Made by a program: the position numbers and the translations under genes
Notes under the pieces: generated by a model
The model's database searches: none
What the model saw: only the letters and a program-made list of their open reading frames with translations
Told to the model about the DNA's origin: nothing
Source: a virus
Length of the DNA: 64,000 bases
Direction: 5' to 3' (one strand)
IMG/VR virus record: IMGVR_UViG_3300031873_000001
Location: 95,537 to 159,536 of that record
In this document: positions 1 to 64,000 of the stretch, in pieces
Numbering within the stretch: the first letter of the stretch is position 1
How the letters are laid out: each line of letters starts with the position of its first letter

Positions 1-904
1 GGGGCATACCAGGCTCGTCGGTGTTCATCCCCGGGTCCAGCAGATCGCCCAGCGGGGCCTCCATGTGGAGACGACCTACGGGATCCGCATGTCGACGCCT
101 CCGAGCTTCAACCTTGCCCCGGGGAGCGTTAAGATCGGCTTTTCGATGTGGGAGTTCATTCCCTTCCCGCAAGCCTGGGTCGCCGGGACGAACATGGTAG
201 CCGCGAACTTCGTTCCCTGCGAGCAGAATAAGCAGTTATGGATTGAGGCCGGATGCACTCAACCCGTCTACGTCATACCCCTGGGTGCGGATGTGGAGGT
301 CTATCAGTATTATGAGCGGCCGCCCCGGGAGACTTTCACCTTCGTCATGGCCGGGACGCTCTCAGCTCGGAAGAACCCCAATATGGTCGTGGAAGCCTTT
401 CTCGACCTGTTCAAGGACGTGGACGACGTCTACCTGTATATAAAATCCGCTCCCTATCTCGCTCATGGATTTAACTTTGATAAGATCAAGGTCATAAATG
501 ATCTCTATGAAGAGGGGGAGATGGCTGAGATGTATAAGTCCTGTGACGTATTCGTCTATCCGTCGCAGGGGGAGGGTTGGGGGATGTCTCCCTGTGAGGC
601 GATGGCGACGGGGATCCCGGCGATCGCCCCGGCGCACTCCGGCATGGCCGAATACATGACAGATGAGATCGGATATCCCATACGCTTTGAGCCTACCCGG
701 AACATAGTCGGGTCCGGCCCGGAGCTCAAGGGACAGCAGTTCGGGTTCGCTGTGATCAAGATCGAAGATCTGAAGGAGCTTATGTGGCACTGTTACAAGC
801 ACCGGGATGAGGTTCATGAGAAGGGAAAGAAGGCCGCACAAAGGATGCGAGAGAGATTTACTTGGGAAATAACGGCTCGTAGAATTTTAGAGATTTTGAG
901 ATGA
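1..904 (+). CDS. GT4-family glycosyltransferase, 5'-truncated by the window edge
   Basis: The frame is open from base 2 without a stop, so the true start lies before the window. The protein has a GT-B C-terminal half: a V-M-A-G-T-L-S-A-R-K-N-P segment of nucleotide-sugar-binding type, then an E-x7-E motif (EGWGMSPCE) followed by an A-T-G-I-P loop, both typical of retaining GT4 enzymes. It should transfer a sugar from a nucleotide sugar; the acceptor is unknown. With the GT2, GT4, radical SAM and methyltransferase genes downstream it suggests a glycan or DNA modification cassette. The last codons (872-904) differ in style from the body of the gene and are repeated at 1372-1404, evidence that the endonuclease downstream rebuilt this 3' end. 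Confidence 0.85.
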   Translation, partial: GHTRLVGVHPRVQQIAQRGLHVETTYGIRMSTPPSFNLAPGSVKIGFSMWEFIPFPQAWVAGTNMVAANFVPCEQNKQLWIEAGCTQPVYVIPLGADVEVYQYYERPPRETFTFVMAGTLSARKNPNMVVEAFLDLFKDVDDVYLYIKSAPYLAHGFNFDKIKVINDLYEEGEMAEMYKSCDVFVYPSQGEGWGMSPCEAMATGIPAIAPAHSGMAEYMTDEIGYPIRFEPTRNIVGSGPELKGQQFGFAVIKIEDLKELMWHCYKHRDEVHEKGKKAAQRMRERFTWEITARRILEILR

Positions 905-1404
905 GGAAAATAGATTTAACTACTATTGCAGACCCCCGTAGAAGAGCCAAAATTCTGAGGGATAGAAGAAACTATCAGAACAACAAACCGGCTCGCCACA
1001 AATCTTGGCAAAAGTGGTATCGTAAGAATAGGACTGCGAAGCTCGCTCGTGATAGACAATATAGGAAAGATCACCCGATAGATAAGCGCGCCTATCATCT
1101 TAAGTCTGTGTATGGACTTTCGTTGAAGGATTATGATGCTTTATATAAAAGGCATAAGGGGAGATGTGCTATCTGTGGGGTGTCCGTTAAACATCCCTCA
1201 GATCCAGAGGCTACGCATAGTAATATGGCTACGGTTGATCATGATCACGTTACCGGGAAGGTGAGGGGTATTCTCTGTAAGATACACAACATCATGTTGG
1301 GATTGGCTGGGGATGATCATGAAATCTTAAAAGAGGCCATCAAGTATCTTAGGGAATTTGGTCGGGAACACACGGCAAGGAGAATTTTGGAGGTGCTGAG
1401 ATGA
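901..1404 (+). CDS. Free-standing endonuclease VII-type HNH homing endonuclease
   Basis: 167 residues. The basic N-terminus, rich in Arg/Lys/Tyr, is followed by YGLSLKDYDALY, a C-A-I-C-G zinc knuckle, VDHDHVTGKVRGILC and an N-x-x-L-G-L helix. This is the pattern of the recombination endonuclease VII family (T4 gp49-like His-Me finger), often found as solitary mobile genes in phages. The start overlaps the stop of the glycosyltransferase by 4 bases. The C-terminal residues (TARRILEVLR) are not endonuclease sequence: they repeat the end of the upstream glycosyltransferase (TARRILEILR). The ORF is more AT-rich than its neighbours. Role inferred: a mobile gene cutting phages that lack it. Confidence 0.85.
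   Translation: MRKIDLTTIADPRRRAKILRDRRNYQNNKPARHKSWQKWYRKNRTAKLARDRQYRKDHPIDKRAYHLKSVYGLSLKDYDALYKRHKGRCAICGVSVKHPSDPEATHSNMATVDHDHVTGKVRGILCKIHNIMLGLAGDDHEILKEAIKYLREFGREHTARRILEVLR
1372..1404 (+). pseudogene. Displaced native 3' end of the upstream GT4 gene
   Basis: Eleven codons including the stop encode TARRILEVLR in frame with the endonuclease, matching TARRILEILR at 872-904. Several codons differ (gct/gca, cgt/agg, tta/ttg). The stop overlaps the next ATG, as expected of the original glycosyltransferase-to-next-gene junction. It is read as the pre-insertion end of the glycosyltransferase gene. Confidence 0.7.
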
Positions 1405-1676
1405 GAGCGCCTCTCGTTAAGGAAAGTTTATGGGAGCTTAGTAATTTACCGAGCATCGTTATAGATCGAAAAGACAGGGAGGGAACGATTGCATATATCA
1501 AAAAGATATTAGGAGTTGTCCAGCGGGATGATTTGGTGCGGTTGTTTATTCTAGATTTGAACGAGGTGAGTGACTGGATTAAAGTATGCGAGGTATATGG
1601 TAGAATGGCCAATAGAAGATTCAGGGCTGTCTTGGCTAGAAAGCGATCGGAATGGGATAGGAGGTTTCATCGATGA
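1401..1676 (+). CDS. Hypothetical protein (91 aa)
   Basis: Starts with ATG overlapping the previous stop by 4 bases and overlaps the next gene by 4 bases. The sequence is charged, mostly helical in character, with a basic C-terminus. No family recognised. Its AT-rich first part resembles the endonuclease gene before it. Confidence 0.7.
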   Translation: MRAPLVKESLWELSNLPSIVIDRKDREGTIAYIKKILGVVQRDDLVRLFILDLNEVSDWIKVCEVYGRMANRRFRAVLARKRSEWDRRFHR

Positions 1677-2050
1677 GTAGGTTTCTTCTTTGGATTCTGC
1701 CTATCGTAGCCCGTCTGCATCCCAAGAACTGGCGGCCCGACAGGTGGCAGTATCCCCAGCTCTGGTATTGCGGCCCGAAGAGGTGGAAGCGAAACAAGCG
1801 GGGTGTGATCTTACGGAAGGCCAGGCCGAGGCTGTTTCTCGAGTGGCTGTGCGGGGCAACGACGGGCCATGAGTTAAGCAAGACGGAGTGGGGCTACGGA
1901 GGGGGGAAGTTTATAGGCCGAAACTGCCGCTGGTGCGATAAGTTTGTTCAAGTTCCAAAGGATGAGGAGCCGACCAAGAGGGATTATCTGCTGGATATTT
2001 ACCTTAGTCATGGGGAGGGAGAGGAATGGAATACAAGCCCGTCAACCTAG
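1673..2050 (+). CDS. Hypothetical protein with a Cys/His-rich core (125 aa)
   Basis: The N-terminus is hydrophobic (SRFLLWILPIVARLH), then basic and aromatic, followed by GHELSKTEWGYGGGKF and an N-C-R-W-C-D knuckle. His, two Cys and nearby residues could bind one metal ion. No function recognised. Translationally coupled to both neighbours. Confidence 0.75.
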   Translation: MSRFLLWILPIVARLHPKNWRPDRWQYPQLWYCGPKRWKRNKRGVILRKARPRLFLEWLCGATTGHELSKTEWGYGGGKFIGRNCRWCDKFVQVPKDEEPTKRDYLLDIYLSHGEGEEWNTSPST

Positions 2051-2181
2051 ACGTTCTCCCGAAGGCGTTGCGGGAGAGGATTCTGAAGGATCGGAAGTGG
2101 ATCAGCCGGAACAGCAGGTGCATCTGCGGGAGCGGTGTGCGGTTCAAGCGGTGCTGTGCCAAGGGGATCAGGCTGAGATGA
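2026..2181 (+). CDS. Small SEC-C-motif zinc-binding protein (51 aa)
   Basis: A short ORF starting at ATG 2026 after a gggagagga ribosome site. Residues 36-47 read C-I-C-G-S-G-x-x-F-K-R-C-C, the C-x-C-x8-C-C/H pattern of the SEC-C zinc-binding tail of SecA, also seen in many small stand-alone proteins. It overlaps both the preceding gene and the next start (ATGA). A partner-binding or nucleic-acid role is plausible but not shown. Confidence 0.7.
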   Translation: MEYKPVNLDVLPKALRERILKDRKWISRNSRCICGSGVRFKRCCAKGIRLR

Positions 2182-2861
2182 CTATAAGACAAACTCGGAT
2201 CTGGATTCCCCGAACGAAACGCTTTGAGACCCTGTGGGCCGAGACGGTGTTCGGAGCAATCATCGCCCCGGTCGTGAGGAAGTATCGTGTGGCCTTGAAG
2301 TGGTTTTGGTTCACCCGTTACGGTTGTGTTCCGGAGCTCGATTCCGGGGACAGTGACTTCTCTAAAGTCCCCGCCGACTTTAAGGATCCCGAGACCGGGG
2401 AATTCCGGAGCGTCAAGTTCCGTTACTGCCTGTCCTCGCTTTCGCCCTATCTCTCGAAGCGTGTGCCGAAGTCGTTTGAGTCTATGGTCCAGAAGCTCGT
2501 TACGGAAGCCGGATGCTTGATCACGGACTTCCGGGACTACGACTACCTTGCCGACCTGGGAGGCTCCCGGCATCTCGAAGGCGAACCAACGAAGGAGCGA
2601 TCGAAGGAACGCGCTTTGCTCGTGGCCGAGAACTACTGCTCTCTTTCGAAACTCGTCCTGCATGCTTTGAAGGGTCCAGACCACTGGGGTCGGTATGCCC
2701 TTCCGCACAGCTGTTGGAATCCGTATGACGGGGAGACGCCCTTCCACGTGATCCACCACATCCTTTGTAACATGACCCACCTTCCGCTGTATAACGCCTT
2801 TCCCGTTTATTTCAAGGACGATAAGACCTACGAGGTCAGACTCTGCAAGGTGAGGTTCTGA
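2178..2861 (+). CDS. Hypothetical protein (227 aa)
   Basis: The frame is open further upstream, but ATG 2178 overlaps the SEC-C gene stop and gives a sensible N-terminus (MTIRQTRIWIPRTKR). The sequence is rich in aromatic residues and has scattered Cys and His, including SCWNPYDGETPFHVIHHIL near residue 190. No fold recognised. It ends on the ATG of the next gene. Confidence 0.75.
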   Translation: MTIRQTRIWIPRTKRFETLWAETVFGAIIAPVVRKYRVALKWFWFTRYGCVPELDSGDSDFSKVPADFKDPETGEFRSVKFRYCLSSLSPYLSKRVPKSFESMVQKLVTEAGCLITDFRDYDYLADLGGSRHLEGEPTKERSKERALLVAENYCSLSKLVLHALKGPDHWGRYALPHSCWNPYDGETPFHVIHHILCNMTHLPLYNAFPVYFKDDKTYEVRLCKVRF

Positions 2862-3322
2862 TGGATATCCTGGTGACGACGCCCAAGTCCGAGCACGAGA
2901 CCGCCAAGATGGAGGGGGAGGCGCTCGCTGATGGCAACGGGTACTGGTTCAGGGTCTTCCCGAGAAGGCCGAACGTCCAGAGGGGAGATAAAGTTTACTT
3001 CGTGGATGGGGGAGTCATCCGGGGCTACGGAGTCGTCTTCTGCGACGTGGAGCAGTTAGAGGAGCCCGAGGAATGCGACCTGACAGGCAGAATTTGGGGT
3101 CACAGGGGGTCATGGTGCGTCCGCTACCACGAATGGCAGTGGTTACCCCTCCCCGTCCCGTTCAAGGGCTTCCAGGGATTCCGGTACGTTTCCCGGATCC
3201 CGGGGCTACAGGAGAAGCTCAGGCAGGGACCCGGGAGGGCCTTGGTGGCCGTCGATAAGGCTTTGGGAGGAGCCCTATCGGTTGGCATGAAGGCTGTGCT
3301 GGGAAGCCATGCTGGAAGTTAA
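2861..3322 (+). CDS. Hypothetical protein, possible PUA/ASCH-like beta-barrel
   Basis: 153 residues. The central stretch G-D-K-V-Y-F-V-D-G-G-V-I-R-G-Y-G-V-V has the look of a PUA/ASCH/EVE-like barrel (a 'genuine exchange of ligand' strand pair followed by W-rich loops). Such domains bind modified bases or RNA. This is a resemblance, not a secure assignment. Overlaps the macro-domain gene by 14 bases. Confidence 0.65.
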   Translation: MDILVTTPKSEHETAKMEGEALADGNGYWFRVFPRRPNVQRGDKVYFVDGGVIRGYGVVFCDVEQLEEPEECDLTGRIWGHRGSWCVRYHEWQWLPLPVPFKGFQGFRYVSRIPGLQEKLRQGPGRALVAVDKALGGALSVGMKAVLGSHAGS

Positions 3323-3758
3323 GGGAGACATCTGGCGGTGCCACGGGGAAGGGGAGTGGGTCGTTGTCACAACCAATGGGGCGACACGCCGCGACGGGGC
3401 CTGCATTATGGGCAGAGGGGTGGCCCTGCAGGCCGCTCAGCTCTACCCTAAGCTTCCCTTCGAGCTCGGGGATCGGCTACGGATGTTCGGCAATCGGGTA
3501 TTCCTTTTCGACGATCGCAAGATCGCATCCTTCCCCGTGAAGCACTCCTGGGAGCAGAAGGCCGATCTCAAGCTCATAGAGTCGTCGGCCCGGCAGTTAG
3601 CTGTCCATGTCCGTGAGAAGGAGATCCCGATCATTTATCTGCCCCGCCCTGGGTGCGGTAACGGGCGGCTCGACTGGGAGAAGGAAGTGAAGCCCGTCCT
3701 GTCGAAGATTTTGGATGACCGTTTTTGCGTCTTAGAAAGAGAGGAGGTTAAACAATGA
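3309..3758 (+). CDS. Macro-domain (ADP-ribose-binding) protein
   Basis: 149 residues. The N-terminal strand DIWRC, then VVVTTNGATRRDGACIMGRGVALQA, matches the ligand-binding loop of macro domains (N-G-x-x-x-x-G-x-x-x-M-G-x-G-x-A). The second loop, LPRPGCGNGRLDW, matches the conserved G-x-G-x-G-G-L-x-W segment of the phosphoribosyl-binding region. Macro domains bind or hydrolyse ADP-ribose and its derivatives. In a phage this could reverse ADP-ribosylation or remove NAD-derived defence signals (inference). Length fits a single-domain macro protein. Confidence 0.8.
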   Translation: MLEVKGDIWRCHGEGEWVVVTTNGATRRDGACIMGRGVALQAAQLYPKLPFELGDRLRMFGNRVFLFDDRKIASFPVKHSWEQKADLKLIESSARQLAVHVREKEIPIIYLPRPGCGNGRLDWEKEVKPVLSKILDDRFCVLEREEVKQ

Positions 3759-3892
3759 CTTTCTTCTGGAACGTCTTTTGGCCTGTCCTGGCCGCCTCAC
3801 TGATCGTCCACGTCCTCGGATGGATGTGGCATCAGGCGATTTATCTTTTGAGGGCAATCGGAATGAGGGGTCCCAAGAGGAGGGGAAAATGA
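3755..3892 (+). CDS. Small membrane protein (45 aa)
   Basis: ATG 3755 overlaps the macro gene stop; TGA at 3890-3892 overlaps the next ATG. One hydrophobic helix (residues 3-28, FFWNVFWPVLAASLIVHVLG) is followed by a basic tail (RGPKRRGK), so an N-out/C-in orientation is likely. No family recognised. Confidence 0.6.
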   Translation: MTFFWNVFWPVLAASLIVHVLGWMWHQAIYLLRAIGMRGPKRRGK

Positions 3893-4104
3893 AGGTCGAA
3901 GTATCGGGAAAGATTAAATACGGCAAGAGGAAGAAGGCAATCGCCAGTCTCGCCAAAGACCTTACCGGAAGGTTCGATAGGGCCGTCGAGACAGCCAGGG
4001 GCGGGCTCGTTTCGGGAGAGCAGTTCAAGACGTCCCCGATCCTTGTCGTGACCATGTCCGTGGAGATGGAGGCTGAGATCAAAGATCGGGACTATGGGCC
4101 ATGA
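3889..4104 (+). CDS. Hypothetical protein (71 aa)
   Basis: ATG 3889 follows a gaggagggg ribosome site and overlaps the previous stop. The frame is open upstream but that part is out of register with the membrane protein gene and is rejected. A basic helical half (KIKYGKRKKAIASLAKDL) is followed by a strand-rich end. Unknown function. Confidence 0.7.
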   Translation: MKVEVSGKIKYGKRKKAIASLAKDLTGRFDRAVETARGGLVSGEQFKTSPILVVTMSVEMEAEIKDRDYGP

Positions 4105-4616
4105 AGATCGATGCGATCGTAGCTTCCTCTGTCGTCCCGAATGGAACCGGAGCATTCACGCCTCCCGAGGCGTTACAACACCTTGCCAAGATGATCAAGG
4201 ACACGGAGGTCTTTTTCCTTGAGGGGGATGAGTGGGGCCCTCCGAATGAGGATGGAGGTGATCTCCCGGAGAGCATGAAGAAGGTTGGGTTCGTAGACGA
4301 CGCCTTCGTGAAGGAGGGCGACCTTGTGGCCAAGATCAATATGGATGACACGACCGACCTCGCCCATGCCCTTGCGATCGCAGTACCCTTCGCCCCGACG
4401 CCGGAGTCTGCTTATTCCCATATCAAGCCGGAGGCTCCGAAGGCGTTCCCCGGGATCCGCATGCTTTGCAAGATCGACGCGAATGGAGCCCTCTTTATGC
4501 CCTACTGGGCTCGGGTCTGCTTCGCTACGGTCGTTCCCAACGAGCGGTGCGGGATTTTCCGGAGGGACGGAATGAACATCTGGCACGGGCCTCCTCTCGT
4601 GCATGGGGAGGTATAG
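4101..4616 (+). CDS. Hypothetical protein (171 aa)
   Basis: Begins with MKIDAIVASSVVPNGTG, contains an acidic Gly/Asp stretch near residues 40-60 and Cys residues near the C-terminus. No recognisable domain. Coupled by 4-base overlap to the gene before; its TAG shares a base with the GTG of the glycosyltransferase after it, so all probably lie in one operon. Confidence 0.7.
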   Translation: MKIDAIVASSVVPNGTGAFTPPEALQHLAKMIKDTEVFFLEGDEWGPPNEDGGDLPESMKKVGFVDDAFVKEGDLVAKINMDDTTDLAHALAIAVPFAPTPESAYSHIKPEAPKAFPGIRMLCKIDANGALFMPYWARVCFATVVPNERCGIFRRDGMNIWHGPPLVHGEV

Positions 4617-5371
4617 TGAGAGTCGTAATCTTTATTCCAACGCCGGATGTTAGAGGCCCGAACGCTCAGAGGTGCATTGAGTCGGTCAAGGTTTCTCTCG
4701 GAACAGCAGGGCTCGATCACTACGATATCGATAGCCGGATGGTTATCTGCGATAATGGGTGGTCCAGAACTTTCAGCCACACCCAAGAAATAAACCGAAT
4801 CATGATCGGATGGGGATCGGATGCGGAAGCCTTGGTGCTTATTGACGATGACTGTTTTATCGACCCGTTATGGTTTAAGAGAGCTATCGATGCGACGATC
4901 CAGGAGCCGAGAGGTGGCGTGTTTGGAAGCCGGATCATTACGGAAGTGGGAGCTGTGCACCACGCGGGCGGGGTGATTAAGCTGGAGCCAGAGATTTTCC
5001 CATTCCACAGGGTCGACGAAAGTGACCATGTTCGGGCCTCCATGTATGTCACCAGTGCGGCTTGCCTGATTACCCGAAGGGCGTTCATGGAGGTCGGGGC
5101 GTTCGATGCCGAATACAGGAAGTTCTACCAGGAGGTCGATTTCAGTCTCAAGGCATGGGAGAAGGGACTTGAGAGTTACTATGTCCCATCGATGGGAGCT
5201 GTCCATTTAGTCGGGGCGACGATAAACCAGACCGGGAGGACTGGTGAAATGGACATGATTGACAGAGCCACGTTTACGAGGAAGTGGAAAGAGACCGGAC
5301 GCCTGATGACCCTGTTCACGAAATACGAGCAGACCTGGGGTGTCCGTCCAAACGGCGAGGTCTTTGCATGA
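4616..5371 (+). CDS. GT2-family glycosyltransferase
   Basis: 251 residues from GTG 4616, which follows ggggagg. GT-A fold: VVIFIPTP strand, a metal-binding D-D-D triplet (residues 77-79, LIDDDCF) and the acceptor-side motif Y-x-E-V-D-F-S-L-K-A near residue 200 (the ED/EVD motif of inverting GT2 enzymes). The segment MYVTSAACLITRRAFMEVGAF is also typical of the family. It should transfer a sugar from a UDP- or dTDP-sugar. Coupled to the radical SAM gene by an ATGA overlap. Confidence 0.88.
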   Translation: MRVVIFIPTPDVRGPNAQRCIESVKVSLGTAGLDHYDIDSRMVICDNGWSRTFSHTQEINRIMIGWGSDAEALVLIDDDCFIDPLWFKRAIDATIQEPRGGVFGSRIITEVGAVHHAGGVIKLEPEIFPFHRVDESDHVRASMYVTSAACLITRRAFMEVGAFDAEYRKFYQEVDFSLKAWEKGLESYYVPSMGAVHLVGATINQTGRTGEMDMIDRATFTRKWKETGRLMTLFTKYEQTWGVRPNGEVFA

Positions 5372-6420
5372 GGAAAATGGGCCGCCGTGGCGTGATGTAT
5401 CCCACGATGAGATGTAATACCAAGTGCAAGTTTTGTTATTACTTCGACACGAAAGAACCTGCTTGGAGGACGAGGGCGGACGTCATGGCTGAAGCCTCGA
5501 AGCTGAGAGACGTCTTTAAGCTCGAGGCCGTCGACATCACCGGAGGGGAGCCCACGATCTATCCTGATATCGGGGGCCTGGTGAAGCACTGTGCGGATAT
5601 AGGATTGAAGCCGACCATCATCACGAACGGGCTTCTGACCGGGAGGATCGCCGGGCTGATAGAGAGCTATGGGTTAGAGGACGTCCTGTTGTCCATCCAC
5701 GGCTTTCAGGACAGGCATAGTGAAGCGGTGAGCAAGCCGATGGCCTGGACGCAGGTCGGGTTGACGATCGAGACTCTGATCGGGAGGAAGTTTCCCTTCC
5801 GGACGAACACGACGCTGACCGGATTCTGCGTTCCCGATCTCGATCGGTTGGCCAAGTTCTTCGTTCAGATCAAGCCGAGGATCGTAAACTTTATTAGCTT
5901 CAACCCTCATCCCGGAACTAAGTGGTCGGAGAAGAACGGTGTCGTCTTCCAGCTGAAGCACTCCGATGTGGCGCCCAAATTGAGGGAGGCCATTGCCATT
6001 CTGGATGAGGCCGGGATCTGGGTGAACGTCCGCTACTTCCCGATGTGTCTCTTGAAGGGTTTTGAGGGCCACGTTTGCGGATTCCGGCAGTGGCAATATG
6101 ACCCTTACGAGTGGGAATACTTTTCCGCTTACGGGACGATGACAAGTCAATTGGCGGAGCTCGACAAACAGGCAACTAACGAGAGAGCTTTCGGGGACTC
6201 CGTGGAGGAGCGTGTCCTGAATATGTTTGCATCCAGAGTGGTCGCCTCGAGCATGTTCGGGGAGAAGTGTCAGAGATGCGCCGCCCGGGTGATCTGCGAC
6301 GGTCTTTATCCGCAGTATGTTAGAAACTTTGGAACCGATGAGGTTCAGCCCTATGAAGGAGAACCGATTCGGGATCCGTTGTTTTTCAGAGAACCTTTTA
6401 GAGACCGATGGGGAGGATAG
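5368..6420 (+). CDS. Radical SAM enzyme with C-terminal Cys cluster
   Basis: 350 residues from ATG 5368 (4-base overlap with the GT2 gene). C16-x3-C20-x2-C23 is the canonical [4Fe-4S] motif; D-I-T-G-G-E-P-T at residues 57-63 is the SAM-binding GGE segment; TNTTLTGF follows. The C-terminal third has further Cys residues (CLLKGFEGHVCGF and CQRCAARVIC) that could hold an auxiliary cluster, as in SPASM/twitch enzymes. Substrate unknown. Flanking sugar transferases and methyltransferases suggest it builds or alters a glycan or nucleoside decoration. Confidence 0.88.
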   Translation: MRKMGRRGVMYPTMRCNTKCKFCYYFDTKEPAWRTRADVMAEASKLRDVFKLEAVDITGGEPTIYPDIGGLVKHCADIGLKPTIITNGLLTGRIAGLIESYGLEDVLLSIHGFQDRHSEAVSKPMAWTQVGLTIETLIGRKFPFRTNTTLTGFCVPDLDRLAKFFVQIKPRIVNFISFNPHPGTKWSEKNGVVFQLKHSDVAPKLREAIAILDEAGIWVNVRYFPMCLLKGFEGHVCGFRQWQYDPYEWEYFSAYGTMTSQLAELDKQATNERAFGDSVEERVLNMFASRVVASSMFGEKCQRCAARVICDGLYPQYVRNFGTDEVQPYEGEPIRDPLFFREPFRDRWGG

Positions 6421-6422
6421 GG

Positions 6423-7085
6423 ATGTTAAGCCCAAATGAAGTTCATGAGCGAATGTCCGTCGTCCCCCGATGGTGGGGACAGATAGAAGTCCATCCGGGT
6501 ATCAGGACGCCCGGATGCGAACCGTTCGGATTTTCCGATTGGAAGCTAACCTCAATCCCGCCTAATGATTTTAAGACAGCCCTCGATGTCGGGGCATGGG
6601 ATGGCTATCATTCCTTCCGGCTGAGAGAAGGGGGATTTACGGTGACGGCGGTCGACTCGTATCAGCACAGTGCCGCTGGAATGAAGGGGTTTGAGGTTGC
6701 CCGTGACCTAAGAAGGATATGGGGGAAACCCGTAGACCAGATAGAGTATATGAATATGGATGCTCAAGATCTGTCGGGTCTAGGCGATGCCAAGTTTGAT
6801 CTGGTGCTCGCTTTCGGGTTGATCTACCATATCCAGGACCCCTACAAGGCCATGTGTCAGTTAGCCAGGGTGACCGGGCAGTGCATGGTTTTGGAGGGGC
6901 ATGTCTTTCCGGGCGATCAGCCGATCGGATACTTCTACAGCGATAGGGAGCTGAATAACGACCCCACGAACTTCTGGGGGCTTACGGTTGCCTGTATCGG
7001 AAAGATGGGACAGAGGGCTGGTTTCTCAAGATTTGAAGCGGTCGGACAGCAGGGAGACAGGGCTCTCGTGAGGTTCTGGAAATAG
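6423..7085 (+). CDS. SAM-dependent methyltransferase, CmoB/DUF1698-like
   Basis: 220 residues. ATG 6423 is preferred over ATG 6408 because ggggagg lies at the right distance. The N-terminal W-W-G-Q-I-E-V-H-P-G-I-R-T-P-G segment resembles the start of CmoB-type enzymes; motif I is ALDVGAWDGYHSF; the acidic motif II region is TVTAVDSYQ; FDLVLAFGLIYHIQDP is motif IV with post-motif. It transfers a methyl or modified methyl group from SAM or a derivative; in this context the acceptor is more likely a sugar or nucleoside than host tRNA (inference). Confidence 0.8.
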   Translation: MLSPNEVHERMSVVPRWWGQIEVHPGIRTPGCEPFGFSDWKLTSIPPNDFKTALDVGAWDGYHSFRLREGGFTVTAVDSYQHSAAGMKGFEVARDLRRIWGKPVDQIEYMNMDAQDLSGLGDAKFDLVLAFGLIYHIQDPYKAMCQLARVTGQCMVLEGHVFPGDQPIGYFYSDRELNNDPTNFWGLTVACIGKMGQRAGFSRFEAVGQQGDRALVRFWK

Positions 7086-7667
7086 ATGTGTGCCGATCGC
7101 TCTCGAATTAAGAGCATCGCACATGAAATTCCGGGATGGCTTCACGATGAGGATGTCGAACTGCTCTACCGCTCTGCGATGAGAGTGCCCGCAGGTTCTT
7201 GTATCGTAGAGATAGGTTCGTGGGTTGGGAAGTCGACGGTGGTGTTAGCTGAGGGTTCTTTGTCTGGCAACAAAGTGCCGGTCTACGCTGTCGATCCACA
7301 TGAAGGTGGGATGGAACACGCTCGGGAAGGTGTGCTGAATACCCTCCAATCCTTTCGTAGTAATATCGAGAGGTTTGGGGTTAAGGAATTAGTCCATGAA
7401 GTGGTTGCGACGTCGCAGTCCGCTTCGATGCCGAGCTGTCCGATCGGACTCTTGTTCATCGATGGTGACCATGAATACGAGTCGGTCAGGATGGATTTCG
7501 ACCTTTGGGTTCCGCACGTTATCTCTGGTGGCGTGGTTATCCTGCACGACGTTGTTGCTTGGTGGCCTGGACCAACGAGAGTGGCCATAGAGAGCGTGAA
7601 AAACAATCCGATGTTTGGGAATGTCCAACAGATCGGATACTGCCTATACGCAGAGAGGATGCGATGA
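7086..7667 (+). CDS. Class I SAM methyltransferase (Methyltransf_24-like)
   Basis: 193 residues beginning one base after the previous stop. I-V-E-I-G-S-W-V-G-K-S-T-V is motif I with the S-x-x-G-x-S-T variant of the CmcI/Methyltransf_24 group; VYAVDPHEG is motif II; LLFIDGDHEYESV is the metal-binding I-D-G-D-H motif typical of this group of O-methyltransferases. Such genes often sit next to glycosyltransferases and methylate sugars. Ends on the ATG of the GT4 gene. Confidence 0.85.
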   Translation: MCADRSRIKSIAHEIPGWLHDEDVELLYRSAMRVPAGSCIVEIGSWVGKSTVVLAEGSLSGNKVPVYAVDPHEGGMEHAREGVLNTLQSFRSNIERFGVKELVHEVVATSQSASMPSCPIGLLFIDGDHEYESVRMDFDLWVPHVISGGVVILHDVVAWWPGPTRVAIESVKNNPMFGNVQQIGYCLYAERMR

Positions 7668-8899
7668 AAATCATGTATGTCGGGGAGAACACGTTCATCG
7701 GAAGCGGGTTTGCCGCCCAGGGGTCCAAGATTCTGGAAGCCCTTTCGAAGAAGCATGAAGTCCACGCCTGTTTTTGGAGCTATAATGGGACGGACCCGAT
7801 CGTGGGGGCGCCTTATAAGTGCTATCCCCTTTCGATGATCGACTACTGGGGAGTGCAGTTAATTCCCCGCTACATGGATAAGATATGCCCCGACATGGTC
7901 TTTACCTACGGCGATCCCCACTTCATGAGCGATCGTGGCCACAACGCCGTCCACGAGGCGAAGATCCGGGAGCTTCCCGTAGCCGCCTATATCGCCATCG
8001 ATTCAGAGAACCATACCCTCCACGTCAAGCACGTCGTTGAGCAGATCGACTACCCCGTGTTCTTCACGAACTGGGCGAGGGAGGTTATTGCCGGAGAATT
8101 TCCCGAGCTGGCCCCGAAGCTCCGGACGATCTACCACGGGGTCAAGCCGATGAAGGTGATCGATGACGACAAGAAGCTAGAGTTCAAGTCCATGAACGGC
8201 TTCCAGGGCCGGTTTATCGTGGGAGCGGTATTCCGAAACTGCATACGTAAGCACCCCGAGCGCCTTATGCGGGCCTTCCGGAAGGTCCTGGAGCATATCC
8301 CTAATGCCATGCTCCTGCTTCACACCCAGCCCGTCGACGTGGCGAAGGACTGCCTGGATATCGTTCAGCTAGCATCCTACATGGGCTACAAGAAAGGGGA
8401 GCTCTTCATCTCGAAGGTTCCCAATCCAACCGACATGAGCAGGATGGCATCAGAGGAGGAGCTCAACAAAATCTACGGGATGATGGACGTCCACGTCCTG
8501 ACCTCGGGTCGGGAGGGATGGGGGCTTCCTCTGATCGAAGCGGCGATGGCCGGGAGGCCGTCGGTCGGGACGAACTACGCATCGATGACGGAAATCCTTG
8601 CGGACAAGAGGGGATGGCTTGTGGACTACTCCGACTGGTATCCTCTGGACTCCGCCCTGAATTTCAAGGACGTTCTCATTGACATCGACAAGCTTGCTGA
8701 GGCGATCGTGGAGGTCTGGCGGTATCCGAAGGAGGGTGAGCTCAGGGCCCAGAGGCTCCGCCGTTGGGTCCAGGAGCACTGTGAGTGGAAGAACATTCAG
8801 GCTCAGTGGGTCGCCCTCTTCGATGAGATCGAGAAGAAACTGCCGCCCAGGATGTCTAAGGTCGACGTTCCCGAGAAGATAGAATCTAAGCCATCTTGA
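7664..8899 (+). CDS. GT4-family glycosyltransferase
   Basis: 411 residues from ATG 7664 (4-base overlap). Two Rossmann-like halves: MKIMYVGENTFIGSGFAAQG at the N-terminus (glycine-rich acceptor loop) and a C-terminal donor site with HVLTSGREGWGLPLIEAAMAG, containing E-x7-E. An intact relative of the truncated gene at the window start. The final gene of the modification cassette: a new promoter begins at its very end. Confidence 0.88.
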   Translation: MKIMYVGENTFIGSGFAAQGSKILEALSKKHEVHACFWSYNGTDPIVGAPYKCYPLSMIDYWGVQLIPRYMDKICPDMVFTYGDPHFMSDRGHNAVHEAKIRELPVAAYIAIDSENHTLHVKHVVEQIDYPVFFTNWAREVIAGEFPELAPKLRTIYHGVKPMKVIDDDKKLEFKSMNGFQGRFIVGAVFRNCIRKHPERLMRAFRKVLEHIPNAMLLLHTQPVDVAKDCLDIVQLASYMGYKKGELFISKVPNPTDMSRMASEEELNKIYGMMDVHVLTSGREGWGLPLIEAAMAGRPSVGTNYASMTEILADKRGWLVDYSDWYPLDSALNFKDVLIDIDKLAEAIVEVWRYPKEGELRAQRLRRWVQEHCEWKNIQAQWVALFDEIEKKLPPRMSKVDVPEKIESKPS

Positions 8900-8924
8900 C
8901 AATTACTTTGGAAACCGTTATAAT
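8896..8924 (+). promoter_or_regulatory. Consensus sigma70 promoter
   Basis: TTGACA (8896-8901), a 17-base spacer and TATAAT (8919-8924) match the bacterial housekeeping consensus exactly. The expected start is near 8931, 20 bases before the ATG at 8951, and an aaggagg ribosome site lies between. The -35 box overlaps the stop of the GT4 gene. It probably drives the replication/recombination genes early in infection. Confidence 0.9.
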
Positions 8925-8950
8925 ACACAACCAACCATAAGGAGGAAGGG

Positions 8951-9292
8951 ATGTCAGAGAACACGCCAGGCGAGAATATCCTGTTTCGGATGCCGGAGAA
9001 GATGTTCACCGTAGCTGTGAAGGTTCGGACGCTTCTTCAGATGTATGAAGAGGCCAGGATGTCCTGTGTGGACTTCGAGACCCGGAGGGAGATGTTCCGT
9101 CAGATGGGCATGTTGGCTCAGGTCAAGGAGCTCAACATGCACATCGAAAAGCAGAAGGTCGCCGTCGACAAGACGATCTCCATGATGGCCGCCCTTCTGG
9201 ACCTCCCAGACGTTGTCCTGCCGGAGGAGACGAAGGTCGCACATGCAGGAGCCGAGACGTTGATTTTCACACCACCGGGCGTGGCTGAATAA
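8951..9292 (+). CDS. Hypothetical helical protein (113 aa), first gene after the strong promoter
   Basis: Good ribosome site (aaggagg) and ATG 8951. Mostly helical with regularly spaced hydrophobic residues and several Met; residues 20-80 could form a coiled coil. No family recognised. Its position as first gene from a consensus promoter suggests an early product. Confidence 0.8.
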   Translation: MSENTPGENILFRMPEKMFTVAVKVRTLLQMYEEARMSCVDFETRREMFRQMGMLAQVKELNMHIEKQKVAVDKTISMMAALLDLPDVVLPEETKVAHAGAETLIFTPPGVAE

Positions 9293-9312
9293 CTAATCAG
9301 GAGGTGGTTAGT

Positions 9313-9834
9313 TTGGTTCCGCAATCAGTAACCGTCAGGAAGAGATACTTCCGTAGGTGGTATCTCGATCACAAGGATGAGCTCTTGGATAAGCGACGCA
9401 AGAAGCGGGAGGAGTTTCGGATGACCCATCCCGATTACAAAGCTCCGTCCGTCATAAGGAGACTTCTGTACCGTCGGCTTAAGTTCAACAAGAAACGCCA
9501 GGAGCGGATCGCCAAGGCTCCGTTGGGCCGGACTAGACGTCCGGTCGAATCGAAGGGTGTGACTTATTTTCATAGTAGTTTTCTGTCGCACATCCTTGGA
9601 GTCCGGAAGGTGACGATCGCAAAGTGGGAGCGGCTGAGGGTGCTTCCAAAAACTCCCTTCCGTCGCCGGGGAGCCAGGCTCTACACTGCGGACATGATCG
9701 AAGCCGTCCAGGTAGCGGCGCCCTGTGTCATAGGGCTTCCCCGGGGGAAGAACGATAGGGCTCTCTTGTATCGGCTGGTTGCGGATAAGTGGAAAAAGTT
9801 AGGTGTCAACATCACTAAACCCGTAGAGATTTAG
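9313..9834 (+). CDS. MerR-like helix-turn-helix DNA-binding protein
   Basis: 173 residues from TTG 9313, chosen because aggagg at 9299-9304 is 8 bases upstream; GTG 9304 would overlap that site. A strongly basic N-terminal half (R/K-rich, residues 5-60) is followed by SFLSHILGVRKVTIAKWERL, a winged helix-turn-helix of MerR/excisionase type, with R-L-Y-T-A-D-M-I as wing and following helix. Probably a transcription regulator or DNA-organising protein of the early region. Confidence 0.75.
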   Translation: MVPQSVTVRKRYFRRWYLDHKDELLDKRRKKREEFRMTHPDYKAPSVIRRLLYRRLKFNKKRQERIAKAPLGRTRRPVESKGVTYFHSSFLSHILGVRKVTIAKWERLRVLPKTPFRRRGARLYTADMIEAVQVAAPCVIGLPRGKNDRALLYRLVADKWKKLGVNITKPVEI

Positions 9835-9846
9835 GAGGAACAGAAG

Positions 9847-10359
9847 ATGCGAGCGAAACCGAAAGGAGCAAAGGGGAAAGAGGGTGATGCCTTCAAGGGG
9901 TTATCGAAGGTGTTGGATAAGTTTCTCAAGGGTTTTGAAACCATCCTTCAGGGGGCTTCTAGACTATCCTTTCCCGCCCCAACCCAGCCCGACGCCCGGG
10001 CGGTCCCGTCGACCATCATGGTCGAGCGTTCCTATCCGGGGGGCGATCCGGTCACGGAACGCACCCTCGAGGTCAAGTCCTTCGTTACAGCGCCCGCCAC
10101 GGTCACGGCGGGCTTCGGTTTGACGATCCCGTTGGCGCCTTACGCTTCGGGGCGTATTTACGTCCAGGTCACCCTTCCCTGCTACAAGGAGGAGCTGGAT
10201 GCCACTCTGCTCGTGGCAAAGGGGATGGTGGAGAAGGAAGTCTCCGTGGAGGCTGAGAAGATTTACGCCAAGAGGGATGAGCTCTCCGGACAGGTTCGAC
10301 CCGGTGCTGAGGCTTCCCGTCCCGGCGAAGAGCATGCCCCGGAAGTTCCTGGGGCGTAG
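9847..10359 (+). CDS. Conserved-looking hypothetical protein upstream of recA (170 aa)
   Basis: A lysine-rich N-terminus, a linker with Pro/Ala, then a strand-rich core with SGRIYVQVTLPCYKEELDATLLVAKGMVEKE, a pattern I associate with small proteins encoded beside phage recombination genes, function unknown. The C-terminal 30 residues are acidic and Pro/Gly-rich. Ribosome site aggagg 7-8 bases before ATG. Likely co-transcribed with recA. Confidence 0.75.
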   Translation: MRAKPKGAKGKEGDAFKGLSKVLDKFLKGFETILQGASRLSFPAPTQPDARAVPSTIMVERSYPGGDPVTERTLEVKSFVTAPATVTAGFGLTIPLAPYASGRIYVQVTLPCYKEELDATLLVAKGMVEKEVSVEAEKIYAKRDELSGQVRPGAEASRPGEEHAPEVPGA

Positions 10360-10371
10360 GGAGTTTTCCTG

Positions 10372-11520
10372 ATGGCAAAAGATAGTGCCGAGAGGGAAGC
10401 TCCCAAAACAAACAGAAGCCTCAAAAGTGTAGTCTCCGATCTTAACGAGAAGTTCGGGGAAGTAACCGCCGCTGGCTCAGAAGCGTTGGAGATAGACATT
10501 CCGAGACTGTCGACGGGTATTTTTGCTCTCGATTTCGCCTCGGGCGGCGGGATCCCCATGTGGCGGTTCTCGGAAATCTACGGAATGAAGTCGTCCGGCA
10601 AGACGACCATGTCCTTGAGGGTCTGTGCTGAGGCCCAAAAGACCTGCCGGAATTGCTACGTCTATCTCTCTTCCTGCACGTGCGGTAAGAAAGTTCCCAT
10701 GAGGGTTGTCTACATAGATGTGGAGGGGAAGCTCGACGAGGCCTGGGCGATCCATCTCGGGGTGGACATGAATAAGGACGGGCAGAACCCTTGCTACGTT
10801 TCAAAGCCGGACTCTGCCGAGCAGACGGGGAACATCGTGGAAGAGTTTATTAAGTCCACCGCCGTGGACGTTCTGGTGGTGGACAGCCTGGCCGCCATGA
10901 TGCCCTTCGATGAGGGACAGCAGGCGATGGAGAAGCAGTATCAGGGACTGGCGGCAAGAATACTCAACAAGGGCATCCGGAAATGGACGTCGGCTTTCAA
11001 CCACTCCTGGACGCAGAACAGAAGATGCCCGGCAGTCATCCTGCTCAACCAGATCCGTCACAAGGTTGGCGTCCTGTGGGGTGACCCCACCGTAACCCCC
11101 GGAGGGTTTGGGCACCGCTTCGCTACAGGGATCGAAATCCGGATGTGGGGAGGAAAGGTCGACTACGATGACGACCAGAAGACGGGGATCAAGTTTCCTC
11201 TAGCTACGACTCTTGGCTTCGAGGTTAAAACTTCCTCTCTCACGACTCCCTACATACAGGGCGAATACAAGATGGTTTTGGCGAACACCCAGACCAAGAA
11301 GATCGGGGACATATTTGATGAGGATCGGGTGTTGGCTATCGGCATGCGTTACGGGATTATCAGTAGGGCTGAGGGCCGCTACCTTATTGATGGCCGGGAG
11401 TATGCTCCGATGGAGACTCCCCTTAAATCGGAGTCCAGCATCGTGGACTTCTGGATGGCCAACCCGAAGGAATACGACAAGGTGAAGAGGCTCCTGCTCG
11501 ATAAGATAAAGTTAAAGTGA
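10372..11520 (+). CDS. recA: RecA-family recombinase
   Basis: 382 residues. Walker A G-M-K-S-S-G-K-T-T at residues 71-79, V-D-V-L-V-V-D-S-L-A as Walker B (about 165-173), then LLNQIRHKVGVLWGDP and TPGGFGHRFAT as the L2/DNA-binding region. It should polymerise on single-stranded DNA and drive strand exchange using ATP. Between Walker A and B is a Cys cluster (C92, C95, C102, C104) not found in E. coli RecA, likely a zinc site. Shorter C-terminal domain than bacterial RecA. Followed by nuclease, resolvase and SSB genes, so it heads a recombination module. Confidence 0.93.
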   Translation: MAKDSAEREAPKTNRSLKSVVSDLNEKFGEVTAAGSEALEIDIPRLSTGIFALDFASGGGIPMWRFSEIYGMKSSGKTTMSLRVCAEAQKTCRNCYVYLSSCTCGKKVPMRVVYIDVEGKLDEAWAIHLGVDMNKDGQNPCYVSKPDSAEQTGNIVEEFIKSTAVDVLVVDSLAAMMPFDEGQQAMEKQYQGLAARILNKGIRKWTSAFNHSWTQNRRCPAVILLNQIRHKVGVLWGDPTVTPGGFGHRFATGIEIRMWGGKVDYDDDQKTGIKFPLATTLGFEVKTSSLTTPYIQGEYKMVLANTQTKKIGDIFDEDRVLAIGMRYGIISRAEGRYLIDGREYAPMETPLKSESSIVDFWMANPKEYDKVKRLLLDKIKLK

Positions 11521-11523
11521 GCC

Positions 11524-11709
11524 GTGTTCGAAATTCACGTTTACAACCGTGTCTGTAAAGGATGCGGAGATTCTTTTAAGACTTATACCCGAATGGCCGT
11601 TCCGGAGCACAGACGATCTAGCTTCTGCTCCTCACACTGCTATTCTCGTTTCAGAAAGCGACAACAAAAGCGAAAGCGAGCAAAGAGATGTCTTTCGATA
11701 AAGTCTTAG
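11524..11709 (+). CDS. Small zinc-finger protein (61 aa)
   Basis: Starts at GTG 11524, 3 bases after recA. C-K-G-C-G-D-S-F and C-S-S-H-C form a four-Cys zinc site; the tail is very basic (RFRKRQQKRKRAKR), suggesting nucleic-acid binding. No strong ribosome site, so translation is probably coupled to recA. Overlaps the next gene by 22 bases. Confidence 0.65.
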   Translation: MFEIHVYNRVCKGCGDSFKTYTRMAVPEHRRSSFCSSHCYSRFRKRQQKRKRAKRCLSIKS

Positions 11710-12581
11710 GGGTAGTCGGCATTCGGGATTTAATTAAGGCCGAACCATTAGCCAAGCCGCATAAGGAGAAGAAACCCGAGCCGCCCGTAGCGAAGTCGGA
11801 CGTCGCATCGGCACTCGAGATGTGGACGAGAGTTCAGGTTGTGAAGCCCCTCGGCCCGGAGGACTTTATCCGGGTGTCCAACATTGTGAATCAGGACTTT
11901 TGTCCCCGGGAGGTCGCTCTGGCTTCGATCCACAATCTTACTCTAACAAGAAAGGTGGACATCCACAGTGGCTATATCATGGACGTCGGGACGAAGATTC
12001 ACGAGTTGGTCCAGACCTACTTGGGACAGCTCGGGATCCTGATCGGGGACTGGCGGTGTCCGGAGTGTCTTACGATCGTAGAGAATACCTACTACCCGGC
12101 TAAGTGCGTTTGCGGTCAGGATGGGGAGTGGCGGTACGTGGAGCAGACGATCGAGAGCAAACAGTATCACTTGCGGGGGCATTACGATGGCCTGCTGATG
12201 CCCATGAAGAGGACGGACGGGGTCACTGGGGTGGACCGCCTCTTGGAGATCAAGACGGTCGACGCCCAGGCATTCAATCGGATGACTGCCCCGAAGGTTA
12301 CTGCCGTTCACCAGACGCAGATTTACATGCATCTCAAGGGGGTCCCGAGGGGGCATATCCTTTACGCCCCCCGGGGGAAGCCCAGGGATCCCGCCCTATT
12401 CAAGGGATTCGATGTGGATCTCGACAACTCGATAGTGAATCCCTATCTCGAGATGTCCCAGAAGATTTTCGATGCCATCACGGGGGCCGGGCCTGTTCCG
12501 GAGGCTACCTGTGCACCATCCCGGAGGGCTTATTGCCAGACCCTCAAGCAGTGCGTCGACACAGCTTGGAAGACCCCATGA
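11688..12581 (+). CDS. Cas4/RecB-like PD-(D/E)XK exonuclease with probable Fe-S cluster
   Basis: 297 residues. Motifs in order: D-F-C-P-R-E-V-A (first Cys of a Cas4-type Fe-S site), G-x-x-x-H at about 101-106, a four-Cys zinc knuckle insert (CPEC...CVCG), G-H-Y-D-G-L with Asp 167, L-L-E-I-K-T with Glu187/Lys189, and Q-x-x-x-Y near 205. Three further Cys near the end (CAPSRRAYCQTLKQC) would complete the Fe-S site. This family cuts single-stranded DNA ends. It lies between recA and a RuvC-like resolvase, fitting end processing for recombination; no cas1 or CRISPR is nearby. Confidence 0.85.
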   Translation: MSFDKVLGVVGIRDLIKAEPLAKPHKEKKPEPPVAKSDVASALEMWTRVQVVKPLGPEDFIRVSNIVNQDFCPREVALASIHNLTLTRKVDIHSGYIMDVGTKIHELVQTYLGQLGILIGDWRCPECLTIVENTYYPAKCVCGQDGEWRYVEQTIESKQYHLRGHYDGLLMPMKRTDGVTGVDRLLEIKTVDAQAFNRMTAPKVTAVHQTQIYMHLKGVPRGHILYAPRGKPRDPALFKGFDVDLDNSIVNPYLEMSQKIFDAITGAGPVPEATCAPSRRAYCQTLKQCVDTAWKTP

Positions 12582-13135
12582 AGAAAATCAAGTCCTCTTT
12601 TGTGGGAGTTAAACGTAACTGTGTCATGGGGATCGACCTGAGCCTGCGGTCGACGGGTATCGTCCTGCTCTCCCTGGACAACGATGAGTTCCACCAATAC
12701 GGGGCAGGGTGTGAAGTCAAGAAGGACGATGAGGAAGGTCGGTTTCAAAGGCTTGTCGATATCTCAACTGAGATTCAGAATCAGGTTGGGTCTTACGATC
12801 CCCGGCTGATCGGGGTGGAGGGTCCGGCCTACTCCAAGTTCCAGGGGCCTCAGTTCAGTCTCGGGAGGCTTCTGGGCTGGGTGGAGTCTGGGATCTGGTC
12901 AAACTTCGGAAAGAGGATTGTGGTCGTCAGTTCGACGGCGGCCCGAAAGTTCTTTATCGGAACGAAGGGCGGGGGAGCGATCAAGAAGGACCGGCTCTGG
13001 GAGTTCCTAACTAGTCGGGGGATGGAATTCAAAAATAAGGACATGATGGATGCCTGGATGATAGCCATCTATCTGAAGGGCAAGGTGTTGGGCATAAAAA
13101 TCCCACGCATGGTTTTGAAGATGGAGGGGCTATAA
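12578..13135 (+). CDS. RuvC-like Holliday junction resolvase
   Basis: 185 residues from ATG 12578 (4-base overlap with the nuclease gene). RNase H-like fold with acidic residues at the RuvC positions: Asp20 in M-G-I-D-L-S-L-R-S-T-G, Glu81 in G-V-E-G-P, and Asp155/Asp158 in K-N-K-D-M-M-D-A. A basic segment (KGGGAIKKDR) precedes the last motif as in RuvC. It should cut four-way junctions before packaging. The frame is open upstream but out of register with the nuclease gene, so that part is not used. Confidence 0.88.
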   Translation: MKKIKSSFVGVKRNCVMGIDLSLRSTGIVLLSLDNDEFHQYGAGCEVKKDDEEGRFQRLVDISTEIQNQVGSYDPRLIGVEGPAYSKFQGPQFSLGRLLGWVESGIWSNFGKRIVVVSSTAARKFFIGTKGGGAIKKDRLWEFLTSRGMEFKNKDMMDAWMIAIYLKGKVLGIKIPRMVLKMEGL

Positions 13136-13140
13136 GGGCA

Positions 13141-13236
13141 TAGGGTTTCCTCACCCTCTTGAAAACGGTAAACCCTTATGGTGTATTATTATCGGGTGCC
13201 TTTGGCAGAAAGACACCCTAACATGAGGAAACCCTA
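13141..13236 (+). promoter_or_regulatory. SSB leader: 13-bp inverted repeat enclosing a promoter and covering the ribosome site
   Basis: TAGGGTTTCCTCA (13141-13153) is perfectly complementary to TGAGGAAACCCTA (13224-13236), which ends at the SSB ATG and contains the gagga ribosome site. Between the arms are a candidate promoter (13159-13189) and a small stem (TGCC-ttt-GGCA). A read-through transcript would hide the ribosome site in the stem; a transcript from the inner promoter lacks the first arm and leaves it free. Confidence 0.7.
13159..13189 (+). promoter_or_regulatory. Candidate sigma70 promoter for ssb
   Basis: TTGAAA (13159-13164) and TATTAT (13184-13189) with a 19-base spacer, or a TGTATT reading of the -10 with 17 bases. 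Predicted start near 13195-13200, after the first arm of the inverted repeat. Weaker than the promoter at 8896. Confidence 0.55.
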
Positions 13237-13641
13237 ATGCTCGGAATCAACAACGTCGTCGTCGCGGGGAATGTCGCCAGGGACCCTGCGTTCGATAAGA
13301 CGAAGGAAGGGATGGATGCCTGCACCTTCGTGATCGTGATCAACGAGAAGGGCTCGAGGTCGGAGGACATCGTAACGTGGGTCCGAATCAATATGTTCGG
13401 GGACGTTATTCCGGTCGTCCGGGAGAAGGTCAAGCAGGGGGACTACGTGATCATTCGGGGGGAGCTCATGAACCGAGCGGCCTCGGGGGATCCCGCCAAG
13501 TCCCTCGGAGCCCGGAACCTTCTCGAGATCAGGGGAAGGGGCTTTGTCGCTCTCCGGAAGCCGAGAGCAAACCATGTCGGGAAAATCCCGCCAGTCGAAG
13601 GAGGGGGAGCAGATTCAAGGGAGTCTCATATCCCCGAGTAG
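13237..13641 (+). CDS. ssb: Single-stranded DNA-binding protein
   Basis: 134 residues. N-terminal OB fold with L-G-I-N-N-V-V-V-A-G-N-V-A-R-D-P, the bacterial SSB signature, followed by TFVIVINEKG, WVRINMFGD and GDYVIIRGEL. It coats single strands during replication and RecA-driven exchange. Unlike bacterial SSB, the tail ends in ESHIPE and lacks the acidic D-D-D-I-P-F tip that recruits partners; a different protein of this phage (ending at 29974) carries such a tip. Preceded by an unusual leader (13141-13236). Confidence 0.88.
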   Translation: MLGINNVVVAGNVARDPAFDKTKEGMDACTFVIVINEKGSRSEDIVTWVRINMFGDVIPVVREKVKQGDYVIIRGELMNRAASGDPAKSLGARNLLEIRGRGFVALRKPRANHVGKIPPVEGGGADSRESHIPE

Positions 13642-13675
13642 ATGCAATCTCAAACGATGAGAAGGGAGAACGCCC

Positions 13676-14398
13676 ATGTTGGAGGTAGCCAGGATTCAGA
13701 AGTCTGTGGATGGACTTTCCGAGTCCGAAGTCAGGCGCCGGGCAGTGCAGTTAAAGGAGCGGGTGGAGGAGGCCTATTTTGAGCTTGCAGGGCTCCTCTA
13801 CCGGGTCAGCACGAAGGAGATGTTTAGGAAGTGGGGCTTCGAAAGATTTGAGGACTATATCGAAGCCGAGATGGGTTTCAAGGGCCGGAAGGCTTATTAC
13901 CTGATCTCTCTCTACGAGCACTTCTGCGTCAAGCACAAGGATAATCCTGAGATGATCAAGGGGGTCTCGGAAATTGGCTTCGAGAAGGCGAAGGAGCTCG
14001 TGGGCGTAGCTACGCCTAAGAATATCAAGAAGCTCGTTGCCCTCGCCGAGACCTCGAACGTCTTTCAGTTCCGGGAGCATGTCAAGAAAGAGGCCGGAGT
14101 TATCCCGCAGGTGGAGGAGGTGTTCCGGTCCTCCTTCGTCCTCTACCGGGATCAGCACCAGTCGGTCATGGAAGCGATCGAGATGGCGAAGAAGATGGGG
14201 CAGACGGACAAGCCCTCTCATGCCCTCTCGCTGATCTGCCTTCACTTCGTGAGTAACAATATCGGGACAAAGGGTTCGCCAGCCATAGTTCTATCTCTCC
14301 TGAAGCGTTGGGAGAAGCAGGGGGAGCTACGGTTCCTCGTGGTCGATGGCAACGACAAGGTGATCTACAAGAGCCGTGGCCTCCCGGAGCCGGACTGA
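13676..14398 (+). CDS. Hypothetical protein with HTH-like helical N-terminal half (240 aa)
   Basis: The N-terminal 120 residues are helical, with MFRKWGFERFEDYIEAEMGFKGRKAYYLISL, a pattern seen in helical domains that accompany ParB/DNA methylase-type DNA-binding proteins (a conserved W-G/F-x-x-F-x-x-Y helix, then 'g-x-s-x-R-x-A-Y-x-L'). The C-terminal half has a predicted alpha/beta end, FLVVDGNDKVIYKS. Ribosome site gagaagggag. Likely DNA binding; no catalytic residues seen. Confidence 0.7.
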   Translation: MLEVARIQKSVDGLSESEVRRRAVQLKERVEEAYFELAGLLYRVSTKEMFRKWGFERFEDYIEAEMGFKGRKAYYLISLYEHFCVKHKDNPEMIKGVSEIGFEKAKELVGVATPKNIKKLVALAETSNVFQFREHVKKEAGVIPQVEEVFRSSFVLYRDQHQSVMEAIEMAKKMGQTDKPSHALSLICLHFVSNNIGTKGSPAIVLSLLKRWEKQGELRFLVVDGNDKVIYKSRGLPEPD

Positions 14399-14405
14399 GG
14401 ATGCC

Positions 14406-14711
14406 ATGGCTCAAGCTCGACGGATCAAAGTAGACGAGTGGGAGGTAGATTCCCTCACGAATCCCGGGACGATTTACATCGTGGTTTCCGGGGCGTGGTC
14501 TTGCACCTGCCCGAGCTTCGTGTTCCAGCACGTCCGGATATGCAAGCACATCCTGCTGATTCAGGATATCATGACGAGGGTCTTCCCGATGTTTCAGTCG
14601 GCTGGAAATCCTCCCCCAAACGAATATGATATCAAAGAGTTTGAGCAGGTTGGGGTCGGGCGGGGAGGGCATGTGCTCAGGGCCGTCGACGAAAACGATC
14701 AGGCGATTTAA
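14406..14711 (+). CDS. SWIM-type zinc-finger protein
   Basis: 101 residues from ATG 14406. W-S-C-T-C-P-S-F followed by C-K-H gives C-x-C-x9-C-x-H, the SWIM zinc-binding motif (DNA or protein interaction, present in SWI2/SNF2 proteins, transposases and recombination mediators such as Shu-complex proteins). Given the recombination genes upstream, a role as RecA accessory is conceivable but only inferred. Confidence 0.78.
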   Translation: MAQARRIKVDEWEVDSLTNPGTIYIVVSGAWSCTCPSFVFQHVRICKHILLIQDIMTRVFPMFQSAGNPPPNEYDIKEFEQVGVGRGGHVLRAVDENDQAI

Positions 14712-14719
14712 GGAGTATG

Positions 14720-14926
14720 ATGAACGAATACGTCGGTAAGGGAATTTGCTTTATCTGTAATGGGGAAGTTCTGTTGAGGAACGACCGGGACTTCACTGGG
14801 GGTGTGGCGGTTTGTCCGAAGGATGCCCGGAAGGTCGGGAAATCTCTCGGGGCGATCCGGAGGATGAAGGTCTGCCAATATCTCGAGGCGTCCGTTGGGT
14901 CTGTCGCACGAGAAGAAACTCGCTAA
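14720..14926 (+). CDS. Small zinc-finger protein (68 aa)
   Basis: ATG 14720 is 4 bases after aaggag; ATG 14717 is too close. C-F-I-C near the N-terminus and one Cys in VAVCPKDARK could form part of a treble-clef site, followed by a basic helix. Overlaps the next gene by about 30 bases. Confidence 0.6.
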   Translation: MNEYVGKGICFICNGEVLLRNDRDFTGGVAVCPKDARKVGKSLGAIRRMKVCQYLEASVGSVAREETR

Positions 14927-15446
14927 GGAGCTGGGAGGACGTCCCCAGCCCGGGTCCGGATCGGGCCACTTCCGCAAGGAGGATGTCTTTTTCCCCGGCT
15001 TTTTATGCCAAGAGAAGGAGACTGCCAAGTCGTTTATGTCTGTCCAGTCGCAGTGGCTTCGTCAGCTCGATGTGCATGCGATGGAGAGAAGCAAGATACC
15101 CCTTCTTAATCTTTGCTTCACCCGTCCGGACGGGGTTCGGGAGTGGATGGGTTTTCCGGAGCAGGATGTTGAGAAGGTTTTGAATGAGAATACGGAAGAG
15201 TGGCAACTCGGGCCTAGCCAGCTCCCACCGATCTCTACCGAGAAGAAGAGCCAGCGGGTTTGTGTGGCTCATCTCGATGCGGCTATCCGGGACCGCAAGG
15301 AACAGGGAGACCACGACTACACCCTTGTCCGGCTTCACTTCACTAAAATATATTTCCCGGCGCCTCAGATGTGGTATCTGATGCCGCTGGATGATTTTAA
15401 GAAGGTCGTCAATCCGTCACTCCTAGGAAAGAATTGGAAACGATGA
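14895..15446 (+). CDS. PD-(D/E)XK nuclease, Hjc-like resolvase candidate
   Basis: 183 residues from TTG 14895. Early motifs H-E-K-K-L-A-K-E-L-G-G-R-P-Q-P-G-S-G, then K-E-D-V and Q-E-K-E-T, fit the E / G-S-G / D-V / E-x-K order of archaeal Hjc-type and related phage endonucleases. The later part has no known match. If correct, the phage has two junction resolvases (with the RuvC-like one), or this one serves another cutting step. The start is not certain because no ATG is available. Confidence 0.6.
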   Translation: MGLSHEKKLAKELGGRPQPGSGSGHFRKEDVFFPGFLCQEKETAKSFMSVQSQWLRQLDVHAMERSKIPLLNLCFTRPDGVREWMGFPEQDVEKVLNENTEEWQLGPSQLPPISTEKKSQRVCVAHLDAAIRDRKEQGDHDYTLVRLHFTKIYFPAPQMWYLMPLDDFKKVVNPSLLGKNWKR

Positions 15447-15595
15447 CTACTCTAAAATTATCTGGCATTTATAGGCTAAGAAACCTCTTTAACGGACATG
15501 CGTATGTCGGCTCCGCTGTTAATTTGAAAAGACGGAATGGGGAACACTTTAGGGTTCTTCGGAGCGGGGGAAAATGCGGCAAGCGCATTTGTTAA
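15443..15595 (+). pseudogene. Truncated GIY-YIG homing endonuclease
   Basis: ATG 15443 overlaps the previous stop. 50 codons give S-G-I-Y-R-L-R-N then H-A-Y-V-G-S-A and K-R-R-x-G-E-H-F-R-V-L-R-S-G, the first half of a GIY-YIG nuclease domain (GIY, YVG, catalytic-side Arg and His). It stops at TAA 15593-15595 before the Glu-containing helix. AT-rich compared with its neighbours. The fragment should be inactive. Its placement at a stop/start junction matches the other endonuclease genes here. Confidence 0.72.
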
Positions 15596-15598
15596 GGT

Positions 15599-15844
15599 AT
15601 GCCAGAAGCAGATCCTAAGTGCGACCAGTGCGGGACGGAGACCGTTCCGTTCGCCGACGATGGAAGGGTGAGGACTTACTACTGCATGCACTGCAATGTC
15701 GAAACCGATAACCGAGGGGTAGCGATATGGAGTTTGAGTTCGATTCCGGATCCCGTTCTGGCCGAAGAGGAAGAGGTTCCGGACGTGATTTCAACCGAGG
15801 ATTTGCTGATGGAGGAAGAGGTTGGAAGTCGTGACGATTCTTGA
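15599..15844 (+). CDS. Small zinc-ribbon protein (81 aa)
   Basis: C-D-Q-C-G and C-M-H-C-N form a four-Cys zinc ribbon in residues 8-33; the rest is acidic (EEEEVPD, EEEV). No function assigned. ATG is only 3 bases after the GIY-YIG fragment stop. Confidence 0.7.
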   Translation: MPEADPKCDQCGTETVPFADDGRVRTYYCMHCNVETDNRGVAIWSLSSIPDPVLAEEEEVPDVISTEDLLMEEEVGSRDDS

Positions 15845-15875
15845 TTTACTCGTCCCCCTAATGTTGGGAGGTTTT

Positions 15876-16247
15876 ATGAAGACCCTCACCGCCTCGGTGA
15901 TCATGCTGGTGGCCTTATGGGTCGGCGTGACCATTTCAGAAGAACTTAACGGGCCGATCGCCAAGGAAATTACTGCCCGGTTTAACTACGCCGGGAAATT
16001 TAAGTTAACCCACTACGTTTACGGGAAGGTTACTTCGAGCGGGGCAAAGGCCTGCTCAAGCGTCGTGGCAGTGGATCCCGCTGTCTTCCCGGAAGGCACG
16101 ATTGTTTACATCGAAGGGGTTGGGTTCCGTTGGTGCGGAGACAAGGGAGGCCTTGTCAAGGGCCACCGGATCGATCTCCGTGGACACCACGTGGACCCTC
16201 CGGACTCGGTAAACGTCTGGGTGGTATTCGATCCACCGAAGAAATGA
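15876..16247 (+). CDS. 3D-domain cell-wall protein with signal peptide (lysis candidate)
   Basis: 123 residues from ATG 15876, which follows gggagg; upstream ATG choices lack a ribosome site. Residues 1-19 form a signal peptide or membrane anchor (MKTLTASVIMLVALWVG). The rest is a double-psi barrel: KLTHYVYGKVTSSGAKACSS, VDPAVFPEGTIVYIEG, and D-K-G-G-L-V-K-G-H-R-I-D-L, with the three Asp residues of the 3D domain (MltA/YabE/RpfB-like lytic transglycosylase barrel). It should act outside the inner membrane on peptidoglycan. The neighbour downstream is a two-TM protein, so the pair may be a lysis cassette. Confidence 0.78.
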   Translation: MKTLTASVIMLVALWVGVTISEELNGPIAKEITARFNYAGKFKLTHYVYGKVTSSGAKACSSVVAVDPAVFPEGTIVYIEGVGFRWCGDKGGLVKGHRIDLRGHHVDPPDSVNVWVVFDPPKK

Positions 16248-16254
16248 GGTTTGG

Positions 16255-16602
16255 GTGACGGACGAGCGGAAGGAATGGATTCTCAAATGGTCGGTTAAGA
16301 TGGTTTCCGGGGCAATGGGACTTGTGATTATGAAGATCATCCATCACATCACCGGCTCGAGTTTTTGGGCTTATCCGAACCTTGGTTCTATAGAGCAGAT
16401 GATGACGTCCCTGGCTATGTTTGTGGGTCTCTGCTGGGGGTTGGAGAGGCCCATTAACGATATAAGAAAATTCTTTGCTTCTCACCACGTGCGCCAGGAA
16501 CCTGACGGGAGAGAGCAGTGGCTAGCCAAGGAGAGGGAGAAGGCGAAGGAGGAGCAGGAACCTCCGGACGACGACAAGATCAGGGTGATAGGCTATCTAT
16601 GA
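16255..16602 (+). CDS. Two-TM membrane protein, holin candidate, with shared C-terminal peptide
   Basis: 115 residues from GTG 16255. Two hydrophobic segments (about 12-32 and 44-62) separated by a short loop, then a long charged cytoplasmic tail. The size and place next to the 3D-domain enzyme fit a holin or an anchor, but no family is recognised. The C-terminus (DDKIRVIGYL) matches a peptide also found at the ends of the proteins finishing at 26528, 27250, 29170 and 29497. Confidence 0.7.
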   Translation: MTDERKEWILKWSVKMVSGAMGLVIMKIIHHITGSSFWAYPNLGSIEQMMTSLAMFVGLCWGLERPINDIRKFFASHHVRQEPDGREQWLAKEREKAKEEQEPPDDDKIRVIGYL

Positions 16603-16691
16603 AACGGCTAGCCCGTTCGACAGGAGCGTTTGATGGGCGAGATCCTTTTATCAAGAGCAAACCATCGGCGGGCTGGCCGCTACTCGGGTGA
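16599..16691 (+). CDS. Very small ORF (30 aa)
   Basis: ATG overlaps the previous stop and TGA overlaps the next ATG, so it fills the interval exactly as a coupled small gene would. Composition (basic N-terminus, FDGRDPFIKSKPSAGW) does not identify it. It may be just a coupling leader. Confidence 0.4.
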   Translation: MKRLARSTGAFDGRDPFIKSKPSAGWPLLG

Positions 16692-16903
16692 TGGCTGTCT
16701 ACACGGATGGGAAGCACCTGGTGGCGGATACCATCGATGAGCTTCATCGATTTGCTGAGAAGATGAATTTGAAGCGGTTGTGGTTTCAGGATCATCGGCA
16801 TCCGCACTACGATCTCACAACGAAGAGAGCAGTCATGCGGGCAATATCCGGAGGGGCTACGATGGTTACCCCTCGGGAGGCGGCCAGCGTAATGACTATC
16901 TAA
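16691..16903 (+). CDS. DUF4031-like protein (70 aa)
   Basis: A-V-Y-T-D-G-x-H-L-V-A-D-T-I-D-E-L-H-R-F-A, then L-W-F-Q-D-H-R-H-P-H-Y-D-L-T and R-A-V-M-R-A, match the DUF4031 family pattern (short proteins with conserved H-Y-D-L). Function unknown; often encoded by phages and actinobacteria. ATG 16691 preferred to GTG 16688. Confidence 0.75.
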   Translation: MAVYTDGKHLVADTIDELHRFAEKMNLKRLWFQDHRHPHYDLTTKRAVMRAISGGATMVTPREAASVMTI

Positions 16904-16912
16904 GGAGGAACC

Positions 16913-17113
16913 GTGGATGCAATTCTAAGGTTCGTCGTCGATCACCCGCAGGTTCACGGGGCCCTGTTCTGGATCCACGTGATCAGCGGGCTCGTGGTCT
17001 TTCTGGTGGCCGTGGCCGCTCTTACGCCGCTTTTATGGTTTCTCGTCGATTCATGGCTTCGGGAGAACATCAAATACACCTACAGCCGGAAGTCCAATGA
17101 GTATATTGGATGA
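16913..17113 (+). CDS. Small membrane protein (66 aa)
   Basis: GTG 16913 after aaggagg. One or two hydrophobic segments in residues 18-48 (LFWIHVISGLVVFLVAVAAL) and a polar C-terminus with several Tyr/Lys. No family recognised. Overlaps the next gene by 17 bases. Confidence 0.68.
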   Translation: MDAILRFVVDHPQVHGALFWIHVISGLVVFLVAVAALTPLLWFLVDSWLRENIKYTYSRKSNEYIG

Positions 17114-17297
17114 AGATAAGGTTATTTCGCTCGGAGAGGATGCCATCCGGGAGTGTGCCGCCGAAGGCCACCAGGATAAGATGAAATACTTTGGCTGGGA
17201 TCGATGCCGTTGCGGAGAGGTCTTTTACTGTCCTAAGTGCGGGAAGTCTGTTGTCCCGATCGGAGAATTTGTGGGAGGATGCGAGGAGCACAAATGA
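17097..17297 (+). CDS. Small zinc-ribbon protein (66 aa)
   Basis: C-R-C-G-E-V-F-Y-C-P-K-C-G is a compact zinc ribbon (residues 36-48), with one more Cys near the end. Function unknown. It ends on the ATG of the next gene. Confidence 0.7.
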   Translation: MSILDEDKVISLGEDAIRECAAEGHQDKMKYFGWDRCRCGEVFYCPKCGKSVVPIGEFVGGCEEHK

Positions 17298-17671
17298 GAA
17301 GATTTATCAATGCGATCAGGGGGTTTTTTGGCTGGCGGGAGCGGATGATACCCGCTCGACCGACGTGTCATATCTTGGAGCTGATAGGTAAGGCCGGACG
17401 GGGTCGGAAGCTGGACGGCGGGAATATCCACTACGTCACGATTGACCGGGTGCTTTTCAAGTGCTCGGTCTGCGGGTCGAAGAAGGAGTATGCCACTCTT
17501 CCCGTCAACCACTATAGTGAGGAATACGTCGATCTCATAAATCAAGTCCACAAGGTCGCCTTCGGGGACGATCCGAGCGACTGGGGCTTTGATACCCATG
17601 AGGTCATCCGGATGGTTTTCGATGCGATCATAACCAGGGGAAAGATTCCCGTCTCGATGGGGGTGCAATGA
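17294..17671 (+). CDS. Hypothetical protein with C-x-x-C (125 aa)
   Basis: ATG 17294 overlaps the previous stop. A basic amphipathic N-terminus (MRRFINAIRGFFGWRERM) is followed by one C-S-V-C-G knuckle and an alpha/beta C-terminal half. No family recognised. Overlaps the ParB-like gene by 4 bases. Confidence 0.68.
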   Translation: MRRFINAIRGFFGWRERMIPARPTCHILELIGKAGRGRKLDGGNIHYVTIDRVLFKCSVCGSKKEYATLPVNHYSEEYVDLINQVHKVAFGDDPSDWGFDTHEVIRMVFDAIITRGKIPVSMGVQ

Positions 17672-18711
17672 AGAAGCAGAAGCAGAAAAGGTCGTTCCGA
17701 AGAGTCGTCGACAAGTTCGGGAAAGGGCGAAAGCCTGTCCCGGTCGAAGAAGCCCCAAAAGAGGGGGAGAGCCCGAGCGAGGCTACTACCCCTCCCCAGG
17801 CCGAGAAAAGCCTCCCAGAAGCCCCTGTAGCCCCTACGGAAGCCCCCCATGAGGGTTCTCAGGCGCCACAGCCTGTCCCCGGGTCGGGAATTACCCCTAC
17901 GGAGGGGATCCAGGGGGTCACAGCCGTTCCGGGCGTGGTTCAGATGGTCGACCCGGACAAGCTCGTGGCCAACGACTGGAATCCCAACCAGATGACGGAC
18001 GATGAGTTCGATCGACTGGTGGAGGAGATCGGAACGATGGGCTATATCTCCTACGCCGAGGTCGTCCCGCTCGACAGCGGGAATTACCGGATTCTTGGGG
18101 GAGAGCACCGGATCAGGGCGATTAAGGTCTTGCGGGAGCAGGATCCCGATAAGTGGCGCCAGATCCCCGTGAACGTCTTGACCGATGCCCGGTTTCAGGA
18201 TGTGGACCTCCAGAAGTTTCTGACCGTCCGTCTGAACGTTCTGCGGGGTAGGATGAACCCCTTGAAGTTCAAGAAACTTTACGAGGACATGGCCATCCGG
18301 TACGGCGATGAGGCGTTGCAGAAGCTGTTCGCCTTTACCGATCGGGGGAAGTTTGAAGAGCTCCTAAAAAACGTCGGGGAAGGCTTGGGGCAGTCGGGGG
18401 CCCCAAAGAAGGTCGTCGATGAGTTTGCTCGCATGTCCAAGAACGTCAACTCGATGGAGGGATTGTCCGCTCTCCTCCGGAAACTATTCTTAGAGCACGG
18501 GGATCAGCTCCGGTCGAATTTCATGGTCTTTTCGTACCAAGGGAGCGACAAGAAGATTCTGTTCGTCGTGGCCAATGATGCCGTCTTTGAACTTGCTGAG
18601 CAAATTGCTACCCGTGCCTATGATCATGGGCAGGACGTGAACGCACCCTTCGAGCAGGCTTTCCGCTGGTATCAGACTCAGAACCCTGTGCCTGCTACAG
18701 AAACTCTTTAG
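17668..18711 (+). CDS. ParB/Srx-like nuclease-domain protein
   Basis: 347 residues. The first 90 are basic, then Pro/Ala/Glu-rich and probably disordered. A ParB-like domain follows (about 91-190): P-D-K-L-V-A-N-D-W-N-P-N, L-V-E-E-I-G, P-L-D-S-G-N-Y-R-I-L-G-G-E-H-R-I-R-A, with the G-E-H-R-x-R-A nucleotide-binding motif. The C-terminal 150 residues are unassigned. ParB-type domains bind CTP or act as nucleases and occur in phage DNA modification and partition systems. Near the terminase genes, it could mark or process DNA for packaging (inference). Confidence 0.85.
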   Translation: MKKQKQKRSFRRVVDKFGKGRKPVPVEEAPKEGESPSEATTPPQAEKSLPEAPVAPTEAPHEGSQAPQPVPGSGITPTEGIQGVTAVPGVVQMVDPDKLVANDWNPNQMTDDEFDRLVEEIGTMGYISYAEVVPLDSGNYRILGGEHRIRAIKVLREQDPDKWRQIPVNVLTDARFQDVDLQKFLTVRLNVLRGRMNPLKFKKLYEDMAIRYGDEALQKLFAFTDRGKFEELLKNVGEGLGQSGAPKKVVDEFARMSKNVNSMEGLSALLRKLFLEHGDQLRSNFMVFSYQGSDKKILFVVANDAVFELAEQIATRAYDHGQDVNAPFEQAFRWYQTQNPVPATETL

Positions 18712-18734
18712 GCATTAGAATAAGGAGACCCACC

Positions 18735-19574
18735 ATGATGAAGATCGAAGAAGTAGAAGTCCTGCGGAATAAGAAGCGGGACTTTCTCGACCGCCTCGAG
18801 AAGTTTATCGGCGTGTCCCACCTGAACGGAGCCCGGTCGGCGGGCCTGAAAGCCAAGATGGAGTGGCTTTACGAGCTTCGTCGCCAAAAGAGCGATGAGG
18901 TGAACGACGTAGCCGAGGCGTTTATCAAGGTCATCGAATCCACCAGGGACATGTGCGGGAGATCTGTGGAGTTCCTGCAGGGCTACAAGGACGTCGCCCA
19001 GCGGACGCAGGAGACTGCCTCGGCCATGATGGAACGGGGCATGATCAAGATGATCACCGACGACGACATTGGCCTTAACTTCTCCGGGGATGCCTTCCTT
19101 CTTAACTGGGAGAAGGGCGTCTCGATGATCAACGACGCTTCGGAGGAGTTTTTCTACTATCTCCTCGTCCTGATCTTCCCGGCCTGGGTCGATCCGGCCA
19201 TCACGAGCGGGCAGATGGAGATCGTGCGGACGTTCGGGGCTTCCCTGTCCCGGACAAGACCGTCCAAGCACGAGGAGGACCGCCTTCTCAACCCATGCGA
19301 TGTGAGCACAGCTTACGCTACTGACCTGTCTGTGAGCCTCGAGAATCTTACCATCGAAGAGCTCAAGGCTAAGTATCTCGCATCGCTCGTAAACTCCATC
19401 GGGGATATGGAGCGAAAGATGATGGAGTTCCGGGGGCAGGTCGCCGACGAGTGTAAGCGCCTGCGGGAGCTCGAGCGGACGTTGCAGTTAGCTCCTCTTC
19501 CGGAGGTGCCTGTTCCTCCGGCTGTGGAATCGCCAACCGCACCCGAATCGCCCATCCCTCCACCGGCCGTTTAA
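18735..19574 (+). CDS. Hypothetical helical protein with Pro-rich tail (279 aa)
   Basis: Long helical segments with heptad-like patterns at both ends (residues 1-45 and 200-255), a hydrophobic aromatic middle (FFYYLLVLIFPAWV) that might touch a membrane, and a C-terminal Pro/Glu/Ser tail (VPVPPAVESPTAPESP). No recognised domain. Confidence 0.72.
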   Translation: MMKIEEVEVLRNKKRDFLDRLEKFIGVSHLNGARSAGLKAKMEWLYELRRQKSDEVNDVAEAFIKVIESTRDMCGRSVEFLQGYKDVAQRTQETASAMMERGMIKMITDDDIGLNFSGDAFLLNWEKGVSMINDASEEFFYYLLVLIFPAWVDPAITSGQMEIVRTFGASLSRTRPSKHEEDRLLNPCDVSTAYATDLSVSLENLTIEELKAKYLASLVNSIGDMERKMMEFRGQVADECKRLRELERTLQLAPLPEVPVPPAVESPTAPESPIPPPAV

Positions 19575-19589
19575 CCCGGGAGGTGTACC

Positions 19590-19790
19590 TTGGGACCGGT
19601 AACTAAAACCGTCGTCCTCAAGATCACACTTAGGGAGGAAGAACCGGATACGTCGATCCCCGAGTTTCTTGATGCTCTCCGGACGGGAAAATCGGAGGGG
19701 ATTCAAGCCATGATGAAGGGAATGAGCTTTGAAGTCTTTGAGGACGTAAGAAGCGTTTCTATCGGACCACCTTCAAAAGCAACCTCTTGA
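19590..19790 (+). CDS. Hypothetical protein (66 aa)
   Basis: TTG 19590 follows gggaggtg at a good distance. Strand-rich N-terminus (TKTVVLKITLREEE) and a C-terminal strand (FEVFEDVRSVSIG), suggesting a small alpha/beta fold. Unknown function. Confidence 0.62.
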   Translation: MGPVTKTVVLKITLREEEPDTSIPEFLDALRTGKSEGIQAMMKGMSFEVFEDVRSVSIGPPSKATS

Positions 19791-19796
19791 TTACGG

Positions 19797-20567
19797 ATGC
19801 CAAAACATTATCGTCATCGAGTCAACAGCGGGGGAAGGACGTTTGCTAAAATACCCTTCCCCCGAGCGAAGATTGAACGTCTTCGCGGCCTAATCTGCTT
19901 TCCCGAGGTAGATCGGAGAATCAGGGAAGGCCAGCCCGCCCTAAAAATAGCGGAGTTCATCCAGAGCCAGAACGAATACACGGACGTTAAGCTCGAAAGC
20001 CTTCGCCGGGTTGTGGACGCATTCCGAGAGTCTATTCCGCCCGGCGAACTTGCCTCGACCAGAATCCCTCCCACCATATCTAAGGCTATCGAAGCTCTTG
20101 AGGCCGGAATCCGGCCTATCAAGGAACTGTGGGAGATTTATGCCATCCAGAAGGAACGCCTGAATATCGATCTCGCCACCGAGCGCCAGATTCACAAGAT
20201 TTTCAAGAACGCTTTTGAGGTTGAGGTCGCCCGGAAGATTCTCGAGACGATCATGGACAAGGAAATGGATCTAGGGATTTTCAGAAGGCACGTGCCTTGG
20301 ATGGAAGGTGGTGGGCCGGACGACATGAGCCGCATTATGTCGGATGCCCACAAGCAGTTCGGTCATAGCCGGGCTCTCATGAACGTCTTGGAGACGCCGG
20401 AGAAGCGGACCAGGGTCCTCGGGGTTATCCGGAAGCTAAGGGGCCTCGGGCCGGAGGGGATGTCCAAGCTCATTGGAATGAGGCCGTCTATCGATGCGGT
20501 CCAGGAGGGAAGGCGGCCAAAAGCCAGACGGGGGAATATGGCGGTTGAGGTGGACGTGGAAAGATGA
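19797..20567 (+). CDS. Candidate small terminase subunit or terminase-associated protein
   Basis: 256 residues, basic N-terminus, almost all helical, overlapping the large terminase gene by 4 bases. Residues 30-75 (EVDRRIREGQPALKIAEFIQ...LESLRRVVDAFRE) look like a helix-turn-helix similar to DNA-recognition helices of small terminases. Assignment rests on position and character; sequence similarity to a known small subunit is not evident. It would bind the packaging site and load the large subunit. Confidence 0.55.
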   Translation: MPKHYRHRVNSGGRTFAKIPFPRAKIERLRGLICFPEVDRRIREGQPALKIAEFIQSQNEYTDVKLESLRRVVDAFRESIPPGELASTRIPPTISKAIEALEAGIRPIKELWEIYAIQKERLNIDLATERQIHKIFKNAFEVEVARKILETIMDKEMDLGIFRRHVPWMEGGGPDDMSRIMSDAHKQFGHSRALMNVLETPEKRTRVLGVIRKLRGLGPEGMSKLIGMRPSIDAVQEGRRPKARRGNMAVEVDVER

Positions 20568-22570
20568 TCGAAACTTCAGGGGGACATAGCCGGAGCATCC
20601 GGACGGTGGATGATGCTCTCTGGGACACCATACCTGAATTGCAGGGGTTGGGTCCCGATGAGATCGAAGCCATCATGTTGTATGTCCGGAACCTGGATGT
20701 TATTGGGGAGGATTTCGAAAAGACCCTCAGTCGCATGGAATACAAGAGCCAGCCCGTAGATATAGAAACCTTTCTGACCAACGATTACTTTTTCGGGCGG
20801 TTGGGGATCCAGGTTTTCCCCAAGATCATCGATGATCTCTACGAGCTATTCTCCGGGGAGTATTATGAAGCCCTGGTGACCGGGGCGATCGGATGGGGCA
20901 AGACCACGGTCGTGGATGTAGCCGAGCTCTACTCCCTCTATCAGACGTCCCTTCTGCGGAGCCCGCAGATGACCTACGGTCAGATGGAGACCACTTCGAT
21001 CGTCATCTCCTTCATCTCTCTCACCCTGAAGCTTGCCAAGCACGTTGTGTTCGGGGAAATTGCCGCCATGCTGAACGCCATCCCCTACTTTCGGGAGGAG
21101 TTCAAGTTTGCAGAGACGCAGGAGGAGCTTAGGTTCCCGAACAAGATTTTCCTCTCCGTTGCCAGCTCGCAGGATACTTCCGTTCTCGGACAAAATGTGA
21201 TCAGTGCTGTAGTTGATGAAACTAACTTCATGGATCTCGGTCATAAAAACAAGGCCATCCCGATTTTCGGGACGAGGATTTATGGCAAGGCCGAGGGACT
21301 TTACTACGCCTTGAGCCGGCGCATGCAGTCCCGTTACATGAAGCACGGGAAGCTCCCCGGCATCCTGTTCCTGGTGTCGTCCAAGCGGAGCAAGACCGAC
21401 TTTCTGGACCGGAAGATCGCAGAGGTCAAGAACGATCCTCACGTGTTCGTGCGGGATTATTCGCTGTGGGATACTCGGGAACAGGTTTTTATGCAGAGCA
21501 AGAGGTTCCGGGTGTTCGTCGGCAACGAGCGGATCCCGTCGCGGATTCTTTCTCCCGGAGAGGAGCCCCTCCTCGAGGAGGGGTGCTTCATTATCGAAGT
21601 CCCGGAGGACTTCCGGAAGAACTTTGAGGACGATATCGATGGGTCACTCAGGGACTTTGCCGGGATCTCCACGACGGCGATCAACCCCTTCATCCACCGT
21701 AGGGAGAAGATCGCCCAGGCCTTCGATCGGGAGAGGGAGAGGAAGAACCCCTTCCGTTGCGGGGGAAGCCTCATCCACATGAGCGGGGAGAGGTATACGA
21801 TCGACTGGGACTATCTCTGCACGACCAACGAGCGGGGTGAGAGGGTCCCACGGGAGAGCCCGGATGCCCCACGGTTCGTTCACATTGACACATCGAAGTC
21901 CGGCGACCGAACGGGTGTGGTCATCGCTCACTCTGCGGGGAAGGTTCGGGTCAAGAGGCAGAAGCGGGAGGAGTCCGAGGAGAACGTCCTCATGGAATAT
22001 TTTGAGGAGGTTCCTGTCATCCGGACCGACCTTACTCTGGCGGTCCAGGCTCCACCGGGCGGGGAGATCAGCTTTGCGGAGATCAGGGGTATCATCTACG
22101 ACTTCGTGGAGCATGGGTTCCACATTCTGAAGATCACGGCAGATACCTACCAGAGCGCGGACAGCATCCAGCAGTTCAACGCCCGGGGCTTCGATGCGAC
22201 CATCCAGTCCGTGGACACGACGCCGGAGCCCTACCGGTCCTGCCGGACGTCTCTCTATGAGGATCGGGCGATCTTCTACCACTACTATATCCTCGAGAAG
22301 GAACTACGGGAGCTTCAATACGACGTGGGGAGTCAGAAGATCGATCACCCCGAAGGTGGGAGCAAGGACGTCGCCGATGGGCTTGCTGGGGTGACCTACC
22401 AGATCGACATGCACACCGTGTCCGGGGCAGAGCTTCCGGAGCCGAGGCTTGGGATCAGCGAATCGCCCGAACCCGAGGATGAGGGGCCCAAGGGAGACTC
22501 CTGGGTGATCGGGGGGATGATTCCACAGGAAGAGGGAGGGAGGGGAGGATGGCCAACAAGACCCCGATAG
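20564..22570 (+). CDS. terL: Terminase large subunit
   Basis: 668 residues. ATPase domain: adenine-binding region, Walker A variant G-A-I-G-W-G-K-T-T (about 107-115), Walker B I-S-A-V-V-D-E (213-219) with the following T-N-F coupling motif. Nuclease domain (RNase H-like): H-I-D-T-S-K-S-G-D at about 440, I-T-A-D-T-Y-Q near 528, and D-V-A-D-G-L-A near 608, giving the acidic triad. It pumps DNA into the prohead and cuts the concatemer. Length is in the normal range. The C-terminal 60 residues are Pro/Gly/Glu-rich. Confidence 0.93.
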   Translation: MIETSGGHSRSIRTVDDALWDTIPELQGLGPDEIEAIMLYVRNLDVIGEDFEKTLSRMEYKSQPVDIETFLTNDYFFGRLGIQVFPKIIDDLYELFSGEYYEALVTGAIGWGKTTVVDVAELYSLYQTSLLRSPQMTYGQMETTSIVISFISLTLKLAKHVVFGEIAAMLNAIPYFREEFKFAETQEELRFPNKIFLSVASSQDTSVLGQNVISAVVDETNFMDLGHKNKAIPIFGTRIYGKAEGLYYALSRRMQSRYMKHGKLPGILFLVSSKRSKTDFLDRKIAEVKNDPHVFVRDYSLWDTREQVFMQSKRFRVFVGNERIPSRILSPGEEPLLEEGCFIIEVPEDFRKNFEDDIDGSLRDFAGISTTAINPFIHRREKIAQAFDRERERKNPFRCGGSLIHMSGERYTIDWDYLCTTNERGERVPRESPDAPRFVHIDTSKSGDRTGVVIAHSAGKVRVKRQKREESEENVLMEYFEEVPVIRTDLTLAVQAPPGGEISFAEIRGIIYDFVEHGFHILKITADTYQSADSIQQFNARGFDATIQSVDTTPEPYRSCRTSLYEDRAIFYHYYILEKELRELQYDVGSQKIDHPEGGSKDVADGLAGVTYQIDMHTVSGAELPEPRLGISESPEPEDEGPKGDSWVIGGMIPQEEGGRGGWPTRPR

Positions 22571-22785
22571 TTCAAAGGTTCGTGCGGGCGGTTTTAATCG
22601 ATGCAGACATGTCTACGATAACCGGACGGGGATTCGATCCAAATGGCCTTCAGGATCTCGCCACGAAGGTCATGGGGACAGAGGTCACGATCGCCGGTGA
22701 GGGGGCAGGTAAGATAATCAAGTCGTGGGTTGAGGGCCGGAAGGTGTGTGTGGATATCCGGATGAAGAAAGGGCTGTGGCTATGA
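22549..22785 (+). CDS. Hypothetical protein (78 aa)
   Basis: Starts 22 bases inside the terminase gene, after a gggaggggagg ribosome site. Alpha/beta composition with VRAVLIDADMSTITGRGFDPNGL and a final VCVDIRMKKG strand. Unknown. Confidence 0.65.
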   Translation: MANKTPIVQRFVRAVLIDADMSTITGRGFDPNGLQDLATKVMGTEVTIAGEGAGKIIKSWVEGRKVCVDIRMKKGLWL

Positions 22786-23060
22786 GCGTCCTTCCCCGTA
22801 TCCCCCGGAATTACGAAGAGGATCCCGATCTGACGTATCTCTGGCGTAGGATATGCGAGGCCTTCAAGCTGAAGAACATGTTTCACGTTACGTGCCCGAA
22901 ATGCCACCAGGAAACCATCGTTCATCTCGGAATGCGGAAGTGCCAGATCAAGCACCTTCTTGATTGCTGTCTGCATGTCATTACGAGACGCATGACGATG
23001 GAGAGAGGGGCCGGACTTGTGGATCAGCTCTACAAAAAATACTCTGATACGTCCGAGTAG
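22782..23060 (+). CDS. Hypothetical Cys-containing protein (92 aa)
   Basis: ATG 22782 overlaps the previous stop. C-P-K-C-H in the middle plus C-x...-D-C-C further on could bind a metal. Basic C-terminal helix. No family recognised. Confidence 0.68.
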   Translation: MSVLPRIPRNYEEDPDLTYLWRRICEAFKLKNMFHVTCPKCHQETIVHLGMRKCQIKHLLDCCLHVITRRMTMERGAGLVDQLYKKYSDTSE

Positions 23061-23255
23061 ATGACCCATTATTACGCCTGGAAAAACAACCCAAAGCGAA
23101 AACAGCTATACGGTCGGGAGTGCCGTGTTATCGCACGGGGTTCAATGAATAGCATTCTAGTGGAGTTTACTGACGGCCAGCGGGAATGCGTATCCCGAAA
23201 TTCCGTTCGGAGGCTTCCCCTGCGATCTGGGATGAATGGCCATGCCCGAGGCTGA
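23061..23255 (+). CDS. Small conserved-looking protein (64 aa)
   Basis: ATG follows the previous stop directly. H-Y-Y-A-W-K-N-N-P-K-R, then R-E-C-R-V-I-A-R-G-x-M-N-S-I-L-V-E-F, gives a small basic beta-barrel-like protein. The pattern seems familiar from other phage genomes but no function is known. Overlaps the next gene. Confidence 0.68.
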   Translation: MTHYYAWKNNPKRKQLYGRECRVIARGSMNSILVEFTDGQRECVSRNSVRRLPLRSGMNGHARG

Positions 23256-23529
23256 AGAGATTATCAGGATTCTTACGGCGTCTGCCCCGATGTGGAACGG
23301 GTCTAAGTTCGATGAGATCATTAAGACCCTGCCAGTCTGCTCGGCCTGTGTCCGGAGGATCAGGAACAAGAAGAACCGGGGGCTGAGGAAGTGCAAGAAG
23401 CAGGAAATGATTCGGTGTTGTCTGCTGGACCGGGAGCACGATGCCCGACGCTGGCCAGTCCTGCGGGATGCCAAGAGGATGCTTCGGAGGATGGGGATCA
23501 CGACTTCTGCTGTGACCGATATGACGTAG
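23236..23529 (+). CDS. Hypothetical Cys-rich protein (97 aa)
   Basis: ATG 23236 or 23242. C-S-A-C and later C-K-K-x-x-x-x-x-C-C could form a zinc site between basic helices (VRRIRNKKNRGLRK). Probably nucleic-acid binding; unassigned. Confidence 0.62.
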   Translation: MAMPEAEEIIRILTASAPMWNGSKFDEIIKTLPVCSACVRRIRNKKNRGLRKCKKQEMIRCCLLDREHDARRWPVLRDAKRMLRRMGITTSAVTDMT

Positions 23530-23559
23530 TGCAGTTAACCTTTAATGCAAGGAGGAAGT

Positions 23560-23994
23560 ATGTCGAGAGCGGAGTGGATGTCGGATGAAGGGGGAGGATC
23601 GTTCGTCGAACTAAGGCAGTATGTCGGTCGGGACGTGACGGTGGTCTTGCGGGAGAGAAGGACGTGCGTCCTTCAGACCGTGATTGGGCCCCTTATCGGG
23701 GTGGACGAGGAGAAGAAGGTCGTCCACATCGGAAGGGGTCTTGTCTACGATGTGAACGTCGTATCGAAAGCCTCGGCCAAGAAAGCTCGATTGAGGCCGA
23801 CCTATCTCTATGTCGGCCCGGGAGCGGTCGACCCGATCGGCCCCGGAAAGATATGGGCCGCGAATTGGATCACCCTTGCTTCGATTCCCGGGAAGCTCAT
23901 TCGGGAGGTCGTCATTCGGGATGAGACCCTCGGGAACATTAAGATCACGCCGGTCCTTCCGGATGTCAAGGTTCGTCGCGATCACCATTCCTAA
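23560..23994 (+). CDS. Hypothetical beta-rich protein (144 aa)
   Basis: ATG 23560 follows aaggagg. Strand-rich, with RDVTVVLRERRTCVLQTVIGPL and GKLIREVVIRDETLGNIKI segments. No family recognised. A perfect 18-bp palindrome begins at its last base. Confidence 0.7.
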   Translation: MSRAEWMSDEGGGSFVELRQYVGRDVTVVLRERRTCVLQTVIGPLIGVDEEKKVVHIGRGLVYDVNVVSKASAKKARLRPTYLYVGPGAVDPIGPGKIWAANWITLASIPGKLIREVVIRDETLGNIKITPVLPDVKVRRDHHS

Positions 23995-24011
23995 CTGCTG
24001 GCGCCAGCAGT
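23994..24011 (+). repeat. 18-bp palindrome containing TGGCGCCAGCA
   Basis: ACTGCTGGCGCCAGCAGT reads the same on both strands. It starts on the last base of a stop codon. The core TGGCGCCAGCA recurs in two other short intergenic gaps (49909-49920 with its flank, and 60559-60569). A dimeric protein-binding site or RNA dyad is possible. Confidence 0.6.
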
Positions 24012-24026
24012 GGCTATAGCCGCCCA

Positions 24027-24269
24027 TTGAAGACGGGATGGAGTGATACGACAGCCGGTCCGGGATCCAACGACCCTCTTGGCGATCTCAAGAGGAGCAT
24101 GGAGAAGATTCTAAATACCCCTCCCCAACCCCCGGTAGACGTCCCGTTCAATGAGCCCCACAGCAAGAGGTTCTGGAATGCCTTCTTCGGGTCTATGCTA
24201 ACGTCGTCCCGTAGAGCTACGAGACGCTCGTTCATAGCGTGGGTTAAGTCGAGAAGGAAAATTTCGTAG
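24027..24269 (+). CDS. Possible small protein (80 aa)
   Basis: The only reading of this interval is from TTG 24027, without a clear ribosome site. The product has a Pro-rich centre and a basic end (SSRRATRRSFIAWVKSRRK). It ends 4 bases before the next -35 box. May be a real late-translated small gene or a chance frame. Confidence 0.35.
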   Translation: MKTGWSDTTAGPGSNDPLGDLKRSMEKILNTPPQPPVDVPFNEPHSKRFWNAFFGSMLTSSRRATRRSFIAWVKSRRKIS

Positions 24270-24273
24270 GGAC

Positions 24274-24302
24274 TTGACTGTTACGTTGGGAATAGGTATA
24301 AT
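24274..24302 (+). promoter_or_regulatory. Strong sigma70 promoter for an RNA gene
   Basis: TTGACT (24274-24279), 17-base spacer, TATAAT (24297-24302). One mismatch from consensus. No ORF with a ribosome site begins within the next 250 bases; instead a structured RNA starts near 24308. Confidence 0.85.
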
Positions 24303-24308
24303 GTTTCT

Positions 24309-24406
24309 GGCGGGCGTGGGAAGTGGGACGGGGGATAGGCCAACCTGTCCGGCTGAATCCTAAGCCCGGAAGCTAGGGGATAGGTACTGCTTCCTCCCTG
24401 CCCGCC
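24309..24406 (+). ncRNA. Structured RNA domain, multi-branch stem
   Basis: GGCGGGC (24309-24315) pairs with GCCCGCC (24400-24406), continued by GGGA (24318-24321) with TCCC (24395-24398). Inside are three hairpins: GGATAGG/CCTGTCC (24333-24350, loop CCAA), GGCT/AGCC (24351-24366) and GGAAGC/GCTTCC (24368-24394). Loop CCTA of the second hairpin can pair with TAGG in the loop of the third, a possible kissing contact. I do not recognise this as RNase P, 4.5S, 6S, tmRNA or a known riboswitch. Confidence 0.65.
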
Positions 24407-24417
24407 TTGAAAATGAA

Positions 24418-24547
24418 CTGACGGTGCGGTGTGGTGGGAACACGCCCGATGACCGAATGTAGGCGTTGCACGCTGTCGGTAGCGGTTGCCGTATGCGATC
24501 CTATAAAAGCGAAACACGTAAGCCGGTTCGAATCCGGCCCCGTCAGT
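24418..24547 (+). ncRNA. tRNA-like RNA with oversized body
   Basis: CTGACGG (24418-24424) pairs with CCGTCAG (24540-24546), and GCCGG-TTCGAAT-CCGGC (24522-24538) is a canonical T arm with 7-base loop. A D-arm-like hairpin GTGT/ACAC (24429-24443) has a GG-containing loop. The length of about 130 bases exceeds any normal tRNA, and one unpaired base separates T stem and acceptor stem. Middle hairpins include ACCGA/TCGGT (24452-24480). No CCA is encoded. A tRNA with an insertion, or a tRNA mimic transcribed together with the 5' domain. Confidence 0.55.
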
Positions 24548-24575
24548 TAAGAACTTATAATACGAGGAGAGACCG

Positions 24576-24761
24576 ATGGCCGAGAAGAAGGAAGTCAAAT
24601 ACGACTGGACCGATCCGATGGAGAGATGCCCGAATCCAGACTGCCGGAGTCGGGTCATCCAGCTCGGAGGATGCGGTCATGGTCATTGCTTGGCCTGTGG
24701 TCTTACCTGGGACTACCGGACGCATGAAATCGTGCAGGACATGTTCAGGATGACGCCATGA
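24576..24761 (+). CDS. Small zinc-ribbon protein (61 aa)
   Basis: ATG 24576 follows aggagag. C-P-N-P-D-C-R-S-R and C-G-H-G-H-C-L-A-C-G provide six Cys and two His, enough for one ribbon or a binuclear site. Unknown role. Translationally coupled to the next gene by an ATGA overlap. Confidence 0.72.
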   Translation: MAEKKEVKYDWTDPMERCPNPDCRSRVIQLGGCGHGHCLACGLTWDYRTHEIVQDMFRMTP

Positions 24762-25147
24762 TGTTTAAGATCGGGCATATCGTTCTGAACGCCACAACGG
24801 GAAAGAAGGGCCTCGTCGTTCCCGACTTTATGGGAACCTGTGCGTCTTACGAGATTCCCGTCGTCTACGAAGGGACGACGAGTTTCTGCGGGACGAACAA
24901 GGAGGAGCTCGAAGATCTGGGTCCAGAGAACCCGAATCCCTCCTTCGAGAAGTGCGGGGGAGGCAAGGGAGCGAACTGCTGTATGTTCCTGGTGGCCGGA
25001 GGGGAGCTCATGTGTGCCCGGGCAACCGAGATGAGGTATGACATCATCTTTAAGGCCTCGAGCCCGGGGTGGAGGGCCAAGAGGCATCCTGTATCTCTCT
25101 TTCCGGCCTGTCAGCTTAACGGGAAGGCTCCGTGGCCAGAAAGGTGA
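24758..25147 (+). CDS. Hypothetical protein (129 aa)
   Basis: Starts GHIVLNATTGKKGLVV, an SH3-like strand pair similar to small barrel proteins, then a Cys-containing middle (CGGGKGANCCMFLV) and FPACQL near the end. No assignment. Confidence 0.68.
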   Translation: MMFKIGHIVLNATTGKKGLVVPDFMGTCASYEIPVVYEGTTSFCGTNKEELEDLGPENPNPSFEKCGGGKGANCCMFLVAGGELMCARATEMRYDIIFKASSPGWRAKRHPVSLFPACQLNGKAPWPER

Positions 25148-25365
25148 GGGGAGGCTGGACGGACAAGGTGCATGGGATTTACATAGCCCATAACCCTTCT
25201 CCTCGTGAAAGAAAGGAGGATGGTGGGCTGTCCGTTGCTCGGGCCGACCTGCCGAGGCATTTTAGGCCGACATTATATCCGGGTCGAAGTCCGGGGTATC
25301 GACTTATGGGGAGGATGCTTCTCGATATGGGCTACAGGGAGGAGGGCTGTGATGCGAGATTTTAA
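25132..25365 (+). CDS. Doubtful small ORF in a region with two plausible frames
   Basis: GTG 25132 opens a basic 77-residue frame (MARKVRGGWTDKVHGIYIA). From 25205 a second frame, continuous with the next gene, also reads as protein-like (HYIRVEVRGIDLWGG). One of them, or a product made by shifting between them, is real; I cannot decide. Confidence 0.38.
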   Translation: MARKVRGGWTDKVHGIYIAHNPSPRERKEDGGLSVARADLPRHFRPTLYPGRSPGYRLMGRMLLDMGYREEGCDARF

Positions 25366-25888
25366 CGAGCTGTTGGGTGTGGCGAAGCGGGCGTATGAGC
25401 CGGTGGCGGAGACGATGTCTGCCGAGACGATGCAGAAGCACATGATCGAGGCCGAGAAAATGAAGGCTATGATCAAGAAGAAGCTCGGATTCGATGCGGA
25501 GATCGTGCAGGTGGAGAACTGGCGAGCCCACCACGATCCGAAGTATGCCGGGAAGATCGTCGTGGTCAAAGAACCTTCCTATGCCGGTCCGGCCTTTGTT
25601 GTGAACTCCGTCGTGCGGATACTGCTCGTCGAAAATAACTGGCCGACCGGGAGGTTGACTGAAGGGGTGCATGCCAAGTATGAAGGGGTCATGGGGGATT
25701 ACCTGATGGGATCGAACATGCTCGGGTACATCTCGAAGATGCCGTCGGCGGTCTACTCTCATACTGACGTCCTGATTGTTTCGCTTGCCGACCTCGGGGG
25801 CTTCGTCGAGCAGAGCAAACCGTTGGAGGAGTGGGTCAGGAAGCACGGCGGGATGAAGCTGTTTATCGAGCGGGATAAGAGGGATTAG
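25352..25888 (+). CDS. Hypothetical protein (178 aa)
   Basis: ATG 25352 follows agggaggagg, so this start is preferred though the frame is open to 25205. N-terminal helices rich in Met/Glu/Lys, then a strand-rich centre (KIVVVKEPSYAGPAFVV). No family recognised. Confidence 0.72.
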   Translation: MRDFNELLGVAKRAYEPVAETMSAETMQKHMIEAEKMKAMIKKKLGFDAEIVQVENWRAHHDPKYAGKIVVVKEPSYAGPAFVVNSVVRILLVENNWPTGRLTEGVHAKYEGVMGDYLMGSNMLGYISKMPSAVYSHTDVLIVSLADLGGFVEQSKPLEEWVRKHGGMKLFIERDKRD

Positions 25889-25890
25889 AT

Positions 25891-26100
25891 GTGGCTAAGT
25901 TCGAGACAATCCTCGGGATCACCGACATCATAGAGCACTGCGGGGAATGCTTCTACTGCCAGGTGCCGCTTGGAAGTCATTCTCCACTCTGTTCCCGGAG
26001 GGTCTTCCTTCCCGTTCAGGCTCATTTACCGCCCCCCAAGAGATGTCCTTTAAGGGACCTCGAGCACGCAAATCTTGATTTTCACAAAGTATCGGTATAG
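25891..26100 (+). CDS. Small Cys-containing protein (69 aa)
   Basis: GTG 25891, two bases after the previous stop. C-G-E-C-F-Y-C followed by C-S-R-R and C-P-L-R could bind zinc. Its last codons and the 90 bases after it are AT-richer than the surroundings; that gap (26101-26189) shows no gene and no promoter I trust. Confidence 0.55.
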   Translation: MAKFETILGITDIIEHCGECFYCQVPLGSHSPLCSRRVFLPVQAHLPPPKRCPLRDLEHANLDFHKVSV

Positions 26101-26189
26101 GTTTGGCACTTCAAAATCCACAACGAGCACTTTTTCAATGACTTATGATTTTCCCGACTGCATACTCCTGCACTCACTAGCATTGATGG

Positions 26190-26528
26190 ATGCCCTTTTC
26201 AGACCCCTTAGAGGCCCTGTTTAGCCCCATGAGAATCAAGAAGACCCTGCGCCATTGGATAGAGGTGGATCCCGCCCTCTACTACGACACCCCCCGGAAC
26301 TGGGAGGATGCGGCTGAGGATCTCGAGAAGCTCTTGAAGGAGCATGATGCCTTCTCGAAGTACCGGGTATCGCTCGAGAAGGAGGAGTTCGACGTCTGCT
26401 CGCTCTGTGGCCGGGACTGGGAGGTGGACGAGGAGGGGACTCCGGCCTGTTGCGAGAAGGCGGTAGCCGAGCATGAGGCCGAGCAGGAGCGGAAGCGGAA
26501 GGAGATTGCCGTGGTGGGGAGTTTGTGA
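26190..26528 (+). CDS. Hypothetical protein with Cys knuckle and shared C-terminal peptide (112 aa)
   Basis: Helical N-terminal two-thirds, C-S-L-C-G and a later C-C pair, then a Glu/Lys-rich helix. The end, RKEIAVVGSL, belongs to the C-terminal peptide group (x-[IF]-x-V-x-G-x-[LI]) described for this region. Confidence 0.72.
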   Translation: MPFSDPLEALFSPMRIKKTLRHWIEVDPALYYDTPRNWEDAAEDLEKLLKEHDAFSKYRVSLEKEEFDVCSLCGRDWEVDEEGTPACCEKAVAEHEAEQERKRKEIAVVGSL

Positions 26529-27250
26529 TGGCTGATCTCAGCACTCCCGACTTAGGACCTTACTCGGTTGGCTTCCGGGAGGATGTCGTCAGGGCCCCGG
26601 ATGGGCGGGTCGTCAGGGATCGGGGGAGTGCCGTGATGCGAAGGTGCAATCTTTGCAGTGGGGTGTTCAATAACATCGGGAGCCCGTCCTGCCCGTATTG
26701 TGGTTCGATAGACACCATAGAGACGGTGGCCTCGGCAGGGGTCAACATCGGGCAGTTATATCAAGTGCTTGACGCGATGGAGCCGGGGGAGTTTATGGAC
26801 ATCCGCATCGCCCGGGAAGTTATCATAGAAGAAGTCTTTGAGCATCGGGAGGAATTCTGGGGGAAGTATCCCGGGTTTCCTCTCGGCCCAGACGTTCATC
26901 CCAACCGTCCGATCTGCGTGGGGATAGTAAATCCTTCTTCGAACCTTCCCGTTCATCCCCATCCCCTCCGTTTTTATTCTACCAACGAAGAATGGGTCTG
27001 GCAGGTTGTCTCGATGATGAGGGCCCATACGAGCTTGTGTTCTCTGACTTACGATAGCCGCCGTTACCGTGCGAGCTTTATTGATGTCGGGGACGGTGTT
27101 CACGTCTTCCCGCTCAAGGGCGAGTTTGGGGCTACGAACTTTCCCGAGGCGATCTGCAAGGCCGCTCTCTTTGCCGTCCGGTCGGCGAAGGGGATGGTGC
27201 CTTTAAACCCGCCCGGAGAGGAAGCCTTCGGGGTCCGGGGAGCTATATGA
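26528..27250 (+). CDS. Zinc-ribbon plus phage ABA-sandwich-like protein
   Basis: 240 residues from ATG 26528 (TGATG overlap). C-N-L-C-S...C-P-Y-C-G is a zinc ribbon at about 40-60. Residues 140-220 (FYSTNEEWVWQVVSMM ... FPEAICKAALFAV) resemble the phage ABA-sandwich domain, a small fold common in siphophage and myophage genomes with the end motif A-I-C-R-A-A-L. The middle has many His/Pro. C-terminus EEAFGVRGAI is in the shared-peptide group. Confidence 0.72.
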   Translation: MADLSTPDLGPYSVGFREDVVRAPDGRVVRDRGSAVMRRCNLCSGVFNNIGSPSCPYCGSIDTIETVASAGVNIGQLYQVLDAMEPGEFMDIRIAREVIIEEVFEHREEFWGKYPGFPLGPDVHPNRPICVGIVNPSSNLPVHPHPLRFYSTNEEWVWQVVSMMRAHTSLCSLTYDSRRYRASFIDVGDGVHVFPLKGEFGATNFPEAICKAALFAVRSAKGMVPLNPPGEEAFGVRGAI

Positions 27251-27411
27251 GGACGGGTCACATAGCGATCTGCGTCCCGGCCACCAAGAAGTGCTATGCC
27301 ATCATGTGGAGCTACGGGGAGATCTGCGTCCATTGTAACTGTTGCGGGGTGATGCAGAAGGGCTTGGCTATGTGGGTCGCCCGGGCTCGCTACCACACAT
27401 CCACGAGATAG
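27247..27411 (+). CDS. Cys-rich protein, probably N-terminal part of a frameshifted gene
   Basis: ATG 27247 overlaps the previous stop. 54 codons with C-V-H-C-N-C-C-G, ending ARARYHTSTR. In the -1 frame the same region continues as H-I-H-E-I-A-E-A-C-E-K-A into the frame that ends at 27560, giving a natural 105-residue protein. Either a programmed shift near the TACCACAC stretch (about 27391-27400), a recent mutation, or an assembly error. Confidence 0.55.
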   Translation: MRTGHIAICVPATKKCYAIMWSYGEICVHCNCCGVMQKGLAMWVARARYHTSTR

Positions 27412-27560
27412 CCGAGGCCTGCGAGAAGGCGATCAAAGACCCGAAGTGGTATCTGGACCGAACGAAGGCTGTTTACTTTCATCCCAATTTAAGGCATACT
27501 ATAAGGGAGTACCGTTACACCCTTCAGAAGGTGGGGGAATGGGAAGCGAGAAGAAGCTGA
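27342..27560 (+). CDS. C-terminal continuation of the Cys-rich protein in the -1 frame
   Basis: No convincing independent start: TTG 27342 lies inside the other frame without a ribosome site. From about 27400 the product HEIAEACEKAIKDPKWYLD and what follows is well-formed helical protein to the stop at 27560. Confidence 0.5.
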   Translation: MRGDAEGLGYVGRPGSLPHIHEIAEACEKAIKDPKWYLDRTKAVYFHPNLRHTIREYRYTLQKVGEWEARRS

Positions 27561-27715
27561 CCGTAGACGTCACGGAAATGATCACGGATGAGATTCAGCG
27601 TTGCGAGGCGAACGCCAAGACCTGGGCCCACTGCAAGTGCGCCACCTGCCAGGGGATGGCGAAGGCGTTCCGTGCAAGGGCCGATCGCTTGCGGGACAAA
27701 CTGAGGAGGCTGTGA
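27539..27715 (+). CDS. Small Cys-containing protein (58 aa)
   Basis: ATG 27539 after ggtggggg. C-x18-C-K-C-A-T-C-Q-G gives a possible zinc site; the rest is a basic helix (AFRARADRLRDKLRRL). Upstream open frame rejected for lack of a ribosome site. Confidence 0.65.
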   Translation: MGSEKKLTVDVTEMITDEIQRCEANAKTWAHCKCATCQGMAKAFRARADRLRDKLRRL

Positions 27716-27879
27716 TGCGATATCTATTCTGTATTCTAACGGGCGTGGTTCTCGGGTTTATTCCTCTCGGGGTTGCTCTGGCGGTTCCCCACTCTAAGAT
27801 CGGGTTTTACATGGGGTTCGCCTCGGGCACCGTTTACCTGGGCGGGATGATCGCACGGAGAATCTGGAAGGTGCTGTGA
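27715..27879 (+). CDS. Small two-TM membrane protein (54 aa)
   Basis: ATG 27715 overlaps the preceding TGA. Hydrophobic segments at residues 3-25 (LFCILTGVVLGFIPLGVALA) and 31-46, with a basic end (ARRIWKVL). No family recognised. Confidence 0.65.
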   Translation: MRYLFCILTGVVLGFIPLGVALAVPHSKIGFYMGFASGTVYLGGMIARRIWKVL

Positions 27880-27910
27880 TGCGGAAGAAGAACAAGCGGG
27901 GGAAACGAAG

Positions 27911-28279
27911 ATGAGCGAGCCCATTCAAGTAGAGCAGTTTGGGAAAGACCACTGGTCCACGCTGACCTACGCCGAGAGCCGGTGCGTGGACAACAAGGGC
28001 GAGCTGGACTTCCGGCACATGAGAACGAACCCGGAGAAGCATCCGGGATCTCAGGGAGGCCACTGGGCCCCGGGCTACGCTACCCGACTCAGGGACGGGT
28101 CAGTCATTCCCGGTCACGACGACTGGGACTGCCTGGACGATCTCGAGAAGTCCGGGATGGTCACCGTGATGTCGATGGTCAACGGGTCGGTCCGGATGAC
28201 GGATTTGGGCTTTGAGGTGGTTGCCCGGATTCGTAAACACCTAGCATCAGGAGGGAATTATGCGGGATTCATTTTCTAA
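27911..28279 (+). CDS. Hypothetical protein, winged-helix-like C-terminal half (122 aa)
   Basis: D-H-W-S-T-L-T-Y-A-E-S-R at the N-terminus, G-H-D-D-W-D-C-L-D-D-L-E-K-S-G-M-V then V-R-M-T-D-L-G-F-E-V-V-A-R-I-R, which reads as a wing and recognition helix. I associate this layout with a conserved phage protein of unknown role. Ends past the next start. Confidence 0.72.
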   Translation: MSEPIQVEQFGKDHWSTLTYAESRCVDNKGELDFRHMRTNPEKHPGSQGGHWAPGYATRLRDGSVIPGHDDWDCLDDLEKSGMVTVMSMVNGSVRMTDLGFEVVARIRKHLASGGNYAGFIF

Positions 28280-28424
28280 CCTCAAGTTCATGGACGGGAC
28301 GACGGTGCCTCCGGAGTATATGGAGAAGCTCGCTCCGCTCATTTCAGTGGCCGCCCGGGCCCAGGAACTCATGACCACGGAGGAGCTCGATGCGCTCGAG
28401 CGACAAGTTCAAAAAGCAGGTTAG
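28260..28424 (+). CDS. Small hypothetical protein (54 aa)
   Basis: ATG 28260 after caggagg. Short helical protein (MRDSFSNLKFMDGTTVPPEY then two helices). Overlaps both neighbours; the good ribosome site supports it. Confidence 0.62.
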   Translation: MRDSFSNLKFMDGTTVPPEYMEKLAPLISVAARAQELMTTEELDALERQVQKAG

Positions 28425-28740
28425 GATGGTTTCGAGAAAGATACGGAAACTGAAGGCGGACTTAGCGGACGCGAGAACCGCTCTTCTCACGCCCAAGCAG
28501 AAGCAAGCCCTGGCGATCGTGCAGGCCAACCCCGGGATCCGGCCTCAGCGGTTTGCGAAGCTGATGTGGCCGGACTCGGAGTGCTGGGAGAAGCGGTATC
28601 GGTGCGGGAACGGGACCCACAAGGGAGGCGGGATGCACACGGCGGGCGGTGCTTATCTCGGGAAGCTCCGGAAGCTCAGACTGGTTCATCTCGAAGGGGA
28701 GTGGGGACACGAGGGCTACTATGTCTCAAAAAGGGTCTGA
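28390..28740 (+). CDS. Hypothetical basic protein (116 aa)
   Basis: ATG 28390 has ggaggagc in front; ATG 28426 is an alternative. Basic helical N-terminus, then L-T-P-K-Q-K-Q-A-L-A-I-V-Q-A-N-P-G-I-R-P-Q-R-F-A, reading as a winged-helix DNA-binding region with K-L-R-K-L-R-L-V as recognition side. Possible regulator. Confidence 0.68.
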   Translation: MRSSDKFKKQVRMVSRKIRKLKADLADARTALLTPKQKQALAIVQANPGIRPQRFAKLMWPDSECWEKRYRCGNGTHKGGGMHTAGGAYLGKLRKLRLVHLEGEWGHEGYYVSKRV

Positions 28741-29170
28741 TCTGTTCGCCCGCTGGGCCCCCGGAATAGCTCAGGCTATCATCTACGCCTATTTCACCGT
28801 GATGTTTTCCCGGGAGTATTTTGTGAGCCATAAGCCGTGGTATTATCTTCTTCTGTCCGCCGTCTGTTGCCTCGTTTCTGCTGGGATGATATCCTTCACA
28901 ATTTATAAGACCGTGTTGGAGGACAAGATAAAGGAAGCCCGCCGAGCGGTCGATGAGGCTTGCCCTCGCTGTGGCGGTCTGGGTGAAGTGGGAATTGATG
29001 GCTATCCCGGGAGCCGTAGTTCCTGTCCAGTCTGTAATGGGAGCGGAAGGACCATAGAGAGAGACCTTCTGTGGGTAGCGGGCGGTCAGGCCCGCCGGGT
29101 CGCCCCGGGCAAAAGACCGACCCCGGATCCCGACAAGGAAGAACCCTTCGGCGTGAAGGGGAGCCTGTAG
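28721..29170 (+). CDS. Membrane protein with DnaJ-type zinc motif and shared C-terminal peptide
   Basis: 149 residues from ATG 28721. Two hydrophobic segments (about 17-31 and 41-64), then C-P-R-C-G-G-L-G and C-P-V-C-N-G-S-G, two C-x-x-C-x-G-x-G repeats as in the DnaJ cysteine-rich domain, which bind one zinc. The C-terminus EEPFGVKGSL is nearly the same as those at 27250 and 29497. Function unknown; a membrane-tethered zinc protein. Confidence 0.75.
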   Translation: MSQKGSDLFARWAPGIAQAIIYAYFTVMFSREYFVSHKPWYYLLLSAVCCLVSAGMISFTIYKTVLEDKIKEARRAVDEACPRCGGLGEVGIDGYPGSRSSCPVCNGSGRTIERDLLWVAGGQARRVAPGKRPTPDPDKEEPFGVKGSL

Positions 29171-29193
29171 TGGCTCACGTCCGTCCCCGCCAT

Positions 29194-29271
29194 ACTTCTC
29201 TTCCCGTTCGATCTTGTGGATATCCTTGAGCGGGACCCCGGCAAACGTCAAGATCGAACGGGAAGAGAAGT
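29194..29271 (+). repeat. 23-bp perfect inverted repeat with 32-base loop
   Basis: Arm 1 at 29194-29216 and arm 2 at 29249-29271 are exact reverse complements. Key core: CTTCCCGTTCGATC / GATCGAACGGGAAG. Arm 2 read in one frame encodes K-I-E-R-E-E-K-F-G, followed by A-E-G-L and a stop, a variant of the shared C-terminal peptide, so one arm may be an inverted copy of a peptide-coding segment. No T-run follows, so it is not a typical terminator. Confidence 0.75.
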
Positions 29272-29287
29272 TCGGAGCGGAGGGGTT

Positions 29288-29497
29288 ATGAATGTGCTAG
29301 ATTGGATAAACGTAATACTCGGCTTAATTCTGTGTTTGGTCGTTTCGATTTCCCTACTGATGATGTTTCTCGGATGGGTTGCGGATGGATGTGGGGACTG
29401 GATCATAGCTCGGGTTTTCCGGAGAAAGAAACGGGTCGTTATGGAGAGAGACGATGGATCCCGGGAAGAAAAGTTCGGGGTGCGAGGGTATTTATAA
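29288..29497 (+). CDS. Small membrane protein with shared C-terminal peptide (69 aa)
   Basis: ATG 29288 after ggagggg. Residues 1-35 are one long hydrophobic segment (WINVILGLILCLVVSISLLM), then a basic cytoplasmic stretch (FRRKKRVV) and the end REEKFGVRGYL. Unknown function. Confidence 0.7.
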   Translation: MNVLDWINVILGLILCLVVSISLLMMFLGWVADGCGDWIIARVFRRKKRVVMERDDGSREEKFGVRGYL

Positions 29498-29512
29498 ACG
29501 GAGGGATGCACG

Positions 29513-29974
29513 ATGGATATCAAGATGTTCGAGATCAGGGACGTGGGGACGCTTATTCCCGCAATCGGGATCCGGCTAAACCCTACCGATGGAGGCGAGC
29601 GATGGCTTCTGGCTCTGGCCGGGTTCGGGCAAGACGTGGAAGGAGTGGATGGGCAGGGTTCTTACGTCCTTCTCATTTTTCTCACCAGGGACATAGCTCA
29701 TTACGATCCGGCCCAGTGGGGAGACCGGACGATGCTTCAAGCCCACCTGTTCATCCGTGATAAGTGGTTTGCCTTAAGGACAGGGGACGTGGTCGACGTG
29801 CAGTTCGTTTTGGGCGAGACGGATCATCCCAAAACTGCGGAACGGTGGGGCCCATCTCTGTTGGAGCTTGCGGGAAAAGATATGCCTAGCCTCAAGAGAG
29901 CTTCAGCGTCTCCTGCGCCTCGGGCGGATGTGGTTGGGGGAACGGTTCCTTCTGACGCAGATATCCCGTTTTAA
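29513..29974 (+). CDS. Hypothetical protein ending in an SSB-like acidic tip (153 aa)
   Basis: Beta-rich body with F-E-I-R-D-V-G-T-L-I-P-A-I-G-I-R-L and G-D-V-V-D-V-Q-F-V-L-G-E-T-D, a pattern I associate with a conserved phage protein of unknown function. The last residues, P-S-D-A-D-I-P-F, mimic the conserved D-D-D-I-P-F tip of bacterial SSB, which binds RecQ, RecO, PriA, Exo I and others. The spacer before it (about 115-145) is Ala/Pro/Ser-rich, like the SSB linker. Confidence 0.75.
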   Translation: MDIKMFEIRDVGTLIPAIGIRLNPTDGGERWLLALAGFGQDVEGVDGQGSYVLLIFLTRDIAHYDPAQWGDRTMLQAHLFIRDKWFALRTGDVVDVQFVLGETDHPKTAERWGPSLLELAGKDMPSLKRASASPAPRADVVGGTVPSDADIPF

Positions 29975-29979
29975 GTATA

Positions 29980-30105
29980 ATGAGCCTGTCCGAGGTTAAC
30001 GAGCTCCGCAGGTGCAATGCCTGTGGTCACGAATGGGAGGACGAAGGGGATGTCAAGTGCCCCCGTTGCGATTCAGAGGATACCGATATTGTCCGGAATG
30101 ATTGA
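29980..30105 (+). CDS. Small zinc-ribbon protein (41 aa)
   Basis: ATG 29980 to TGA 30103-30105. C-N-A-C-G-H-E-W and C-P-R-C-D form a complete minimal zinc ribbon with an acidic loop. Stand-alone rubredoxin/transcription-factor-like ribbon; partner unknown. Confidence 0.65.
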   Translation: MSLSEVNELRRCNACGHEWEDEGDVKCPRCDSEDTDIVRND

Positions 30106-30116
30106 AAGGAGATCGC

Positions 30117-30569
30117 ATGAAGCGTAAGAATAAGGAGCAGTCGCTCTCCCGCTGGGACTGCCTCCGGTTTTGCCTTCCCGAGCGGGGATCGGACGTTCCC
30201 TATGTCCCGCCCATTGTCCGTCCCCCTCACTATGCCCCCAAAATGCCTCCCAAAGCCCCAGAATATGCCCTACGGCCTCTCTTCGTGACGGGTCCAGGGA
30301 GTAAGGCCTCCGACAAGGCCTACCCCCTTAACAGCCTACCCGTGTCGGAGCTCGGACCGGGATGCCGGGGCGTGTCGATCTACGGGGTGGAGTTCCGGGT
30401 CAGCAGGTACTTCAAGGCCCGGGGGGACGTCAAGGTCGAGGTGGACGTGTTCGACGTGAACGGGGCGTTCAGGACGATCCCGTTCGTCGTGGACGAGGAC
30501 GAGCCGGTCTACCGGATCAACCCCCGGCTTCCCGGCAAGGTCGTGCGGATCGGGGTTGTGGAAATTTAA
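30117..30569 (+). CDS. Hypothetical protein (150 aa)
   Basis: ATG 30117 follows ggag. A basic N-terminus, a Pro-rich stretch (residues 30-65, many PP and AP) and a beta-rich C-terminal domain with KVEVDVFDVNGAFRTIPFVV. No family recognised. Confidence 0.68.
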   Translation: MKRKNKEQSLSRWDCLRFCLPERGSDVPYVPPIVRPPHYAPKMPPKAPEYALRPLFVTGPGSKASDKAYPLNSLPVSELGPGCRGVSIYGVEFRVSRYFKARGDVKVEVDVFDVNGAFRTIPFVVDEDEPVYRINPRLPGKVVRIGVVEI

Positions 30570-30585
30570 CCAGGAGGATGCAGAC

Positions 30586-30873
30586 GTGGGACCAAACCAG
30601 ATGACGGGACGAGTGAAGGCAGTCTCCTTCTCGATGGTGCAGGAAGGAGACAAGGAGGTCGTGAAGGCGAAGATCGCGTTCGAGTCTACGGCCTCGGAGG
30701 GGATGGCCGACTATCTCACCTCCCTGCTCAAGAAGGAATGCCTCATGACTCTTCAGCCCGTGCAGTTATCCTTTGGGGCCGGGATTACCCCTGTGGTTCC
30801 AGAGGAGAAGAAACAACCCGAAACCAAGCCGGGGGAGAAGGTGCCCCCAAAGGAGAAGGCTAAGAAGAAATAG
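30586..30873 (+). CDS. Hypothetical protein (95 aa)
   Basis: GTG 30586, 8 bases after aggagg. Beta/alpha core with MTGRVKAVSFSM and VQLSFGAG, then a Pro/Lys/Glu-rich tail ending KEKAKKK. A terminator follows 15 bases later, so it ends a transcription unit. Confidence 0.7.
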   Translation: MGPNQMTGRVKAVSFSMVQEGDKEVVKAKIAFESTASEGMADYLTSLLKKECLMTLQPVQLSFGAGITPVVPEEKKQPETKPGEKVPPKEKAKKK

Positions 30874-30888
30874 CCGAGCAAGGAGGAT

Positions 30889-30916
30889 CCCGCCCACTGA
30901 GGGCGGGTTCTCTCTT
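30889..30916 (+). terminator. Rho-independent terminator
   Basis: CCCGCCC (30889-30895), loop ACTGA, GGGCGGG (30901-30907), then a pyrimidine run TTCTCTCTT. Strong GC stem; the T-run is interrupted, so termination may be partial. Confidence 0.75.
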
Positions 30917-30929
30917 GGGAAAGGAGACC

Positions 30930-31250
30930 GTGAACGACTTGGTGTTTCGGATCATGTTCGCCGGGCTTGGGTTCGCCTCGGGACTCGTGGCTGTGCTCAC
31001 GATGATCACCCTGCCCTGGGCTTTCGCCTTCAACAAGGACGAGCTTCATCATCTTTACTACGGCTGGTTGATGGTGGTGATCGCCCCGATCCACCTGACG
31101 AGGTGGCCGGAGTGGGTCGTCTGGACGGTCTACGTCCTCGGCTACTGGCTGATCGTGGACGACTGGGTCCAGCACTATCGGCAGAAGAAAGACCCCTTCT
31201 ACAAAAGTTTTTTACACAGGATTTTCGCAAGGCTGTGGATAACCTTTTGA
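30930..31250 (+). CDS. Membrane protein (106 aa)
   Basis: GTG 30930 after aaaggag (short spacing). Three hydrophobic segments (about 6-31, 41-54 and 61-74) with Trp/Tyr-rich edges. No family recognised. Its 3' end contains a DnaA-box sequence. Confidence 0.65.
   Translation: MNDLVFRIMFAGLGFASGLVAVLTMITLPWAFAFNKDELHHLYYGWLMVVIAPIHLTRWPEWVVWTVYVLGYWLIVDDWVQHYRQKKDPFYKSFLHRIFARLWITF
31234..31242 (-). promoter_or_regulatory. Consensus DnaA box
   Basis: TGTGGATAA is the reverse complement of TTATCCACA, the strong bacterial DnaA box. It lies in an AT-rich stretch (about 31200-31310) just before a promoter and a structured RNA. A second, poorer match (TTTTACACA) is at about 31210. A lone box can arise by chance. 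Confidence 0.45.
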
Positions 31251-31271
31251 CGATAAATTACGGGAGGGGTA

Positions 31272-31301
31272 TTGACAAAGGTAAACGATTTTAAGTAAAC
31301 T
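31272..31301 (+). promoter_or_regulatory. Sigma70-type promoter for the 31.3 kb RNA
   Basis: TTGACA (31272-31277), 18-base spacer, TAAACT (31296-31301). Perfect -35, moderate -10. Predicted start near 31308. No ribosome site follows until the one for the gene at 31583. Confidence 0.7.
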
Positions 31302-31307
31302 TATACC

Positions 31308-31560
31308 CATCAGCCGAAATGACCACAATATATTGAGGTCGGTTCTACGGAGAATACAAGCGGTGTGAAGCCTCAGTCATCGAATGGAGGAGGGGCCAAT
31401 GGATACGTCCAGAGGTCATCCTCCGTTTTATCTCTCAGTGCATACGCCAGCACTGACTGCCCCGTCTACTGCGAGCCGACGACGCGGGTGCCCTCGGCGG
31501 GCGTCCTGTTACATCCGTGAGTGATCTCACTGGAACAAAATGCGGGCCAACGCAGTAGAC
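31308..31560 (+). ncRNA. Structured non-coding RNA (about 250 nt)
   Basis: No ORF fits. Paired elements: GACC/GGTC (31321-31340); GGAGGA/TCCTCC (31386-31424) enclosing GGCC/GGTC and TGGA-TACG-TCCA; TCAGTGC/GCACTGA (31435-31456); and a long-range GTCTACTGCG (31464-31473) with CGCAGTAGAC (31551-31560) enclosing GACGC/GCGTC and GTGAG-TGAT-CTCAC (31517-31530). So many perfect stems in 250 bases are unlikely by chance. I do not recognise RNase P, tmRNA, 6S or a group I intron core. It could be an independent RNA or a long leader of the next gene. Confidence 0.68.
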
Positions 31561-31582
31561 TTTAACCTACGGAGGGATCCAG

Positions 31583-32026
31583 ATGATTTACGTTGAGAGT
31601 CCAGCAGAGTGGGATGGCGATCGCCCCGCAGTGTTTTTGGCTGGTGGCATTACGGGATGCGTTGACTGGCAGAAGGAGGTCGTCGCCGGACTGGCGGACC
31701 TCGACATCGCCGTCCTGAATCCCCGGAGGGAGAATTTCCCGATCGGGGACCCGACCGCCGCCCGTGACCAGATTGAGTGGGAGTTCCGCCACTTGAGGAA
31801 GGCTCAGGCGGTTTCCTTTTGGTTCCCTGCGGAGACCCTCTGCCCGATCGTGCTGTATGAACTTGGGTCGTGGATCAGGACGAGCAAGAAGCTCTTCGTG
31901 GGCGTCCATCCGGACTACAAGCGGAAGCAGGACGTGGAGATCCAGACCACACTGGTCCGGCCCAAGCTCGAGATCGTCTACTCCGTGGCCGATCTGATCG
32001 CCCAGATCAGGGAGCACTTCGCGTGA
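31583..32026 (+). CDS. Nucleoside 2-deoxyribosyltransferase-like protein
   Basis: 147 residues. V-F-L-A-G-G-I-T-G-C-V-D-W-Q, then L-N-P-R-R-E-N-F-P, Q-I-E-W-E-x-x-x-L, S-F-W-F-P-A-E-T-x-C-P-I-x-L-Y-E-L-G and V-G-V-H-P-D-Y-x-R match the nucleoside 2-deoxyribosyltransferase-like family, including a Glu in the Y-E-L-G segment at the nucleophile-type position. Such enzymes swap bases on deoxyribose or cleave nucleotides. In a phage it could serve salvage, modified-base supply or removal of a nucleotide signal. Preceded by ggaggga and the long structured leader. Confidence 0.82.
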   Translation: MIYVESPAEWDGDRPAVFLAGGITGCVDWQKEVVAGLADLDIAVLNPRRENFPIGDPTAARDQIEWEFRHLRKAQAVSFWFPAETLCPIVLYELGSWIRTSKKLFVGVHPDYKRKQDVEIQTTLVRPKLEIVYSVADLIAQIREHFA

Positions 32027-32472
32027 GGTCGTTTCTGATCTACAGGACGTTGGTCTACCTGTGGGGTCTGCTCGGGATAGTCATCGACATGAACTTCCGG
32101 TATCACCTGTATCTCGAGAGCCAGAAGAAGTCCGGGCAGAGCACGACCAACGGAGACACCCTCAAGAAGTATGATGCCTGGCTGAAGGAGCATACCTTCG
32201 ATCTGTGGACTGCCCTCGGGGTCTACACGGCCTTTTACGGGATCTGGGCGGTCGGGCTCCTGCCGGAGATACTGAAACTCGTCGGGTCGTTCTTTGGGAC
32301 GGGACCTTACTGGAAGCCGAAGGTCGATATCGTCGTGAGCTGGTTCTCTGGACCGCCGAACTTCGCGACGATCTTTTTGGGCCTCGGGGCCCTCGAGGTG
32401 TTCGAGTGGGTCGGTCGTATCTGGAACACGAAAGTGATGAGCAAGGTCGGCACCTGGATAAAGAAGCCCTGA
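32023..32472 (+). CDS. Multi-pass membrane protein (149 aa)
   Basis: GTG 32023 overlaps the previous stop. Three or four hydrophobic segments (about 3-22, 54-81, 100-125) with a polar loop between the first two. Unknown function. Overlaps the next gene start. Confidence 0.7.
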   Translation: MRSFLIYRTLVYLWGLLGIVIDMNFRYHLYLESQKKSGQSTTNGDTLKKYDAWLKEHTFDLWTALGVYTAFYGIWAVGLLPEILKLVGSFFGTGPYWKPKVDIVVSWFSGPPNFATIFLGLGALEVFEWVGRIWNTKVMSKVGTWIKKP

Positions 32473-32654
32473 TGGACAAGCAGGAAATGATGTTCGAAGA
32501 GTTCGTCTGTTCCCCAGCCTACGACGAGAAGGTGAGCCGGTACGTCGCGAAGGGGAAGGTGGAGAAGCTCCTCAGCCTGTTTGCCAAATTCTGTTTCGAC
32601 TCTGGATGGGAAGCCCACAAGCTCAGTGCGGAGCAGAAGCCGCCGACCCCATGA
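32472..32654 (+). CDS. Small hypothetical protein (60 aa)
   Basis: ATG 32472 overlaps the previous stop (TGATG). Helical, with VEKLLSLFAKFCFDSGWEAHK. No family recognised. Confidence 0.65.
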   Translation: MDKQEMMFEEFVCSPAYDEKVSRYVAKGKVEKLLSLFAKFCFDSGWEAHKLSAEQKPPTP

Positions 32655-33025
32655 GCCAGTCCTGCGATGCGCTGTTGAAGATGGTGGACACGGTTAAGCG
32701 GGGGATATCCGAGCAGAAAAGGCTTGTGGCATCGTGGGACCAGCCCATAGCCGGAGGTTACCAGCCGACGTCGGGTATTGACCCGGACAGCCCACCCCGA
32801 GGCGTTTCGGGTGTTCCCGCCCTGGCTCCGGTCGAGACGTCCCTGCAGGCCCTCCGTTGCCCTAACTGCGGGGCCCCATTGAACGCCAGGGAGAGGTCCC
32901 CGTATATCTGCGCCTACTGCTGTTGCACGATCGTCGTGGGCGGGTTCATCCCTCCCCGTCCGGCAGAGCACGTCGTTCTGCTCAAGCCAGACGAGAACAT
33001 TCCAACGAGGACTATCTTAGCGTAA
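32651..33025 (+). CDS. Zinc-ribbon protein upstream of portal (124 aa)
   Basis: ATG 32651 overlaps the previous stop. A helical N-terminus, Pro/Gly-rich middle, and C-P-N-C-G-A-P-L...C-A-Y-C-C-C at residues 68-91 as zinc ribbon. Last gene before the structural genes. Confidence 0.7.
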   Translation: MSQSCDALLKMVDTVKRGISEQKRLVASWDQPIAGGYQPTSGIDPDSPPRGVSGVPALAPVETSLQALRCPNCGAPLNARERSPYICAYCCCTIVVGGFIPPRPAEHVVLLKPDENIPTRTILA

Positions 33026-33029
33026 TCCT

Positions 33030-34676
33030 ATGGCCTTTGATTTCCTAAAGAAGTGGTGGGCAGGCGAGAAGGGTAAGCAGGTCCCGACTGCTCGGGAAAA
33101 GCTTATCAAAATGTGGGACTTCCTATCTGCCCTTGCGATGGGCGGGTATGATCTCTCGACTATTCTCAAGATGGAGGAGGATCTCGTAGGAAGGTATATG
33201 GACTACGAAGATATGAATGACTATCCTGACCTCTCCTCCGCCCTGGACATATACGCTGACGAATCCAGCCAACCGAACATAATTTCCGGTGAGTCGGTCT
33301 GGGTGGAGTCCGACGATGAGAATCTCGCTGGTGAGCTGAACGATGTTTTCAAGAAGCTCTATCTCGACGACCACCTCTGGTCGATCTCCCGGGGCATCTG
33401 TATGTATGGAAACGAGTATCACGAGCTTCTCCTTAAGGAACACGAGGGGCTTTGCGGCATATCTTACCTCGCCCAGCCAACCATGCGGTGCGTAATCGAC
33501 CTGCGGGGCGAAGTGATCGGGTACATCCAGAACATCCGGGGGCAGTTCACCCCGATGACGGAGAAGGAGTTCAGAGCCAAGGTTGAAGGCAAGCAGACGA
33601 TGGGAGACGGGGAGATCGTCTTTGAGGACTGGCAGTGCGCCCACTTCAAGCTCGGAGGACGCCAACGCTGGGATATTTATGGGAGAGGCGTTCTCGATCC
33701 GGCCCGCTGGATATGGAGGCGTCTGGTGCTCATGGAAGACGCCGCTCTTATCTACCGCCTTACCCGAGCGCCCGCCCGGTTTGCCTTCTATATTGATGTC
33801 GGGAAGAGGTCGCCCGCCGAGGCCGAGTCTTACATCCAGCGCCAGGTCGCCACGTTCCGGAAGAAGAAGTTCGTGAACCCCAATACCGGGAAGCTCGATA
33901 CACGCTATAACCCGCTTGCCTCAGACGAGGACTTCTTCGTGGCGACCCGGGACGGAAAGAAGGCAACGGAGATCGAGTCGATCGGTGGGTTAGAGTGGAA
34001 CAACATCGACGACCTCGAGTACTTCAAGGACAAGCTCTACGCCGCTATCAAGATTCCTAAGAGCTATTTGGGGTTCGAGGAAGATGTGTCGGCGAAGAAC
34101 ATCCTGGCCTCGGAGGACGTCCGGTTTGCCCGCACGATCCTGCGGATCCAGCGATCGCTCAGGGAAGGCTTCAAGCACATGAGCAAGGTCCACCTGGCCG
34201 CCCGGGGGATCGACCCGGATAAGACCGCCGAGTTCGACGTCTACATGTCCGTCCCGTCGCTCGTGTTCGAGAAGAACTACATGGACGTGCTCTCCGTCCG
34301 GGCGAACGTCGCCTCGCAGATGAGGGAGTATGTCTCAATGGAGTGGCTCCTTAAGAACATCTTCCACTTCAGCGACGAGGAGATCAGGGACTACTCTGTG
34401 GCCAAAGGCGGAGCCACCGGTGAGGTTCCTCCGGAGGAGTGGAAGAGCAAGACTCCCCCGCAGACGGAGGTCGACTTCCAGAAGCAGTCCGAGCGCATTC
34501 TCGGTCCTCACGGGACGAACCGCCAGAACCTCATTCTTGAGAACAAGATGCGCCGGTCGTTGCTTGAAAACAAGGAGCTACAGCAATCCGTCAAGATACT
34601 GAAGCCTCTCATGCTTGAGATCAGGGAGACCGTGCGGGGCTATGGTAAATACATGAAGAAGGGGGGTCGCAAATGA
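33030..34676 (+). CDS. Portal protein, T4 gp20-like
   Basis: 548 residues. Typical features of the gp20 family: an N-terminal acidic region with D-L-S-S-A-L-D-I-Y-A-D-E-S, a wing/stem region, S-I-S-R-G-I-C-M-Y-G-N-E-Y, R-A-P-A-R-F-A-F-Y-I-D-V-G, Y-I-Q-R-Q-V-A-T-F-R-K-K-K, and I-K-I-P-K-S-Y-L-G-F-E near the tunnel loop. It forms the dodecameric portal vertex for DNA entry and head-tail joining. Length matches the family. Followed by a promoter and leader, so later genes can be expressed separately. Confidence 0.92.
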   Translation: MAFDFLKKWWAGEKGKQVPTAREKLIKMWDFLSALAMGGYDLSTILKMEEDLVGRYMDYEDMNDYPDLSSALDIYADESSQPNIISGESVWVESDDENLAGELNDVFKKLYLDDHLWSISRGICMYGNEYHELLLKEHEGLCGISYLAQPTMRCVIDLRGEVIGYIQNIRGQFTPMTEKEFRAKVEGKQTMGDGEIVFEDWQCAHFKLGGRQRWDIYGRGVLDPARWIWRRLVLMEDAALIYRLTRAPARFAFYIDVGKRSPAEAESYIQRQVATFRKKKFVNPNTGKLDTRYNPLASDEDFFVATRDGKKATEIESIGGLEWNNIDDLEYFKDKLYAAIKIPKSYLGFEEDVSAKNILASEDVRFARTILRIQRSLREGFKHMSKVHLAARGIDPDKTAEFDVYMSVPSLVFEKNYMDVLSVRANVASQMREYVSMEWLLKNIFHFSDEEIRDYSVAKGGATGEVPPEEWKSKTPPQTEVDFQKQSERILGPHGTNRQNLILENKMRRSLLENKELQQSVKILKPLMLEIRETVRGYGKYMKKGGRK

Positions 34677-34680
34677 CGGT

Positions 34681-34735
34681 CCGATAAAGATTTATCGGAG
34701 CCTCTTGATTTCGATAAATGGTTTTGTGGTAGAAT
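34681..34735 (+). promoter_or_regulatory. Candidate promoter with overlapping dyad
   Basis: TTGATT (34705-34710) and TAGAAT (34730-34735), 19-base spacer. Just upstream is CCGATAAA-ga-TTTATCGG (34681-34698), and a third CGATAAA lies inside the spacer at 34712-34718, suggesting an operator for a DNA-binding regulator. Confidence 0.55.
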
Positions 34736-34770
34736 AGTTAGGTAGCACCCGACTCACCAACCGTCGATCA

Positions 34771-34815
34771 AGCCCGAAAGTCCACGATGCATTACAGTCC
34801 TGGGCTGTCTTTTTG
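34771..34815 (+). terminator. Terminator/attenuator hairpin in a short leader
   Basis: ACAGTC (34794-34799) pairs with GGCTGT (34803-34808) and is followed by CTTTTT, a rho-independent terminator about 30 bases before the ATG at 34844. AGCCC (34771-34775) can pair instead with GGGCT (34802-34806), which would break the terminator. This is the layout of an attenuator. Confidence 0.6.
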
Positions 34816-34843
34816 TGAGAAAAACGCAAGCTCGGAGTTATCG

Positions 34844-35713
34844 ATGAAAATCTTACGGTTCACAGGTTCGGCAAACGAGTATCAGTCTGCTCTCATGAAT
34901 AGCGTTGGAAAGGGCTCCATCGAAGAGCTCCTCGAGAACGTCTCGGTGGCCATTGAGAAGGCGGGGTATCGGGATCCCGCACTGGTGGCCACGACCGCTC
35001 AGAGAGTGGTATTCTCGAGTGGCGATCTGTGCTACGAGGGAACGATCCTGTTGAACGACTCCGGCATACCAACGCTAGGGGAAGTGAAGCCGCTTGCGGA
35101 GGCGCAGAAAAAGCTCGGAGAGGAAGTGAAGCTCGTGAAGGACAACGTCGAGTCGGTCGGGAAGATCATGAGCTCATTAAAGAAGAACGTTTCCTGGGTG
35201 CAGTATTTTCAGACCAACGAGAAGAGGATTCGCGACTATCTCCGGGACGACCTCCTGGACCTCGACAGCAATCGCCTGCGTCCGAAGTATCAGGCGATCT
35301 GTGATGAGGGGATCCCGGAGGTTTATGCTTCCTGGTGGGGCAAGCAGATCCGGTCGAGCTTGTCCTCCGCAGTGAAGCGGCTCAAGGAGCTCTACGACGG
35401 AGTGGCCGGGCTGACGGCGGACTTCGAGGAGAACTACTCGATCAAGCCGTTCATGAGCGTGGAGCGGGACACTGTGATTCAAGCGGTAACTAAGTTTGGA
35501 CACGACTATCTGAATAACGTAGAGGAAGTGATTGAAAGCTTCGGTGATCTCGGTCTGGATGATGAAGGGGACAACCAACAGGTCTCCTCAAAGGCGATTG
35601 GCAAACTTCACGATGAGTTTGTTAATTGGCTCTACTCCGCAGAGGTGGTAGGGCGTTTGATCAGTAAGTTAGTCAAGAAACCGATATCCGTCGACATCCG
35701 GTTTCTTCAGTAA
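34844..35713 (+). CDS. Hypothetical structural-region protein (289 aa)
   Basis: ATG 34844 after cggag; the longer frame from 34787 runs through the terminator hairpin and is rejected. Mostly helical with heptad-like regions (residues 90-130 and 180-215). No domain recognised. Lies between portal and protease, where T4-like phages place prohead core genes. Confidence 0.72.
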   Translation: MKILRFTGSANEYQSALMNSVGKGSIEELLENVSVAIEKAGYRDPALVATTAQRVVFSSGDLCYEGTILLNDSGIPTLGEVKPLAEAQKKLGEEVKLVKDNVESVGKIMSSLKKNVSWVQYFQTNEKRIRDYLRDDLLDLDSNRLRPKYQAICDEGIPEVYASWWGKQIRSSLSSAVKRLKELYDGVAGLTADFEENYSIKPFMSVERDTVIQAVTKFGHDYLNNVEEVIESFGDLGLDDEGDNQQVSSKAIGKLHDEFVNWLYSAEVVGRLISKLVKKPISVDIRFLQ

Positions 35714-35740
35714 CCGTTTAACACGATAGGAGGACCCACA

Positions 35741-36463
35741 ATGCCTTACAAGACGGGACGACTCTCCACGCTCGAGGAGGATTTGAAAATCCTCGGGCTG
35801 GGAAAATTGCTGGTCGCAGAGGACCGGCAAGAAGAACCAGGCGTCGATCCACCGGTCCCGGGGGAGGAACATGACGATCCCCCGAAAGGTCGGGATGAGA
35901 TCGAGAAGAGCCCGGCGTTGAATAACAGCGCCGATCGGAAGGCCTGGCTGGCGAGCGGCACGGGCCGTGTGGCCTGCGCCCGTGCGGCCAAGCGGCTGGA
36001 GCTCGGGTCCAGCGAACAGCGCGAGACGATGTGGCGTCTCGAGGCGGCAAGGGTGCGCCTCGGACGTCGGCTGTCCAGCGCCTCCGTGAAGGACAAGCCC
36101 GAAGACGTGATCGTCAACGTCAAGAAGATGATCAGCGTCCTGTCCAGCAAGTTCCGCATCCTGTCGGAGGAGGGGGTCATCGACAAGAAGGACGCGACGA
36201 TGGCCGCCGACGATCTCGACACGGCGGACAAGGAGCTCACCAAGCAGGCGGCCGCTCAGAAGCCCGAGGAAGAGGAGATCAAGTCCTCGACCCAGGACGT
36301 GCTGGCCGTGATGGATCGGTTCCTGCAGGTGGCCCAGGAAGTCGACCAGGCGCTCGGCCCGGGACCGGCCGCAGGGACGACCAAGAAGCTCCACGACACC
36401 GACGATCCGGACAACCCGACCCTGGTCGAGAAGAAGCCCAATCCGGAAGACATCCCGGTCTAA
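35741..36463 (+). CDS. Hypothetical protein, prohead core candidate (240 aa)
   Basis: A highly charged, helical protein with acidic Pro-rich stretches (GVDPPVPGEEHDDPP) and an acidic C-terminus ending EDIPV. The composition resembles prohead core or scaffold proteins of T4-like phages, but no direct match is recognised. Ribosome site aggagg before ATG. Confidence 0.6.
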   Translation: MPYKTGRLSTLEEDLKILGLGKLLVAEDRQEEPGVDPPVPGEEHDDPPKGRDEIEKSPALNNSADRKAWLASGTGRVACARAAKRLELGSSEQRETMWRLEAARVRLGRRLSSASVKDKPEDVIVNVKKMISVLSSKFRILSEEGVIDKKDATMAADDLDTADKELTKQAAAQKPEEEEIKSSTQDVLAVMDRFLQVAQEVDQALGPGPAAGTTKKLHDTDDPDNPTLVEKKPNPEDIPV

Positions 36464-36497
36464 GCCGGGAGTAACCCGGTCTTAGGGAGAGGCTCGG

Positions 36498-38021
36498 ATG
36501 GAGAAGTTACTCTTAACCACAGTCTACGACGCCCCAGGCTTGCAGTTAGTCGAGCAGGATGCGCCTGGCGGTGGGGCTCGCAAGGTGATCATGCGAGGGG
36601 AGTTCGCTCTGGCGGACAATCCGAACAAGAACAACCGAGTGTACCCCCATGCGCTCTGGGAGCGTGAGATCTCGAGACTAAGACCGTTGATGAAAGATCG
36701 GAAGCTCTTCGGATGCCTGGACCACCCTGCCGATGGCCGGACCCGCCTGAACGAGGTCAGCCACATCATTACGGACCTCCGCTGTGACGGCGGGAAGGTC
36801 ATCGGAGAGGCCGAAGTCCTGGATACCGAGCGAGGGAACAACCTCCGGAGCATCCTTAAGTCGGGTGCGAAGGTGGGGATCTCGAGCCGGGGATTCGGGT
36901 CGTTGGCGCAGGAGGGTGACACATTTAACGTGAACGACGATTTCAGGCTCCTGACGTTTGATGCAGTTTCCGAGCCCGCTGATTCTACCTGGCCAGAAGA
37001 GATCATCTTTAACGAGGAGATGTTGATGGGAAATGACGAACTTCGGAAAAAGCTGGTCGAGGAGATTACGGGCAAGCTGAAAGAGATGCTCCACGAGGAG
37101 GTCGCGGCAAGCGTTAAGCTGACTCAAATCAAGCCTGTCGGGGAGGCGGTCGTGCTGGAAGCGGATAAGGACAAAGCTGTTGCCACGCTGAAGGCAGAAG
37201 TCGATCGCCTGACCAAGCTCGCGAACACCTATCGCGACGAGTATAAGAACCTGGGATTCAAGCTCTTCCTGAATCAGCAATATGGCCGGAGCCCGAAGGC
37301 CGGGGCTCTCATGGCCGCCCTGGGTGACCTGGGGAGATTCGCTGATATCAACGAGCTGACCAAGACCGCCCAGCAGGTCGCCGAAGCGATGGGGATCGAG
37401 AAGACCGACGAGGTGGACGAGAAGGAGAAGGCCGGAGCCGCCGATGACAAGAAAAAGCTGGAGGTCGAGCTCACGGGCAAGAGTGCCGAGTTGGAGCAGG
37501 CCAAAGGCGTGATCGCGAAAGCCCAGGAACAGCTCGAGGTCATCAAGCGGGGCGTGGGGGAGGCCGACGAGAAGGAAGCCGAGCTTACGTCCGAGGTGGC
37601 CAAGCTGACGAAGGACTTGAAGATCACTCGTGGGGAGGTGGATGTTCTCAGGAACCAGGTGGCCATCGAGAAGGAAAGCGCCACGTCTGCCCTTGCTCGT
37701 GCGAAGAGGGTGCAGTTAATGCTGGAAGCTGAGAGGCAGATCTCTCATCGGTCTGACGTAATCAACCTTCGAAACAAACTGGGGATGCTCGTCGAATCCG
37801 GCGACATCTCCACAGCCGTGCAGTTAAGGGAGTGGGTGGACCGTTCCCCGGACTCCCCCGGGGCCCTTCTTCAGCGTGTCCAACAGGGCATGCGGAGAGG
37901 AGCCACGTTGCTGAACGAGGACGTCGTTCTCGAATCCCGGGGAACCGGGCGGGGGACGGCAATCGAACAGCTCACGGGGATGTCGATGGAAAGAATCGCC
38001 CAATTGTCGGGCGAAGAGTAA
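36498..38021 (+). CDS. Prohead protease (gp21/S77-like) fused to a scaffold-like coiled coil
   Basis: 507 residues. The N-terminal 190 residues carry the gp21 layout: A-D-N-P-N-K-N-N-R-V-Y-P, F-G-C-L-D-H-P with the probable catalytic His, and V-G-I-S-S-R-G-F-G-S with the probable catalytic Ser. From about residue 215 the protein becomes a long Glu/Lys/Ala-rich coiled coil (KLEVELTGKSAELEQ and similar) to about 420. In T4 the protease (gp21) and main core protein (gp22) are separate adjacent genes; here they appear fused, so the scaffold could bring its own protease. It should cleave capsid and core proteins during maturation. Confidence 0.82.
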   Translation: MEKLLLTTVYDAPGLQLVEQDAPGGGARKVIMRGEFALADNPNKNNRVYPHALWEREISRLRPLMKDRKLFGCLDHPADGRTRLNEVSHIITDLRCDGGKVIGEAEVLDTERGNNLRSILKSGAKVGISSRGFGSLAQEGDTFNVNDDFRLLTFDAVSEPADSTWPEEIIFNEEMLMGNDELRKKLVEEITGKLKEMLHEEVAASVKLTQIKPVGEAVVLEADKDKAVATLKAEVDRLTKLANTYRDEYKNLGFKLFLNQQYGRSPKAGALMAALGDLGRFADINELTKTAQQVAEAMGIEKTDEVDEKEKAGAADDKKKLEVELTGKSAELEQAKGVIAKAQEQLEVIKRGVGEADEKEAELTSEVAKLTKDLKITRGEVDVLRNQVAIEKESATSALARAKRVQLMLEAERQISHRSDVINLRNKLGMLVESGDISTAVQLREWVDRSPDSPGALLQRVQQGMRRGATLLNEDVVLESRGTGRGTAIEQLTGMSMERIAQLSGEE

Positions 38022-38082
38022 TTCGGCTATCTAAGATGGCCGATACCGTCACACAACAAGCACACACATAAGGAGTTAGAGC

Positions 38083-39528
38083 ATGGAACAGTTGCTGACA
38101 GCCTGGAAAACTCCCGAAGCCCAGGCTTTGATGAGCAAGTGGCACCGTCTCACTCGCTCGATCAAGGAGCCGTACCGGAAGTTCTGCGTGTCCCGGCTCC
38201 TCGAGAACGAGATGGACCACTTGATCTACCTGGCTAACGCCGGGAGCACGACGACCGGAGATGCGGGCTACTACACGAAGCACGTGTTCCCGGTGGTTCG
38301 GAGGGTCTGGCCGTTCCTGATCTCCAACGAGATTGTGTCCGTCCAGCCCATGAATGCCCCCGTGGGCGCCGTGTCCTACTTCAAGGTCAAATACGGGACC
38401 GAGAAGGGCGCCACCACGAAGGGCACGGAGATGATCGCAAACTTCGACATGTATTACTCGTCGGAGACGATCAGCAACGAGGCAGTCGGGACGACCCCAG
38501 CCGGAGGCGGCGGGGACCTGACCTACTCCGCTTCGCTGGATTTCACCCCTGTGAAGAAGGCGACCGACGCCGGAGCCGCAGGGCCGATCATCACCGTCGT
38601 GACCAACGAGACGTCCCCCCGGACGATCCGCTACACCGACGCCAACGGGTCGGGCACCCTGGTCGGTGACGCAGTCGGAGCCTCGGGGTCGATCAATTAC
38701 ACCAACGGCGCCTTCGCCATGGTCATTCCGTCTTTGACCTCGCAGAAGGTGGGCGTGGTCACCGCGTTCTACGAATACAACAGCGAGCTCAACACGGCGG
38801 TCCCGGAAGTGGACGTGGCCGTGGAGATCGCCGAGGTTCGGGCGCGGAGCCGCAAGCTCAAGGCCGTCTGGTCCACGGAGTCCGCAGAAGACCTGCGGGC
38901 CCTGCACGGAATCGACGTGGAGTCGGAACTCGTGGCCGGGGTTTCCAGCCAGATCGGCTTGGAAGTCGACCGCGAGATCATCAACGACATCTACACCCAC
39001 GTCGATGCGGTCGTGAAGTATAACTGGGACCGCACCGTGCCGTCCGGCATCTCGGACATCGATCACATCCGGTCGATCCTAACCGTCTTGTCGACGGCGT
39101 CGAATGCGATCCACAAGCGGACGCTCCGTTCGCCCGCGAACTGGATCGTGACCTCGCCCGACGTGGCGGCCCTGTTCGACCAGTTCGCCACGCACCAGCT
39201 GTTCCGGCCAGCGGTCGGTTCCGTCCCGGAGACGGGCGTCCCAGTGACCCCGCCTCGGAGACCCGGGATCTACTTCGCCGGGACTCTGCAGTCCAAGTGG
39301 GCGGTCTACGTAGACCCCTACTTCACCTCGACCAAGGTTCTGCTGGGCCTGAAGGGGGATTACTGGATGGATGCGGGCTACGTTTACGCCCCGTATATCC
39401 CAATCCAGATGACCCCGACGTTCATGGACCCGACGGACTTCGGGTTGAAGAAGGGTCTCCGTACTCGGTATGCCACGAAGCTCATCTATACCGAGTACTA
39501 CGCCCTCGTCACAGTCCTCAACATGTAA
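38083..39528 (+). CDS. Major capsid protein, T4 gp23-like
   Basis: 481 residues, ribosome site aaggag before ATG. HK97-fold protein of the gp23 type: Y-T-K-H-V-F-P-V-V-R-R-V-W-P near residue 70, F-K-V-K-Y-G, a Gly/Thr/Ser-rich inserted segment (about 140-235), W-S-T-E-S-A-E-D-L-R and V-D-R-E-I-I-N-D-I near 270-305, and P-A-N-W-I-V-T-S-P. It starts MEQLLTAWKTPEA, sharing the M-x-x-L-L-x-A pattern of the small genes that follow. Hairpins lie downstream (39562-39619, 39644-39689). Confidence 0.93.
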   Translation: MEQLLTAWKTPEAQALMSKWHRLTRSIKEPYRKFCVSRLLENEMDHLIYLANAGSTTTGDAGYYTKHVFPVVRRVWPFLISNEIVSVQPMNAPVGAVSYFKVKYGTEKGATTKGTEMIANFDMYYSSETISNEAVGTTPAGGGGDLTYSASLDFTPVKKATDAGAAGPIITVVTNETSPRTIRYTDANGSGTLVGDAVGASGSINYTNGAFAMVIPSLTSQKVGVVTAFYEYNSELNTAVPEVDVAVEIAEVRARSRKLKAVWSTESAEDLRALHGIDVESELVAGVSSQIGLEVDREIINDIYTHVDAVVKYNWDRTVPSGISDIDHIRSILTVLSTASNAIHKRTLRSPANWIVTSPDVAALFDQFATHQLFRPAVGSVPETGVPVTPPRRPGIYFAGTLQSKWAVYVDPYFTSTKVLLGLKGDYWMDAGYVYAPYIPIQMTPTFMDPTDFGLKKGLRTRYATKLIYTEYYALVTVLNM

Positions 39529-39561
39529 TCACGAGGGACTAGAGAGAACTCACAAGGAAAC

Positions 39562-39619
39562 CTGGCGGGGCCGTCCAAAGCTCTGCGATAAGAAGGGGCC
39601 TGTAACACGGCCCCGCCAG
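39562..39619 (+). repeat. 13-bp inverted repeat after the capsid gene
   Basis: CTGGCGGGGCCGT (39562-39574) and ACGGCCCCGCCAG (39607-39619) are exact complements with a 32-base loop. No T-run follows. Such a stem could protect the abundant capsid mRNA 3' end or be a processing site. Confidence 0.7.
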
Positions 39620-39643
39620 TCTAAGGAAATCATCATCATGCTT

Positions 39644-39689
39644 CCCCAGAGACCTGCCGAAAACAGGGCTTGGGGATTCTTGTCTTTAT
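39644..39689 (+). terminator. Probable rho-independent terminator
   Basis: CCCCA (39644-39648) with TGGGG (39671-39675), inner CCTG/CAGG (39653-39656, 39664-39667), loop CCGAAAA, then the T-rich ATTCTTGTCTTTAT. It would separate the capsid gene from the small-gene array, perhaps partially. Confidence 0.6.
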
Positions 39690-39699
39690 AGGAGGGCTC

Positions 39700-40107
39700 A
39701 TGAGTAAGGTTCTGATGAATGCGATATCGGAGCTCGAGGGTTTTCTGAATGCCAGACCGCCCGTGCAGTCCCAGCGGGGATCGGGATTCGATCAGGAAAT
39801 GTCGGATAACGTCGCGAAGCTCGCCACAGAGATGGCGACTAAAATAGAAGCCGAGAAGGGCGACTTCTATACGATGCTTATGGAGGCGATCGGGGAGCGG
39901 TGGGAGGGAGCCATGAAGAAGGCCGGGCTTAGAGACGATGTCGATATCCTGGCGATCACAGAGAACATAGTCGATTGGCAGGCCGAGCATACTCAGGGAG
40001 GGATGGAGGCCGCACTCTATGGCGTCCTCGATCGGCTCATCTCGGCTTGCAAGGCTACCGCACAGAATCCCGTCTCGATGGCGAAGCGGGCGGGTGTCAC
40101 CTTATAA
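39700..40107 (+). CDS. N-terminally tagged hypothetical protein (135 aa)
   Basis: ATG 39700 after ggagggctc. N-terminus MSKVLMNAISELEGFLNAR fits the amphipathic tag pattern (M-x-x-L-[LM]-x-A-[IV]-x-x-[LV]) repeated in the genes that follow. The rest is helical. First gene of the array after the capsid gene. Confidence 0.75.
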   Translation: MSKVLMNAISELEGFLNARPPVQSQRGSGFDQEMSDNVAKLATEMATKIEAEKGDFYTMLMEAIGERWEGAMKKAGLRDDVDILAITENIVDWQAEHTQGGMEAALYGVLDRLISACKATAQNPVSMAKRAGVTL

Positions 40108-40116
40108 GGAGGCCAC

Positions 40117-40545
40117 ATGGACTATCTTTTGAACGTCATTAACTCCTGCCTTGAGTCCCTGGCTGGAGAGCCCAAGAGGGTCCGGCTCTCGAGCGCCACA
40201 AGCCTCAAGGACGTCTACGGGATGGGGCGGGGCGATCTCAAGCGCACGAAGGAGGTCTACGAGTGGCGCGACTCGAGATGGCTTTCCATCGATGACGCCG
40301 CTCGGGAGTTCGAACATGCGGGGATCGACTCATACAACGAGTTCACCCCGAACAGCATCCGAGCCCTGAAGCGGATCGAACCCAAGCTCGAGGTCCAGCT
40401 TGCTCGGGAGGGATCGCCGTGCGTTTACGTCCGTGGCGGGAAGAGACCCCTCGAGGAAATTGCCGAGATGATCGAAGACTCCCGGAAAGTCGGGGCCGAC
40501 GAGGTTAACGCCGAGAACAACGAGATCCGCCTCTGGTGGGACTGA
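40117..40545 (+). CDS. N-terminally tagged hypothetical protein (142 aa)
   Basis: Ribosome site aaggagg. MDYLLNVINSCLESLAGE carries the tag and a L-A-G-E end that resembles the L-C-G-E ends of three other array members. The body is mixed, with S-I-D-D-A-A-R-E-F and W-L-S segments suggesting a small helical domain. Unknown function. Confidence 0.75.
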   Translation: MDYLLNVINSCLESLAGEPKRVRLSSATSLKDVYGMGRGDLKRTKEVYEWRDSRWLSIDDAAREFEHAGIDSYNEFTPNSIRALKRIEPKLEVQLAREGSPCVYVRGGKRPLEEIAEMIEDSRKVGADEVNAENNEIRLWWD

Positions 40546-40811
40546 TGGACCTGCTTCTGGCCTCCGTTAATCGCATAGGAAGGGTTCTGATCAACCAGGA
40601 GATATCGCAGGCGATCGCCCAGCAGGTGCTTGAGGATATCGCCCCGGACTTCGACGTCGATCCGGAGCAGTTCCGGATGGGGCTTGCGGACGAGCTTGAA
40701 CACTACGACGTCACCGGCGGGGATCTCGTGACCACGGGGCATATCGCCCTGGCGCATCTCAAAGATCACCCCGACTACTACACCAGGCTCAAACAAGCGG
40801 GATTGGATTGA
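40545..40811 (+). CDS. DUF5661-like protein (88 aa)
   Basis: ATG 40545 (TGATG overlap). After a tag-like start (MDLLLASVNRIGRVLI), residues 38-85 read D-x-E-Q-F-R-M-G-L-A-D-E-L-E-H-Y-D-V-T-G-G-D, then I-A-L-A-H-L-K-D-H-P-D-Y-Y-T-R-L, the DUF5661 pattern (G-x-x-x-E-x-E-H...A-x-x-H-L-x-E-x-P-x-Y-Y). Its function is not known; it occurs in many phages near structural genes. Confidence 0.78.
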   Translation: MDLLLASVNRIGRVLINQEISQAIAQQVLEDIAPDFDVDPEQFRMGLADELEHYDVTGGDLVTTGHIALAHLKDHPDYYTRLKQAGLD

Positions 40812-41128
40812 ATTGTCTCCTCATATGCACACGGAGGGTTTACTCGGCGGTCGATCTGGTTCCGGCGAAGCAGGTTCACGCTGTGGCCTTCGAGATAGAC
40901 GGTCGGGTCTACCAGGGCAGGCCGGGGGAGACCCATGCTCGGCTGTTAGCCCGGTTACCCGCCAGCGTGGTGGATCGGTATTACGATCTGATGGAGGATC
41001 CCGATGAGGCGGGCTTCGTCGACGGGTTTATCATGAAGAACGGGGAGTTTCTTACTCGAGGGGATGTGATGATGCGAACAGGCAAGCCCGGGGAGTCCAC
41101 TACTCAGGGAGTGTCGCCACGCCGATGA
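40808..41128 (+). CDS. Hypothetical protein (106 aa)
   Basis: TTG 40808 overlaps the previous stop and has no clear ribosome site, so expression is probably coupled; the start is uncertain. The core V-H-A-V-A-F-E-I-D-G-R-V-Y-Q-G-R-P-G-E-T-H-A-R-L then Y-D-L-M looks like a small alpha/beta domain. MNCLLICTRRV is only loosely tag-like. Confidence 0.62.
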   Translation: MNCLLICTRRVYSAVDLVPAKQVHAVAFEIDGRVYQGRPGETHARLLARLPASVVDRYYDLMEDPDEAGFVDGFIMKNGEFLTRGDVMMRTGKPGESTTQGVSPRR

Positions 41129-41466
41129 GGGAGCTTCTATCTTCTCTTGTTCTGGTTGAAGGCTCTTTGATGGCCGTATGGAACCGTGAGGATCGTTATC
41201 CATTAGGTGCACTCGATGAACTTAGGGGTCGCGCTAACCTCATAGCTCACTTCGCTGATCATGTTTTGGAAGCCGTCAAGAAGGCCTCTGATCCAAACCC
41301 TAAGAGGCGCGAGATGGCCGGAGCGGATATGCTTGAGAGCATTAAGGACATACTTTCCCAGACCGGACAGGCTTTGGATGCCCTTGCTGAGATGGGACAG
41401 CTAATCGATCCCGAGAGGTTCAAGAAGGCATCCCGAGATATCTTTTCTTTGACGTTGAGGTTATAG
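41125..41466 (+). CDS. N-terminally tagged hypothetical protein (113 aa)
   Basis: 4-base overlap with the previous stop. MRELLSSLVLVEGSLMAVW has the tag pattern. AT-richer than its neighbours, all helical. No domain recognised. Confidence 0.72.
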   Translation: MRELLSSLVLVEGSLMAVWNREDRYPLGALDELRGRANLIAHFADHVLEAVKKASDPNPKRREMAGADMLESIKDILSQTGQALDALAEMGQLIDPERFKKASRDIFSLTLRL

Positions 41467-41467
41467 G

Positions 41468-41704
41468 GTGAACGAACTGCTTCGACTGATCGCACAGGTT
41501 GGACCTGAGCTCCGGTTCCAAGCCCGCACCGTGAAGCGTTCGGAGGATGAGCAGGATCGGAAGGTCGCCGGATATCCGAATGCCTCCCGGGTCCCGTCGA
41601 GAGTAGATTCCAAGAGCGAGCTTGAGGAAATTCTCGAGATGTTTCAGGAGCTCGGGAAGACTGGGGAGTTTCAATTCACATCCAGATATGGAGATTTGAC
41701 ATGA
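41468..41704 (+). CDS. N-terminally tagged small protein (78 aa)
   Basis: GTG 41468. MNELLRLIAQVGPELRFQAR carries the tag and a basic end; the rest is polar with a C-terminal helix and strand. Overlaps the next gene by 4 bases. Confidence 0.7.
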   Translation: MNELLRLIAQVGPELRFQARTVKRSEDEQDRKVAGYPNASRVPSRVDSKSELEEILEMFQELGKTGEFQFTSRYGDLT

Positions 41705-42087
41705 AAGAACTTATTCGGTTGGTCAATGCCGCCATGCCTTCCCTAGCGCCGATGTCCCCCGCCTCCCCGACGAAGGACGTGCCCGACGACGAGACCCGAA
41801 AGCGGATGGAGAAGCGGGACAATGAGAAGAAGGACGCCGTCCGGTCAGGGCGTCTTACCTCGTCCTTCACGTTCGCAAAACCGGAAAGGCATTATGATGT
41901 CGAAGCTCTCCGGGGAAATACGTCCGGCTACATCGGCGGGGCGAACGTAGCCCGGAAGGCCTCGGACGATGAGCTTATCCTGATCGCCCAGCTCAAGGAC
42001 GAGGCCGCAGGCTTCGCTAACCATGCGAAGGAGTTCTCGGATCGGGCCGAGTCGATCATGAAAGACATCGAAAGGAGGAAGGGATGA
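41701..42087 (+). CDS. N-terminally tagged hypothetical protein (128 aa)
   Basis: MKELIRLVNAAMPSLAPM is tag-like, followed by a Pro/Ser linker and a charged helical region. LIAQLKDEAAGFANHAKEFSDRA near the end resembles a coiled coil. Unknown. Confidence 0.72.
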   Translation: MKELIRLVNAAMPSLAPMSPASPTKDVPDDETRKRMEKRDNEKKDAVRSGRLTSSFTFAKPERHYDVEALRGNTSGYIGGANVARKASDDELILIAQLKDEAAGFANHAKEFSDRAESIMKDIERRKG

Positions 42088-42317
42088 GAAACCTTCTGTC
42101 TGCGGTTGAAGCCCTGCAGTCCAAGATGGACGAGGACGCTGATTTTTTAAGAAAGGCGCAGGACGCCTTTGACAATACCGAAGCGGCGGCGGGCGGGCTC
42201 ATTGGCCTTCAGGACCATTTCAAGAAGGATAGTAGCATAAAAAGGGAGCTTGAGAGGAACGTCGAAGAACTCGACCGGATCGCCAAGTTCGTTACCAAAA
42301 TCGCGGGGGTGAATTGA
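42084..42317 (+). CDS. N-terminally tagged small protein (77 aa)
   Basis: MRNLLSAVEALQSKMDED fits the tag; the whole protein is a charged helical bundle or coiled coil. 4-base overlap with the previous gene. Confidence 0.7.
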   Translation: MRNLLSAVEALQSKMDEDADFLRKAQDAFDNTEAAAGGLIGLQDHFKKDSSIKRELERNVEELDRIAKFVTKIAGVN

Positions 42318-42318
42318 G

Positions 42319-43197
42319 ATGAATAACCTGCTTCAAGCGGTCAAGGACGTAGCCTCCCAGGTGGGCCTGCAGTCTGCACGTGGTGGCGTAGACGATGACA
42401 CCGCCCGGAGGTGGACGCATTCCTTCTACGACCAGTTCGGGGGCATCACCTTCGTGGTGATGTATGATGAGAATCAATGGGTCAAGAAGGGGGATACTCT
42501 TACGGTCTCCACGGGCGGGGTCGTTCCGGAGGATATCACGGGTCCCAACAGCTACGTCTATCTCGAGCATGAACTTGGGGATGATGAGATGTGGGAACGG
42601 TATAAGATCACGATCCCCGATCAGGAGAAATACTTCGCCCACAAGACGGTTGGCAGGGATTCATGGCAACTTGAATTCATTGCCGAGAACCTCCGCAAAG
42701 AGAAGTATATCATCGACGACAAGAACCGCGACCGGATCAAGAGGGACTTCCTGCGGTTTGTGGAGGGGATCGAAGAGCAGGACGATGATGACTTGGAGGA
42801 CTCCCGGATCATGCGTGGTCGGAGGCTGAACTCGGCCCGGGGCGATATCTGGCTGGACTCCGACGATGAGGTGAAGGCTCTCGGGAACTACGCTGAGGGC
42901 TACGCCAAAGCCTTAACCGATCCGGATATGGTCGATGCCATCAAGGATGCCTACGACGATGCCGTAGGAAAGATTGCCGATGAGCTGATGCCCCCATCGA
43001 AGGGTGATATCGGATGGTCGGGTTTGGTCGACGTGTTCTACCATATCCTGAACCGTCAGACGGGAGGGGAGAACGGACAGCTCCGCAGGATCAAGGAGTT
43101 TCTTAAGGGCGAATTGGAGGACGCCAAGCAGATCGCCAAGAACCCGAGAAAGATGTTCGAAGAAGCGGGCGGGATTATCAAGCCGAGGGAGGGCTGA
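42319..43197 (+). CDS. N-terminally tagged hypothetical protein (292 aa)
   Basis: MNNLLQAVKDVASQVGLQSAR carries the tag. The body begins with strand-rich FGGITFVVMYDENQWVKKGD and continues with acidic helices; L-P-S-like protease sites are not obvious. One of the longest array members, with room for an enzymatic domain I do not recognise. Confidence 0.75.
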   Translation: MNNLLQAVKDVASQVGLQSARGGVDDDTARRWTHSFYDQFGGITFVVMYDENQWVKKGDTLTVSTGGVVPEDITGPNSYVYLEHELGDDEMWERYKITIPDQEKYFAHKTVGRDSWQLEFIAENLRKEKYIIDDKNRDRIKRDFLRFVEGIEEQDDDDLEDSRIMRGRRLNSARGDIWLDSDDEVKALGNYAEGYAKALTDPDMVDAIKDAYDDAVGKIADELMPPSKGDIGWSGLVDVFYHILNRQTGGENGQLRRIKEFLKGELEDAKQIAKNPRKMFEEAGGIIKPREG

Positions 43198-43514
43198 TGG
43201 ACAAGGAATTCAAAGAAGCCTTTGGACGGTTGGAGCAAATTCTGTTCCCTGGAATAGCCGCCCACGATCCGGTGTCTGCCGCAGTGGTTCCGGTCCAGAC
43301 CAAGCAGGTCGTCCAGTCTGCCGGAGAGCCCTTGTTCATGTGCCAGGAGTGCGGGAAGAAGTTCTACACGACAGCTTCTGCCGAGCGGGCGGCGAATGAC
43401 GGGTGCCCGAAGTGCGGGGGTGTGGATGTCGACACCTACGTTAAGAGCTCGGAAAGCGGGCCGATGAACGATCTGGTGACGTCTCTGCGGTCAATCGAAA
43501 GGAGCCTCAGATGA
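43197..43514 (+). CDS. Zinc-ribbon protein of the array (105 aa)
   Basis: MDKEFKEAFGRLEQIL is a looser version of the tag. Residues 46-76 hold C-Q-E-C-G-K-K-F and C-P-K-C-G-G, a zinc ribbon. Its stop is followed after 3 bases by overlap with the next start. Confidence 0.72.
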   Translation: MDKEFKEAFGRLEQILFPGIAAHDPVSAAVVPVQTKQVVQSAGEPLFMCQECGKKFYTTASAERAANDGCPKCGGVDVDTYVKSSESGPMNDLVTSLRSIERSLR

Positions 43515-43774
43515 GAACCTTACTAGAAGCTATGCAGGCCGTCGAGACGGGACTGGTCTCCGCCCGGTCAACGGATACGTTGCGGGGAGACTTCGCCGCC
43601 CGGGCCGAGAAGTGCAGGGACCTCCTCGTCCAGATCGACAAGCTTCTCAACCAACTCGAGAAGATCGATCCCTACGGCGACATGATCGAGAACTTCGCCG
43701 ACGAGGACAAGCACACCCGGATCACGTCGAGGCTGATCGGTCAGATCAACGGGGACTTGGGGAGGAAGGTGTGA
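43511..43774 (+). CDS. N-terminally tagged small protein (87 aa)
   Basis: MRTLLEAMQAVETGLVSAR is a near-ideal tag and is closely similar to the next gene's start and to the gene at 48540. The remainder is helical with regular Leu/Ile spacing. Confidence 0.74.
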   Translation: MRTLLEAMQAVETGLVSARSTDTLRGDFAARAEKCRDLLVQIDKLLNQLEKIDPYGDMIENFADEDKHTRITSRLIGQINGDLGRKV

Positions 43775-44124
43775 GAGCCCTTCTGGAAGCTACACAGGGC
43801 ATCGATCGTGGTCTGGTGGTCTCCGCCCGGGGTGACGATCATTCCATCCCGGAGATCCAGAGGGAGCTGGCAACCTTTACTGAGGAGGCTCGTCGGTTCA
43901 AGGATTGGATGATGGAGGGCTACTTCAGCGAGATACTCTTCAAAGATATCGGGGGAGACGCCGCTCCGGAGGTTGCGGGAATCCTGTGGTGGGCGTGGGA
44001 CAACGATCCCCTGGCAAAGAAGGTCTTGGCGGATATCGAAAGCCTCGGGCGGAACATGGAGGCCATGTGGAATCAGTTCTCGAAGAAGGCCGAGTATTAC
44101 CAGAAAAAGGCGTTATCCCGATAG
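43771..44124 (+). CDS. N-terminally tagged hypothetical protein (117 aa)
   Basis: GTG 43771 (4-base overlap). MRALLEATQGIDRGLVVSAR parallels the gene before in 10 of the first 19 residues, while the bodies are unrelated. ILWWAWDNDPLAKKVLADIE is a distinctive helical region. Unknown. Confidence 0.74.
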   Translation: MRALLEATQGIDRGLVVSARGDDHSIPEIQRELATFTEEARRFKDWMMEGYFSEILFKDIGGDAAPEVAGILWWAWDNDPLAKKVLADIESLGRNMEAMWNQFSKKAEYYQKKALSR

Positions 44125-44131
44125 GAGGATC

Positions 44132-45085
44132 ATGAATACCCTTTTGGAATCCTTAGATTCGCTCCGCAAGGTTCTCGTCCTCTCGAGGTTTGAGGACGAC
44201 TTGGAGCCCGACGAGGAAGATGTCTTCATCCAGGACGAGCGGGGTGGCGGAACTGCGGCCTATCAGAGTCAGAAGGAAATCGCTACCTTAGACGGGGATG
44301 ACTGGGACAAGTTCTACAAGGAAATCCTGGGCTGGATGAATAAGAACAAGTTCTGGCCGAGCGTCTGGATGGTGAGCGATCACGGGAACGAGGCCATTGA
44401 CACCGACTTCATCACCTACTCGAGGAAGCACGGGGGGATGAGGGCCGCCGGGGTCGAAGGTATCTACTCGAAGGTGGGTCCCACCGGCGATCTCGAGAGC
44501 CCATCCTACCGGGAGGTCGACCACGAGTTCATGCGGATCGAAACCATGAGCATCCCAGCTCTCAGGACCCGCATCACGAAGATCGGGAAGCCGGAGAAGA
44601 TGTATGCCTTTATCTACGCCCTCGAGAAGCAGGTCGACATCTACGGGGTGAACAGCGATCAGGGGAAGGATTACAAAGAGCTGGCGGACTCGGCCCGGAA
44701 CTACCTGAAGATCTGGGGCTACGACAAGCGGGGCCGGGTCATGGCCGAGAAGCTTACCAACGCCGGGGAGGACCCGACGGCTACCCACAAGGAAGAGCTC
44801 TACACCCTCGCCGGGCTGATGACGGGGGCCGTTAAGCCCGGCGATCTCCGGCAGGATATCCTCTCTGTGATCAAGGAGAAGGTGTGGCCGGAGATCGATG
44901 AGAAGGCCCGGATGATCAACAAGAGTAACCCGAAGGATTTGGCCCGGATAGCCGGAGACGCATTCGAAGAGACGATGGGGGGAAGGACGTCGGCTTCCGG
45001 GGAGCTCGGCAACGCCCTTCGGTCCATCCAGGATGCCGTCGATGAAGTGTGGCATGCTCTCGCAAGAGAATGGGGGAAGAAGTGA
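44132..45085 (+). CDS. N-terminally tagged hypothetical protein (317 aa)
   Basis: ATG 44132 after aggagg. MNTLLESLDSLRKVLVLSR is the tag; then an acidic stretch and a long helical/mixed body with WPSVWMVSDHGNEAIDTDFI and KMYAFIYALEKQVDIYGV. Largest member besides the intein gene. No catalytic motif recognised. Confidence 0.75.
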   Translation: MNTLLESLDSLRKVLVLSRFEDDLEPDEEDVFIQDERGGGTAAYQSQKEIATLDGDDWDKFYKEILGWMNKNKFWPSVWMVSDHGNEAIDTDFITYSRKHGGMRAAGVEGIYSKVGPTGDLESPSYREVDHEFMRIETMSIPALRTRITKIGKPEKMYAFIYALEKQVDIYGVNSDQGKDYKELADSARNYLKIWGYDKRGRVMAEKLTNAGEDPTATHKEELYTLAGLMTGAVKPGDLRQDILSVIKEKVWPEIDEKARMINKSNPKDLARIAGDAFEETMGGRTSASGELGNALRSIQDAVDEVWHALAREWGKK

Positions 45086-45435
45086 TGGACAATCTCAAGC
45101 AAGCGGTGGACTGGCTGGGTGTCCTATGTGGGGAGGACGACGGGACGGAGATCGGGGATAGGCTGATGGCCGCCCGCGACCCCGATGCGATTTTCATGTC
45201 AGACGATGACATGGATAAGCTCAAGGAGACGATGAGGTGGGGGAAAGCCGCCGAGCAGTTCCTGAACGAGCTGGCCGGGAACGTGGAGTATGCCATCAAG
45301 CAGTTCGATCCCAAGTATACCCAGGAGATCAAGAAGGTCGTGCAGTCTCTCCGCACGGCCGCTGGTGCCGCTAGCGAGATGTATTTCGAAGCGAAGAAGT
45401 CACAGGAGAACCTCGAGAACCGGGACTGGGCTTAG
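45085..45435 (+). CDS. N-terminally tagged hypothetical protein (116 aa)
   Basis: ATG 45085 shares a base with the previous stop. MDNLKQAVDWLGVLCGE ends in L-C-G-E, a subgroup shared with the genes at 45942 and 48096 and suggestive of a common processing point. The rest is charged and helical. Confidence 0.73.
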   Translation: MDNLKQAVDWLGVLCGEDDGTEIGDRLMAARDPDAIFMSDDDMDKLKETMRWGKAAEQFLNELAGNVEYAIKQFDPKYTQEIKKVVQSLRTAAGAASEMYFEAKKSQENLENRDWA

Positions 45436-45436
45436 G

Positions 45437-45940
45437 ATGACCATGAGAAGCCAAGTAATCAAAGCCCTGCAGGAGCTCGAGGCCGCGGTGAAGCCCTCGG
45501 ACGATTTAGTAAATTGGGTCGCCGCCATCCTGGTCAACGATGAGGCGTCCTCGGATTCCGAGATGGCAGACCATTTCAAGAAAGAAGGGAAGGTCTCCAA
45601 TGAGATAGCCTGGGACTTTGTTCGGCTCCGGCAGAAGGCTCTGAAGGGCCGAGATGTCACTTCCGAGATTGCACAGATCCTCGAGAGGAGGGGTTGGCCG
45701 ATGGGGAGCTCTCGGGAGGGGAAGCCGTTGGAGAGTGGTCTTAGGAACACGAAGGTTCTCATGAAGACCCTGATGGACGATCGGGGCAAGCCGAACCTGC
45801 AGTATGTGGAGGAGACCCTTTCGGATGGATCGAAGGCCTATAATATCATCGTCGGGGCTTTTGAATATGCCGCCAAAGACCGGGACGATGCGGATGCGGT
45901 CTACGAGGCGATCTACACCGCCGTGGGCGAGAAAGGATAG
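45437..45940 (+). CDS. Array protein, looser tag (167 aa)
   Basis: ATG 45437 or 45443. MRSQVIKALQELEAAVK is amphipathic and may be a diverged tag. The body includes SEIAQILERRGWPMG and a C-terminal helical part. No domain recognised. Confidence 0.7.
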   Translation: MTMRSQVIKALQELEAAVKPSDDLVNWVAAILVNDEASSDSEMADHFKKEGKVSNEIAWDFVRLRQKALKGRDVTSEIAQILERRGWPMGSSREGKPLESGLRNTKVLMKTLMDDRGKPNLQYVEETLSDGSKAYNIIVGAFEYAAKDRDDADAVYEAIYTAVGEKG

Positions 45941-45941
45941 C

Positions 45942-46313
45942 ATGAGCCAAGAGAATAAAGCCGTTTTAATCCTTGCCGAGTTGTGCGGGGAACCGATCTT
46001 GTCCACAGGGACCAGGGTCTTGGGCTACAAAGGCGTGGATCCCGCTGTCCTTCAGAAGACTGCCCTTCAGGTGGCGAACGGGGGAGTCTTGGGCGACCCC
46101 GAGAAGCTGTCCGAGTACGTGCTGAAGTTCATCAAGGATGCGGTCGGGCATTCCGGAGATTCCAAAGTCGTTGCACAGGTCGTGGACGTGCTCTTTCAGT
46201 ACCTGCGGGACAATTCCGACATCCAGAAGGGCATGGGATTGATTACGGATAAATTGCAGGAGGTCGTCCGTGATCTCGCAGAGGAAGATCCCTTTGGCTT
46301 AAGGGAGCCGTGA
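45942..46313 (+). CDS. N-terminally tagged hypothetical protein (123 aa)
   Basis: MSQENKAVLILAELCGE is of the L-C-G-E subgroup. The rest is helical: VLQKTALQVANGGVLGD, then VVAQVVDVLFQYL. Overlaps the next GTG by 4 bases. Confidence 0.72.
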   Translation: MSQENKAVLILAELCGEPILSTGTRVLGYKGVDPAVLQKTALQVANGGVLGDPEKLSEYVLKFIKDAVGHSGDSKVVAQVVDVLFQYLRDNSDIQKGMGLITDKLQEVVRDLAEEDPFGLREP

Positions 46314-46939
46314 GGGACTTGCTCGAAGCTGTGAATACCTTAACCAGCGGGATCTTCCTGGGGCTCTATCTCGATCCCAACCGGGAGAAGGATTTTCAGG
46401 ACCTCGAGCTGTCCACGCAGTTCATGATGATGGAGCTCTTCCGCAGAGATCGGGTCTACGGGGATTACGATCGTAACGTGAAGCCGGACTTCCGGAGCCG
46501 CCTGTCGGATTACGGGATCCAATGTGAGGATGTCCTCTGGGTGAGCCCGAAGATGAGCTGGAAGGATCCCGAGGGAGACAGCCCGGACTACTACTTCAGG
46601 CCCGATCGCCTCGTGCTCAAAAACGCAGTGGTCAAGGACGTCAGGCTCTTTCTCAAGGAGGCCGGGGCAGACCCGAACGATCCAGAGGTCCAGAAAGCAC
46701 TGAACGATCGTCGTTCTCCCGTGAGCATCGCCTTCTCGACCCGGGGCTACTCCTGCGTCCCTCCGTCGCTCGGCGGGGCTAACCTGACGGAGTTCATCCA
46801 GGGGATCGTGGAAGAGATGCTCGGGACCCTGCAGGACGAGTACGGGGATATGATTGCCAACAACGATGTGGCCGACATTCTGGTGGACGGGGATACCTGG
46901 AAAGAATACGCCCGGCAGGTTGGGCTGAAGGCCGCGTAG
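46310..46939 (+). CDS. N-terminally tagged hypothetical protein (209 aa)
   Basis: GTG 46310. MRDLLEAVNTLTSGIFLG is an almost ideal tag. The body is mixed alpha/beta with FMMMELFRRDRVYGDYDR and SPVSIAFSTRGYSCVPP. No match recognised. Confidence 0.74.
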   Translation: MRDLLEAVNTLTSGIFLGLYLDPNREKDFQDLELSTQFMMMELFRRDRVYGDYDRNVKPDFRSRLSDYGIQCEDVLWVSPKMSWKDPEGDSPDYYFRPDRLVLKNAVVKDVRLFLKEAGADPNDPEVQKALNDRRSPVSIAFSTRGYSCVPPSLGGANLTEFIQGIVEEMLGTLQDEYGDMIANNDVADILVDGDTWKEYARQVGLKAA

Positions 46940-46948
46940 GAGGATATC

Positions 46949-48094
46949 ATGAAGGAATTATTGACTGCCGTCGTCGATCTCTCGCAGAGCTTCAAGCTCG
47001 TGAACGTGTCTCCCCCCGGCTGGGGCGGGACCGTCCGGGCGATGAAGAAGCACAAGGACATCGACAACCCCTTCGCTTTGTGTCTAGGAGGTGATACGGA
47101 GGTTCCATGTTTGGACGGAAAAATCAGGTCACTGCATGCACTTGCAGAGGCTAATGCCGAGTTCTGGCTTTACTCCGTTGACCCGACAGGGATAGTCGTT
47201 CCCGGTCTTGCCCGGGTAAAGTATGTCGGGGTGCGTCCTGCCGTGGAAATTGCGCTTGATAACGGTGAGATTCTAACCTGTTCTCCGGAGCACCGCTGGG
47301 TCAAACGTGATGGGTCTTTCGTCGAAACGAAGGCTCTGAACGTAGATGATTCTCTGATGCCATTCAGGACGACAAGCAGTGTGTCAAAATCAAGAATGGC
47401 TCGTGGAATTGTGGGGCATGAGATGGTTTACCATCCCGGCCTCGGGTGCTATGGCCTTACGCATTGGGCTGTAATGCGGGAGATGGGTTTAGGCTGTCCC
47501 TCCGCCGAGCATGTCGGGCACCATCTCAATGAAGACCCTCGAGATAACCGCCCTGAAAACTTAGTTTGGATGTTGCGGGATTTCCATAATAAGCATCATG
47601 GAAAGGACAAGGTTCAGGCGATGCGGTTAGCGTGGGATAAAAAGTGGAGATCGGACCCGGAATTCAGAAGGTTGCATACGAAAAAGTCCAAAGAGACTAC
47701 GTTGAAGCAATGGGCCGAAATGTCTCCCGAAGAGCGAGAACGTCGGTCGGGACTTCTCAGGGATCAGTCTTACAGGAGTGGTTTGCTTGGCGGTCGTCCG
47801 TTCGGAACTTCTCAGTCTGCGGATGCGATAGAGAAGATTAGGCAGGCAAATCTTCGGAGAAACTATGGTTCGGATCATGGGAAAAAGGTCGGCGAAGGAA
47901 AGCGAAGGGCCCGGGAAGCTCGAGAGGCTCAGAACCACTTTATAGTTAAGATCGATTTTCTCGATACCATCATTCCGATGTATGATGTCGCTGTTAAGGG
48001 AATTCATACGTTCGCCATATCCGCAGGGGTTTTCTCGCATAACTCCTACTGGATGAAAAGCCGGGGCGACAAACCGCACCACAAGGAGGACTGA
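46949..48094 (+). CDS. N-terminally tagged small protein interrupted by an intein
   Basis: 381 residues as translated. Residues 1-44 and 366-381 are the host protein: a tag (MKELLTAVVDLSQSFKLV) followed by W-G-G-T-V-R-A-M-K-K-H-K-D-I-D-N-P-F-A-L, joined after splicing to S-Y-W-M-K-S-R-G-D-K-P-H-H-K. That second part resembles a short 'K-K-H-x-x-I-x-N-P-x-A-L-x-x-x-M-K' motif I associate with phage structural proteins. Residues 45-365 are the intein. The mature product would be about 60 residues, so the intein is five times longer than its host. Confidence 0.85.
   Translation: MKELLTAVVDLSQSFKLVNVSPPGWGGTVRAMKKHKDIDNPFALCLGGDTEVPCLDGKIRSLHALAEANAEFWLYSVDPTGIVVPGLARVKYVGVRPAVEIALDNGEILTCSPEHRWVKRDGSFVETKALNVDDSLMPFRTTSSVSKSRMARGIVGHEMVYHPGLGCYGLTHWAVMREMGLGCPSAEHVGHHLNEDPRDNRPENLVWMLRDFHNKHHGKDKVQAMRLAWDKKWRSDPEFRRLHTKKSKETTLKQWAEMSPEERERRSGLLRDQSYRSGLLGGRPFGTSQSADAIEKIRQANLRRNYGSDHGKKVGEGKRRAREAREAQNHFIVKIDFLDTIIPMYDVAVKGIHTFAISAGVFSHNSYWMKSRGDKPHHKED
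47081..48043 (+). mobile_element. Intein with HNH homing endonuclease domain
   Basis: Block A C-L-G-G-D-T-E-V-P-C begins at Cys45. Block B is L-T-C-S-P-E-H-R-W with the conserved His. An HNH_3-type endonuclease core (V-G-H-H-L-N-E-D-P-R-D-N-R-P-E-N-L) sits in the middle. Blocks F/G are V-K-G-I-H-T-F-A-I and V-F-S-H-N with the terminal Asn365 and +1 Ser. All splicing residues are present, so it should be active. The base composition is more AT-rich than the flanking exteins. Confidence 0.9.
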
Positions 48095-48095
48095 C

Positions 48096-48536
48096 ATGAA
48101 AAAGGAAACTCGAGCCGTTCAGCTTCTGGCTTCGATGTGCGGGGAGGAGCTCTTTGACGCTCGGGAGAGGTCGATCTGGGACGTCAAGAACAAGCTCTCC
48201 ACGAAGGAGTTCCTGCGGGCTGGCCGTTACATCTCGGGAGGGTTCGGCTTCTGGGGTCACTCGGCCCTCGCCACGAACCCAGAGCTCGCCGATGCGTGGA
48301 TCGAAGCCCTCCGGCAGAAGGGTTACTCTGACCTGGCGATCGTCCTCTTTGGAGACTTCAGAGACGCCAGGCACATCGGTGACATGCTGGAAGACGAGAA
48401 CATGACCAAAGAGCAGGCCATCCAGATCATCAAGAAGCAGGCGATCAACCCGAAGGAAGTTCGCCGGATCTCGGAGGAAGAGGGAGCCTATACGAACGCC
48501 CTCGAGGATCCCGAGTTCACGAAGTTCTTCATGTAG
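48096..48536 (+). CDS. N-terminally tagged hypothetical protein (146 aa)
   Basis: MKKETRAVQLLASMCGE is of the C-G-E subgroup. Downstream G-F-G-F-W-G-H-S and acidic helices with QAIQIIKKQAINPKEV. Unknown. Confidence 0.73.
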   Translation: MKKETRAVQLLASMCGEELFDARERSIWDVKNKLSTKEFLRAGRYISGGFGFWGHSALATNPELADAWIEALRQKGYSDLAIVLFGDFRDARHIGDMLEDENMTKEQAIQIIKKQAINPKEVRRISEEEGAYTNALEDPEFTKFFM

Positions 48537-48539
48537 ACC

Positions 48540-48947
48540 ATGAGAACCCTGCTTGAAGCGATTCGGTCCCTTGCTGGGCTCCTAAGCGTCCGCACAACGG
48601 ACGACCTCGGGGAGTCCCCATTTTACGCCCGGCTGAAGGATACGCCACAGCGGGACAAGAAGCTGGCGACCGAGCTCATGAAGATCGACGATGACATCTG
48701 GCGGAGCAAGGGTTGGGACGACGCCTCGGGGCCCTGGGGGGACTGGGACGGTTATAAGGAGAACGTAGAGGTCGCCGTTAGGAGGCTCGGGGTTAAGCCT
48801 AGCTCCCTTTCGGAGCGGGTGTGGGAGATCCTCGAGAACGAGAACTACCATTCGATCAACGGGGCCCTCGATGACCTCGCGATGTATAAGGTCAAGCACT
48901 ACACCGACGCTCAGATCAAGAAGCTGTTTCGGAGCAAATCCCAATGA
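48540..48947 (+). CDS. N-terminally tagged hypothetical protein (135 aa)
   Basis: MRTLLEAIRSLAGLLSVRTT is very close to the starts at 43511 and 43771. The body has DDASGPWGDWDGYKENVEV and a helical C-terminus. No match recognised. Confidence 0.74.
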   Translation: MRTLLEAIRSLAGLLSVRTTDDLGESPFYARLKDTPQRDKKLATELMKIDDDIWRSKGWDDASGPWGDWDGYKENVEVAVRRLGVKPSSLSERVWEILENENYHSINGALDDLAMYKVKHYTDAQIKKLFRSKSQ

Positions 48948-48956
48948 GAGGGTGCT

Positions 48957-49232
48957 ATGGACATGACACCGGAGGAAGCAAGGGTCGTTCAGAAGGTCGA
49001 GCACTACCTTCGGGGAATAGACTTTCACAACATCGTGGGGATGCTTTCGGGAGGCATTTCCAACGATCTCAGGTTCGCCGGGGTTGATCAGAAGGTGAGC
49101 GTGAAATTATCCCATCGGTTGGTAGCACTTATAGACGTGCAGTACCTGGAAGGGACTCGGCAGAAGCTCCATGATCTGGCGAATAACCAGTCCCTGCTTC
49201 TGGACCTCGTTCGGGCCTCAATGATGGCATAG
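48957..49232 (+). CDS. Hypothetical protein (91 aa)
   Basis: ATG 48957. No tag at the N-terminus (MDMTPEEARVVQKVEHYL), so it marks the end of the contiguous array. Helical. Unknown. Confidence 0.68.
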   Translation: MDMTPEEARVVQKVEHYLRGIDFHNIVGMLSGGISNDLRFAGVDQKVSVKLSHRLVALIDVQYLEGTRQKLHDLANNQSLLLDLVRASMMA

Positions 49233-49240
49233 GAGGATTG

Positions 49241-49903
49241 ATGAGATACTGGAAGAAGAATCCGAAATACGGCCAGATATCCTGCGGGGGAAATATGTTC
49301 AGCTCCGGCTCGGTCATCGAAGGCGACCACTGGGCGATCTATGCGATCCCTCCGGATGACCGTTTGATAGAATGCGACGCCTCCGGCAATCCCTTGTCGG
49401 CACCTCCACCTCCTGTGCAACAGGTTCCGGCATCCGACGAGCCGGTTCCTGGACCTGTCGAAGGGATAGGCTCCTCTGGGGCGTCGCCTATACCTCAGCC
49501 TGCGCCTCCGGTAACTCCGGCTCCCGCCATGTCGCCTGCGTCCGAACCTCCGCAGGAAGTCGTTTTAGGGGTCGGGGATGGCCTACAGTCAGCGATGACC
49601 GAGGCCGTGGAAACGCCACTCCACACGCATGCTCCGGAGGCGCCGAAGGCTGAGGGGGGAAAGCCCCCAAAGGAGGGGAAGGCCGGGACGGAGGGGTCGG
49701 AGGCCGGGTCGGGGGCCAAAGCCCCACCAGAAGCCCCTGGTGAAGCCCAGGGGGGTAAGAAAGAGGCTCCCAAGCCTCCCAAACCCGGTCCAAAGGCGGG
49801 TTCCCCGTCCAAGCCGGAGAAACCCGGGTCGAAGCCCGTCCAGGTAGCGGCCAAAAAGGACACCCCAACCAAGAAGGGCGGGCGGGGTACGGCGTATGTT
49901 TAA
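49241..49903 (+). CDS. Low-complexity Pro/Ala/Lys-rich protein (220 aa)
   Basis: ATG 49241 after aggagg. Residues 1-50 form a small folded head (YWKKNPKYGQISCGGNMFSS); residues 55-220 are disordered: Pro/Ser/Ala, then a Lys/Pro/Gly-rich segment with repeated K-P-x-K-P-G units. The basic tail could bind DNA or the capsid wall. No family recognised. Confidence 0.65.
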   Translation: MRYWKKNPKYGQISCGGNMFSSGSVIEGDHWAIYAIPPDDRLIECDASGNPLSAPPPPVQQVPASDEPVPGPVEGIGSSGASPIPQPAPPVTPAPAMSPASEPPQEVVLGVGDGLQSAMTEAVETPLHTHAPEAPKAEGGKPPKEGKAGTEGSEAGSGAKAPPEAPGEAQGGKKEAPKPPKPGPKAGSPSKPEKPGSKPVQVAAKKDTPTKKGGRGTAYV

Positions 49904-49908
49904 CCTCC

Positions 49909-49920
49909 GCTGGCGCCAGC
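49909..49920 (+). repeat. 12-bp palindrome with the TGGCGCCAGCA core
   Basis: GCTGGCGCCAGC lies in the 21-base gap between two genes; the following AG extends the shared core TGGCGCCAGCA seen also at 23999-24009 and 60559-60569. Confidence 0.55.
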
Positions 49921-49924
49921 AGAG

Positions 49925-50638
49925 ATGACCGAGGCCGAGCTCAAGCAGGAAGTATTCGCCAAGCTCGGGTTCGGGACGAAGGTCGCCGTCGAGCTCGAGG
50001 AGGAACACTGGCAGGCGGCTTTGAGGGATGCCCTGCGGTGGTTCAACACGAGGCTGGGATCGGAGGTTCTGGCTCTGGAAATCCCGGTTGGGAACTGGGC
50101 GTATGAAGAACATGTCCTGCCGAGCGGGACGATCGGGGTGAGCAACGTCTATGCGGGTTTGGATTACCTCGGTCAGTTCTCGTTTGATCTCCCGGGATTC
50201 GTTCTCTGGCAGGTCGGGCACGACTACCGGAGGTTGGGGCATCGGTTTTCCGCTCTCGTTCTCTACCTTCAGCACTCGGAGACGCTCGGGCGGATCGCCG
50301 GAGGCACCGGATGGGAGTATGACCCCGGGACCAGGATTCTGCGGACCTGGAAGCTCCCACAGACGATCGGCACGTTGTTTTACGACGCCTGGATTCTGGC
50401 GACGAAGATTGAGGACATTCAAGCGGCCGCAGATATCGATCTCTACGCTCGGAGGGTGACAGCGCGATGTAAGCAGATACTCGGAAGGATCAGGGGGAAG
50501 TATAAGCAGTACCCTGGGCCAGGCGGTCCAGTCGAGATGGACGCCGACAGGTTGTTGGAAGAATCCTCTGAAGAACTCAAGGAGACCGAAGAGGATAGCC
50601 TGAGTAGGGCTTCACAAATCCCGTTTTTAACGGGGTAG
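49925..50638 (+). CDS. Probable neck/connector protein (237 aa)
   Basis: MTEAELKQEVFAKLGF, then H-W-Q-A-A-L-R-D-A-L-R-W-F-N-T-R, is the type of helical start seen in head-completion proteins that contact the portal; the C-terminal part has K-Y-K-Q-Y-P-G-P-G-G-P-V-E-M-D-A-D, a conserved-looking segment in myophage neck or baseplate proteins. Assignment is by context and feel only. Confidence 0.55.
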   Translation: MTEAELKQEVFAKLGFGTKVAVELEEEHWQAALRDALRWFNTRLGSEVLALEIPVGNWAYEEHVLPSGTIGVSNVYAGLDYLGQFSFDLPGFVLWQVGHDYRRLGHRFSALVLYLQHSETLGRIAGGTGWEYDPGTRILRTWKLPQTIGTLFYDAWILATKIEDIQAAADIDLYARRVTARCKQILGRIRGKYKQYPGPGGPVEMDADRLLEESSEELKETEEDSLSRASQIPFLTG

Positions 50639-50662
50639 TCACTTAACCAAAAGGAGGATGAA

Positions 50663-51007
50663 ATGACGTTCACAGTAGTGCAGGGTCAGATCGGTGGCAA
50701 ATACGCCCCAGGCGGAGCCTACCAGGCCGTCCACGTGGGGCAGGAGACGCTGGACTTCCGTCTCGGCGATCTCGTTCCGGCTGTCAAGCAGTACCTGGCT
50801 CCGGACACCACGGTTGCCGTGGCGAACATGGCCGCTCTCGTGGTGGCGATCGACGCCACCGTGACGGGCGCCCTCAAGACGTACCTGGACGCCGTCATCG
50901 CGGCTCAGGGTGATATCGCGACGGTGGGGCTCGATGCCTACGCCGGTACGATGTCCTTCGTGATCGCCATCCTGGTCATGACGGGCTTCTACCTTACGAT
51001 CACCTAA
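50663..51007 (+). CDS. Hypothetical protein with C-terminal TM segment (114 aa)
   Basis: aaggagg ribosome site. Ala/Val/Thr-rich, with a hydrophobic C-terminal helix (FVIAILVMTGFYLTIT). Could be a small structural or decoration protein, or membrane-linked. No match recognised. Confidence 0.68.
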   Translation: MTFTVVQGQIGGKYAPGGAYQAVHVGQETLDFRLGDLVPAVKQYLAPDTTVAVANMAALVVAIDATVTGALKTYLDAVIAAQGDIATVGLDAYAGTMSFVIAILVMTGFYLTIT

Positions 51008-51034
51008 ACAGTTTTGGGGCGGGGGGTCTTCTTC

Positions 51035-51547
51035 ATGGGTTCCATTGCTCCAGCTCTCACCTCCCTTCGAGAGCTCCTAGAAACCCCGGCCAAGCTCCCC
51101 GCCCCTGCTGTTCGGTTTGTCGACAAGGCAGATGAAGCAGGACACACGCCCGCAGATGATGATCTACAAGGGATCGGTTTCACGGTTCGGTTTCGTAGAG
51201 GGGGAGGAGGATTAGGGTTGGACAATCTCAGGAAGATCGTGGACGACACGCTCGGGGTTCTGGACACGATCAAACAGCGTCCCCACGCCATGAGGGTGAC
51301 GGATGATGAGAAGCTCGAGAACCTCGTGACGAGGGATGCCTTTGGGAATCGCCTTCGTGGTCAGGATGAGTATATGGTTCGGCTGATCGGGCGGGGCCTG
51401 TGGCTTACCCCGAAGGGGCCGGGTAACTATACGGAGGATCCCGAGGACGCCGTTATCATGACTGGCTTTGAGGCCGAGCGGTTCATTCGGGGGAATTCCA
51501 ACCTGGAAGCGATCTCCTACGAATCCTACGAGAAGCGGGGGAAATGA
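51035..51547 (+). CDS. Hypothetical protein (170 aa)
   Basis: ATG 51035 preferred to TTG 51014. MGSIAPALTSLRELLETPAKL is a tag-like amphipathic start. A Gly-rich loop (RRGGGGLGLD) and a helical/strand body follow. Unknown. Confidence 0.68.
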   Translation: MGSIAPALTSLRELLETPAKLPAPAVRFVDKADEAGHTPADDDLQGIGFTVRFRRGGGGLGLDNLRKIVDDTLGVLDTIKQRPHAMRVTDDEKLENLVTRDAFGNRLRGQDEYMVRLIGRGLWLTPKGPGNYTEDPEDAVIMTGFEAERFIRGNSNLEAISYESYEKRGK

Positions 51548-52138
51548 GTGGATCCCGAAGGGCTCACTCTTCACGAAGTCGGGTCGGACAGCAAGGGCTG
51601 GTTCGTCGTCCTGCAGGACAAAGACGGCGGGCTCACTCAATACTGGTTTCCCAGCCAGCGGTTCACTAAGAGCTTTCTCGATGATTTCCGGTTCGACAAG
51701 GCAAAGGGAATTGAGACCCTCAAGAAACGGGCGAGCGGGCAGAAGGAAGTCGGGGATCACCTCAAGACCGAGGATTCGTTCAGCGTCCGTTTGATCGAGC
51801 CCGACTCGGGCGATCCGTTCTTTGAAGTTCAGCGGGCAGACAAGAAGCGATACCGCTACTACGTTCCGAAGAAGGATATGTTGGAGATCGCCCGGGAGCT
51901 CTCCGATGAGACCTCCACGGAGCAGTTCAATCGGGTCCTCGGGATGCTGAACGATGTCGCCTATCTCGTGCAGGTTGAGAAGGCTCAAGGGACGGGGGAG
52001 TGGGAGACCATCCGGCAGGATAAGGAGCAGTCTTACGATGACCCCGTTCACCTGAAGCCGATCGACAGCCCTTACTTCACTGTGGGGATTGACAGCCACC
52101 TCGAGCACATCCTGGAACTGCTTTCACATGGCCGATAG
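51548..52138 (+). CDS. Hypothetical protein (196 aa)
   Basis: GTG 51548, directly after the previous stop. Beta-rich first half (KGWFVVLQDKDGGLTQYWF), helical second half. Overlaps the next start by 11 bases. No family recognised. Confidence 0.7.
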   Translation: MDPEGLTLHEVGSDSKGWFVVLQDKDGGLTQYWFPSQRFTKSFLDDFRFDKAKGIETLKKRASGQKEVGDHLKTEDSFSVRLIEPDSGDPFFEVQRADKKRYRYYVPKKDMLEIARELSDETSTEQFNRVLGMLNDVAYLVQVEKAQGTGEWETIRQDKEQSYDDPVHLKPIDSPYFTVGIDSHLEHILELLSHGR

Positions 52139-52610
52139 ATTCTTTGAAAATCCACGTGACCGGAGGATGTTCGACGGCGTCGCCCAGGAGGTTCCCGCCC
52201 TCAGCGGGTTCCACATCTCTTTCTATTCGATCAATCGGGCGGCCTCGATTCAGGACCCGCTGTATCAGGAGCCCACGACGGAGTCCGACTTCGTCTTTGC
52301 CGGACCCTACGACATCATCGGTAATCTCGAAGTGCCGACGTGGTCGTGGGAGGAGAACGAGGTTGGAGGGATCGGGGAGATCGATGCTCTCGCCCACCTG
52401 CCCCGGAAGAGCATTGAGGACAACAGCTGGCCTCTTCCGAAGCGGGGAGACATCCTGTTGGTTTGGAATACGCCACAGCCTTTATTTACGAAGTATGATA
52501 TTGTGAAGGTCACGCCGACGGAGTTCTACTGGGGGACGGGTGACCACATGTTCTGGACTTGTGAACTTAAACGGCATGCCGATGCGCCAGGGGAGCAGAA
52601 AATACCATGA
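52128..52610 (+). CDS. Probable neck or tail-completion protein (160 aa)
   Basis: Beta-rich, with Trp/Pro motifs (VPTWSWEENEVGG, WPLPKRGDILLVWNT, FTKYDIVKVTPTEFYWGT). Position between connector-like genes and the sheath, and size, fit a head-tail joining protein, but no firm match. Confidence 0.55.
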   Translation: MADRFFENPRDRRMFDGVAQEVPALSGFHISFYSINRAASIQDPLYQEPTTESDFVFAGPYDIIGNLEVPTWSWEENEVGGIGEIDALAHLPRKSIEDNSWPLPKRGDILLVWNTPQPLFTKYDIVKVTPTEFYWGTGDHMFWTCELKRHADAPGEQKIP

Positions 52611-52927
52611 GCCTAAAAGTCTTGTTGAGTGAAGTGCAGGCGTTGACGTCTGCGGTCGTCTCGGGAGAGAAGACCCATCTCCGGCAGTGGAAGCGGGTCC
52701 CTTACCGGAAGGTCGCGGTGCAGTCAGGAAGGGTTGTGTCCCCGTTCAGCAGGGACGCCCGCAGGGCTACCCGGAGGGTCGTGAAGTCCGACCTCGGCCT
52801 CACCATGCGCTCGAGGTCCCGCAAGGAGAAGGAGTCTCGGCTTCACCGGAAGGCCGTGAAGTCCGGGATCACCCTGGCCGGACAGGTGAAGGGCCTCATG
52901 GACATTTTCAACGAGGTGACCAAATGA
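52607..52927 (+). CDS. N-terminally tagged basic protein (106 aa)
   Basis: MSLKVLLSEVQALTSAVVSGE is tag-like and ends in S-G-E. The rest is strongly basic (RRATRRVVKSD, RSRSRKEKESRLHRK), suited to binding DNA inside the head. An outlier member of the tagged group, outside the main array. Confidence 0.7.
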   Translation: MSLKVLLSEVQALTSAVVSGEKTHLRQWKRVPYRKVAVQSGRVVSPFSRDARRATRRVVKSDLGLTMRSRSRKEKESRLHRKAVKSGITLAGQVKGLMDIFNEVTK

Positions 52928-53229
52928 ACGACCTGCTTAAGTCGGTCGCATTGACAGAGGAGACCTTGAAGTCCGCCCTCTCTCCTGGGGAAGCCGGGCT
53001 CCGGAGTGGGGATCCCGAGAAGCAACAGGCCGAGATTGCAGAGAACGTCTCGAAGCTCGTTGGGGTCGTCGGGGAGATGAAGAAGCTCGCCAACGATCTC
53101 TATAACGAACAGGTGAAGGGAGATGGGGATACCAAGCGGATCGGGCGGCTCGCAAATAATTTCAAAGACGCCGTCCGGAGAGCCAGCGTTATGATCATCT
53201 CCCTTACCGATATCACCGATCAGTGGTAG
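52924..53229 (+). CDS. N-terminally tagged small protein (101 aa)
   Basis: ATG 52924 (4-base overlap). MNDLLKSVALTEETLKSAL is tag-like. Body helical with a heptad-like pattern (VSKLVGVVGEMKKLANDL). Unknown. Confidence 0.7.
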   Translation: MNDLLKSVALTEETLKSALSPGEAGLRSGDPEKQQAEIAENVSKLVGVVGEMKKLANDLYNEQVKGDGDTKRIGRLANNFKDAVRRASVMIISLTDITDQW

Positions 53230-53238
53230 GGTCTGTGA

Positions 53239-53625
53239 GTGCCAGGAGAGATCAAGTATCCAGGGTCGGACGTTACCTTCGCTTACCTCAAGAAGCTCAG
53301 GAAGGTTCCTCCGCTTCTGGCGCATATGATCAGGGCGATTTTCTTGACGGCGAAGGCCTTGAAAGGGGAGCCGTATCTCGATCGGCTTCAGGCGGCACAG
53401 AAGATAACGTTTGCTCAGCTTCTGAAATATGGATACCTTAAAAACTACGGGGGTCGTATCTTGTTGACCTGGAAGGGGATCAAGCGTAACCAATACCACT
53501 GGCGGGAGGGATCATTCAAGGACTACCAGCTTTGGATGATCATCACGGCCGCTGAAGGCAAGCTCCGTGCTCAGGATAGGGCGAAGGAACTCGAGCTCAT
53601 GGGAAGCCTTCCGGAGTTAAGGTAA
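53239..53625 (+). CDS. Hypothetical protein (128 aa)
   Basis: GTG 53239. Helical, basic, with Y-L-K-N-Y-G-G-R-I-L-L-T-W-K-G, reading like a wing of a winged-helix domain. No match recognised. Confidence 0.66.
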   Translation: MPGEIKYPGSDVTFAYLKKLRKVPPLLAHMIRAIFLTAKALKGEPYLDRLQAAQKITFAQLLKYGYLKNYGGRILLTWKGIKRNQYHWREGSFKDYQLWMIITAAEGKLRAQDRAKELELMGSLPELR

Positions 53626-53628
53626 CCG

Positions 53629-54435
53629 ATGCCTGTCAAGTTCTTAGGTCCAGACCACGCTCGGATAGCGGCCTTCTTCCAGGAGGCCGACCAGCGTTTC
53701 GATGCGTTCAAGAGACACTTCATTCGGGAGCTCGCAGGGGAATGCCTCAAAGTTCTGAAGCGGGCTCTTCCGGAGGGGGAGTTTGACCTTTACCGGGATG
53801 CCTTTTCGGTTCGGGACATAAAGCCGGACAGAGACATGATCGAAGATAACGTCATCGCCGCCGGGATCTATGGTGAGGCGAAAGAGGAGAATATCAATGA
53901 CAAGGACGCCGTCACAACCCTCCTCTACTTCGAGCTCAAAGGAACCACGGTCCCCGCATGGGGAGGAGTCTACGAACATTATCAGCCGTGGACGATGGAT
54001 CAGGTTCCTGTTATCCCTGACCTCGAGTTCTACAAGGTTCTCTATCGCACTACGACACCTGATGACGTCGTCGTCCGAAGAGAACAGCTCATCCCGACCG
54101 CCAAAGACGTAGCCGACCTGATGTTTATTAACGGGGTCCCCCTTCGCTGGGGGTTGATCGGATCGGGACGCCCGATCTACATGGATCTCGGCTATAAGGC
54201 TGTTCAGACCGAGTTCGGGTTGGCCGGGGAGCGATACATCGACCACTGGAAGCTGATGACCTCGATGGTTCCGGTTCTCGTTCGCAGGATCATCGCGAGG
54301 GACCCGAAACTTCGGGATGCGATTCTGGAAGACGGTAACTATTCGATGCATGACCTTAAGGTTGACTCCAATGCGGTTCCGGCAGAGCTGATGGAGGAGT
54401 CTGAGGAGTTCGTCAAGATGCTGATCGGAGCATAG
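53629..54435 (+). CDS. Hypothetical tail/neck-region protein (268 aa)
   Basis: Alpha/beta protein with YFELKGTTVPAWGGVYEHY and VVVRREQLIPTAKDVADLM segments. The position before the sheath suggests a tail terminator or neck role; unproven. Confidence 0.6.
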   Translation: MPVKFLGPDHARIAAFFQEADQRFDAFKRHFIRELAGECLKVLKRALPEGEFDLYRDAFSVRDIKPDRDMIEDNVIAAGIYGEAKEENINDKDAVTTLLYFELKGTTVPAWGGVYEHYQPWTMDQVPVIPDLEFYKVLYRTTTPDDVVVRREQLIPTAKDVADLMFINGVPLRWGLIGSGRPIYMDLGYKAVQTEFGLAGERYIDHWKLMTSMVPVLVRRIIARDPKLRDAILEDGNYSMHDLKVDSNAVPAELMEESEEFVKMLIGA

Positions 54436-54445
54436 GAGAAAGAAC

Positions 54446-55192
54446 GTGCCGTGGGTGCCCACAGACCCGCATATCATCGGGAACAGGATTGGGGATGTTT
54501 TTCTAAGGCACTTCGACGAGGGTGTGGCGAGGAGCCTCGGCGGGACGGTCGTTTTAATGACTCCGGCAAGGGCGACTTCGATGGGGATCGACCTAGCCAG
54601 GACTCCGGTCGTGCCTTCTGGGGGATCGTGCTACACTGTGGTCGTTCCGGGGTTGGGGCAGGGGGGAGGGTCCCTCGAGGTTTTGATTCACGTCACCAAC
54701 CCGGAGACGGCCCTGCGGGATTACATCATCCCGTCCTACGTGGTCAAGCGGGGAAGCCCTATTCTGGCGATGGATCGGTTCGAAGTCGGGAAGCTGGCCT
54801 TCCGGGTCCCGGCCTCCGGGGGTGTGCCCTCCGGGGTGGGGTATTCTCATTACGCAGAGAGGGATGCGTCATATCAGTGGGATATTCCCTACAGCATCCA
54901 GGGACATGCTCGGAATCAGGGGCAGGGGGCGATCATGTTCCGTTTTATGCTCAGGAAGTTCCATCCCCTCGGGGCTGTCTCCGTCTGGGACTCCATCGGA
55001 GCGGAACGAGGCTACGACTTCATCCTCGAGGGCGTGGAGGATTTGACCAACCTCGTATCGTTAGCCAAGAGGGACATTGCCTTCGGTGCGAGCATTCGGG
55101 TGCAGGGGGAGTTCGATCTCCACCCAGAAAGAGAGGAGAGAGGCGTGGGAGAAGTAGACTTAACCTTTGATCAGGGGGCTCAACCGTCATGA
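54446..55192 (+). CDS. Hypothetical tail-region protein (248 aa)
   Basis: GTG 54446 after ggagaaag. Beta-rich with SCYTVVVPGLGQGGGSLEV and IQGHARNQGQGAIMF segments; conserved Gly and aromatic residues suggest a virion protein. No family recognised. Confidence 0.62.
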   Translation: MPWVPTDPHIIGNRIGDVFLRHFDEGVARSLGGTVVLMTPARATSMGIDLARTPVVPSGGSCYTVVVPGLGQGGGSLEVLIHVTNPETALRDYIIPSYVVKRGSPILAMDRFEVGKLAFRVPASGGVPSGVGYSHYAERDASYQWDIPYSIQGHARNQGQGAIMFRFMLRKFHPLGAVSVWDSIGAERGYDFILEGVEDLTNLVSLAKRDIAFGASIRVQGEFDLHPEREERGVGEVDLTFDQGAQPS

Positions 55193-55575
55193 AAAAATAT
55201 CGATACACATCGACGACACCACAAGTCGTTAAGTTTACGGAGAAGGACGGGACGGTTTGCTACATCCGGCATTATGGGAACCACCAGACCACGACGCCGC
55301 CGTCCTTCGCTCCGAACAAGCCTCTGCTCGACTGTGGTCGGCTTGTGTATGTCGGGGAGATCGAAGGCGAAACCCTGGTGGTCGGAGTCGCACAACACGT
55401 GCCACACGAGAGAAAGCCGGACGTAACACCTCCACCTCCGAAGCCCACACCGCCGCCCGAGCCGAAGGTCGAACCGGGCGCCTTGAAGGCTGAGGAGACC
55501 GTGAGAGTGGAAGTCCCGCCAACCAGACCGCATGAAACAAAGACCGAGAACAGAAAACTGAGAGGAGGAGGATAA
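55189..55575 (+). CDS. Hypothetical protein with Pro-rich tail (128 aa)
   Basis: 4-base overlap with the previous stop. A beta-rich head (residues 1-80) is followed by PPPPKPTPPPEPK-type low complexity and a basic end. Ribosome site for the sheath gene follows at once. Confidence 0.68.
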   Translation: MKKYRYTSTTPQVVKFTEKDGTVCYIRHYGNHQTTTPPSFAPNKPLLDCGRLVYVGEIEGETLVVGVAQHVPHERKPDVTPPPPKPTPPPEPKVEPGALKAEETVRVEVPPTRPHETKTENRKLRGGG

Positions 55576-55578
55576 GTC

Positions 55579-57150
55579 ATGCCCGAATATCTGTCGCCTG
55601 GAATCTATATCCAGGAAAAGAGCGAAGGCGCCAGGGCGATAGCTGGTGTCGGGACGTCCACCTGCGTGTTCCCTGGCATCGCTGAGCGAGGCCCGGTCGA
55701 CGCTCTTATCAGCAACGCTCCGTACCCGTTGTTCATCACGGGCTATGCCGACTACGAGACCAAGTTCGGCAGAATGAACCGCTACACCGACGGCGGCACG
55801 GTCTACGAGTTCTTCGACCTGCCCCAGTCGGTGGCCATGTTCTTCAACAAGGGCGGTCTGCGGGCTTATATCGCCCGGCTGGTCGGAGCGGACGCCGTAA
55901 CAGCCAAGCACGTCACCCCGTCCAACGAGTGGACGATCTGGGCTGGGAAGTGGTACGGGAAGACCACTCTCAAGGAGCCCGGGAAGTGGGGCAACCGGAT
56001 CGTGATCACGGTCACCCCGAACGAGGACTACAACCCGCTCAAGTATGACGTGGCTGTGTTCTACCAGGACGCCCCAGCCTCGGAGGTCTTGCAGGTCGAG
56101 GCGTTCACAGCAGTCGACTTCGTCGATGCCGCTTCTCCGCAGTATTTCCCGGAGGTGATCAACGCCGGGTCGAACTTCATCTGGGTGGAGAAGGGGATCG
56201 GTGGAGTGCCCGCGGCGCTTCCTTCCGGAACGTCCTGCTCGGGCGGAACGGAGGGGACGGCGCCCACCCAGGCGATCTGGGGGACATCGCAGTCCGGGGC
56301 GCTCGCAAGCCTCAACAGCATCGACGAGATGTTCATGCTCGTGGCTCCGGACCAGATGTGGTATACCGATGGCGCGACAGCGGCGGCAGTGCAGGGGGCG
56401 TTGATCGACTACGCCGACTACCGCAAGTATGTCTTCGCCATCTGCACACCTCCGAGCGGTCTTTCTCCGCAGGACTCCCTGACGTTCATGCGGACAACCC
56501 TCAACAAGAACTCCCAGCGGTATGCCGTCTACTATCCCTGGGTGAAGATTCAGGACCCGCTCAACCTCGGCAGGCCGAAGCTGTTCCCGCCTGTCGGTCT
56601 GGTCGCCGGGGTTTATGCCGCGACGGACAACAACCGGAACGTGGCGAAGGCGCCTGCCGGGATCACGGACGGGGCATTGTCCGGGATCATCGATCTCGAG
56701 CGGACGCTGACGAAGGCCGAGCGGGATCTGATTTACCCCGCACGGATCAACCCCCTGATCAGCACCCCTCAGACGGGCCGCTGTGTCTGGGGCGCCCGGA
56801 CGGGTTCCCTCGATTCCCTGTGGCGTTACGTGTCGGTCGTGCGGACCTTCCAGTACCTCGAGAAGAGCACGTTCGATGCCACGCACTGGATCGTGTTCGA
56901 GAATAACGACGCCGGGACCCGGCTGAAGGCCAAGCTCCAGATGGAGAGCTTCCTGTTGTTCCACTACAACGAGGGCTACTTCGCAGGGAATACCCCGGAG
57001 GAAGCCTTCTTCGTGGTCTGCGACGAGACCAACAACCCATCGGAGGCAGTGGAGGCCGGATTCCTCTATATCAAGGTGGGGATCGCCCCGCAGAGACCAG
57101 CCGAGTTCGTGGTCTTTCAATTTATGCAAAAAACAACCAAGGCTCAGTAA
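55579..57150 (+). CDS. Contractile tail sheath protein
   Basis: 523 residues. Starts M-P-E-Y-L-S-P-G-I-Y-I-Q-E, the classic sheath N-terminus; then G-V-G-T-S-T-C-V-F-P-G-I-A-E-R-G-P, A-P-A-G-I-x-D-G-A-L-S-G, I-N-P-L-I and G-R-C-V-W-G-A-R-T near residue 400, and a C-terminal W-R-Y-V-S-V-V-R-T domain. It surrounds the tail tube and contracts at infection. The last 13 sense codons (57109-57147) are AT-rich and were evidently rebuilt by the endonuclease gene downstream; the original end survives at 57944-57985. Confidence 0.94.
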   Translation: MPEYLSPGIYIQEKSEGARAIAGVGTSTCVFPGIAERGPVDALISNAPYPLFITGYADYETKFGRMNRYTDGGTVYEFFDLPQSVAMFFNKGGLRAYIARLVGADAVTAKHVTPSNEWTIWAGKWYGKTTLKEPGKWGNRIVITVTPNEDYNPLKYDVAVFYQDAPASEVLQVEAFTAVDFVDAASPQYFPEVINAGSNFIWVEKGIGGVPAALPSGTSCSGGTEGTAPTQAIWGTSQSGALASLNSIDEMFMLVAPDQMWYTDGATAAAVQGALIDYADYRKYVFAICTPPSGLSPQDSLTFMRTTLNKNSQRYAVYYPWVKIQDPLNLGRPKLFPPVGLVAGVYAATDNNRNVAKAPAGITDGALSGIIDLERTLTKAERDLIYPARINPLISTPQTGRCVWGARTGSLDSLWRYVSVVRTFQYLEKSTFDATHWIVFENNDAGTRLKAKLQMESFLLFHYNEGYFAGNTPEEAFFVVCDETNNPSEAVEAGFLYIKVGIAPQRPAEFVVFQFMQKTTKAQ

Positions 57151-57152
57151 GA

Positions 57153-57944
57153 ATGGATCGGCGTCCGCTCTATAAATGGATGACTGAAGATTGGCTTCGG
57201 AGCCAATACGTATCGGGCAGGAAGTCTCTCCATCAAATCGCGGTCGATCTTGGGGTGACCAGCAACGCCATTCAAATGTGGATGGTGAAGTTTGGCATCC
57301 CAAGAAGGTCGTGTGCGGACGCTATCTATCTTACAAGAGAGAAACACGTTAGCCTCTCGGAAGAAGCGATTCAATTTTTGGTCGGAGAGCTTCTGGGAGA
57401 TGGGCATCTTCACTCCGATAATGAGAGATCGGCAAGATTTCAGAGTGGTTCTAAGCACCTGGGGTATATCCAATGGTTGGACAAGACCTTCAGAGGCTTC
57501 GGACTGTATCGATCTGGGAAAATACAAAAGACCAGAACGGTCTGGAAAAGTGGAGCCATAAGTGTAGTTCATCACTATGCATCTCTGAGGTATCCCGAGC
57601 TACTCTCATTGCACAAAATGTTTTACGACAACGGAAGAAAGATCGTTCCTTTGGATGTCGACTTAAAACCTCTGGTTGTAAGACAGTGGTATATCGGAGA
57701 CGGATACTTGCTTCACCGTCCAGGAGGACGCCGTCGCAAAATACTATTGTCTACGCAGGGTTTTTCTGTTGATGATGTCGAGTTGCTCGTTAGGAAAATC
57801 CATAATTTAGGATTTAAAGCTTCTCGGCAGAAGTCAAACAATGTGATAGGAATTTCAGATTCTTCGACGAATAGTTTCCTGTCTTACATTGGTTGTTGTC
57901 CAAATGAGATTCAACCTTTTTACGGCTACAAGTGGGCCGCGTAG
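57153..57944 (+). CDS. LAGLIDADG homing endonuclease inserted after the sheath gene
   Basis: 263 residues. N-terminal helix-turn-helix (LHQIAVDLGVTSNAIQMWM). Two LAGLIDADG-type motifs: F-L-V-G-E-L-L-G-D-G-H-L (75-86) and V-R-Q-W-Y-I-G-D-G-Y-L (about 175-185), each with the catalytic acidic residue. A monomeric two-motif enzyme. Markedly AT-rich relative to the phage. Its stop codon shares a base with the displaced sheath end. It starts two bases after the rebuilt sheath stop. Confidence 0.88.
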   Translation: MDRRPLYKWMTEDWLRSQYVSGRKSLHQIAVDLGVTSNAIQMWMVKFGIPRRSCADAIYLTREKHVSLSEEAIQFLVGELLGDGHLHSDNERSARFQSGSKHLGYIQWLDKTFRGFGLYRSGKIQKTRTVWKSGAISVVHHYASLRYPELLSLHKMFYDNGRKIVPLDVDLKPLVVRQWYIGDGYLLHRPGGRRRKILLSTQGFSVDDVELLVRKIHNLGFKASRQKSNNVIGISDSSTNSFLSYIGCCPNEIQPFYGYKWAA

Positions 57945-57985
57945 TCGTGTTCCAGTTCATGCAGAAGACGACGAAGGCTCAATAG
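57944..57985 (+). pseudogene. Displaced original 3' end of the tail sheath gene
   Basis: Codes V-V-F-Q-F-M-Q-K-T-T-K-A-Q and a stop, identical in protein to the current sheath end at 57109-57150, but with different codons at 10 of 13 positions. Its GC-rich third positions match the body of the sheath gene. Confidence 0.85.
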
Positions 57986-57992
57986 GTGAATC

Positions 57993-58169
57993 GTGGATAA
58001 GGGACGCGCCGCACAGAAGCCGGACGGTAGCCCTGCGGAGTGGACTCCGGTAGAGAGCGCCACGACGACGGGGAACGTTGCCCCACACATGGGGGTTCCA
58101 CCGTTTCCGATTGTCATGGTTCGGCGCGTTCCTCCTCACGACAAAGACGATGAACGAGAAGATGAATAG
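57993..58169 (+). CDS. Small hypothetical protein (58 aa)
   Basis: GTG 57993. Short, with Pro-rich middle (MGVPPFPIVMVRRVPP) and an acidic end (DKDDEREDE). Plausible because it fills the gap before the tube gene with consistent codon use. Function unknown. Confidence 0.55.
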   Translation: MDKGRAAQKPDGSPAEWTPVESATTTGNVAPHMGVPPFPIVMVRRVPPHDKDDEREDE

Positions 58170-58180
58170 GAGGACTTAAC

Positions 58181-58708
58181 ATGGGCGCGAGAGCACAAGT
58201 AACGGACTTCCTCCAAGCATATCGCTTCCACGTAACCTGCGACGAAGGGGCCCCGGCGTATATCAAGAACGCCTTCAAGGAGCCACACGGCGGATTCCGG
58301 ACATGCTCTTTCCCGGAGTTCAACACGGACGCAGTGACCTACAAGGAAGGCATTTGGAGGATGGAGAGGAAGTACCCCGGGAACACGACGGTCACGGACT
58401 GCTCCCTCGAGCGGGGCGTGGTGAAGAGCAACAACGGGTTCTACGACTGGATCGTGAAGAAGATCAACGGCCAGGACTACCGTACCGATCTGGTCATCTT
58501 CCACTTCCACCGGGATGACTGGAAGAGCGACGCCCAGCATCCGGACCCTTGGCAGGTCAACACGGGATCGGCCAACCGGAGGATCAAGCTTCACGAGGCC
58601 TTCCCGATCCGTTGCAAGCTGGCATCGGACTTCGACGCCACGTCCGGAGAGATCTCCGTGGAATCCATCGACCTCGCCTTCGAGTGGATGGAGCTCAGCG
58701 TCGGGTAA
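58181..58708 (+). CDS. Tail tube protein, gp19-like
   Basis: 175 residues, aggagg ribosome site. F-R-T-C-S-F-P-E-F-N-T-D-A-V-T-Y-K-E-G, R-K-Y-P-G-N-T-T-V-T-D-C-S-L-E-R-G-V and F-Y-D-W match the T4 gp19/phage tail-tube family (Y-x-E-G, P-G-x-x-x-x-x-x-L-x-R-G, F-x-x-W). It stacks as hexamers inside the sheath. Confidence 0.9.
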   Translation: MGARAQVTDFLQAYRFHVTCDEGAPAYIKNAFKEPHGGFRTCSFPEFNTDAVTYKEGIWRMERKYPGNTTVTDCSLERGVVKSNNGFYDWIVKKINGQDYRTDLVIFHFHRDDWKSDAQHPDPWQVNTGSANRRIKLHEAFPIRCKLASDFDATSGEISVESIDLAFEWMELSVG

Positions 58709-58740
58709 TCGACATTCCGAGTAGAGGCCGGAGGTGATTG

Positions 58741-59319
58741 GTGGGCAGGCGCAGATTTGCCGAATACCTTCAACCGAACGTTTTCTATCTCTTGGATTAT
58801 TCCCTGGGGGAGACGAGCATGTTGGCTCAGCTCATCCAGGCGGGTTTTCGGAGCGTAACCGCGCCGGAAATCACGCTCGACACCGAGGAAATCAAGGAGG
58901 GAAATTGGCCATTCAAGCGCAAGCTTATTACCGGAGCCTCGGTCAACACGCTGACCTTATCAAAGGGGGTCACGTTTTACGACAGCGACTTCTGGCGATG
59001 GACAAGCCGGGCGGCGGTTGGCGCAAAAACCTTCGGCCTCGATATCGGGATGTTTGGGCTCAAGAGCGGGTTTCGCAAAGACCTGTTCTTGATTCAGTTC
59101 CTGCGGGGCGTTCCGAACGCCATGAAGTTCTTCCTTCCCTTCCGGGGTTGGGATCGGGCGTTAAACATCTTCCCGGCCAAGCTGTGGATGCTCGAGAACA
59201 CGATCCCGACCCGTTACAAGGTTGGGACGGACTTCGACTCCCAGTCTGGGGAGATATCGATAGCCGAGGTTGAGCTGTCGATGGAGAACTTCGACGAGAT
59301 AGCGATCGCTTCTCTCTAA
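58741..59319 (+). CDS. Second gp19-like tail tube/tube-cap paralog
   Basis: 192 residues from GTG 58741 (ggaggtga upstream). Same layout as the first tube gene: A-G-F-R-S-V-T-A-P-E-I-T-L-D-T-E-E-I-K-E-G, K-R-K-L-I-T-G-A-S-V-N-T-L-T-L-S-K-G-V and S-D-F-W-R-W, with an extra 30-residue insertion. Myophages often encode a second tube-like protein that sits at the tube-baseplate junction (T4 gp54/gp48 class); that role is inferred. Confidence 0.78.
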   Translation: MGRRRFAEYLQPNVFYLLDYSLGETSMLAQLIQAGFRSVTAPEITLDTEEIKEGNWPFKRKLITGASVNTLTLSKGVTFYDSDFWRWTSRAAVGAKTFGLDIGMFGLKSGFRKDLFLIQFLRGVPNAMKFFLPFRGWDRALNIFPAKLWMLENTIPTRYKVGTDFDSQSGEISIAEVELSMENFDEIAIASL

Positions 59320-59346
59320 TTTTTTTTGAACGGAGGTGTGTAACTT

Positions 59347-59703
59347 ATGGCGTATGTAGATGAGGAGACTTTTTACCAGATCAAAGCCGAGGTGGTCGCC
59401 AGGGACGTAACATGCCGACACTGCGATGCGGACCAGAACCTGGTGATGCACAAGGTCAACCCGGAAGCCAATGGGATCGCCGGGGACTACGTTCTTCTCT
59501 GCGAGTACTGCGACTTCATCGCCGAGAGCGAAAAGGGAAGGAAGCGGTTTGGGGACAAGATCCCCGTGCGGGCAAACTTCCTTCTTCCCCGGGGTCAGAG
59601 AGATCTGCTCATCGAAACCGCCCGTGCCCAAAATATCAGCGCCAGCGAGTTCATCCGGGACCTGCTTGACCGGGAACTCAGGCCAGCGCACCTGCGGAGA
59701 TAA
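59347..59703 (+). CDS. Degenerate HNH-like zinc finger fused to a ribbon-helix-helix-like end (118 aa)
   Basis: Residues 22-61 hold C-R-H-C-D...V-M-H-K-V-N-P...V-L-L-C-E-Y-C, the layout of an HNH/treble-clef domain missing the second catalytic His. The C-terminal 40 residues (VRANFLLPRGQRDLLIETA, then ISASEFIRDLLDREL) read as a ribbon-helix-helix DNA-binding fold. Could be a tail-region regulator rather than a nuclease. Confidence 0.65.
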   Translation: MAYVDEETFYQIKAEVVARDVTCRHCDADQNLVMHKVNPEANGIAGDYVLLCEYCDFIAESEKGRKRFGDKIPVRANFLLPRGQRDLLIETARAQNISASEFIRDLLDRELRPAHLRR

Positions 59704-59728
59704 CCTTTAGTCTGGATGAGATGAGCTT

Positions 59729-60148
59729 ATGAATTCCTTCGGCCCGTTCAGCCCGGCTTTCTGGGAGGCGGTATCGAAATACGGAGCCTTGACGGTCGTT
59801 GCTGTGGTTGTCATTCTTGGAGCTCTGTGGTTTGCGCTCAAGACCCTCGACAGGCTGATCAAGGATAAGACGGAGCAGAGCAACAAGGCTACCGAGGAGC
59901 GGAAGTCGTTGACCGAGAAGTTTTTGGCCTCACTGGAAAGGGTTGTTGCGGATTATCGTCAGGTGACGATTGAGAATACTAAAGTCCTGCAGTCCCTGGT
60001 CGATAGCGTAAACAGAAGAGAGGATGGGTGCCTGGCCCACCAGAGGAAGCAAGATGAAAGCCTGTCCATTGCCGTGGCACAGCACGGGGTGATCGCCGAG
60101 CGGGTAGTGAGCATCGATCGCCGGCTCGAAGGGATAGAGAAGAGCTGA
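59729..60148 (+). CDS. Membrane-anchored coiled-coil protein (139 aa)
   Basis: One TM segment at about 20-40 (LTVVAVVVILGALWFALK) followed by a long charged coiled coil. The layout resembles Rz-type spanins or membrane-tethered helper proteins, but no lysozyme is adjacent. It lies just before the receiver-domain gene. Confidence 0.65.
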   Translation: MNSFGPFSPAFWEAVSKYGALTVVAVVVILGALWFALKTLDRLIKDKTEQSNKATEERKSLTEKFLASLERVVADYRQVTIENTKVLQSLVDSVNRREDGCLAHQRKQDESLSIAVAQHGVIAERVVSIDRRLEGIEKS

Positions 60149-60153
60149 GATGA

Positions 60154-60558
60154 ATGAGTATTTTAATAGTGGACGACAACATGTTCGTTAGGGAGATGCT
60201 GAAAGACCTCCTCGAGCATAACGGGTACACCGTTGCTCTGGCGGACGGAGGGGTGTCGGCTCTGCAGAAGATCAAGGAAACTAAACCCCAGCTCGTAGTC
60301 TTAGACTTGATGATGCCGGACATGGACGGGTTCACGGTGTTCGAGCAGATGAAGCGGGACGATGAGATGAGAAATGTGCCGGTGATCGTGCTGACGGCCT
60401 TAGAGGAGGCCGATCTCAAGCCGGAGAAGAGAAGCCTTCTGTTGGGCATCCGGAAGTTCATTACGAAGGGGACTCCGGCGTTCAAACCGAATGCGTTTCT
60501 GGAAGACGTTCGTAGGATCGTTTCTAGCGAGAACGGGGACAAGACGCTGGTGGTATGA
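60154..60558 (+). CDS. CheY-like response-regulator receiver domain protein
   Basis: 134 residues. All receiver positions are present: acidic pair Asp7/Asp8 (L-I-V-D-D-N), phospho-acceptor Asp51 in V-V-L-D-L-M-M-P-D-M-D-G-F, Thr81 in I-V-L-T-A-L and Lys105 in F-I-T-K-G. There is no output domain. It could be phosphorylated by a host histidine kinase and act as a diffusible decoy or switch. A receiver gene within the tail gene module of a phage is unexpected. Codon style fits the neighbours, so it is not a very recent acquisition. Confidence 0.9.
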   Translation: MSILIVDDNMFVREMLKDLLEHNGYTVALADGGVSALQKIKETKPQLVVLDLMMPDMDGFTVFEQMKRDDEMRNVPVIVLTALEEADLKPEKRSLLLGIRKFITKGTPAFKPNAFLEDVRRIVSSENGDKTLVV

Positions 60559-60569
60559 TGGCGCCAGCA
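60559..60569 (+). repeat. Third copy of the TGGCGCCAGCA element
   Basis: TGGCGCCAGCA begins right at the end of the receiver gene (TGA 60556-60558) and lies in the 50-base gap before the next gene, as with the copies near 24000 and 49909. Confidence 0.5.
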
Positions 60570-60609
60570 AAGAGGCCCATAACTTTCGATGCAGAAAGGA
60601 GTCGGAGCA

Positions 60610-61356
60610 ATGGACACGCAGGTAGATAGACAAATCCTTCCTGGGGGAGTGATCAGGGAAGGGAAGCTGTATGATCTGGTTTTTCTCCGCGAGATGACGG
60701 GCGTGGAGGAGGACGTCATGACCGATCGGAAGCTCTCGGTTGGTCGCCGGATGAATCTCGTCATGTCGCACTGCATCACGAGCTTGGAGAGTGTGGACGG
60801 GGAGAAGATTGACGGAACCCTCGATCAGAACGGGATGCTCGAGGCCGTCCAGGACATGACGGTCGGGGATCGGGTCGTCCTGATGTTGCTCATTCGGAAG
60901 GCGTCCCTCGGCCCGATATTCCCCATGCGGGTAAACTGCCCGGAGTGCGGGGAACCGGGGAACTACGAGGTCAACCTCGACGATCTTGAGATCAAGGCTC
61001 TCCCGAACAAGATGGTTCGGGAATACACGGTCGAACTTCCTTCCGGATCGAAGGCGAAGCTCAAGATCATGACCGGACGGGAAGAAGGTCTCTTGACGGC
61101 GAAGCGGAACGATCAGGACTTCCTGAGCCATGCTATCGGGCTTCGTCTGGTGGAGCTCGACGGGGCGCCCGTCAAGAACGTCCAGCAGGTCAAGGCCCTG
61201 TCCCTAAAGGATCGCAACAAACTGCGGTCGGCCTTCGAGGAACACGAGGGCGGGGTCAACACGGACGTCGACATCACCTGCGACAAGTGCGGGCGGGACT
61301 CTACGGTCATCCTGGATATCGCGCAGAAAGATTTTTTCTTCCCCTCGGCGACCTAG
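60610..61356 (+). CDS. Baseplate/tail-assembly protein, zero-frame product
   Basis: 248 residues from ATG 60610. C-P-E-C-G-E-P-G near 118 and C-D-K-C-G-R-D near 225 are two zinc knuckles around an alpha/beta body with V-E-L-P-S-G and K-I-M-T-G-R-E-E; ends F-F-F-P-S-A-T. I associate this layout (C-P-x-C, V-x-L-x-S/P-G, T-G-x-x-E, C-x-x-C-G, F-F-F-P) with T4-type baseplate or tail assembly chaperone proteins. A slippery site near the end extends it (see 61332). Confidence 0.72.
   Translation: MDTQVDRQILPGGVIREGKLYDLVFLREMTGVEEDVMTDRKLSVGRRMNLVMSHCITSLESVDGEKIDGTLDQNGMLEAVQDMTVGDRVVLMLLIRKASLGPIFPMRVNCPECGEPGNYEVNLDDLEIKALPNKMVREYTVELPSGSKAKLKIMTGREEGLLTAKRNDQDFLSHAIGLRLVELDGAPVKNVQQVKALSLKDRNKLRSAFEEHEGGVNTDVDITCDKCGRDSTVILDIAQKDFFFPSAT
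61332..61338 (+). other. -1 ribosomal slippery heptamer T-TTT-TTC
   Basis: In the zero frame the codons are gat ttt ttc, so the heptamer is correctly phased for a -1 slip. Six codons later the zero frame ends; the -1 frame continues 60 codons to 61520 just before the tape measure gene. Confidence 0.7.
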
Positions 61357-61520
61357 AGCACCTCGAGCACGATCTCATGTTTTTCCTTGAAGCGTGGAGG
61401 ATGCCTTACCGGGACGTTATGGCTATTCCATGCTCTAGGCGCCAACGCTTGATTGAGATGAGAACGGAAATGAGGAAGAAGGGAAGGGACTTTCCCGTCC
61501 TGCTGGAGGAATTGAAGTAA
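61338..61520 (+). CDS. -1 frame extension of the tail-assembly protein
   Basis: After slippage the product continues L-P-L-G-D-L-E-H-L-E-H-D-L-M-F-F-L-E-A-W-R-M-P-Y and ends EELK. An independent start at ATG 61377 would lack a ribosome site. The G/GT-type two-product arrangement before the tape measure is widespread in long-tailed phages; the fused product here would be about 300 residues. Confidence 0.62.
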   Translation, partial: LPLGDLEHLEHDLMFFLEAWRMPYRDVMAIPCSRRQRLIEMRTEMRKKGRDFPVLLEELK

Positions 61521-61523
61521 CCC

Positions 61524-64000
61524 ATGCCCACCTGGAATTTCCTAGTCGGTCTCGGAATCGTCGATCGGGGGACGGGCAAGTTCCTAAAGGATACCCGCAC
61601 TGAGCTCGACGGCACCAAGAAGAGCTTTCAGGGCCTTGGAGATACTGCCGATGGCGTTGCCGATCGGACGGCTCAAGGTGCTCGGAAGATGGCCGACGCC
61701 GTTCATAAGAGCTCTCGGGACATTGGCCGATCGTGGCGGGATGCCGGGAAGAGTTCTCGGGAGGGCATGGGCGGTGGCCGCGGCGGAGGCCGTGGCGGTC
61801 GTGGTGGGGATAAATACGGGTTCCTCGGCTTCGATGTCAAGGACATAGGGGACAAGCTCAAGGGGTTGGGTAGTGCCGGGGGCAGTATCTTTACTGGTCT
61901 CGCCGGGGACTTCGGGGACATGATCGACAAGAACGTGGAGTGGAGCTCGAGCTTCAAGGAGACGGCGGGGATATCCGAGAAGTCGGTTTCCCGAATGGCC
62001 GGGTCCATCATCACGCAGATGCGCCGGACGGGGATCAGCATCCGGGAGGCCAGTGGGGCATGGGAAGATCTCCGTGAGAACCTGACGTCCGACGAGGCGG
62101 TCAGGGAGATGAAGCGAGCGGTGGGTCTGAAGGAGGCATTCGATATTCCTCCGTCGACGTATGCTAACTGGGTCGGGACGTCGGAGGTTATCGGTATGAC
62201 TCAGAGGGACATGACCGACCTTCTGGATACGTCGGCGTCCATGACCAAGAAGATGGGGCTTCCGAGGGATTTCCTAAAGCAGATGATGGAGCTGTCGGAC
62301 ACGACCAGGGACATCTCGATGACCTTCGGTCTAGCTCCCGAGAAGTCCATGAGCATGGTGAAGAGCATGATGCGGGCGACTGCGGCCATGTCCAAGGTGC
62401 TCAAGGGAGGGATCGATGCCGCAACCCGGGCCGTGGAGAACATGGTCAAGAAAACGGCGGACCGCCGGAAGGAGATGGAGAAGTTCCGTCTCGGCCTTGG
62501 CGGGGATATCGATAACGTCATGGATCAAGTGACGGAGCTCTCTCGAGGCGTGGGAGACGCCGACTTCGCTTTCTCTCTGCTTATGGATCAGGACACGAGC
62601 AACGTCATTAAGCGCCTGCAGGGTTTCTACAAGACGATCGAGGGGGACAAGCAGGCGGTCGAGAGGTTCCGATTTACCGTGGAGGATGCCTTCGGGGAGG
62701 ACGTGGCTAACTCCGTGGTCCGCCTGGGCGACAAGATGCAGAAGGAGATGGGGAATGCCGCCAAGTCGCAGACGGCGAACTTCGGGGAGATGGGAAAGTC
62801 CATTGAGGATGTCATGGCTACGGCGACCCGGGCGGAGAACAAAGCGAGAATGGCAGAGCAGATAAAGCTCTTCCAGGAGGGGTCTCTCTTCGTCGGGCGG
62901 TACGTGGAACAGCTCAACAAGTATGCAGAAGCCCAGGACAAGATCGCCCGAAAGACGACGGGTTGGGCGGCTTCTCACAAGAAGATCATGGAGTGGATTT
63001 CAAAATACGTCGTCGGCAAGCACATGATGGAGTTCGCCGGGGGCAGGCGTGGAGGAGGCTGGGCCGGGCTTATCCCGACCCTCGGGATCCCCGGGGCGAT
63101 CATTTACGGGTTGATGTCGGGCGTCGGGGGGATGGGTCGGGGCGTCGGACTCTTCGGAGGAGTGGCTGGGAAGTTAGGTGGGATCCAGCCGCTCGGATGG
63201 CTCAAGGGTCTTCTCGGGATGGGGAAGGGTGCCGGAGCCGGGGCGAGGGGACTAGGGGCCGGAGTGAAAGGGGCGGGTCTTGCCGCAGAGGGTATCGACG
63301 CCTCTGGGGGGATAATGGGAATGACTAAGGCCAGCCTCGGGATTGGAAGGGCGGGAGCAGGCGCCGGGAGGGCCGCCGGAGTGGGGAGAGCGGGACTCGG
63401 AGCGGCGAGGGCGGTCGGTGGGTTCACCCGTTTCCTTGGAGTGCTCGGAAAGGTATCCGGCGTTCTGACGGCGATCGTCGGGGCGGTGGATCTCCTCTAT
63501 CGTGGGATCCCGAGGTTTATCGGCATCTGGAAAGAGGGCGGGACGATCTGGGAGAAGGGTTGGAAGTCCGGGGTCGCATACGCCGACACCGTTTCTCAGG
63601 TCTTGAACGATCTCACCTTCGGCCTCTACAAGTATATCGACATCTGGGGCTACATCCGGCGCTTCCTGGGTGACGATTTTCTGCTTAATTACCTTCCGAA
63701 GTTCTTCTCTGATGTCATGGGACAGGCCGTGAGTCTTCTTAAGACGGTCGTGAGCATCGGGGCAAGAATTGTCAAGTTCGGATGGGATGTCAACGTAGCC
63801 CGGCCTCTGAAGGTCGTCTGGACCATCCTGAAGGGGGTCGCCGGGGCGGTCATCTGGGTTGCGAAGGGCTTCTGGAACCTCTCCCAGACCGTGCGTAAGT
63901 TTGAAGTCTCTCTTGGAATGGCTTTTGGAAAGTTAGTTAAGGTCATCGGGGGAGGGATTATCGCTTTAGTGAAGGGAGCGATCGGGCAGATTAAGTCCAT
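61524..64000 (+). CDS. Tail tape measure protein, 3'-truncated by the window edge
   Basis: Open from ATG 61524 to the window end (825 codons) with no stop. N-terminal Ser/Gly/Arg-rich segment with G-G-G-R-G-G-G-R-G-G-R-G near residues 83-94; long helical region (about 110-490) rich in Met/Lys/Glu; then a Gly/Ala-rich hydrophobic stretch (about 505-650) of the kind that inserts into membranes, and W-K-rich helices. Position after the frameshifted chaperone and length fit a tape measure, which sets tail length. Confidence 0.8.
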   Translation, partial: MPTWNFLVGLGIVDRGTGKFLKDTRTELDGTKKSFQGLGDTADGVADRTAQGARKMADAVHKSSRDIGRSWRDAGKSSREGMGGGRGGGRGGRGGDKYGFLGFDVKDIGDKLKGLGSAGGSIFTGLAGDFGDMIDKNVEWSSSFKETAGISEKSVSRMAGSIITQMRRTGISIREASGAWEDLRENLTSDEAVREMKRAVGLKEAFDIPPSTYANWVGTSEVIGMTQRDMTDLLDTSASMTKKMGLPRDFLKQMMELSDTTRDISMTFGLAPEKSMSMVKSMMRATAAMSKVLKGGIDAATRAVENMVKKTADRRKEMEKFRLGLGGDIDNVMDQVTELSRGVGDADFAFSLLMDQDTSNVIKRLQGFYKTIEGDKQAVERFRFTVEDAFGEDVANSVVRLGDKMQKEMGNAAKSQTANFGEMGKSIEDVMATATRAENKARMAEQIKLFQEGSLFVGRYVEQLNKYAEAQDKIARKTTGWAASHKKIMEWISKYVVGKHMMEFAGGRRGGGWAGLIPTLGIPGAIIYGLMSGVGGMGRGVGLFGGVAGKLGGIQPLGWLKGLLGMGKGAGAGARGLGAGVKGAGLAAEGIDASGGIMGMTKASLGIGRAGAGAGRAAGVGRAGLGAARAVGGFTRFLGVLGKVSGVLTAIVGAVDLLYRGIPRFIGIWKEGGTIWEKGWKSGVAYADTVSQVLNDLTFGLYKYIDIWGYIRRFLGDDFLLNYLPKFFSDVMGQAVSLLKTVVSIGARIVKFGWDVNVARPLKVVWTILKGVAGAVIWVAKGFWNLSQTVRKFEVSLGMAFGKLVKVIGGGIIALVKGAIGQIKS

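Follow-up and report, generated by a model that had tools for sequence, protein, structure and literature searches.

A gene end replaced by an insert, which contained a nuclease gene together with a diverged copy of the same gene end, was found at six genes of one phage genome. Each insert is very probably a splicing-free homing cassette, which would consist of an endonuclease gene and a recoded copy of whatever part of the host gene the insertion severs, as judged from the sequences. The genome (labelled G000) is an IMG/VR virus record of 159.5 kb, and the window, the whole stretch of DNA that was analysed, comprises its last 64 kb. The whole of G000 was aligned to G001 (IMGVR_UViG_3300035660_000001, 160 kb), which was found by a search with the GT4 protein, and the junctions were read. 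Both are metagenomic contigs, and G001 is the one close relative without the inserts with which all six cases were compared. The features are given in Table 1.

Table 1. Features of the replaced gene ends (positions in the window unless marked G000)
Feature	Coordinates	Strand	Remarks
GT4-family glycosyltransferase gene, host of insert	2-904	+	5' end outside window
B', recoded live GT4 3' end, presumed insert-borne	869-904	+	ITARRILEILR*
Endonuclease VII-type (His-Me finger) ORF, putative homing endonuclease	901-1404	+	nuclease sequence proper up to about 1363, then displaced GT4 end in frame
B, displaced native GT4 3' end	1364-1405	+	GGGAACACACGGCAAGGAG...GATGAG; 40/42 bases as in G001
91-aa AT-rich ORF between displaced GT4 end and old downstream gene	1401-1676	+	
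Native downstream gene	1673-2050	+	in G001 joined directly to GT4 end
Tail sheath gene, host of LAGLIDADG insert	55579-57150	+	PHROG tail sheath 1.2e-60; Pfam Phage_sheath_1, _1C
B', recoded live sheath 3' end	57109-57150	+	VVFQFMQKTTKAQ*
LAGLIDADG endonuclease gene of sheath cassette	57153-57944	+	LAGLIDADG_2 9.8e-22; absent from G001
B, displaced native sheath 3' end	57944-57985	+	40/42 as in G001
Case 1, GT4 3' end			Endonuclease_7
Case 2, tail sheath 3' end			LAGLIDADG_2
Case 3, DUF932 5' end	G000 48412-49178		HNH-type
Case 4, ThiF 5' end	G000 71067-71623		Endonuclease_7; geometry as case 3
Case 5, ResIII-type helicase 3' end (~40 residues)	G000 82420-83255		HNH-type
Case 6, Dam methylase 3' end	G000 59273-60011		LAGLIDADG_1

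The glycosyltransferase gene and its insert

The GT4 ORF (Pfam Glycos_transf_1, 4e-18) was found to end in ACG GCT CGT AGA ATT TTA GAG ATT TTG AGA TGA (872-904), and the endonuclease ORF that follows it was found to end in ACG GCA AGG AGA ATT TTG GAG GTG CTG AGA TGA (1372-1404). The peptide endings TARRILEILR and TARRILEVLR, from which the original prediction started, were thus present letter for letter; 5 of the 11 codons differ, 4 of them synonymously, and the repeat extends slightly further to the left (TGG/CGG GAA). The repeat is not due to chance, since the second copy scored 44 against TARRILEILR and the runner-up scored 22 among 9,567 stop-anchored peptides from both strands of the 159.5-kb record. 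Both stop codons were found within ATGA overlaps, the next ORFs starting at 901 and 1401. The two overlaps had been taken as kept by both copies, and both are present, but the ORF that follows the displaced copy (1401-1676) is missing from G001, in which the native ATGA overlap joins the GT4 end to the homologue of 1673-2050. This ORF, perhaps a second insert, had zero matches in the Pfam, PHROG and G001 searches. The sequence ATGAG was observed at either end of it.

The 901-1404 ORF was found to match Pfam Endonuclease_7 (9.5e-20, residues 66-151 of 167) and the PHROG endonuclease VII (2e-30). Reading of the protein revealed CAIC, DHDH, an arginine (GKVRG) and an asparagine (HN), whereas the EndoVII fold's second zinc motif, CX2C, was present as CX2H (CKIH), with one His ligand. 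The Endonuclease_7 domain stops at residue 151 of 167 and is followed by the native GT4 tail, which agrees with the predicted in-frame fusion of the displaced end to the endonuclease. No relative of this endonuclease was found by a single-protein search of viral_contigs, and a DNA search of the phage collection gave no match to window 1-2200.

The intact GT4 gene of G001 is 90% identical to that of the window. It ends in EHTARRILEVLR, the terminus also being read as GGGAACACACAGCAAGGAGGATTTTGGAGGTGCTGAGATGAG, and continues directly into the homologue of 1673-2050 with no insert between them; the insert-free junction is TTTACTTGGGAA/CACACGG, and the endonuclease ORF is absent. Window 1672-2200 was found to align to G001 3487-4015 at 92%. 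The endonuclease gene lies within the old GT4 3' end, since 40 of the 42 bases of the displaced copy are identical to the native end of G001. Over the last 14 codons, the live end matches G001 at 30 of 42 bases (71%), while the GT4 body just upstream of it is 92-93% identical. The third-position GC (GC3) is 0.23 in the live GT4 end vs 0.72 in the gene body. From its sequence, the present GT4 end is read as an AT-rich recoded replacement supplied by the insert. The claim that the GT4 end had been replaced and the old end displaced is borne out by G001, which holds the displaced version; in this relative, which lacks the insert, the end of the GT4 gene agrees with the displaced copy and does not differ from both copies.

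No Rfam intron was found at E<=1 in window 700-2100, and no Rfam intron, group I included, was found at the gathering threshold in 119.5 kb spanning all six cases. The GT4 insert gave no Intein_splicing match and the GT4 gene is closed by the TGA at 902-904; no inteins were present at the six end-replacement sites.

Six replaced gene ends in one genome

Four of the six cases were found to be of the 3' type, A-[B'-nuclease]-B (GT4, tail sheath, helicase and Dam methylase), and two were found to be of a mirror-image 5' type, A-[nuclease-A']-B (DUF932 and ThiF). The GT4, sheath, helicase and Dam genes of G001 are uninterrupted, and all six inserts are missing at the same sites in G001, which makes each of them a presence/absence polymorphism. 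Three nuclease classes were present in the inserts (PF02945, PF03161/PF00961, and HNH by PHROGs); the HNH label of cases 3 and 5 was taken from PHROGs because Pfam gave no match.

The LAGLIDADG case named in the original prediction was found at the tail sheath gene, where VVFQFMQKTTKAQ is present in both copies and, of the two, the displaced one is native-like. In the live sheath end 13 of 14 codons, including the stop codon, were changed relative to G001, all synonymously, and the insert-free junction is GCCGAGTTC/GTCGTGTTC. The DUF932 case contained the native-start stub MSHNLMERADGKGHSMFWFG, followed by the nuclease, the restart MSHNLMQRSDGKGHALFWHS and, at once, native sequence. A Shine-Dalgarno-like sequence was found before the restarted gene in the 5' type (AAAGGAGGAAGTCATG; AAGGAGGTGAG). 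The two nuclease families with 3'-end replacement that had been proposed are therefore both real, but that proposal was too narrow, as four more cases were found, two of them at 5' ends. The wording that the families adopted a strategy holds for the outcome; that each insert homes as a unit is something we infer.

In the first genome scan, the dominant collagen-like and out-of-frame arginine/serine-rich repeats were filtered out. A seventh candidate, at the contig ends (G001 67999-68183), was rejected; it contained no endonuclease and the repeat lies inside a tail tape-measure-like ORF. The last 100 bases or more of the record were observed to recur near its start (L015 1-760), in a tape-measure-like ORF, and this repeat is probably an end overlap or an assembly repeat. 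No coding-end repeat was found at the HNH genes at 65216, 87084 (minus strand) and 91138 of the record, and a score of 54 beside the gene at 87084 falls within a tRNA-rich stretch. About 30 tRNA genes, mostly clustered, were observed in L019 5242-11763, with two HNH genes among them.

Direction of replacement, boundaries and composition

The displaced copies were found to be 93, 95, 98, 98 and 97% identical to G001 at the nucleotide level (cases 1, 2, 3, 4 and 6, respectively) and about 83% identical over a longer alignment in case 5, whereas the live copies were 71, 69, 63, 73 and 49% identical (cases 1, 2, 3, 4 and 6) and about 59-69% identical in case 5. Since the working copy is diverged and the displaced copy native-like in all six cases, the working copy is the newcomer, and the direction of replacement is demonstrated by these comparisons. 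A duplication of the gene end in place, followed by divergence of one copy, would also leave two short end copies flanking an inserted gene. Relaxed constraint would then predict the opposite of what was found, as it is the functional copy that has diverged and the displaced copy that stays near the relative, in six cases and at a terminase gene of an unrelated contig (L162, below); such a duplication has next to no probability.

The third-position GC of the six live ends was 0.23, 0.43, 0.65, 0.40, 0.23 and 0.32, compared with 0.71-0.84 in the gene bodies and 0.40-0.58 in the nuclease genes. In five of the six cases it was close to the nuclease-gene value or lower, and in case 3 it was intermediate between nuclease and body. 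In cases 1 and 2 the identity of the body was found to stay at about 92-93% until about 20 nt from the insertion point, with sharp boundaries. The longest exact run common to live and displaced copies was 5-11 nt.

Integrase-borne elements at tRNA genes or icd restore the gene ends that they interrupt. Site-specific integration of that kind would give the same outcome, with an element-borne copy of the end and the old end at the far side, but the inserts code for homing-family nucleases and no integrase, and no long identical core was found, the longest exact run being the 5-11 nt given above. This explanation is highly improbable.

The main rival is a one-off recombination, in which an intergenic homing endonuclease gene of a divergent phage was copied in by break repair, with the gene end of the donor entering by one-sided co-conversion and an illegitimate join closing the other side at the cut. 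In T4, free-standing endonucleases are known to co-convert flanking sequence (PMC2988022), the live ends are of foreign composition, and for a single 3' case the final picture would be the same. Co-conversion tracts normally extend well into the gene, however, whereas in most cases the divergence was found to set in no more than about 20 nt from the insertion point, and six equally precise geometries in one genome, two of them reversed, would need repeated illegitimate joins. This rival is weakened by the abrupt boundaries and by the recurrence in two polarities, and it is considered unlikely.

Replaced gene ends in unrelated viral contigs

The scan of nuclease loci for flanking end repeats that had been suggested was carried out on 133 and about 83 viral or prophage loci, by comparing peptides of the 350 nt before the nuclease gene with those of the 350 nt after it. 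Cross-locus pairs served as the null, with a 99th percentile of 48 for the 133 loci and 42 for the ~83 loci, and the six known cases were all recovered in the ~83-locus scan as positive controls. The 8 aligned HNH rows were too varied to yield a search pattern, and the HNH loci were sought with a consensus protein instead.

Six further independent cases were found in unrelated viral contigs, which establishes the recurrence of the structure. Clear new cases of the 5' type were L066 (score 138), L065 (73), L061/L062 (71) and L043 with L068-L072 (71-74), followed by two lower-scoring cases whose repeats are anchored precisely on a start or stop codon, L226 (48, 5' type) and L162 (45, 3' type). 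The 5' ends were thus replaced at five outside sites (L066, L065, L061/L062, L043/L068 and L226). The host families outside G000 include epimerase, MmcB-like, ERCC4, PTH2, metallophosphatase and terminase. In the L043 group (L043, L068-L072) the nuclease was found on the strand opposite to the PTH2 host gene, and the HNH gene at the PTH2 site was of full length (200 aa) in one phage, with a version of 70 aa in a lineage of relatives.

At the L162 terminase gene, an insert-free relative (L262) matched the displaced end at 35 of 39 positions and the live end at 25 of 39. The HNH ORF reads on in frame into the displaced terminase end, as happens at window 1404, so that the in-frame fusion was seen independently at this second locus. 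An ORF of 46 aa, ribbon-helix-helix-like by eye, was observed at L162 2311-2451, after the replaced end of the terminase gene and before the HNH gene, and is probably part of the insert.

The yield was about six independent sites in a rough sample of some 136 HNH-type loci. No further convincing case was found in about 80 endonuclease VII-type loci scanned, zero cases were found in 16 loci from GenBank phage records, and nothing was found at loci L160 and L161 of the GIY-YIG/LAGLIDADG screen. Two candidates were rejected. The gp102-HNH-gp104 locus of Streptomyces phage Galactica (score 146) contains whole-gene paralogues of a four-copy family, and the HNH gene of Bacteroides phage crAss001 lies between two tRNA-Gly genes with different anticodons (GCC, TCC), which are not a duplicated end.

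Other inserts and elements

In G001 114140-114310 (L022 2140-2310) a gene tail was observed to be doubled (ELDGTNPPAL/ELDGTNPPAI) around a 78-nt insert coding for CPKCR, and the second tail copy was identical to the gene end in G000. This may be the reciprocal remnant of an end-replacement cassette, and we would guess that the 78-nt insert is a nuclease relic. The ORF at window 46949-48094 contained an in-frame insert (47077-48049) with Intein_splicing and HNH_3 matches, missing from G001, which is an intein in a small ORF. Another in-frame insert missing from G001, with LAGLIDADG_3 and a weak intein match (L015/G000 2647-3684), was found to interrupt an ATP-grasp/GARS-like ORF (1829-4189). 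A 53-aa GIY-YIG domain fragment (window 15434-15595), a possible nuclease remnant, lies in a 157-bp stretch absent from G001, and a Twister-P5 ribozyme match (48.9 bits vs a gathering score of 37.6) was present at G000 55745-55802 (L017 15745-15802).

Comparison with known systems

Replacement of C-terminal gene ends by mobile ORFs is known from fungal mitochondria, in atp6 of Allomyces macrogynus and in atp6, atp9, cox2 and nad3 of Glomus sp. (PMC3630166). The native atp6 end was 91.2% identical to that of a related isolate and the two ends were 63.5% identical to each other (PMC3630166). As in the fungal type, where the endonuclease is LAGLIDADG or GIY-YIG, the phage 3' cases contained an endonuclease ORF in the 3' part of the gene, a foreign C-terminal end borne by the insert, and a native end which remains downstream and resembles that of relatives (here 83-98% to G001 for displaced and 49-73% for live ends). 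Unlike the fungal type, the present inserts occur in phages, use endonuclease VII-type and HNH nucleases as well, number six in one 160-kb genome, and also replace 5' ends (cases 3 and 4 and the five outside sites), of which PMC3630166 describes none.

The seg and mob genes of T4-like phages are free-standing and intergenic, with cleavage sites away from the insertion point (PMC2988022). The inserts resemble them in being non-intron genes between phage genes, present or absent among relatives, but here the insertion point falls within a coding sequence, whose end is restored by the insert. Insertions of mobE, mobA or seg are known to split genes, as in Aeh1 nrdA and T4 gene 60 (PMC2988022); they likewise place an endonuclease gene in coding sequence with no intron or intein, but the split genes stay two pieces which assemble as proteins, whereas here one intact host protein would be restored. 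F-CphI of cyanophage S-PM2 is an endonuclease VII-type homing endonuclease which acts with a neighbouring intron in collaborative homing (PMC6083498). Cases 1 and 4 resemble it in having a free-standing phage enzyme with a putative Endo VII catalytic motif; no intron of the kind that F-CphI works with was found at these phage sites. No description of end replacement in phages, or of the 5' type anywhere, was found in the open-access literature searched, which is weak evidence; the 3' form is already known from fungal mitochondria, and the phage occurrence and the 5' form are apparently, as far as such a search can tell, without earlier description.

Proposed mechanism

In the splicing-free homing cassette proposed above, a native gene A+B would receive the insertion between A and B, giving A-[B'-endonuclease]-B in the 3' type or A-[endonuclease-A']-B in the 5' type, and the host protein would be read from A+B' or A'+B. 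The displaced native piece remains as debris beside the endonuclease and, at GT4, is fused to its C-terminus. The endonuclease is expected to cut the gene end where it is still uninterrupted, in an insert-free phage infecting the same cell, and the cassette-bearing genome would then serve as the repair template through A on one side and B with the downstream DNA on the other. The recoding of B' may block self-cutting and may limit excision by recombination between B' and B. We infer this cleavage specificity, the movement as a unit and the purpose of the recoding from the structure of the inserts; no B'-endonuclease unit was seen in two phages of different background, so that movement as a unit is putative.

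Significance

Homing endonucleases favour conserved coding targets yet must not destroy them, and introns and inteins avoid this by splicing. The end-replacement cassettes would be a solution free of splicing, in which insertion near a gene end is combined with the element's own rewritten end, in both polarities and with several unrelated nucleases. On a narrow balance we favour the view that they are a third general vehicle of phage homing endonucleases beside introns and inteins, acting as recoded-rescue drives which move as units and were reached convergently by at least three nuclease classes in two polarities. The cassettes would be nature's counterpart of engineered homing drives that carry a recoded rescue. 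For annotation, caution is needed, as some gene ends would be recent foreign replacements and a small ORF next to a nuclease gene may be a displaced stub. The protein-level end repeat that flanks the nuclease gene is a sequence signature which pinpoints the insertion point, and that point would in turn suggest a recognition site for phage nucleases that are not otherwise characterised.

Follow-up and report, generated by a model that had tools for sequence, protein, structure and literature searches.

A conserved structured RNA element without an Rfam match in a large tailed phage and its relative

The stretch of DNA analyzed here, referred to as the window, covers 64 kb at the end of a virus record of 159.5 kb and contains a real and conserved structured RNA element, which is probably functional. 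The favored explanation, which we regard as fairly probable, is a phage-specific RNA, structured and non-coding, that spans about 255 nt (about 31307-31560) at the head of an operon transcript. The kind of element, a phage structured RNA or leader, is already known, and the present one is without a known family. From the sequence we infer its transcription, the ends of the RNA and any function it may exert.

In the proposed mechanism, transcription would be driven by the element's own sigma-70-type promoter, situated within the late gene region. The resulting RNA would comprise a nested hairpin that contains an SD and a closed 3' domain resembling a three-way junction, both of them stable and parted by a variable block of 30 bases. 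Most likely, it would either work in cis, serving the operon as a generic structured leader that protects or gates its mRNA, or be processed at the 3' stem and then act in trans. Such an element would enlarge the little-known non-coding RNA repertoire of large tailed phages and provide an example of an RNA that holds its place and fold while the following gene changes, a significance whose weight is modest given two distinct sequences.

Genomic setting and search for relatives

The carrier is a large tailed phage of about 160 kb. Because its portal protein shares 23-33% identity with the T4-type portal proteins of many myoviruses, the phage is, as judged by this protein, a distant relative of the T4-type myovirus group. 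Upstream of the window, 32 tRNA genes are clustered (L027 5242-11766; G000:C1 about 85242-91766), and the portal gene of a distant relative (L008 2863-5148) features an apparent intein-like insert (CEGGQIAPIPI...HNS), judged by eye. The element itself is preceded by a gene for an SPW-repeat domain protein (PF03779; 30948-31250, + strand), which serves as syntenic anchor in the relative described below. Downstream follows a nucleoside 2-deoxyribosyltransferase-like gene (PF15891; 31583-32026, + strand), to which the element is not tied and whose ribosome-binding site GGAGG (31573-31577, + strand) is located 12 bases past the closing stem.

The first-pass annotation had been unable to match the element to a known RNA, which agrees with a search by the Rfam 15 covariance models: none reached its gathering threshold, the best sub-threshold score for the element being 12.1 bits (E 4.1). 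Likewise, ARAGORN made no tRNA or tmRNA call on it. In DNA and protein searches of viral contigs, the element was found on two contigs. One of them is identical to the window; the other, termed G001, represents a distinct phage of about 160 kb and is the sole distinct relative found. The upstream gene, used as a query against the viral contigs, retrieved the identical contig only. DNA searches of phage and plasmid records yielded no relative, the plasmid match being a 26-base piece, and no element was found by a pattern scan and a peptide scan of genome contigs. Short-pattern matches in viral contigs beyond the two known carriers were rejected with scores at chance level, and a model of the 3' domain revealed no second copy in the examined stretches of both phages. 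Among the Rfam, phage, plasmid, viral contig and genome contig searches, the family appears new, and it is so far tiny. Elsewhere in the window, positions 29500-29850 are 94-100% identical to G001 (50-base bins) between far more diverged genes, a recombination mosaic.

Promoter-like site, fold and conservation

The promoter previously claimed upstream of the element, TTGACA-N18-TAAACT, was recovered in all its parts on the + strand: TTGACA occupies 31272-31277, and after a spacer of 18 bases comes TAAACT, which ends at 31301. This sigma-70-type promoter-like site matches the consensus at 10 of 12 positions, its spacer being long and its -10 hexamer poor, and it is weaker than the other consensus promoters of the phage, many having the sequence TTGACA or TTGACT-N17-TATAAT. 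The pattern TTGACA-N16-18-TANNNT occurs twice in the 64-kb window compared to 0.45 expected matches, the element's site being one of the two. A T4-type late promoter (TATAAATA), searched for on the + strand, is absent.

With fold stability beyond dinucleotide shuffles taken as the mark of a structured RNA, the whole RNA attains a z of -2.5 to -2.7 versus -1.9 for the opposite strand, and it ranks in the lowest 2% among 100 same-size stretches from the window. The signal resides in the nested hairpin (31382-31428) and the 3' domain (31464-31560); for these two domains, z ranges from -3.9 to -4.9 across both phages, and none of 200 shuffles attained the window values. In the 5' domain (31307-31369, + strand), a short hairpin (GACCACAATATATTGAGGTC) with its flanks is predicted to pair, and the RNA would start at about 31307; this domain is identical in G001. 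The nested hairpin with its UACG loop, noticed in the first-pass annotation, is indeed present on the + strand, albeit spanning 31382-31428 with 10+4+4 pairs and internal loops rather than 31386-31424 with 14 bp (z -4.7; G001 counterpart -4.9), and it encloses GGAGGAGG (31386-31393) as well as an ATG (31399-31401). Next comes the variable block (31434-31463, + strand), where G001 departs from the window at 18 of 30 aligned positions. The reported complementarity of TCAGTGC (31435-31441) and GCACTGA (31450-31456) is exact in the window, where it forms a perfect 7-bp hairpin, but it lies inside this block and is not conserved: the G001 block has no stable fold and no stable counterpart of the pair. 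The 3' domain (31464-31560, + strand) is a junction composed of a 10-bp closing stem, 3 bp more and two hairpins (z -3.9; G001 -4.6). Its closing stem is the long-range stem of 10 bp that had been proposed, with GTCTACTGCG (31464-31473) and CGCAGTAGAC (31551-31560) matching exactly.

In G001, the element is found behind the same SPW-domain gene. The 126 bases that comprise the promoter-like site and the 5' part (31244-31369) are unchanged, 6 of 64 bases are changed in 31370-31433, and the 97-base 3' domain (31464-31560) shows 4 substitutions and one indel, while identity amounts to 64-68% in the adjoining upstream coding bins (31150-31250). Comparative folding, which had been recommended as a check, was carried out with the one distinct relative, and both main domains were predicted anew from G001's own sequence. 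None of the 60-63 pairs in the fold predicted for G001 is broken in the window, compared to about 4 expected (P about 0.004); of the window's own fold, 2 pairs are broken in G001 (P 0.06-0.17, not significant). Moreover, a U-G to C-G change between the phages keeps the pairing in the nested hairpin, and the last hairpin is re-formed in spite of an insertion and two substitutions. Three double changes occur between the two distinct sequences compared, all inside the variable block, and the 10-bp stem is invariant in both sequences. The evidence for pairing can be regarded as modest, covariation being thin with two distinct sequences. Furthermore, because both genomes are mosaic and other stretches are likewise 95-100% identical, the conservation of the element may partly reflect recent exchange.

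Competing explanations

That the interval holds no ORF, as had been stated, is correct only in part: frames of 41-51 aa exist, and no frame carries a coding signal. The gene caller, a crude instrument, leaves the element empty in G001 and returns a marginal score in the window (4.2 versus 34-54 for the flanking genes). The main rival of the favored explanation is nevertheless a degraded small protein gene, intact in G001 and broken in the window, for which the fold would be incidental. The frame in question, 53 aa in G001 (MDTSSGHPPFYRCPHAQSGC...CGPTQ), is open, is preceded by a good SD (GGAGGAGG) and stops within the last stem at the edge of the element, where the SD of the next gene follows. 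On the contrary, its codon score of -0.05, versus 0.33-0.38 for the neighbours, is like that of an out-of-frame stretch and corresponds to the 6th percentile of true frames, and 27% of shuffles contain a comparable ORF, 6% one that has an SD. In addition, no peptide relatives were found in phages, viral contigs beyond the carriers, genomes, PHROGs or Pfam, and two one-base length differences break the frame in the window, as also in the contig identical to it, all of which makes such a gene rather unlikely. Considerably less probable still is a DNA element serving regulation or replication, for which the AT-rich promoter with its inverted repeat would be the relevant part and the stems behind it would function at the DNA level. 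The promoter-like site does lie within the sole 40-base AT-rich island (>=72%) past the window's first 1.2 kb, and it is flanked by a short inverted repeat, GGGTAT / ATACCC (pair I4; 31267-31308, + strand), which is the same in G001 and possibly represents an operator or chance. However, the GC skew shows no turn within the window, and it is the + strand, downstream of the promoter, that folds better (z -2.5 versus -1.9).

A third explanation concerns the downstream gene. No terminator was found where it was looked for after the element, and since the SD lies only 12 bases past the last stem, and even closer in G001, the transcript probably reads on into the next gene. A stand-alone sRNA, possessing its own promoter and its own terminator, is not what is seen here, the element having a promoter-like site and no terminator, although the RNA may be released by processing. 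Both the missing terminator and the position of the SD would suit a 5' leader, either riboswitch-like or bound by a protein, that is dedicated to regulating the deoxyribosyltransferase-like gene at 31583. The same holds for the sequence CCTCCGT in one arm of the hairpin (31420-31426), which is also complementary to ACGGAGG in the SD region (31569-31575; pair I6). This explanation is opposed by the lack of a counterpart of pair I6 in the G001 inverted-repeat list and by the different gene behind the element in G001, which encodes a 79-aa protein and is succeeded by a paralogue with a like start. The kind of downstream gene is therefore not constant, nor does the element belong specifically to the gene at 31583, and a leader dedicated to this gene seems improbable. 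Of the two alternatives offered by the first-pass annotation, an independent RNA or a 5' leader controlling the gene at 31583, a structured, non-coding and promoter-led RNA is supported, whereas control of that particular gene is weakened. Further on, G001 carries a truncated deoxyribosyltransferase-like start, an endonuclease-like gene (DUF559-like, under the Pfam cut-off; Vsr-type by eye) and a full deoxyribosyltransferase-like copy. The duplicated and truncated gene start (G001 L005 about 5840-6585) resembles a homing-type insertion.

The variable block might be envisaged as an exchangeable 30-base segment on a constant scaffold, swapped between phages and pairing with chosen mRNAs, an idea to which we attach very little probability. 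In antisense orientation, the G001 block matches at 21 of 23 bases a gene for an Eco57I-type DNA methylase that this phage itself encodes (G001:103176-103198), a match score reached by none of 60 shuffled G001 blocks. In the window's phage, the homologous methylase gene, whose protein is 78% identical, is devoid of the site, and the antisense match stays a lead only, because the window's block has no comparable target match. The methylase of G001 (L020 2467-4776; homologue G000:C1:34682-37003) features a TaqI-like specificity domain.

Relation to known RNAs and a further candidate

The stable RNAs C and D of T4 are small RNAs of unclear function that are encoded within a tRNA cluster of this T4-type phage, whereas the present element resides among late genes; the likeness is one of description. 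Some of the GOLLD, ROOL and OLE RNAs occur in phages or prophages, and these RNAs are larger than the element. They belong to the ornate RNAs, which are large, structured and non-coding with an unknown or partly known function (PMC12286853); the element is likewise a structured non-coding RNA, but one without an Rfam match. The manA and wcaG RNA motifs constitute structured RNA domains in T4-like cyanophages, where they apparently regulate nearby genes (PMC2864571). The element resembles them in being a structured RNA domain of a phage and differs in the lack of an Rfam match, in the phage and in the downstream genes. Phages also encode short trans-acting sRNAs such as Esr41, DicF and 24B_1, some of which are cut from longer transcripts (reviewed in PMC12197685); compared to these, the element is longer and more structured, and no terminator was seen.

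A further non-coding RNA candidate is located at 24274-24545 of the window and is probably the one that the earlier annotation had counted as the first structured RNA. Neither ARAGORN nor Rfam made a call on it. It has a consensus promoter, TTGACT-N17-TATAAT. Its 5' part is closed (GGCGGGC...GCCCGCC), and its 3' part includes a sequence resembling a tRNA T-arm (GCCGGTTCGAATCCGGC). In G001, the candidate is nearly identical (L016 about 7310 onward), with about 100 extra bases in its middle.

What the first reader, a model, noticed from the sequence alone, without database searches (positions are those of the whole stretch)
39700..53229. An array of about 18 unrelated proteins sharing one short N-terminal peptide: candidate capsid-targeted, co-injected effectors
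Genes starting at 39700, 40117, 40545, 41125, 41468, 41701, 42084, 42319, 43511, 43771, 44132, 45085, 45942, 46310, 46949, 48096 and 48540, plus 52607 and 52924, begin with M-[RKND]-x-L-L-x-A-[VI]-x-x-[LV], an amphipathic helix of about 17-20 residues, while their bodies are unrelated. The major capsid protein starts similarly (MEQLLTAW). Known: T4 internal proteins carry N-terminal capsid-targeting sequences removed by the gp21 protease and are injected with the DNA, some to block host defence. A gp21-like protease is encoded just upstream. Inference: these are packaged proteins, an unusually large and mostly uncharacterised set. Three members share L-C-G-E or M-C-G-E at residues 14-17 (45085, 45942, 48096), and others have A-G-E or S-G-E, possible cleavage points; another group ends S-A-R or N-A-R.
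Basis: partly seen in the sequence, partly recalled or inferred. Interest (0 to 1): 0.92.

Follow-up and report, generated by a model that had tools for sequence, protein, structure and literature searches.

The report
Phage array of capsid-targeted cargo proteins
Beside its capsid genes this uncultured T4-like phage carries about 19 otherwise unrelated small proteins that all begin with the same short helical address tag, most likely a ticket into the phage head so that they are delivered into the bacterium with the DNA, which would make it one of the largest such payloads known from sequence.

Summary
In the 19 named genes the first ~16 residues follow M-[RKND]-x-L-L-x-[AS]-[VIL]-x-x-[LVI]-x-x-x-L. 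Leave-one-out, 15 of 19 outscore all 213 other genes of the genome; two more fit with a 1-2 residue shift. A profile trained on the window alone, run on a ~91%-identical sister genome (244 genes), finds 19 leaders, all in the head region, four of them on proteins absent from the window. Codon sharing between leaders equals chance, so the leader is kept as protein, not as copied DNA. Bodies are unrelated and match no family except one intein-split domain. The locus encodes a T4-type (S77) prohead protease, T4-type capsid and portal. Around related capsid genes the T4-type leader M-K-[ST]-[FY]-x-[EQD]-[FYW]-[LIV] starts 34 of 1002 genes (0.4 expected), up to eight in one locus. Best reading: a T4-like capsid-targeting leader with a lineage-specific sequence, on an unusually large set of packaged, probably co-injected proteins. 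Not shown: packaging, injection, cleavage site, any body's function. The CGE/SAR cleavage idea is only suggestive; the capsid protein itself is not a convincing member. New variant of a known kind.

The parts
33030..34676 (+). portal protein (context)
   Evidence: phrog_213 E 2e-62; contains LLEN near its C-terminus
34844..35713 (+). unassigned head-region protein, contains LLEN at residue 29 (context)
35741..36463 (+). conserved head-core-like protein (RLSTLEEDL motif also beside the capsid gene in L080; similar in L016) (context)
36498..38021 (+). prohead protease (S77, T4 gp21-like), C-terminal half probably scaffold
   Evidence: PF03420 E 1.3e-16; phrog_207 E 1e-42
38083..39528 (+). major capsid protein, T4 gp23-like; candidate maturation site RLLE|NE at residue 41
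   Evidence: phrog_138 E 2e-67; LLEN kept in three of the four other capsid proteins aligned
39700..40107 (+). leader protein MSKVLMNAISELEGFLNAR, leader shifted +1
   Evidence: 98% in sister
40117..40545 (+). leader protein MDYLLNVINSCLESLAGE
40545..40811 (+). leader protein MDLLLASVNRIGRVL
41125..41466 (+). leader protein MRELLSSLVLVEGSL; absent from sister genome
41468..41704 (+). leader protein (GTG) MNELLRLIAQVGPELRFQAR
41701..42087 (+). leader protein MKELIRLVNAAMPSLAP
42084..42317 (+). leader protein MRNLLSAVEALQSKM
42319..43197 (+). leader protein MNNLLQAVKDVASQVGLQSAR, 292 aa
   Evidence: fold prediction poor
43511..43774 (+). leader protein MRTLLEAMQAVETGLVSAR
   Evidence: shares only its N-terminal 22 residues with 43771
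43771..44124 (+). leader protein (GTG) MRALLEATQGIDRGLVVSAR; 39% identical in sister, leader retained
44132..45085 (+). leader protein MNTLLESLDSLRKVLVLSR, 317 aa
   Evidence: no phage homologue
45085..45435 (+). leader protein, CGE subtype, MDNLKQAVDWLGVLCGE
45942..46313 (+). leader protein, CGE subtype, MSQENKAVLILAELCGE
46310..46939 (+). leader protein (GTG) MRDLLEAVNTLTSGIF
46949..48094 (+). leader protein MKELLTAVVDLSQSF on a small domain (PPGWGGTVRAMKKHKDIDNPFAL/SYWMKSRGDKPHHKED) interrupted by an HNH-containing intein
   Evidence: PF14890 E 3.5e-9, PF13392 E 3.5e-6; intein-free 60-aa homologue in sister
48096..48536 (+). leader protein, CGE subtype, MKKETRAVQLLASMCGE
   Evidence: in sister the same start also sits on a different body, L003:19350
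48540..48947 (+). leader protein MRTLLEAIRSLAGLLSVR
52607..52927 (+). leader protein MSLKVLLSEVQALTSAVVSGE, leader shifted +2, very basic body (pI 11.6)
52924..53229 (+). leader protein MNDLLKSVALTEETLKSALSPGE

Best explanation
The shared N-terminus is a capsid-targeting leader that works like the T4 capsid targeting sequence (CTS) but with a sequence specific to this phage lineage. A short amphipathic helix (hydrophobic residues 4, 5, 8, 11, 15) would bind the prohead scaffold (C-terminal half of 36498 and/or 35741), so that some 19 unrelated small proteins are built into the prohead. The S77 protease then matures the head and may trim the leaders, DNA is packaged around the released proteins, and they leave with the DNA at infection to act in the host, most likely against early defences. 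Shown: the leader, its protein-level conservation, its restriction to the head region, body unrelatedness and turnover, the S77 protease, T4-type leaders around related capsid genes. Inferred: scaffold binding, packaging, cleavage, ejection, anti-defence role.
For: Profile significance and leave-one-out; blind transfer to the sister genome, all 19 hits in the head region, four on proteins absent from the window. Same-residue codon sharing between leaders 0.296 vs 0.298 expected: no trace of copied DNA, so selection on the peptide. Same leader on different bodies: L003:19350 and 19649, and 43511/43771. Bodies unrelated. S77 protease, gp23-like capsid, portal. T4-type leaders near related capsid genes 34/1002 vs 0.4 expected, eight in L033; T4 IPII/IPIII start MKTYQEFIAEA, IPI MKTFKEFTS, read from the T4 record. 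Published: the T4 leader alone packages foreign proteins, residues 4 and 7 target (PMC9026906); Ip1-3 of T4 share nothing but the leader and block different restriction enzymes (PMC12373910). Amphipathicity (hydrophobic moment) of residues 2-17 is 0.42 on average vs 0.25 in other genes.
Against: No proteomics. The leader does not match the T4 leader by sequence: T4 IPs score better than only about 95% of unrelated genes on the window profile. No uniform cleavage site: L-[LI]-E-N occurs in portal, 34844 and capsid protein but not in the leaders. No body has an anti-defence match. Most bodies are acidic, whereas T4 IPs are described as basic (PMC9026906). Only two genomes plus a fragment of this lineage are known.
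Confidence: 0.7

Rival explanations
1. The proteins are packaged by the leader but serve inside the head (core or scaffold accessories, DNA condensation, internal pressure) and are not effectors.
For: Some T4 internal proteins help head assembly (IPIII mutants assemble heads at about half the rate, PMC9026906). Many bodies are short and acidic. Array genes are under purifying selection (dN/dS 0.27).
Against: Bodies turn over between sister genomes (window lacks at least four G001 members, G001 lacks 41125), unlike the portal, protease, core and capsid genes, which are all kept at 86-93% identity; array genes evolve somewhat faster than other head and tail genes (dN/dS 0.27 vs 0.18).
Confidence: 0.17
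2. Tandem-duplicated paralogues of one small helical protein, whose bodies diverged beyond recognition while the N-terminal helix, an ordinary functional part, stayed.
For: Contiguous array, similar sizes for many, 43511/43771 look like a duplicated start.
Against: No body similarity in 153 hhalign pairs; sizes 60-317 aa; one body is a domain found in 49 viral loci, mostly without this leader; codon sharing equals chance.
Confidence: 0.08
3. The leader is an address for something other than the head interior: host membrane, a chaperone, or tail assembly.
For: Amphipathic N-terminal helices can bind membranes or chaperones (general knowledge); 52607 and 52924 lie among neck/tail genes.
Against: Leader genes cluster between capsid and adaptor genes and, in the sister, also next to the portal; T4-type targeting leaders occur in the same neighbourhood in related phages.
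Confidence: 0.05

Closest known systems
T4 internal proteins IPI, IPII, IPIII and Alt with the capsid targeting sequence (CTS)
   Same: Short N-terminal leader shared by proteins of unrelated body; S77/gp21 protease; gp23-like capsid; variable gene content; hydrophobic residues at 4 and 8.
   Different: Leader sequence differs (M-x-x-L-L-x-A-V vs M-K-T-Y-Q-E-F-I-A-E); about 19 members in one genome, mostly contiguous in the head region, against three IPs in two separate T4 loci and at least 10 reported over all T-even phages (PMC12373910); no clear L/I-x-E cleavage site in the leaders.
T4-type leader genes around related capsid genes, found here (L033, L040, L053, L056)
   Same: Several genes near protease and capsid genes begin with one leader; bodies differ.
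   Different: They use the T4 leader; at most eight in one ~20-kb locus.
Streptococcus phage vB_SagM-GXN1 genes starting MRL[IV][KR]L
   Same: About five to nine genes sharing a third kind of start, mostly in the head-tail region of a phage with a related capsid protein.
   Different: Different leader, smaller set; many starts contain L/I-x-E.
P1 Dar proteins (DarB capsid targeting)
   Same: Packaged anti-restriction proteins with an N-terminal signal (first 30 residues of DarB suffice, PMC9024508).
   Different: No consensus among Dar N-termini (PMC9024508).
phiKZ / SPN3US ejection proteins
   Same: Large packaged protein sets with N-terminal propeptides; two SPN3US paralogues with identical first 15 residues (PMC5694885).
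   Different: Mostly long propeptides (over 100 residues); A-x-E cleavage; no shared leader over ~19 proteins reported there.

Membership tests
T4-type CTS / internal protein system | Short N-terminal leader shared by several proteins with unrelated bodies | tested here: met
T4-type CTS / internal protein system | gp21-type (S77) prohead protease and gp23-type capsid protein in the same phage | tested here: met
T4-type CTS / internal protein system | Leader sequence itself matches the T4 CTS (MKTYQEFIAE type) | tested here: not met
   T4 IPs score only above about 95% of unrelated genes on the window profile; the window leaders lack the F/Y-x-E-F/Y/W pattern
T4-type CTS / internal protein system | Cleavage after L/I-x-E at the end of the leader | tested here: inconclusive
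   [SCAP]GE in residues 14-26 of 7/25 leaders vs 1/195 other genes (post hoc); R and E most enriched; no common site; LLEN only in portal, 34844 and capsid protein
T4-type CTS / internal protein system | Proteins present in the virion and ejected into the host | not testable with these tools
   Needs virion proteomics and ejection assays
P1 Dar system | Homology to DarA, DarB, Hdf, DdrA, DdrB or Ulx | not tested
   No dedicated profile run; Pfam/PHROGs/NCBIfam scans of most members gave no such match
Intein (46949) | Splicing domain with Cys1 and C-terminal His-Asn followed by Ser, and an intein-free homologue | tested here: met
   PF14890 above its cut-off, CLGGDTE start and HN/S end; 60-aa intein-free homologue in sister

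The most novel reading that the evidence does not exclude
Phage head leaders are lineage-specific address codes matched to each phage's own scaffold, and this lineage uses its code to load some 19-24 mostly orphan effector proteins into one head, a payload far larger than T4's, with two leader endings (G-E and A-R) that may be processed differently.
Probability: 0.45. Interest if true: 0.78.

Novelty: new variant of a known kind. Interest (0 to 1): 0.66.

Why it matters
Finding what phages inject is hard because the proteins have no common domain. A leader profile that works on unseen genomes turns it into a search: read the head locus, learn the local leader, list the cargo. Here it gives about 19 candidate injected proteins per genome with no known relatives, a natural pool for new anti-defence or host-takeover functions, and a further kind of leader for protein delivery by phage heads.

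Tried and rejected
AlphaFold2 of 42319 and 44132 (two-sequence alignments) gave mean pLDDT 43 and 51; models not used beyond noting a helix at residues 2-14, itself low confidence. Homologue searches of 44132 and 42319 in named phages and of 44132 and 39700 in IMG/VR gave nothing beyond this lineage; a capsid-protein search in bacterial genomes gave nothing, so the host is unknown. PADLOC, NCBIfam, PHROGs and Pfam gave no usable body annotation. LLE at residues 4-6 as a cleavage site was considered and rejected as general: only 5 of 19 leaders have L-L-E there. A shared C-terminal motif (NPxxM...AG) was looked for and is in 3 members only. Two short hand-typed queries contained residues not copied from a record and are disregarded. 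SP-15 and LIS04 have only a few genes between capsid and sheath genes and no array there, nor has L080, which has the nearest other capsid protein at 49%.
Full report
Setting. The window is bases 95,537-159,536 of a 159.5-kb virus record. Its head region runs portal (33030), two head-core-like genes (34844, 35741), an S77 prohead protease probably fused to scaffold (36498; PF03420 E 1.3e-16), a gp23-like capsid protein (38083), the array, a head-tail adaptor (49925, phrog_211) and the tail sheath (55579). The nearest named capsid proteins are those of a 595-kb uncultured phage and Bacillus phage SP-15, at 33% and 32%.

The observation. I called genes over the whole genome and compared the N-termini of the 19 named genes with 213 other genes. 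Leave-one-out, 15 of 19 outscore all others. The consensus is M-[RKND]-x-L-L-x-[AS]-[VIL]-x-x-[LVI]-x-x-x-L, with Leu4 in all 19 sequences of the set used for the profile (15 from the window, 4 from the sister). With a register shift allowed, 52607 (+2) and 39700 (+1) also fit; 45085, 45942 and 48096 form a subtype ending [LM]CGE; 43197, 45443, 40808 and 48957 do not score convincingly. The capsid protein is not a convincing member.

Blind test. The sister genome G001 (160 kb; capsid 91% identical) was not used to train the window profile. Of its 244 called genes 19 score above 0.5, all between 35 and 58 kb, the head region. Four (35445, 45381, 52266, 53734) have no counterpart in the window; 35201 has the same start pattern but a low score; window gene 41125 has no counterpart in the sister. 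In the sister the start M[KN][KR]ETRAVQLLSx[LM]CGE sits on two different bodies. So the leader is stable and the cargo changes.

Protein, not DNA. Where two leaders share a residue they share the codon in 29.6% of cases, against 29.8% expected from genome codon usage (533 comparisons). Recent copying of the 5' end, or a conserved nucleic-acid signal, is thereby unlikely. Bodies are unrelated by BLASTP and hhalign. Array genes are under purifying selection (dN/dS 0.27; other head and tail genes 0.18), so they are real and kept.

Wider picture. Of 80 IMG/VR loci found with a capsid alignment, those above 5 kb together with SP-15, LIS04 and GXN1 gave 1002 genes. Thirty-four start with the T4-type leader M-K-[ST]-[FY]-x-[EQD]-[FYW]-[LIV] (as a slightly looser pattern), in 22 loci, against 0.4 expected from internal segments of the same proteins; L033 has eight. 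The T4 sequences were read from the T4 record: IPII and IPIII start MKTYQEFIAEA, IPI MKTFKEFTS. The window-type leader was found only in this lineage: 4 of 1002 genes elsewhere pass the threshold, apparently by chance. Streptococcus phage GXN1 has a third kind, MRL[IV][KR]L. I infer that leader-tagged cargo genes near the capsid gene are common in this wider group and that the leader sequence differs between lineages, presumably because it must fit the phage's own scaffold; the last step is untested.

Cleavage. T4 gp21 cuts after L/I-x-E (PMC9026906). In G000, L-[LI]-E-N occurs three times in the whole called proteome, in portal, 34844 and capsid protein, all head genes, a good candidate maturation site. 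The leaders lack it. [SCAP]GE occurs in residues 14-26 of 7 of 25 leaders, 0 of 202 body stretches and 1 of 195 other genes, but I chose that pattern after looking; in an unselected scan of 20 end residues R (9/25) and E (7/25) rank first, with p about 0.003-0.004 each against other genes before correction. Trimming after Gly-Glu is plausible for a subset; after Ala-Arg it would be new for this protease family. Both remain open.

46949. This member is a 60-aa-class protein interrupted by an intein with an HNH domain; the sister has it uninterrupted. Its body motif GW-GTVKAMKKHKDIDNP-ALAW-MKNKG occurs in 49 viral loci, mostly with other N-termini, a few with T4-type leader-like segments at the N-terminus (MKTLKQYIEEA, MKSFWEFREE) or near the C-terminus (TFSEWL, TFKQFL). 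It shows one body travelling with different starts.

Known versus new. Sharing a leader on unrelated, injected proteins is the T4 internal-protein principle; Ip1-3 share only the leader and each blocks a different Type IV restriction enzyme (PMC12373910). That paper states three such proteins in T4, in two loci, and at least ten over the T-even group. Here one genome has about 19 in one region under a different leader. I found no report of this in the held library, which lacks most subscription papers. Hence a new variant of a known kind.

Limits. No experiment links these proteins to the virion. Only two genomes and one fragment of the lineage are known. Host unknown. Gene calls are mine; starts at GTG (41468, 43771, 46310) are supported by the leader itself and by conservation.

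Noticed in passing
window 46949-48094: Intein with HNH endonuclease domain inside a small leader protein, at the most conserved part of its motif; intein-free in the sister genome.
   Followed up: yes
L104-L152 (49 viral loci): A recurrent phage module PPG[WF]EGTVKAMKKHKDIDNPxALAWxMKNKGYKSHKK on very different proteins, sometimes with a T4-type leader-like segment at the N- or C-terminus (TFSEWL, TFKQFL); no Pfam family matched.
   Followed up: partly
L033:2746-18833: A T4-like head locus with eight genes starting with the T4-type leader (MKTFNEFIEQ, MKSFQEYLKDN, MKTFQEYLLEN and others), on both strands around the capsid gene.
   Followed up: partly
L012 and PQ819873.1 98803-144650: Streptococcus phage vB_SagM-GXN1 has about five to nine unannotated genes starting MRL[IV][KR]L or similar, a third candidate leader type.
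   Followed up: partly
window 60181-60558: Response-regulator receiver domain (PF00072, E 1e-20) next to a T4 baseplate gene, unusual in a phage structural region.
   Followed up: no
window 5368-6420: Radical SAM protein (PF04055, E 6e-18), with a glycosyltransferase gene (7664) nearby.
   Followed up: no
window 31583-32026: Nucleoside 2-deoxyribosyltransferase-like gene (PF15891) just upstream of the portal gene, conserved in the sister genome.
   Followed up: no
window 43197-43514: Zinc-ribbon protein (PF09723, below cut-off) inside the array with a weak leader-like start.
   Followed up: partly
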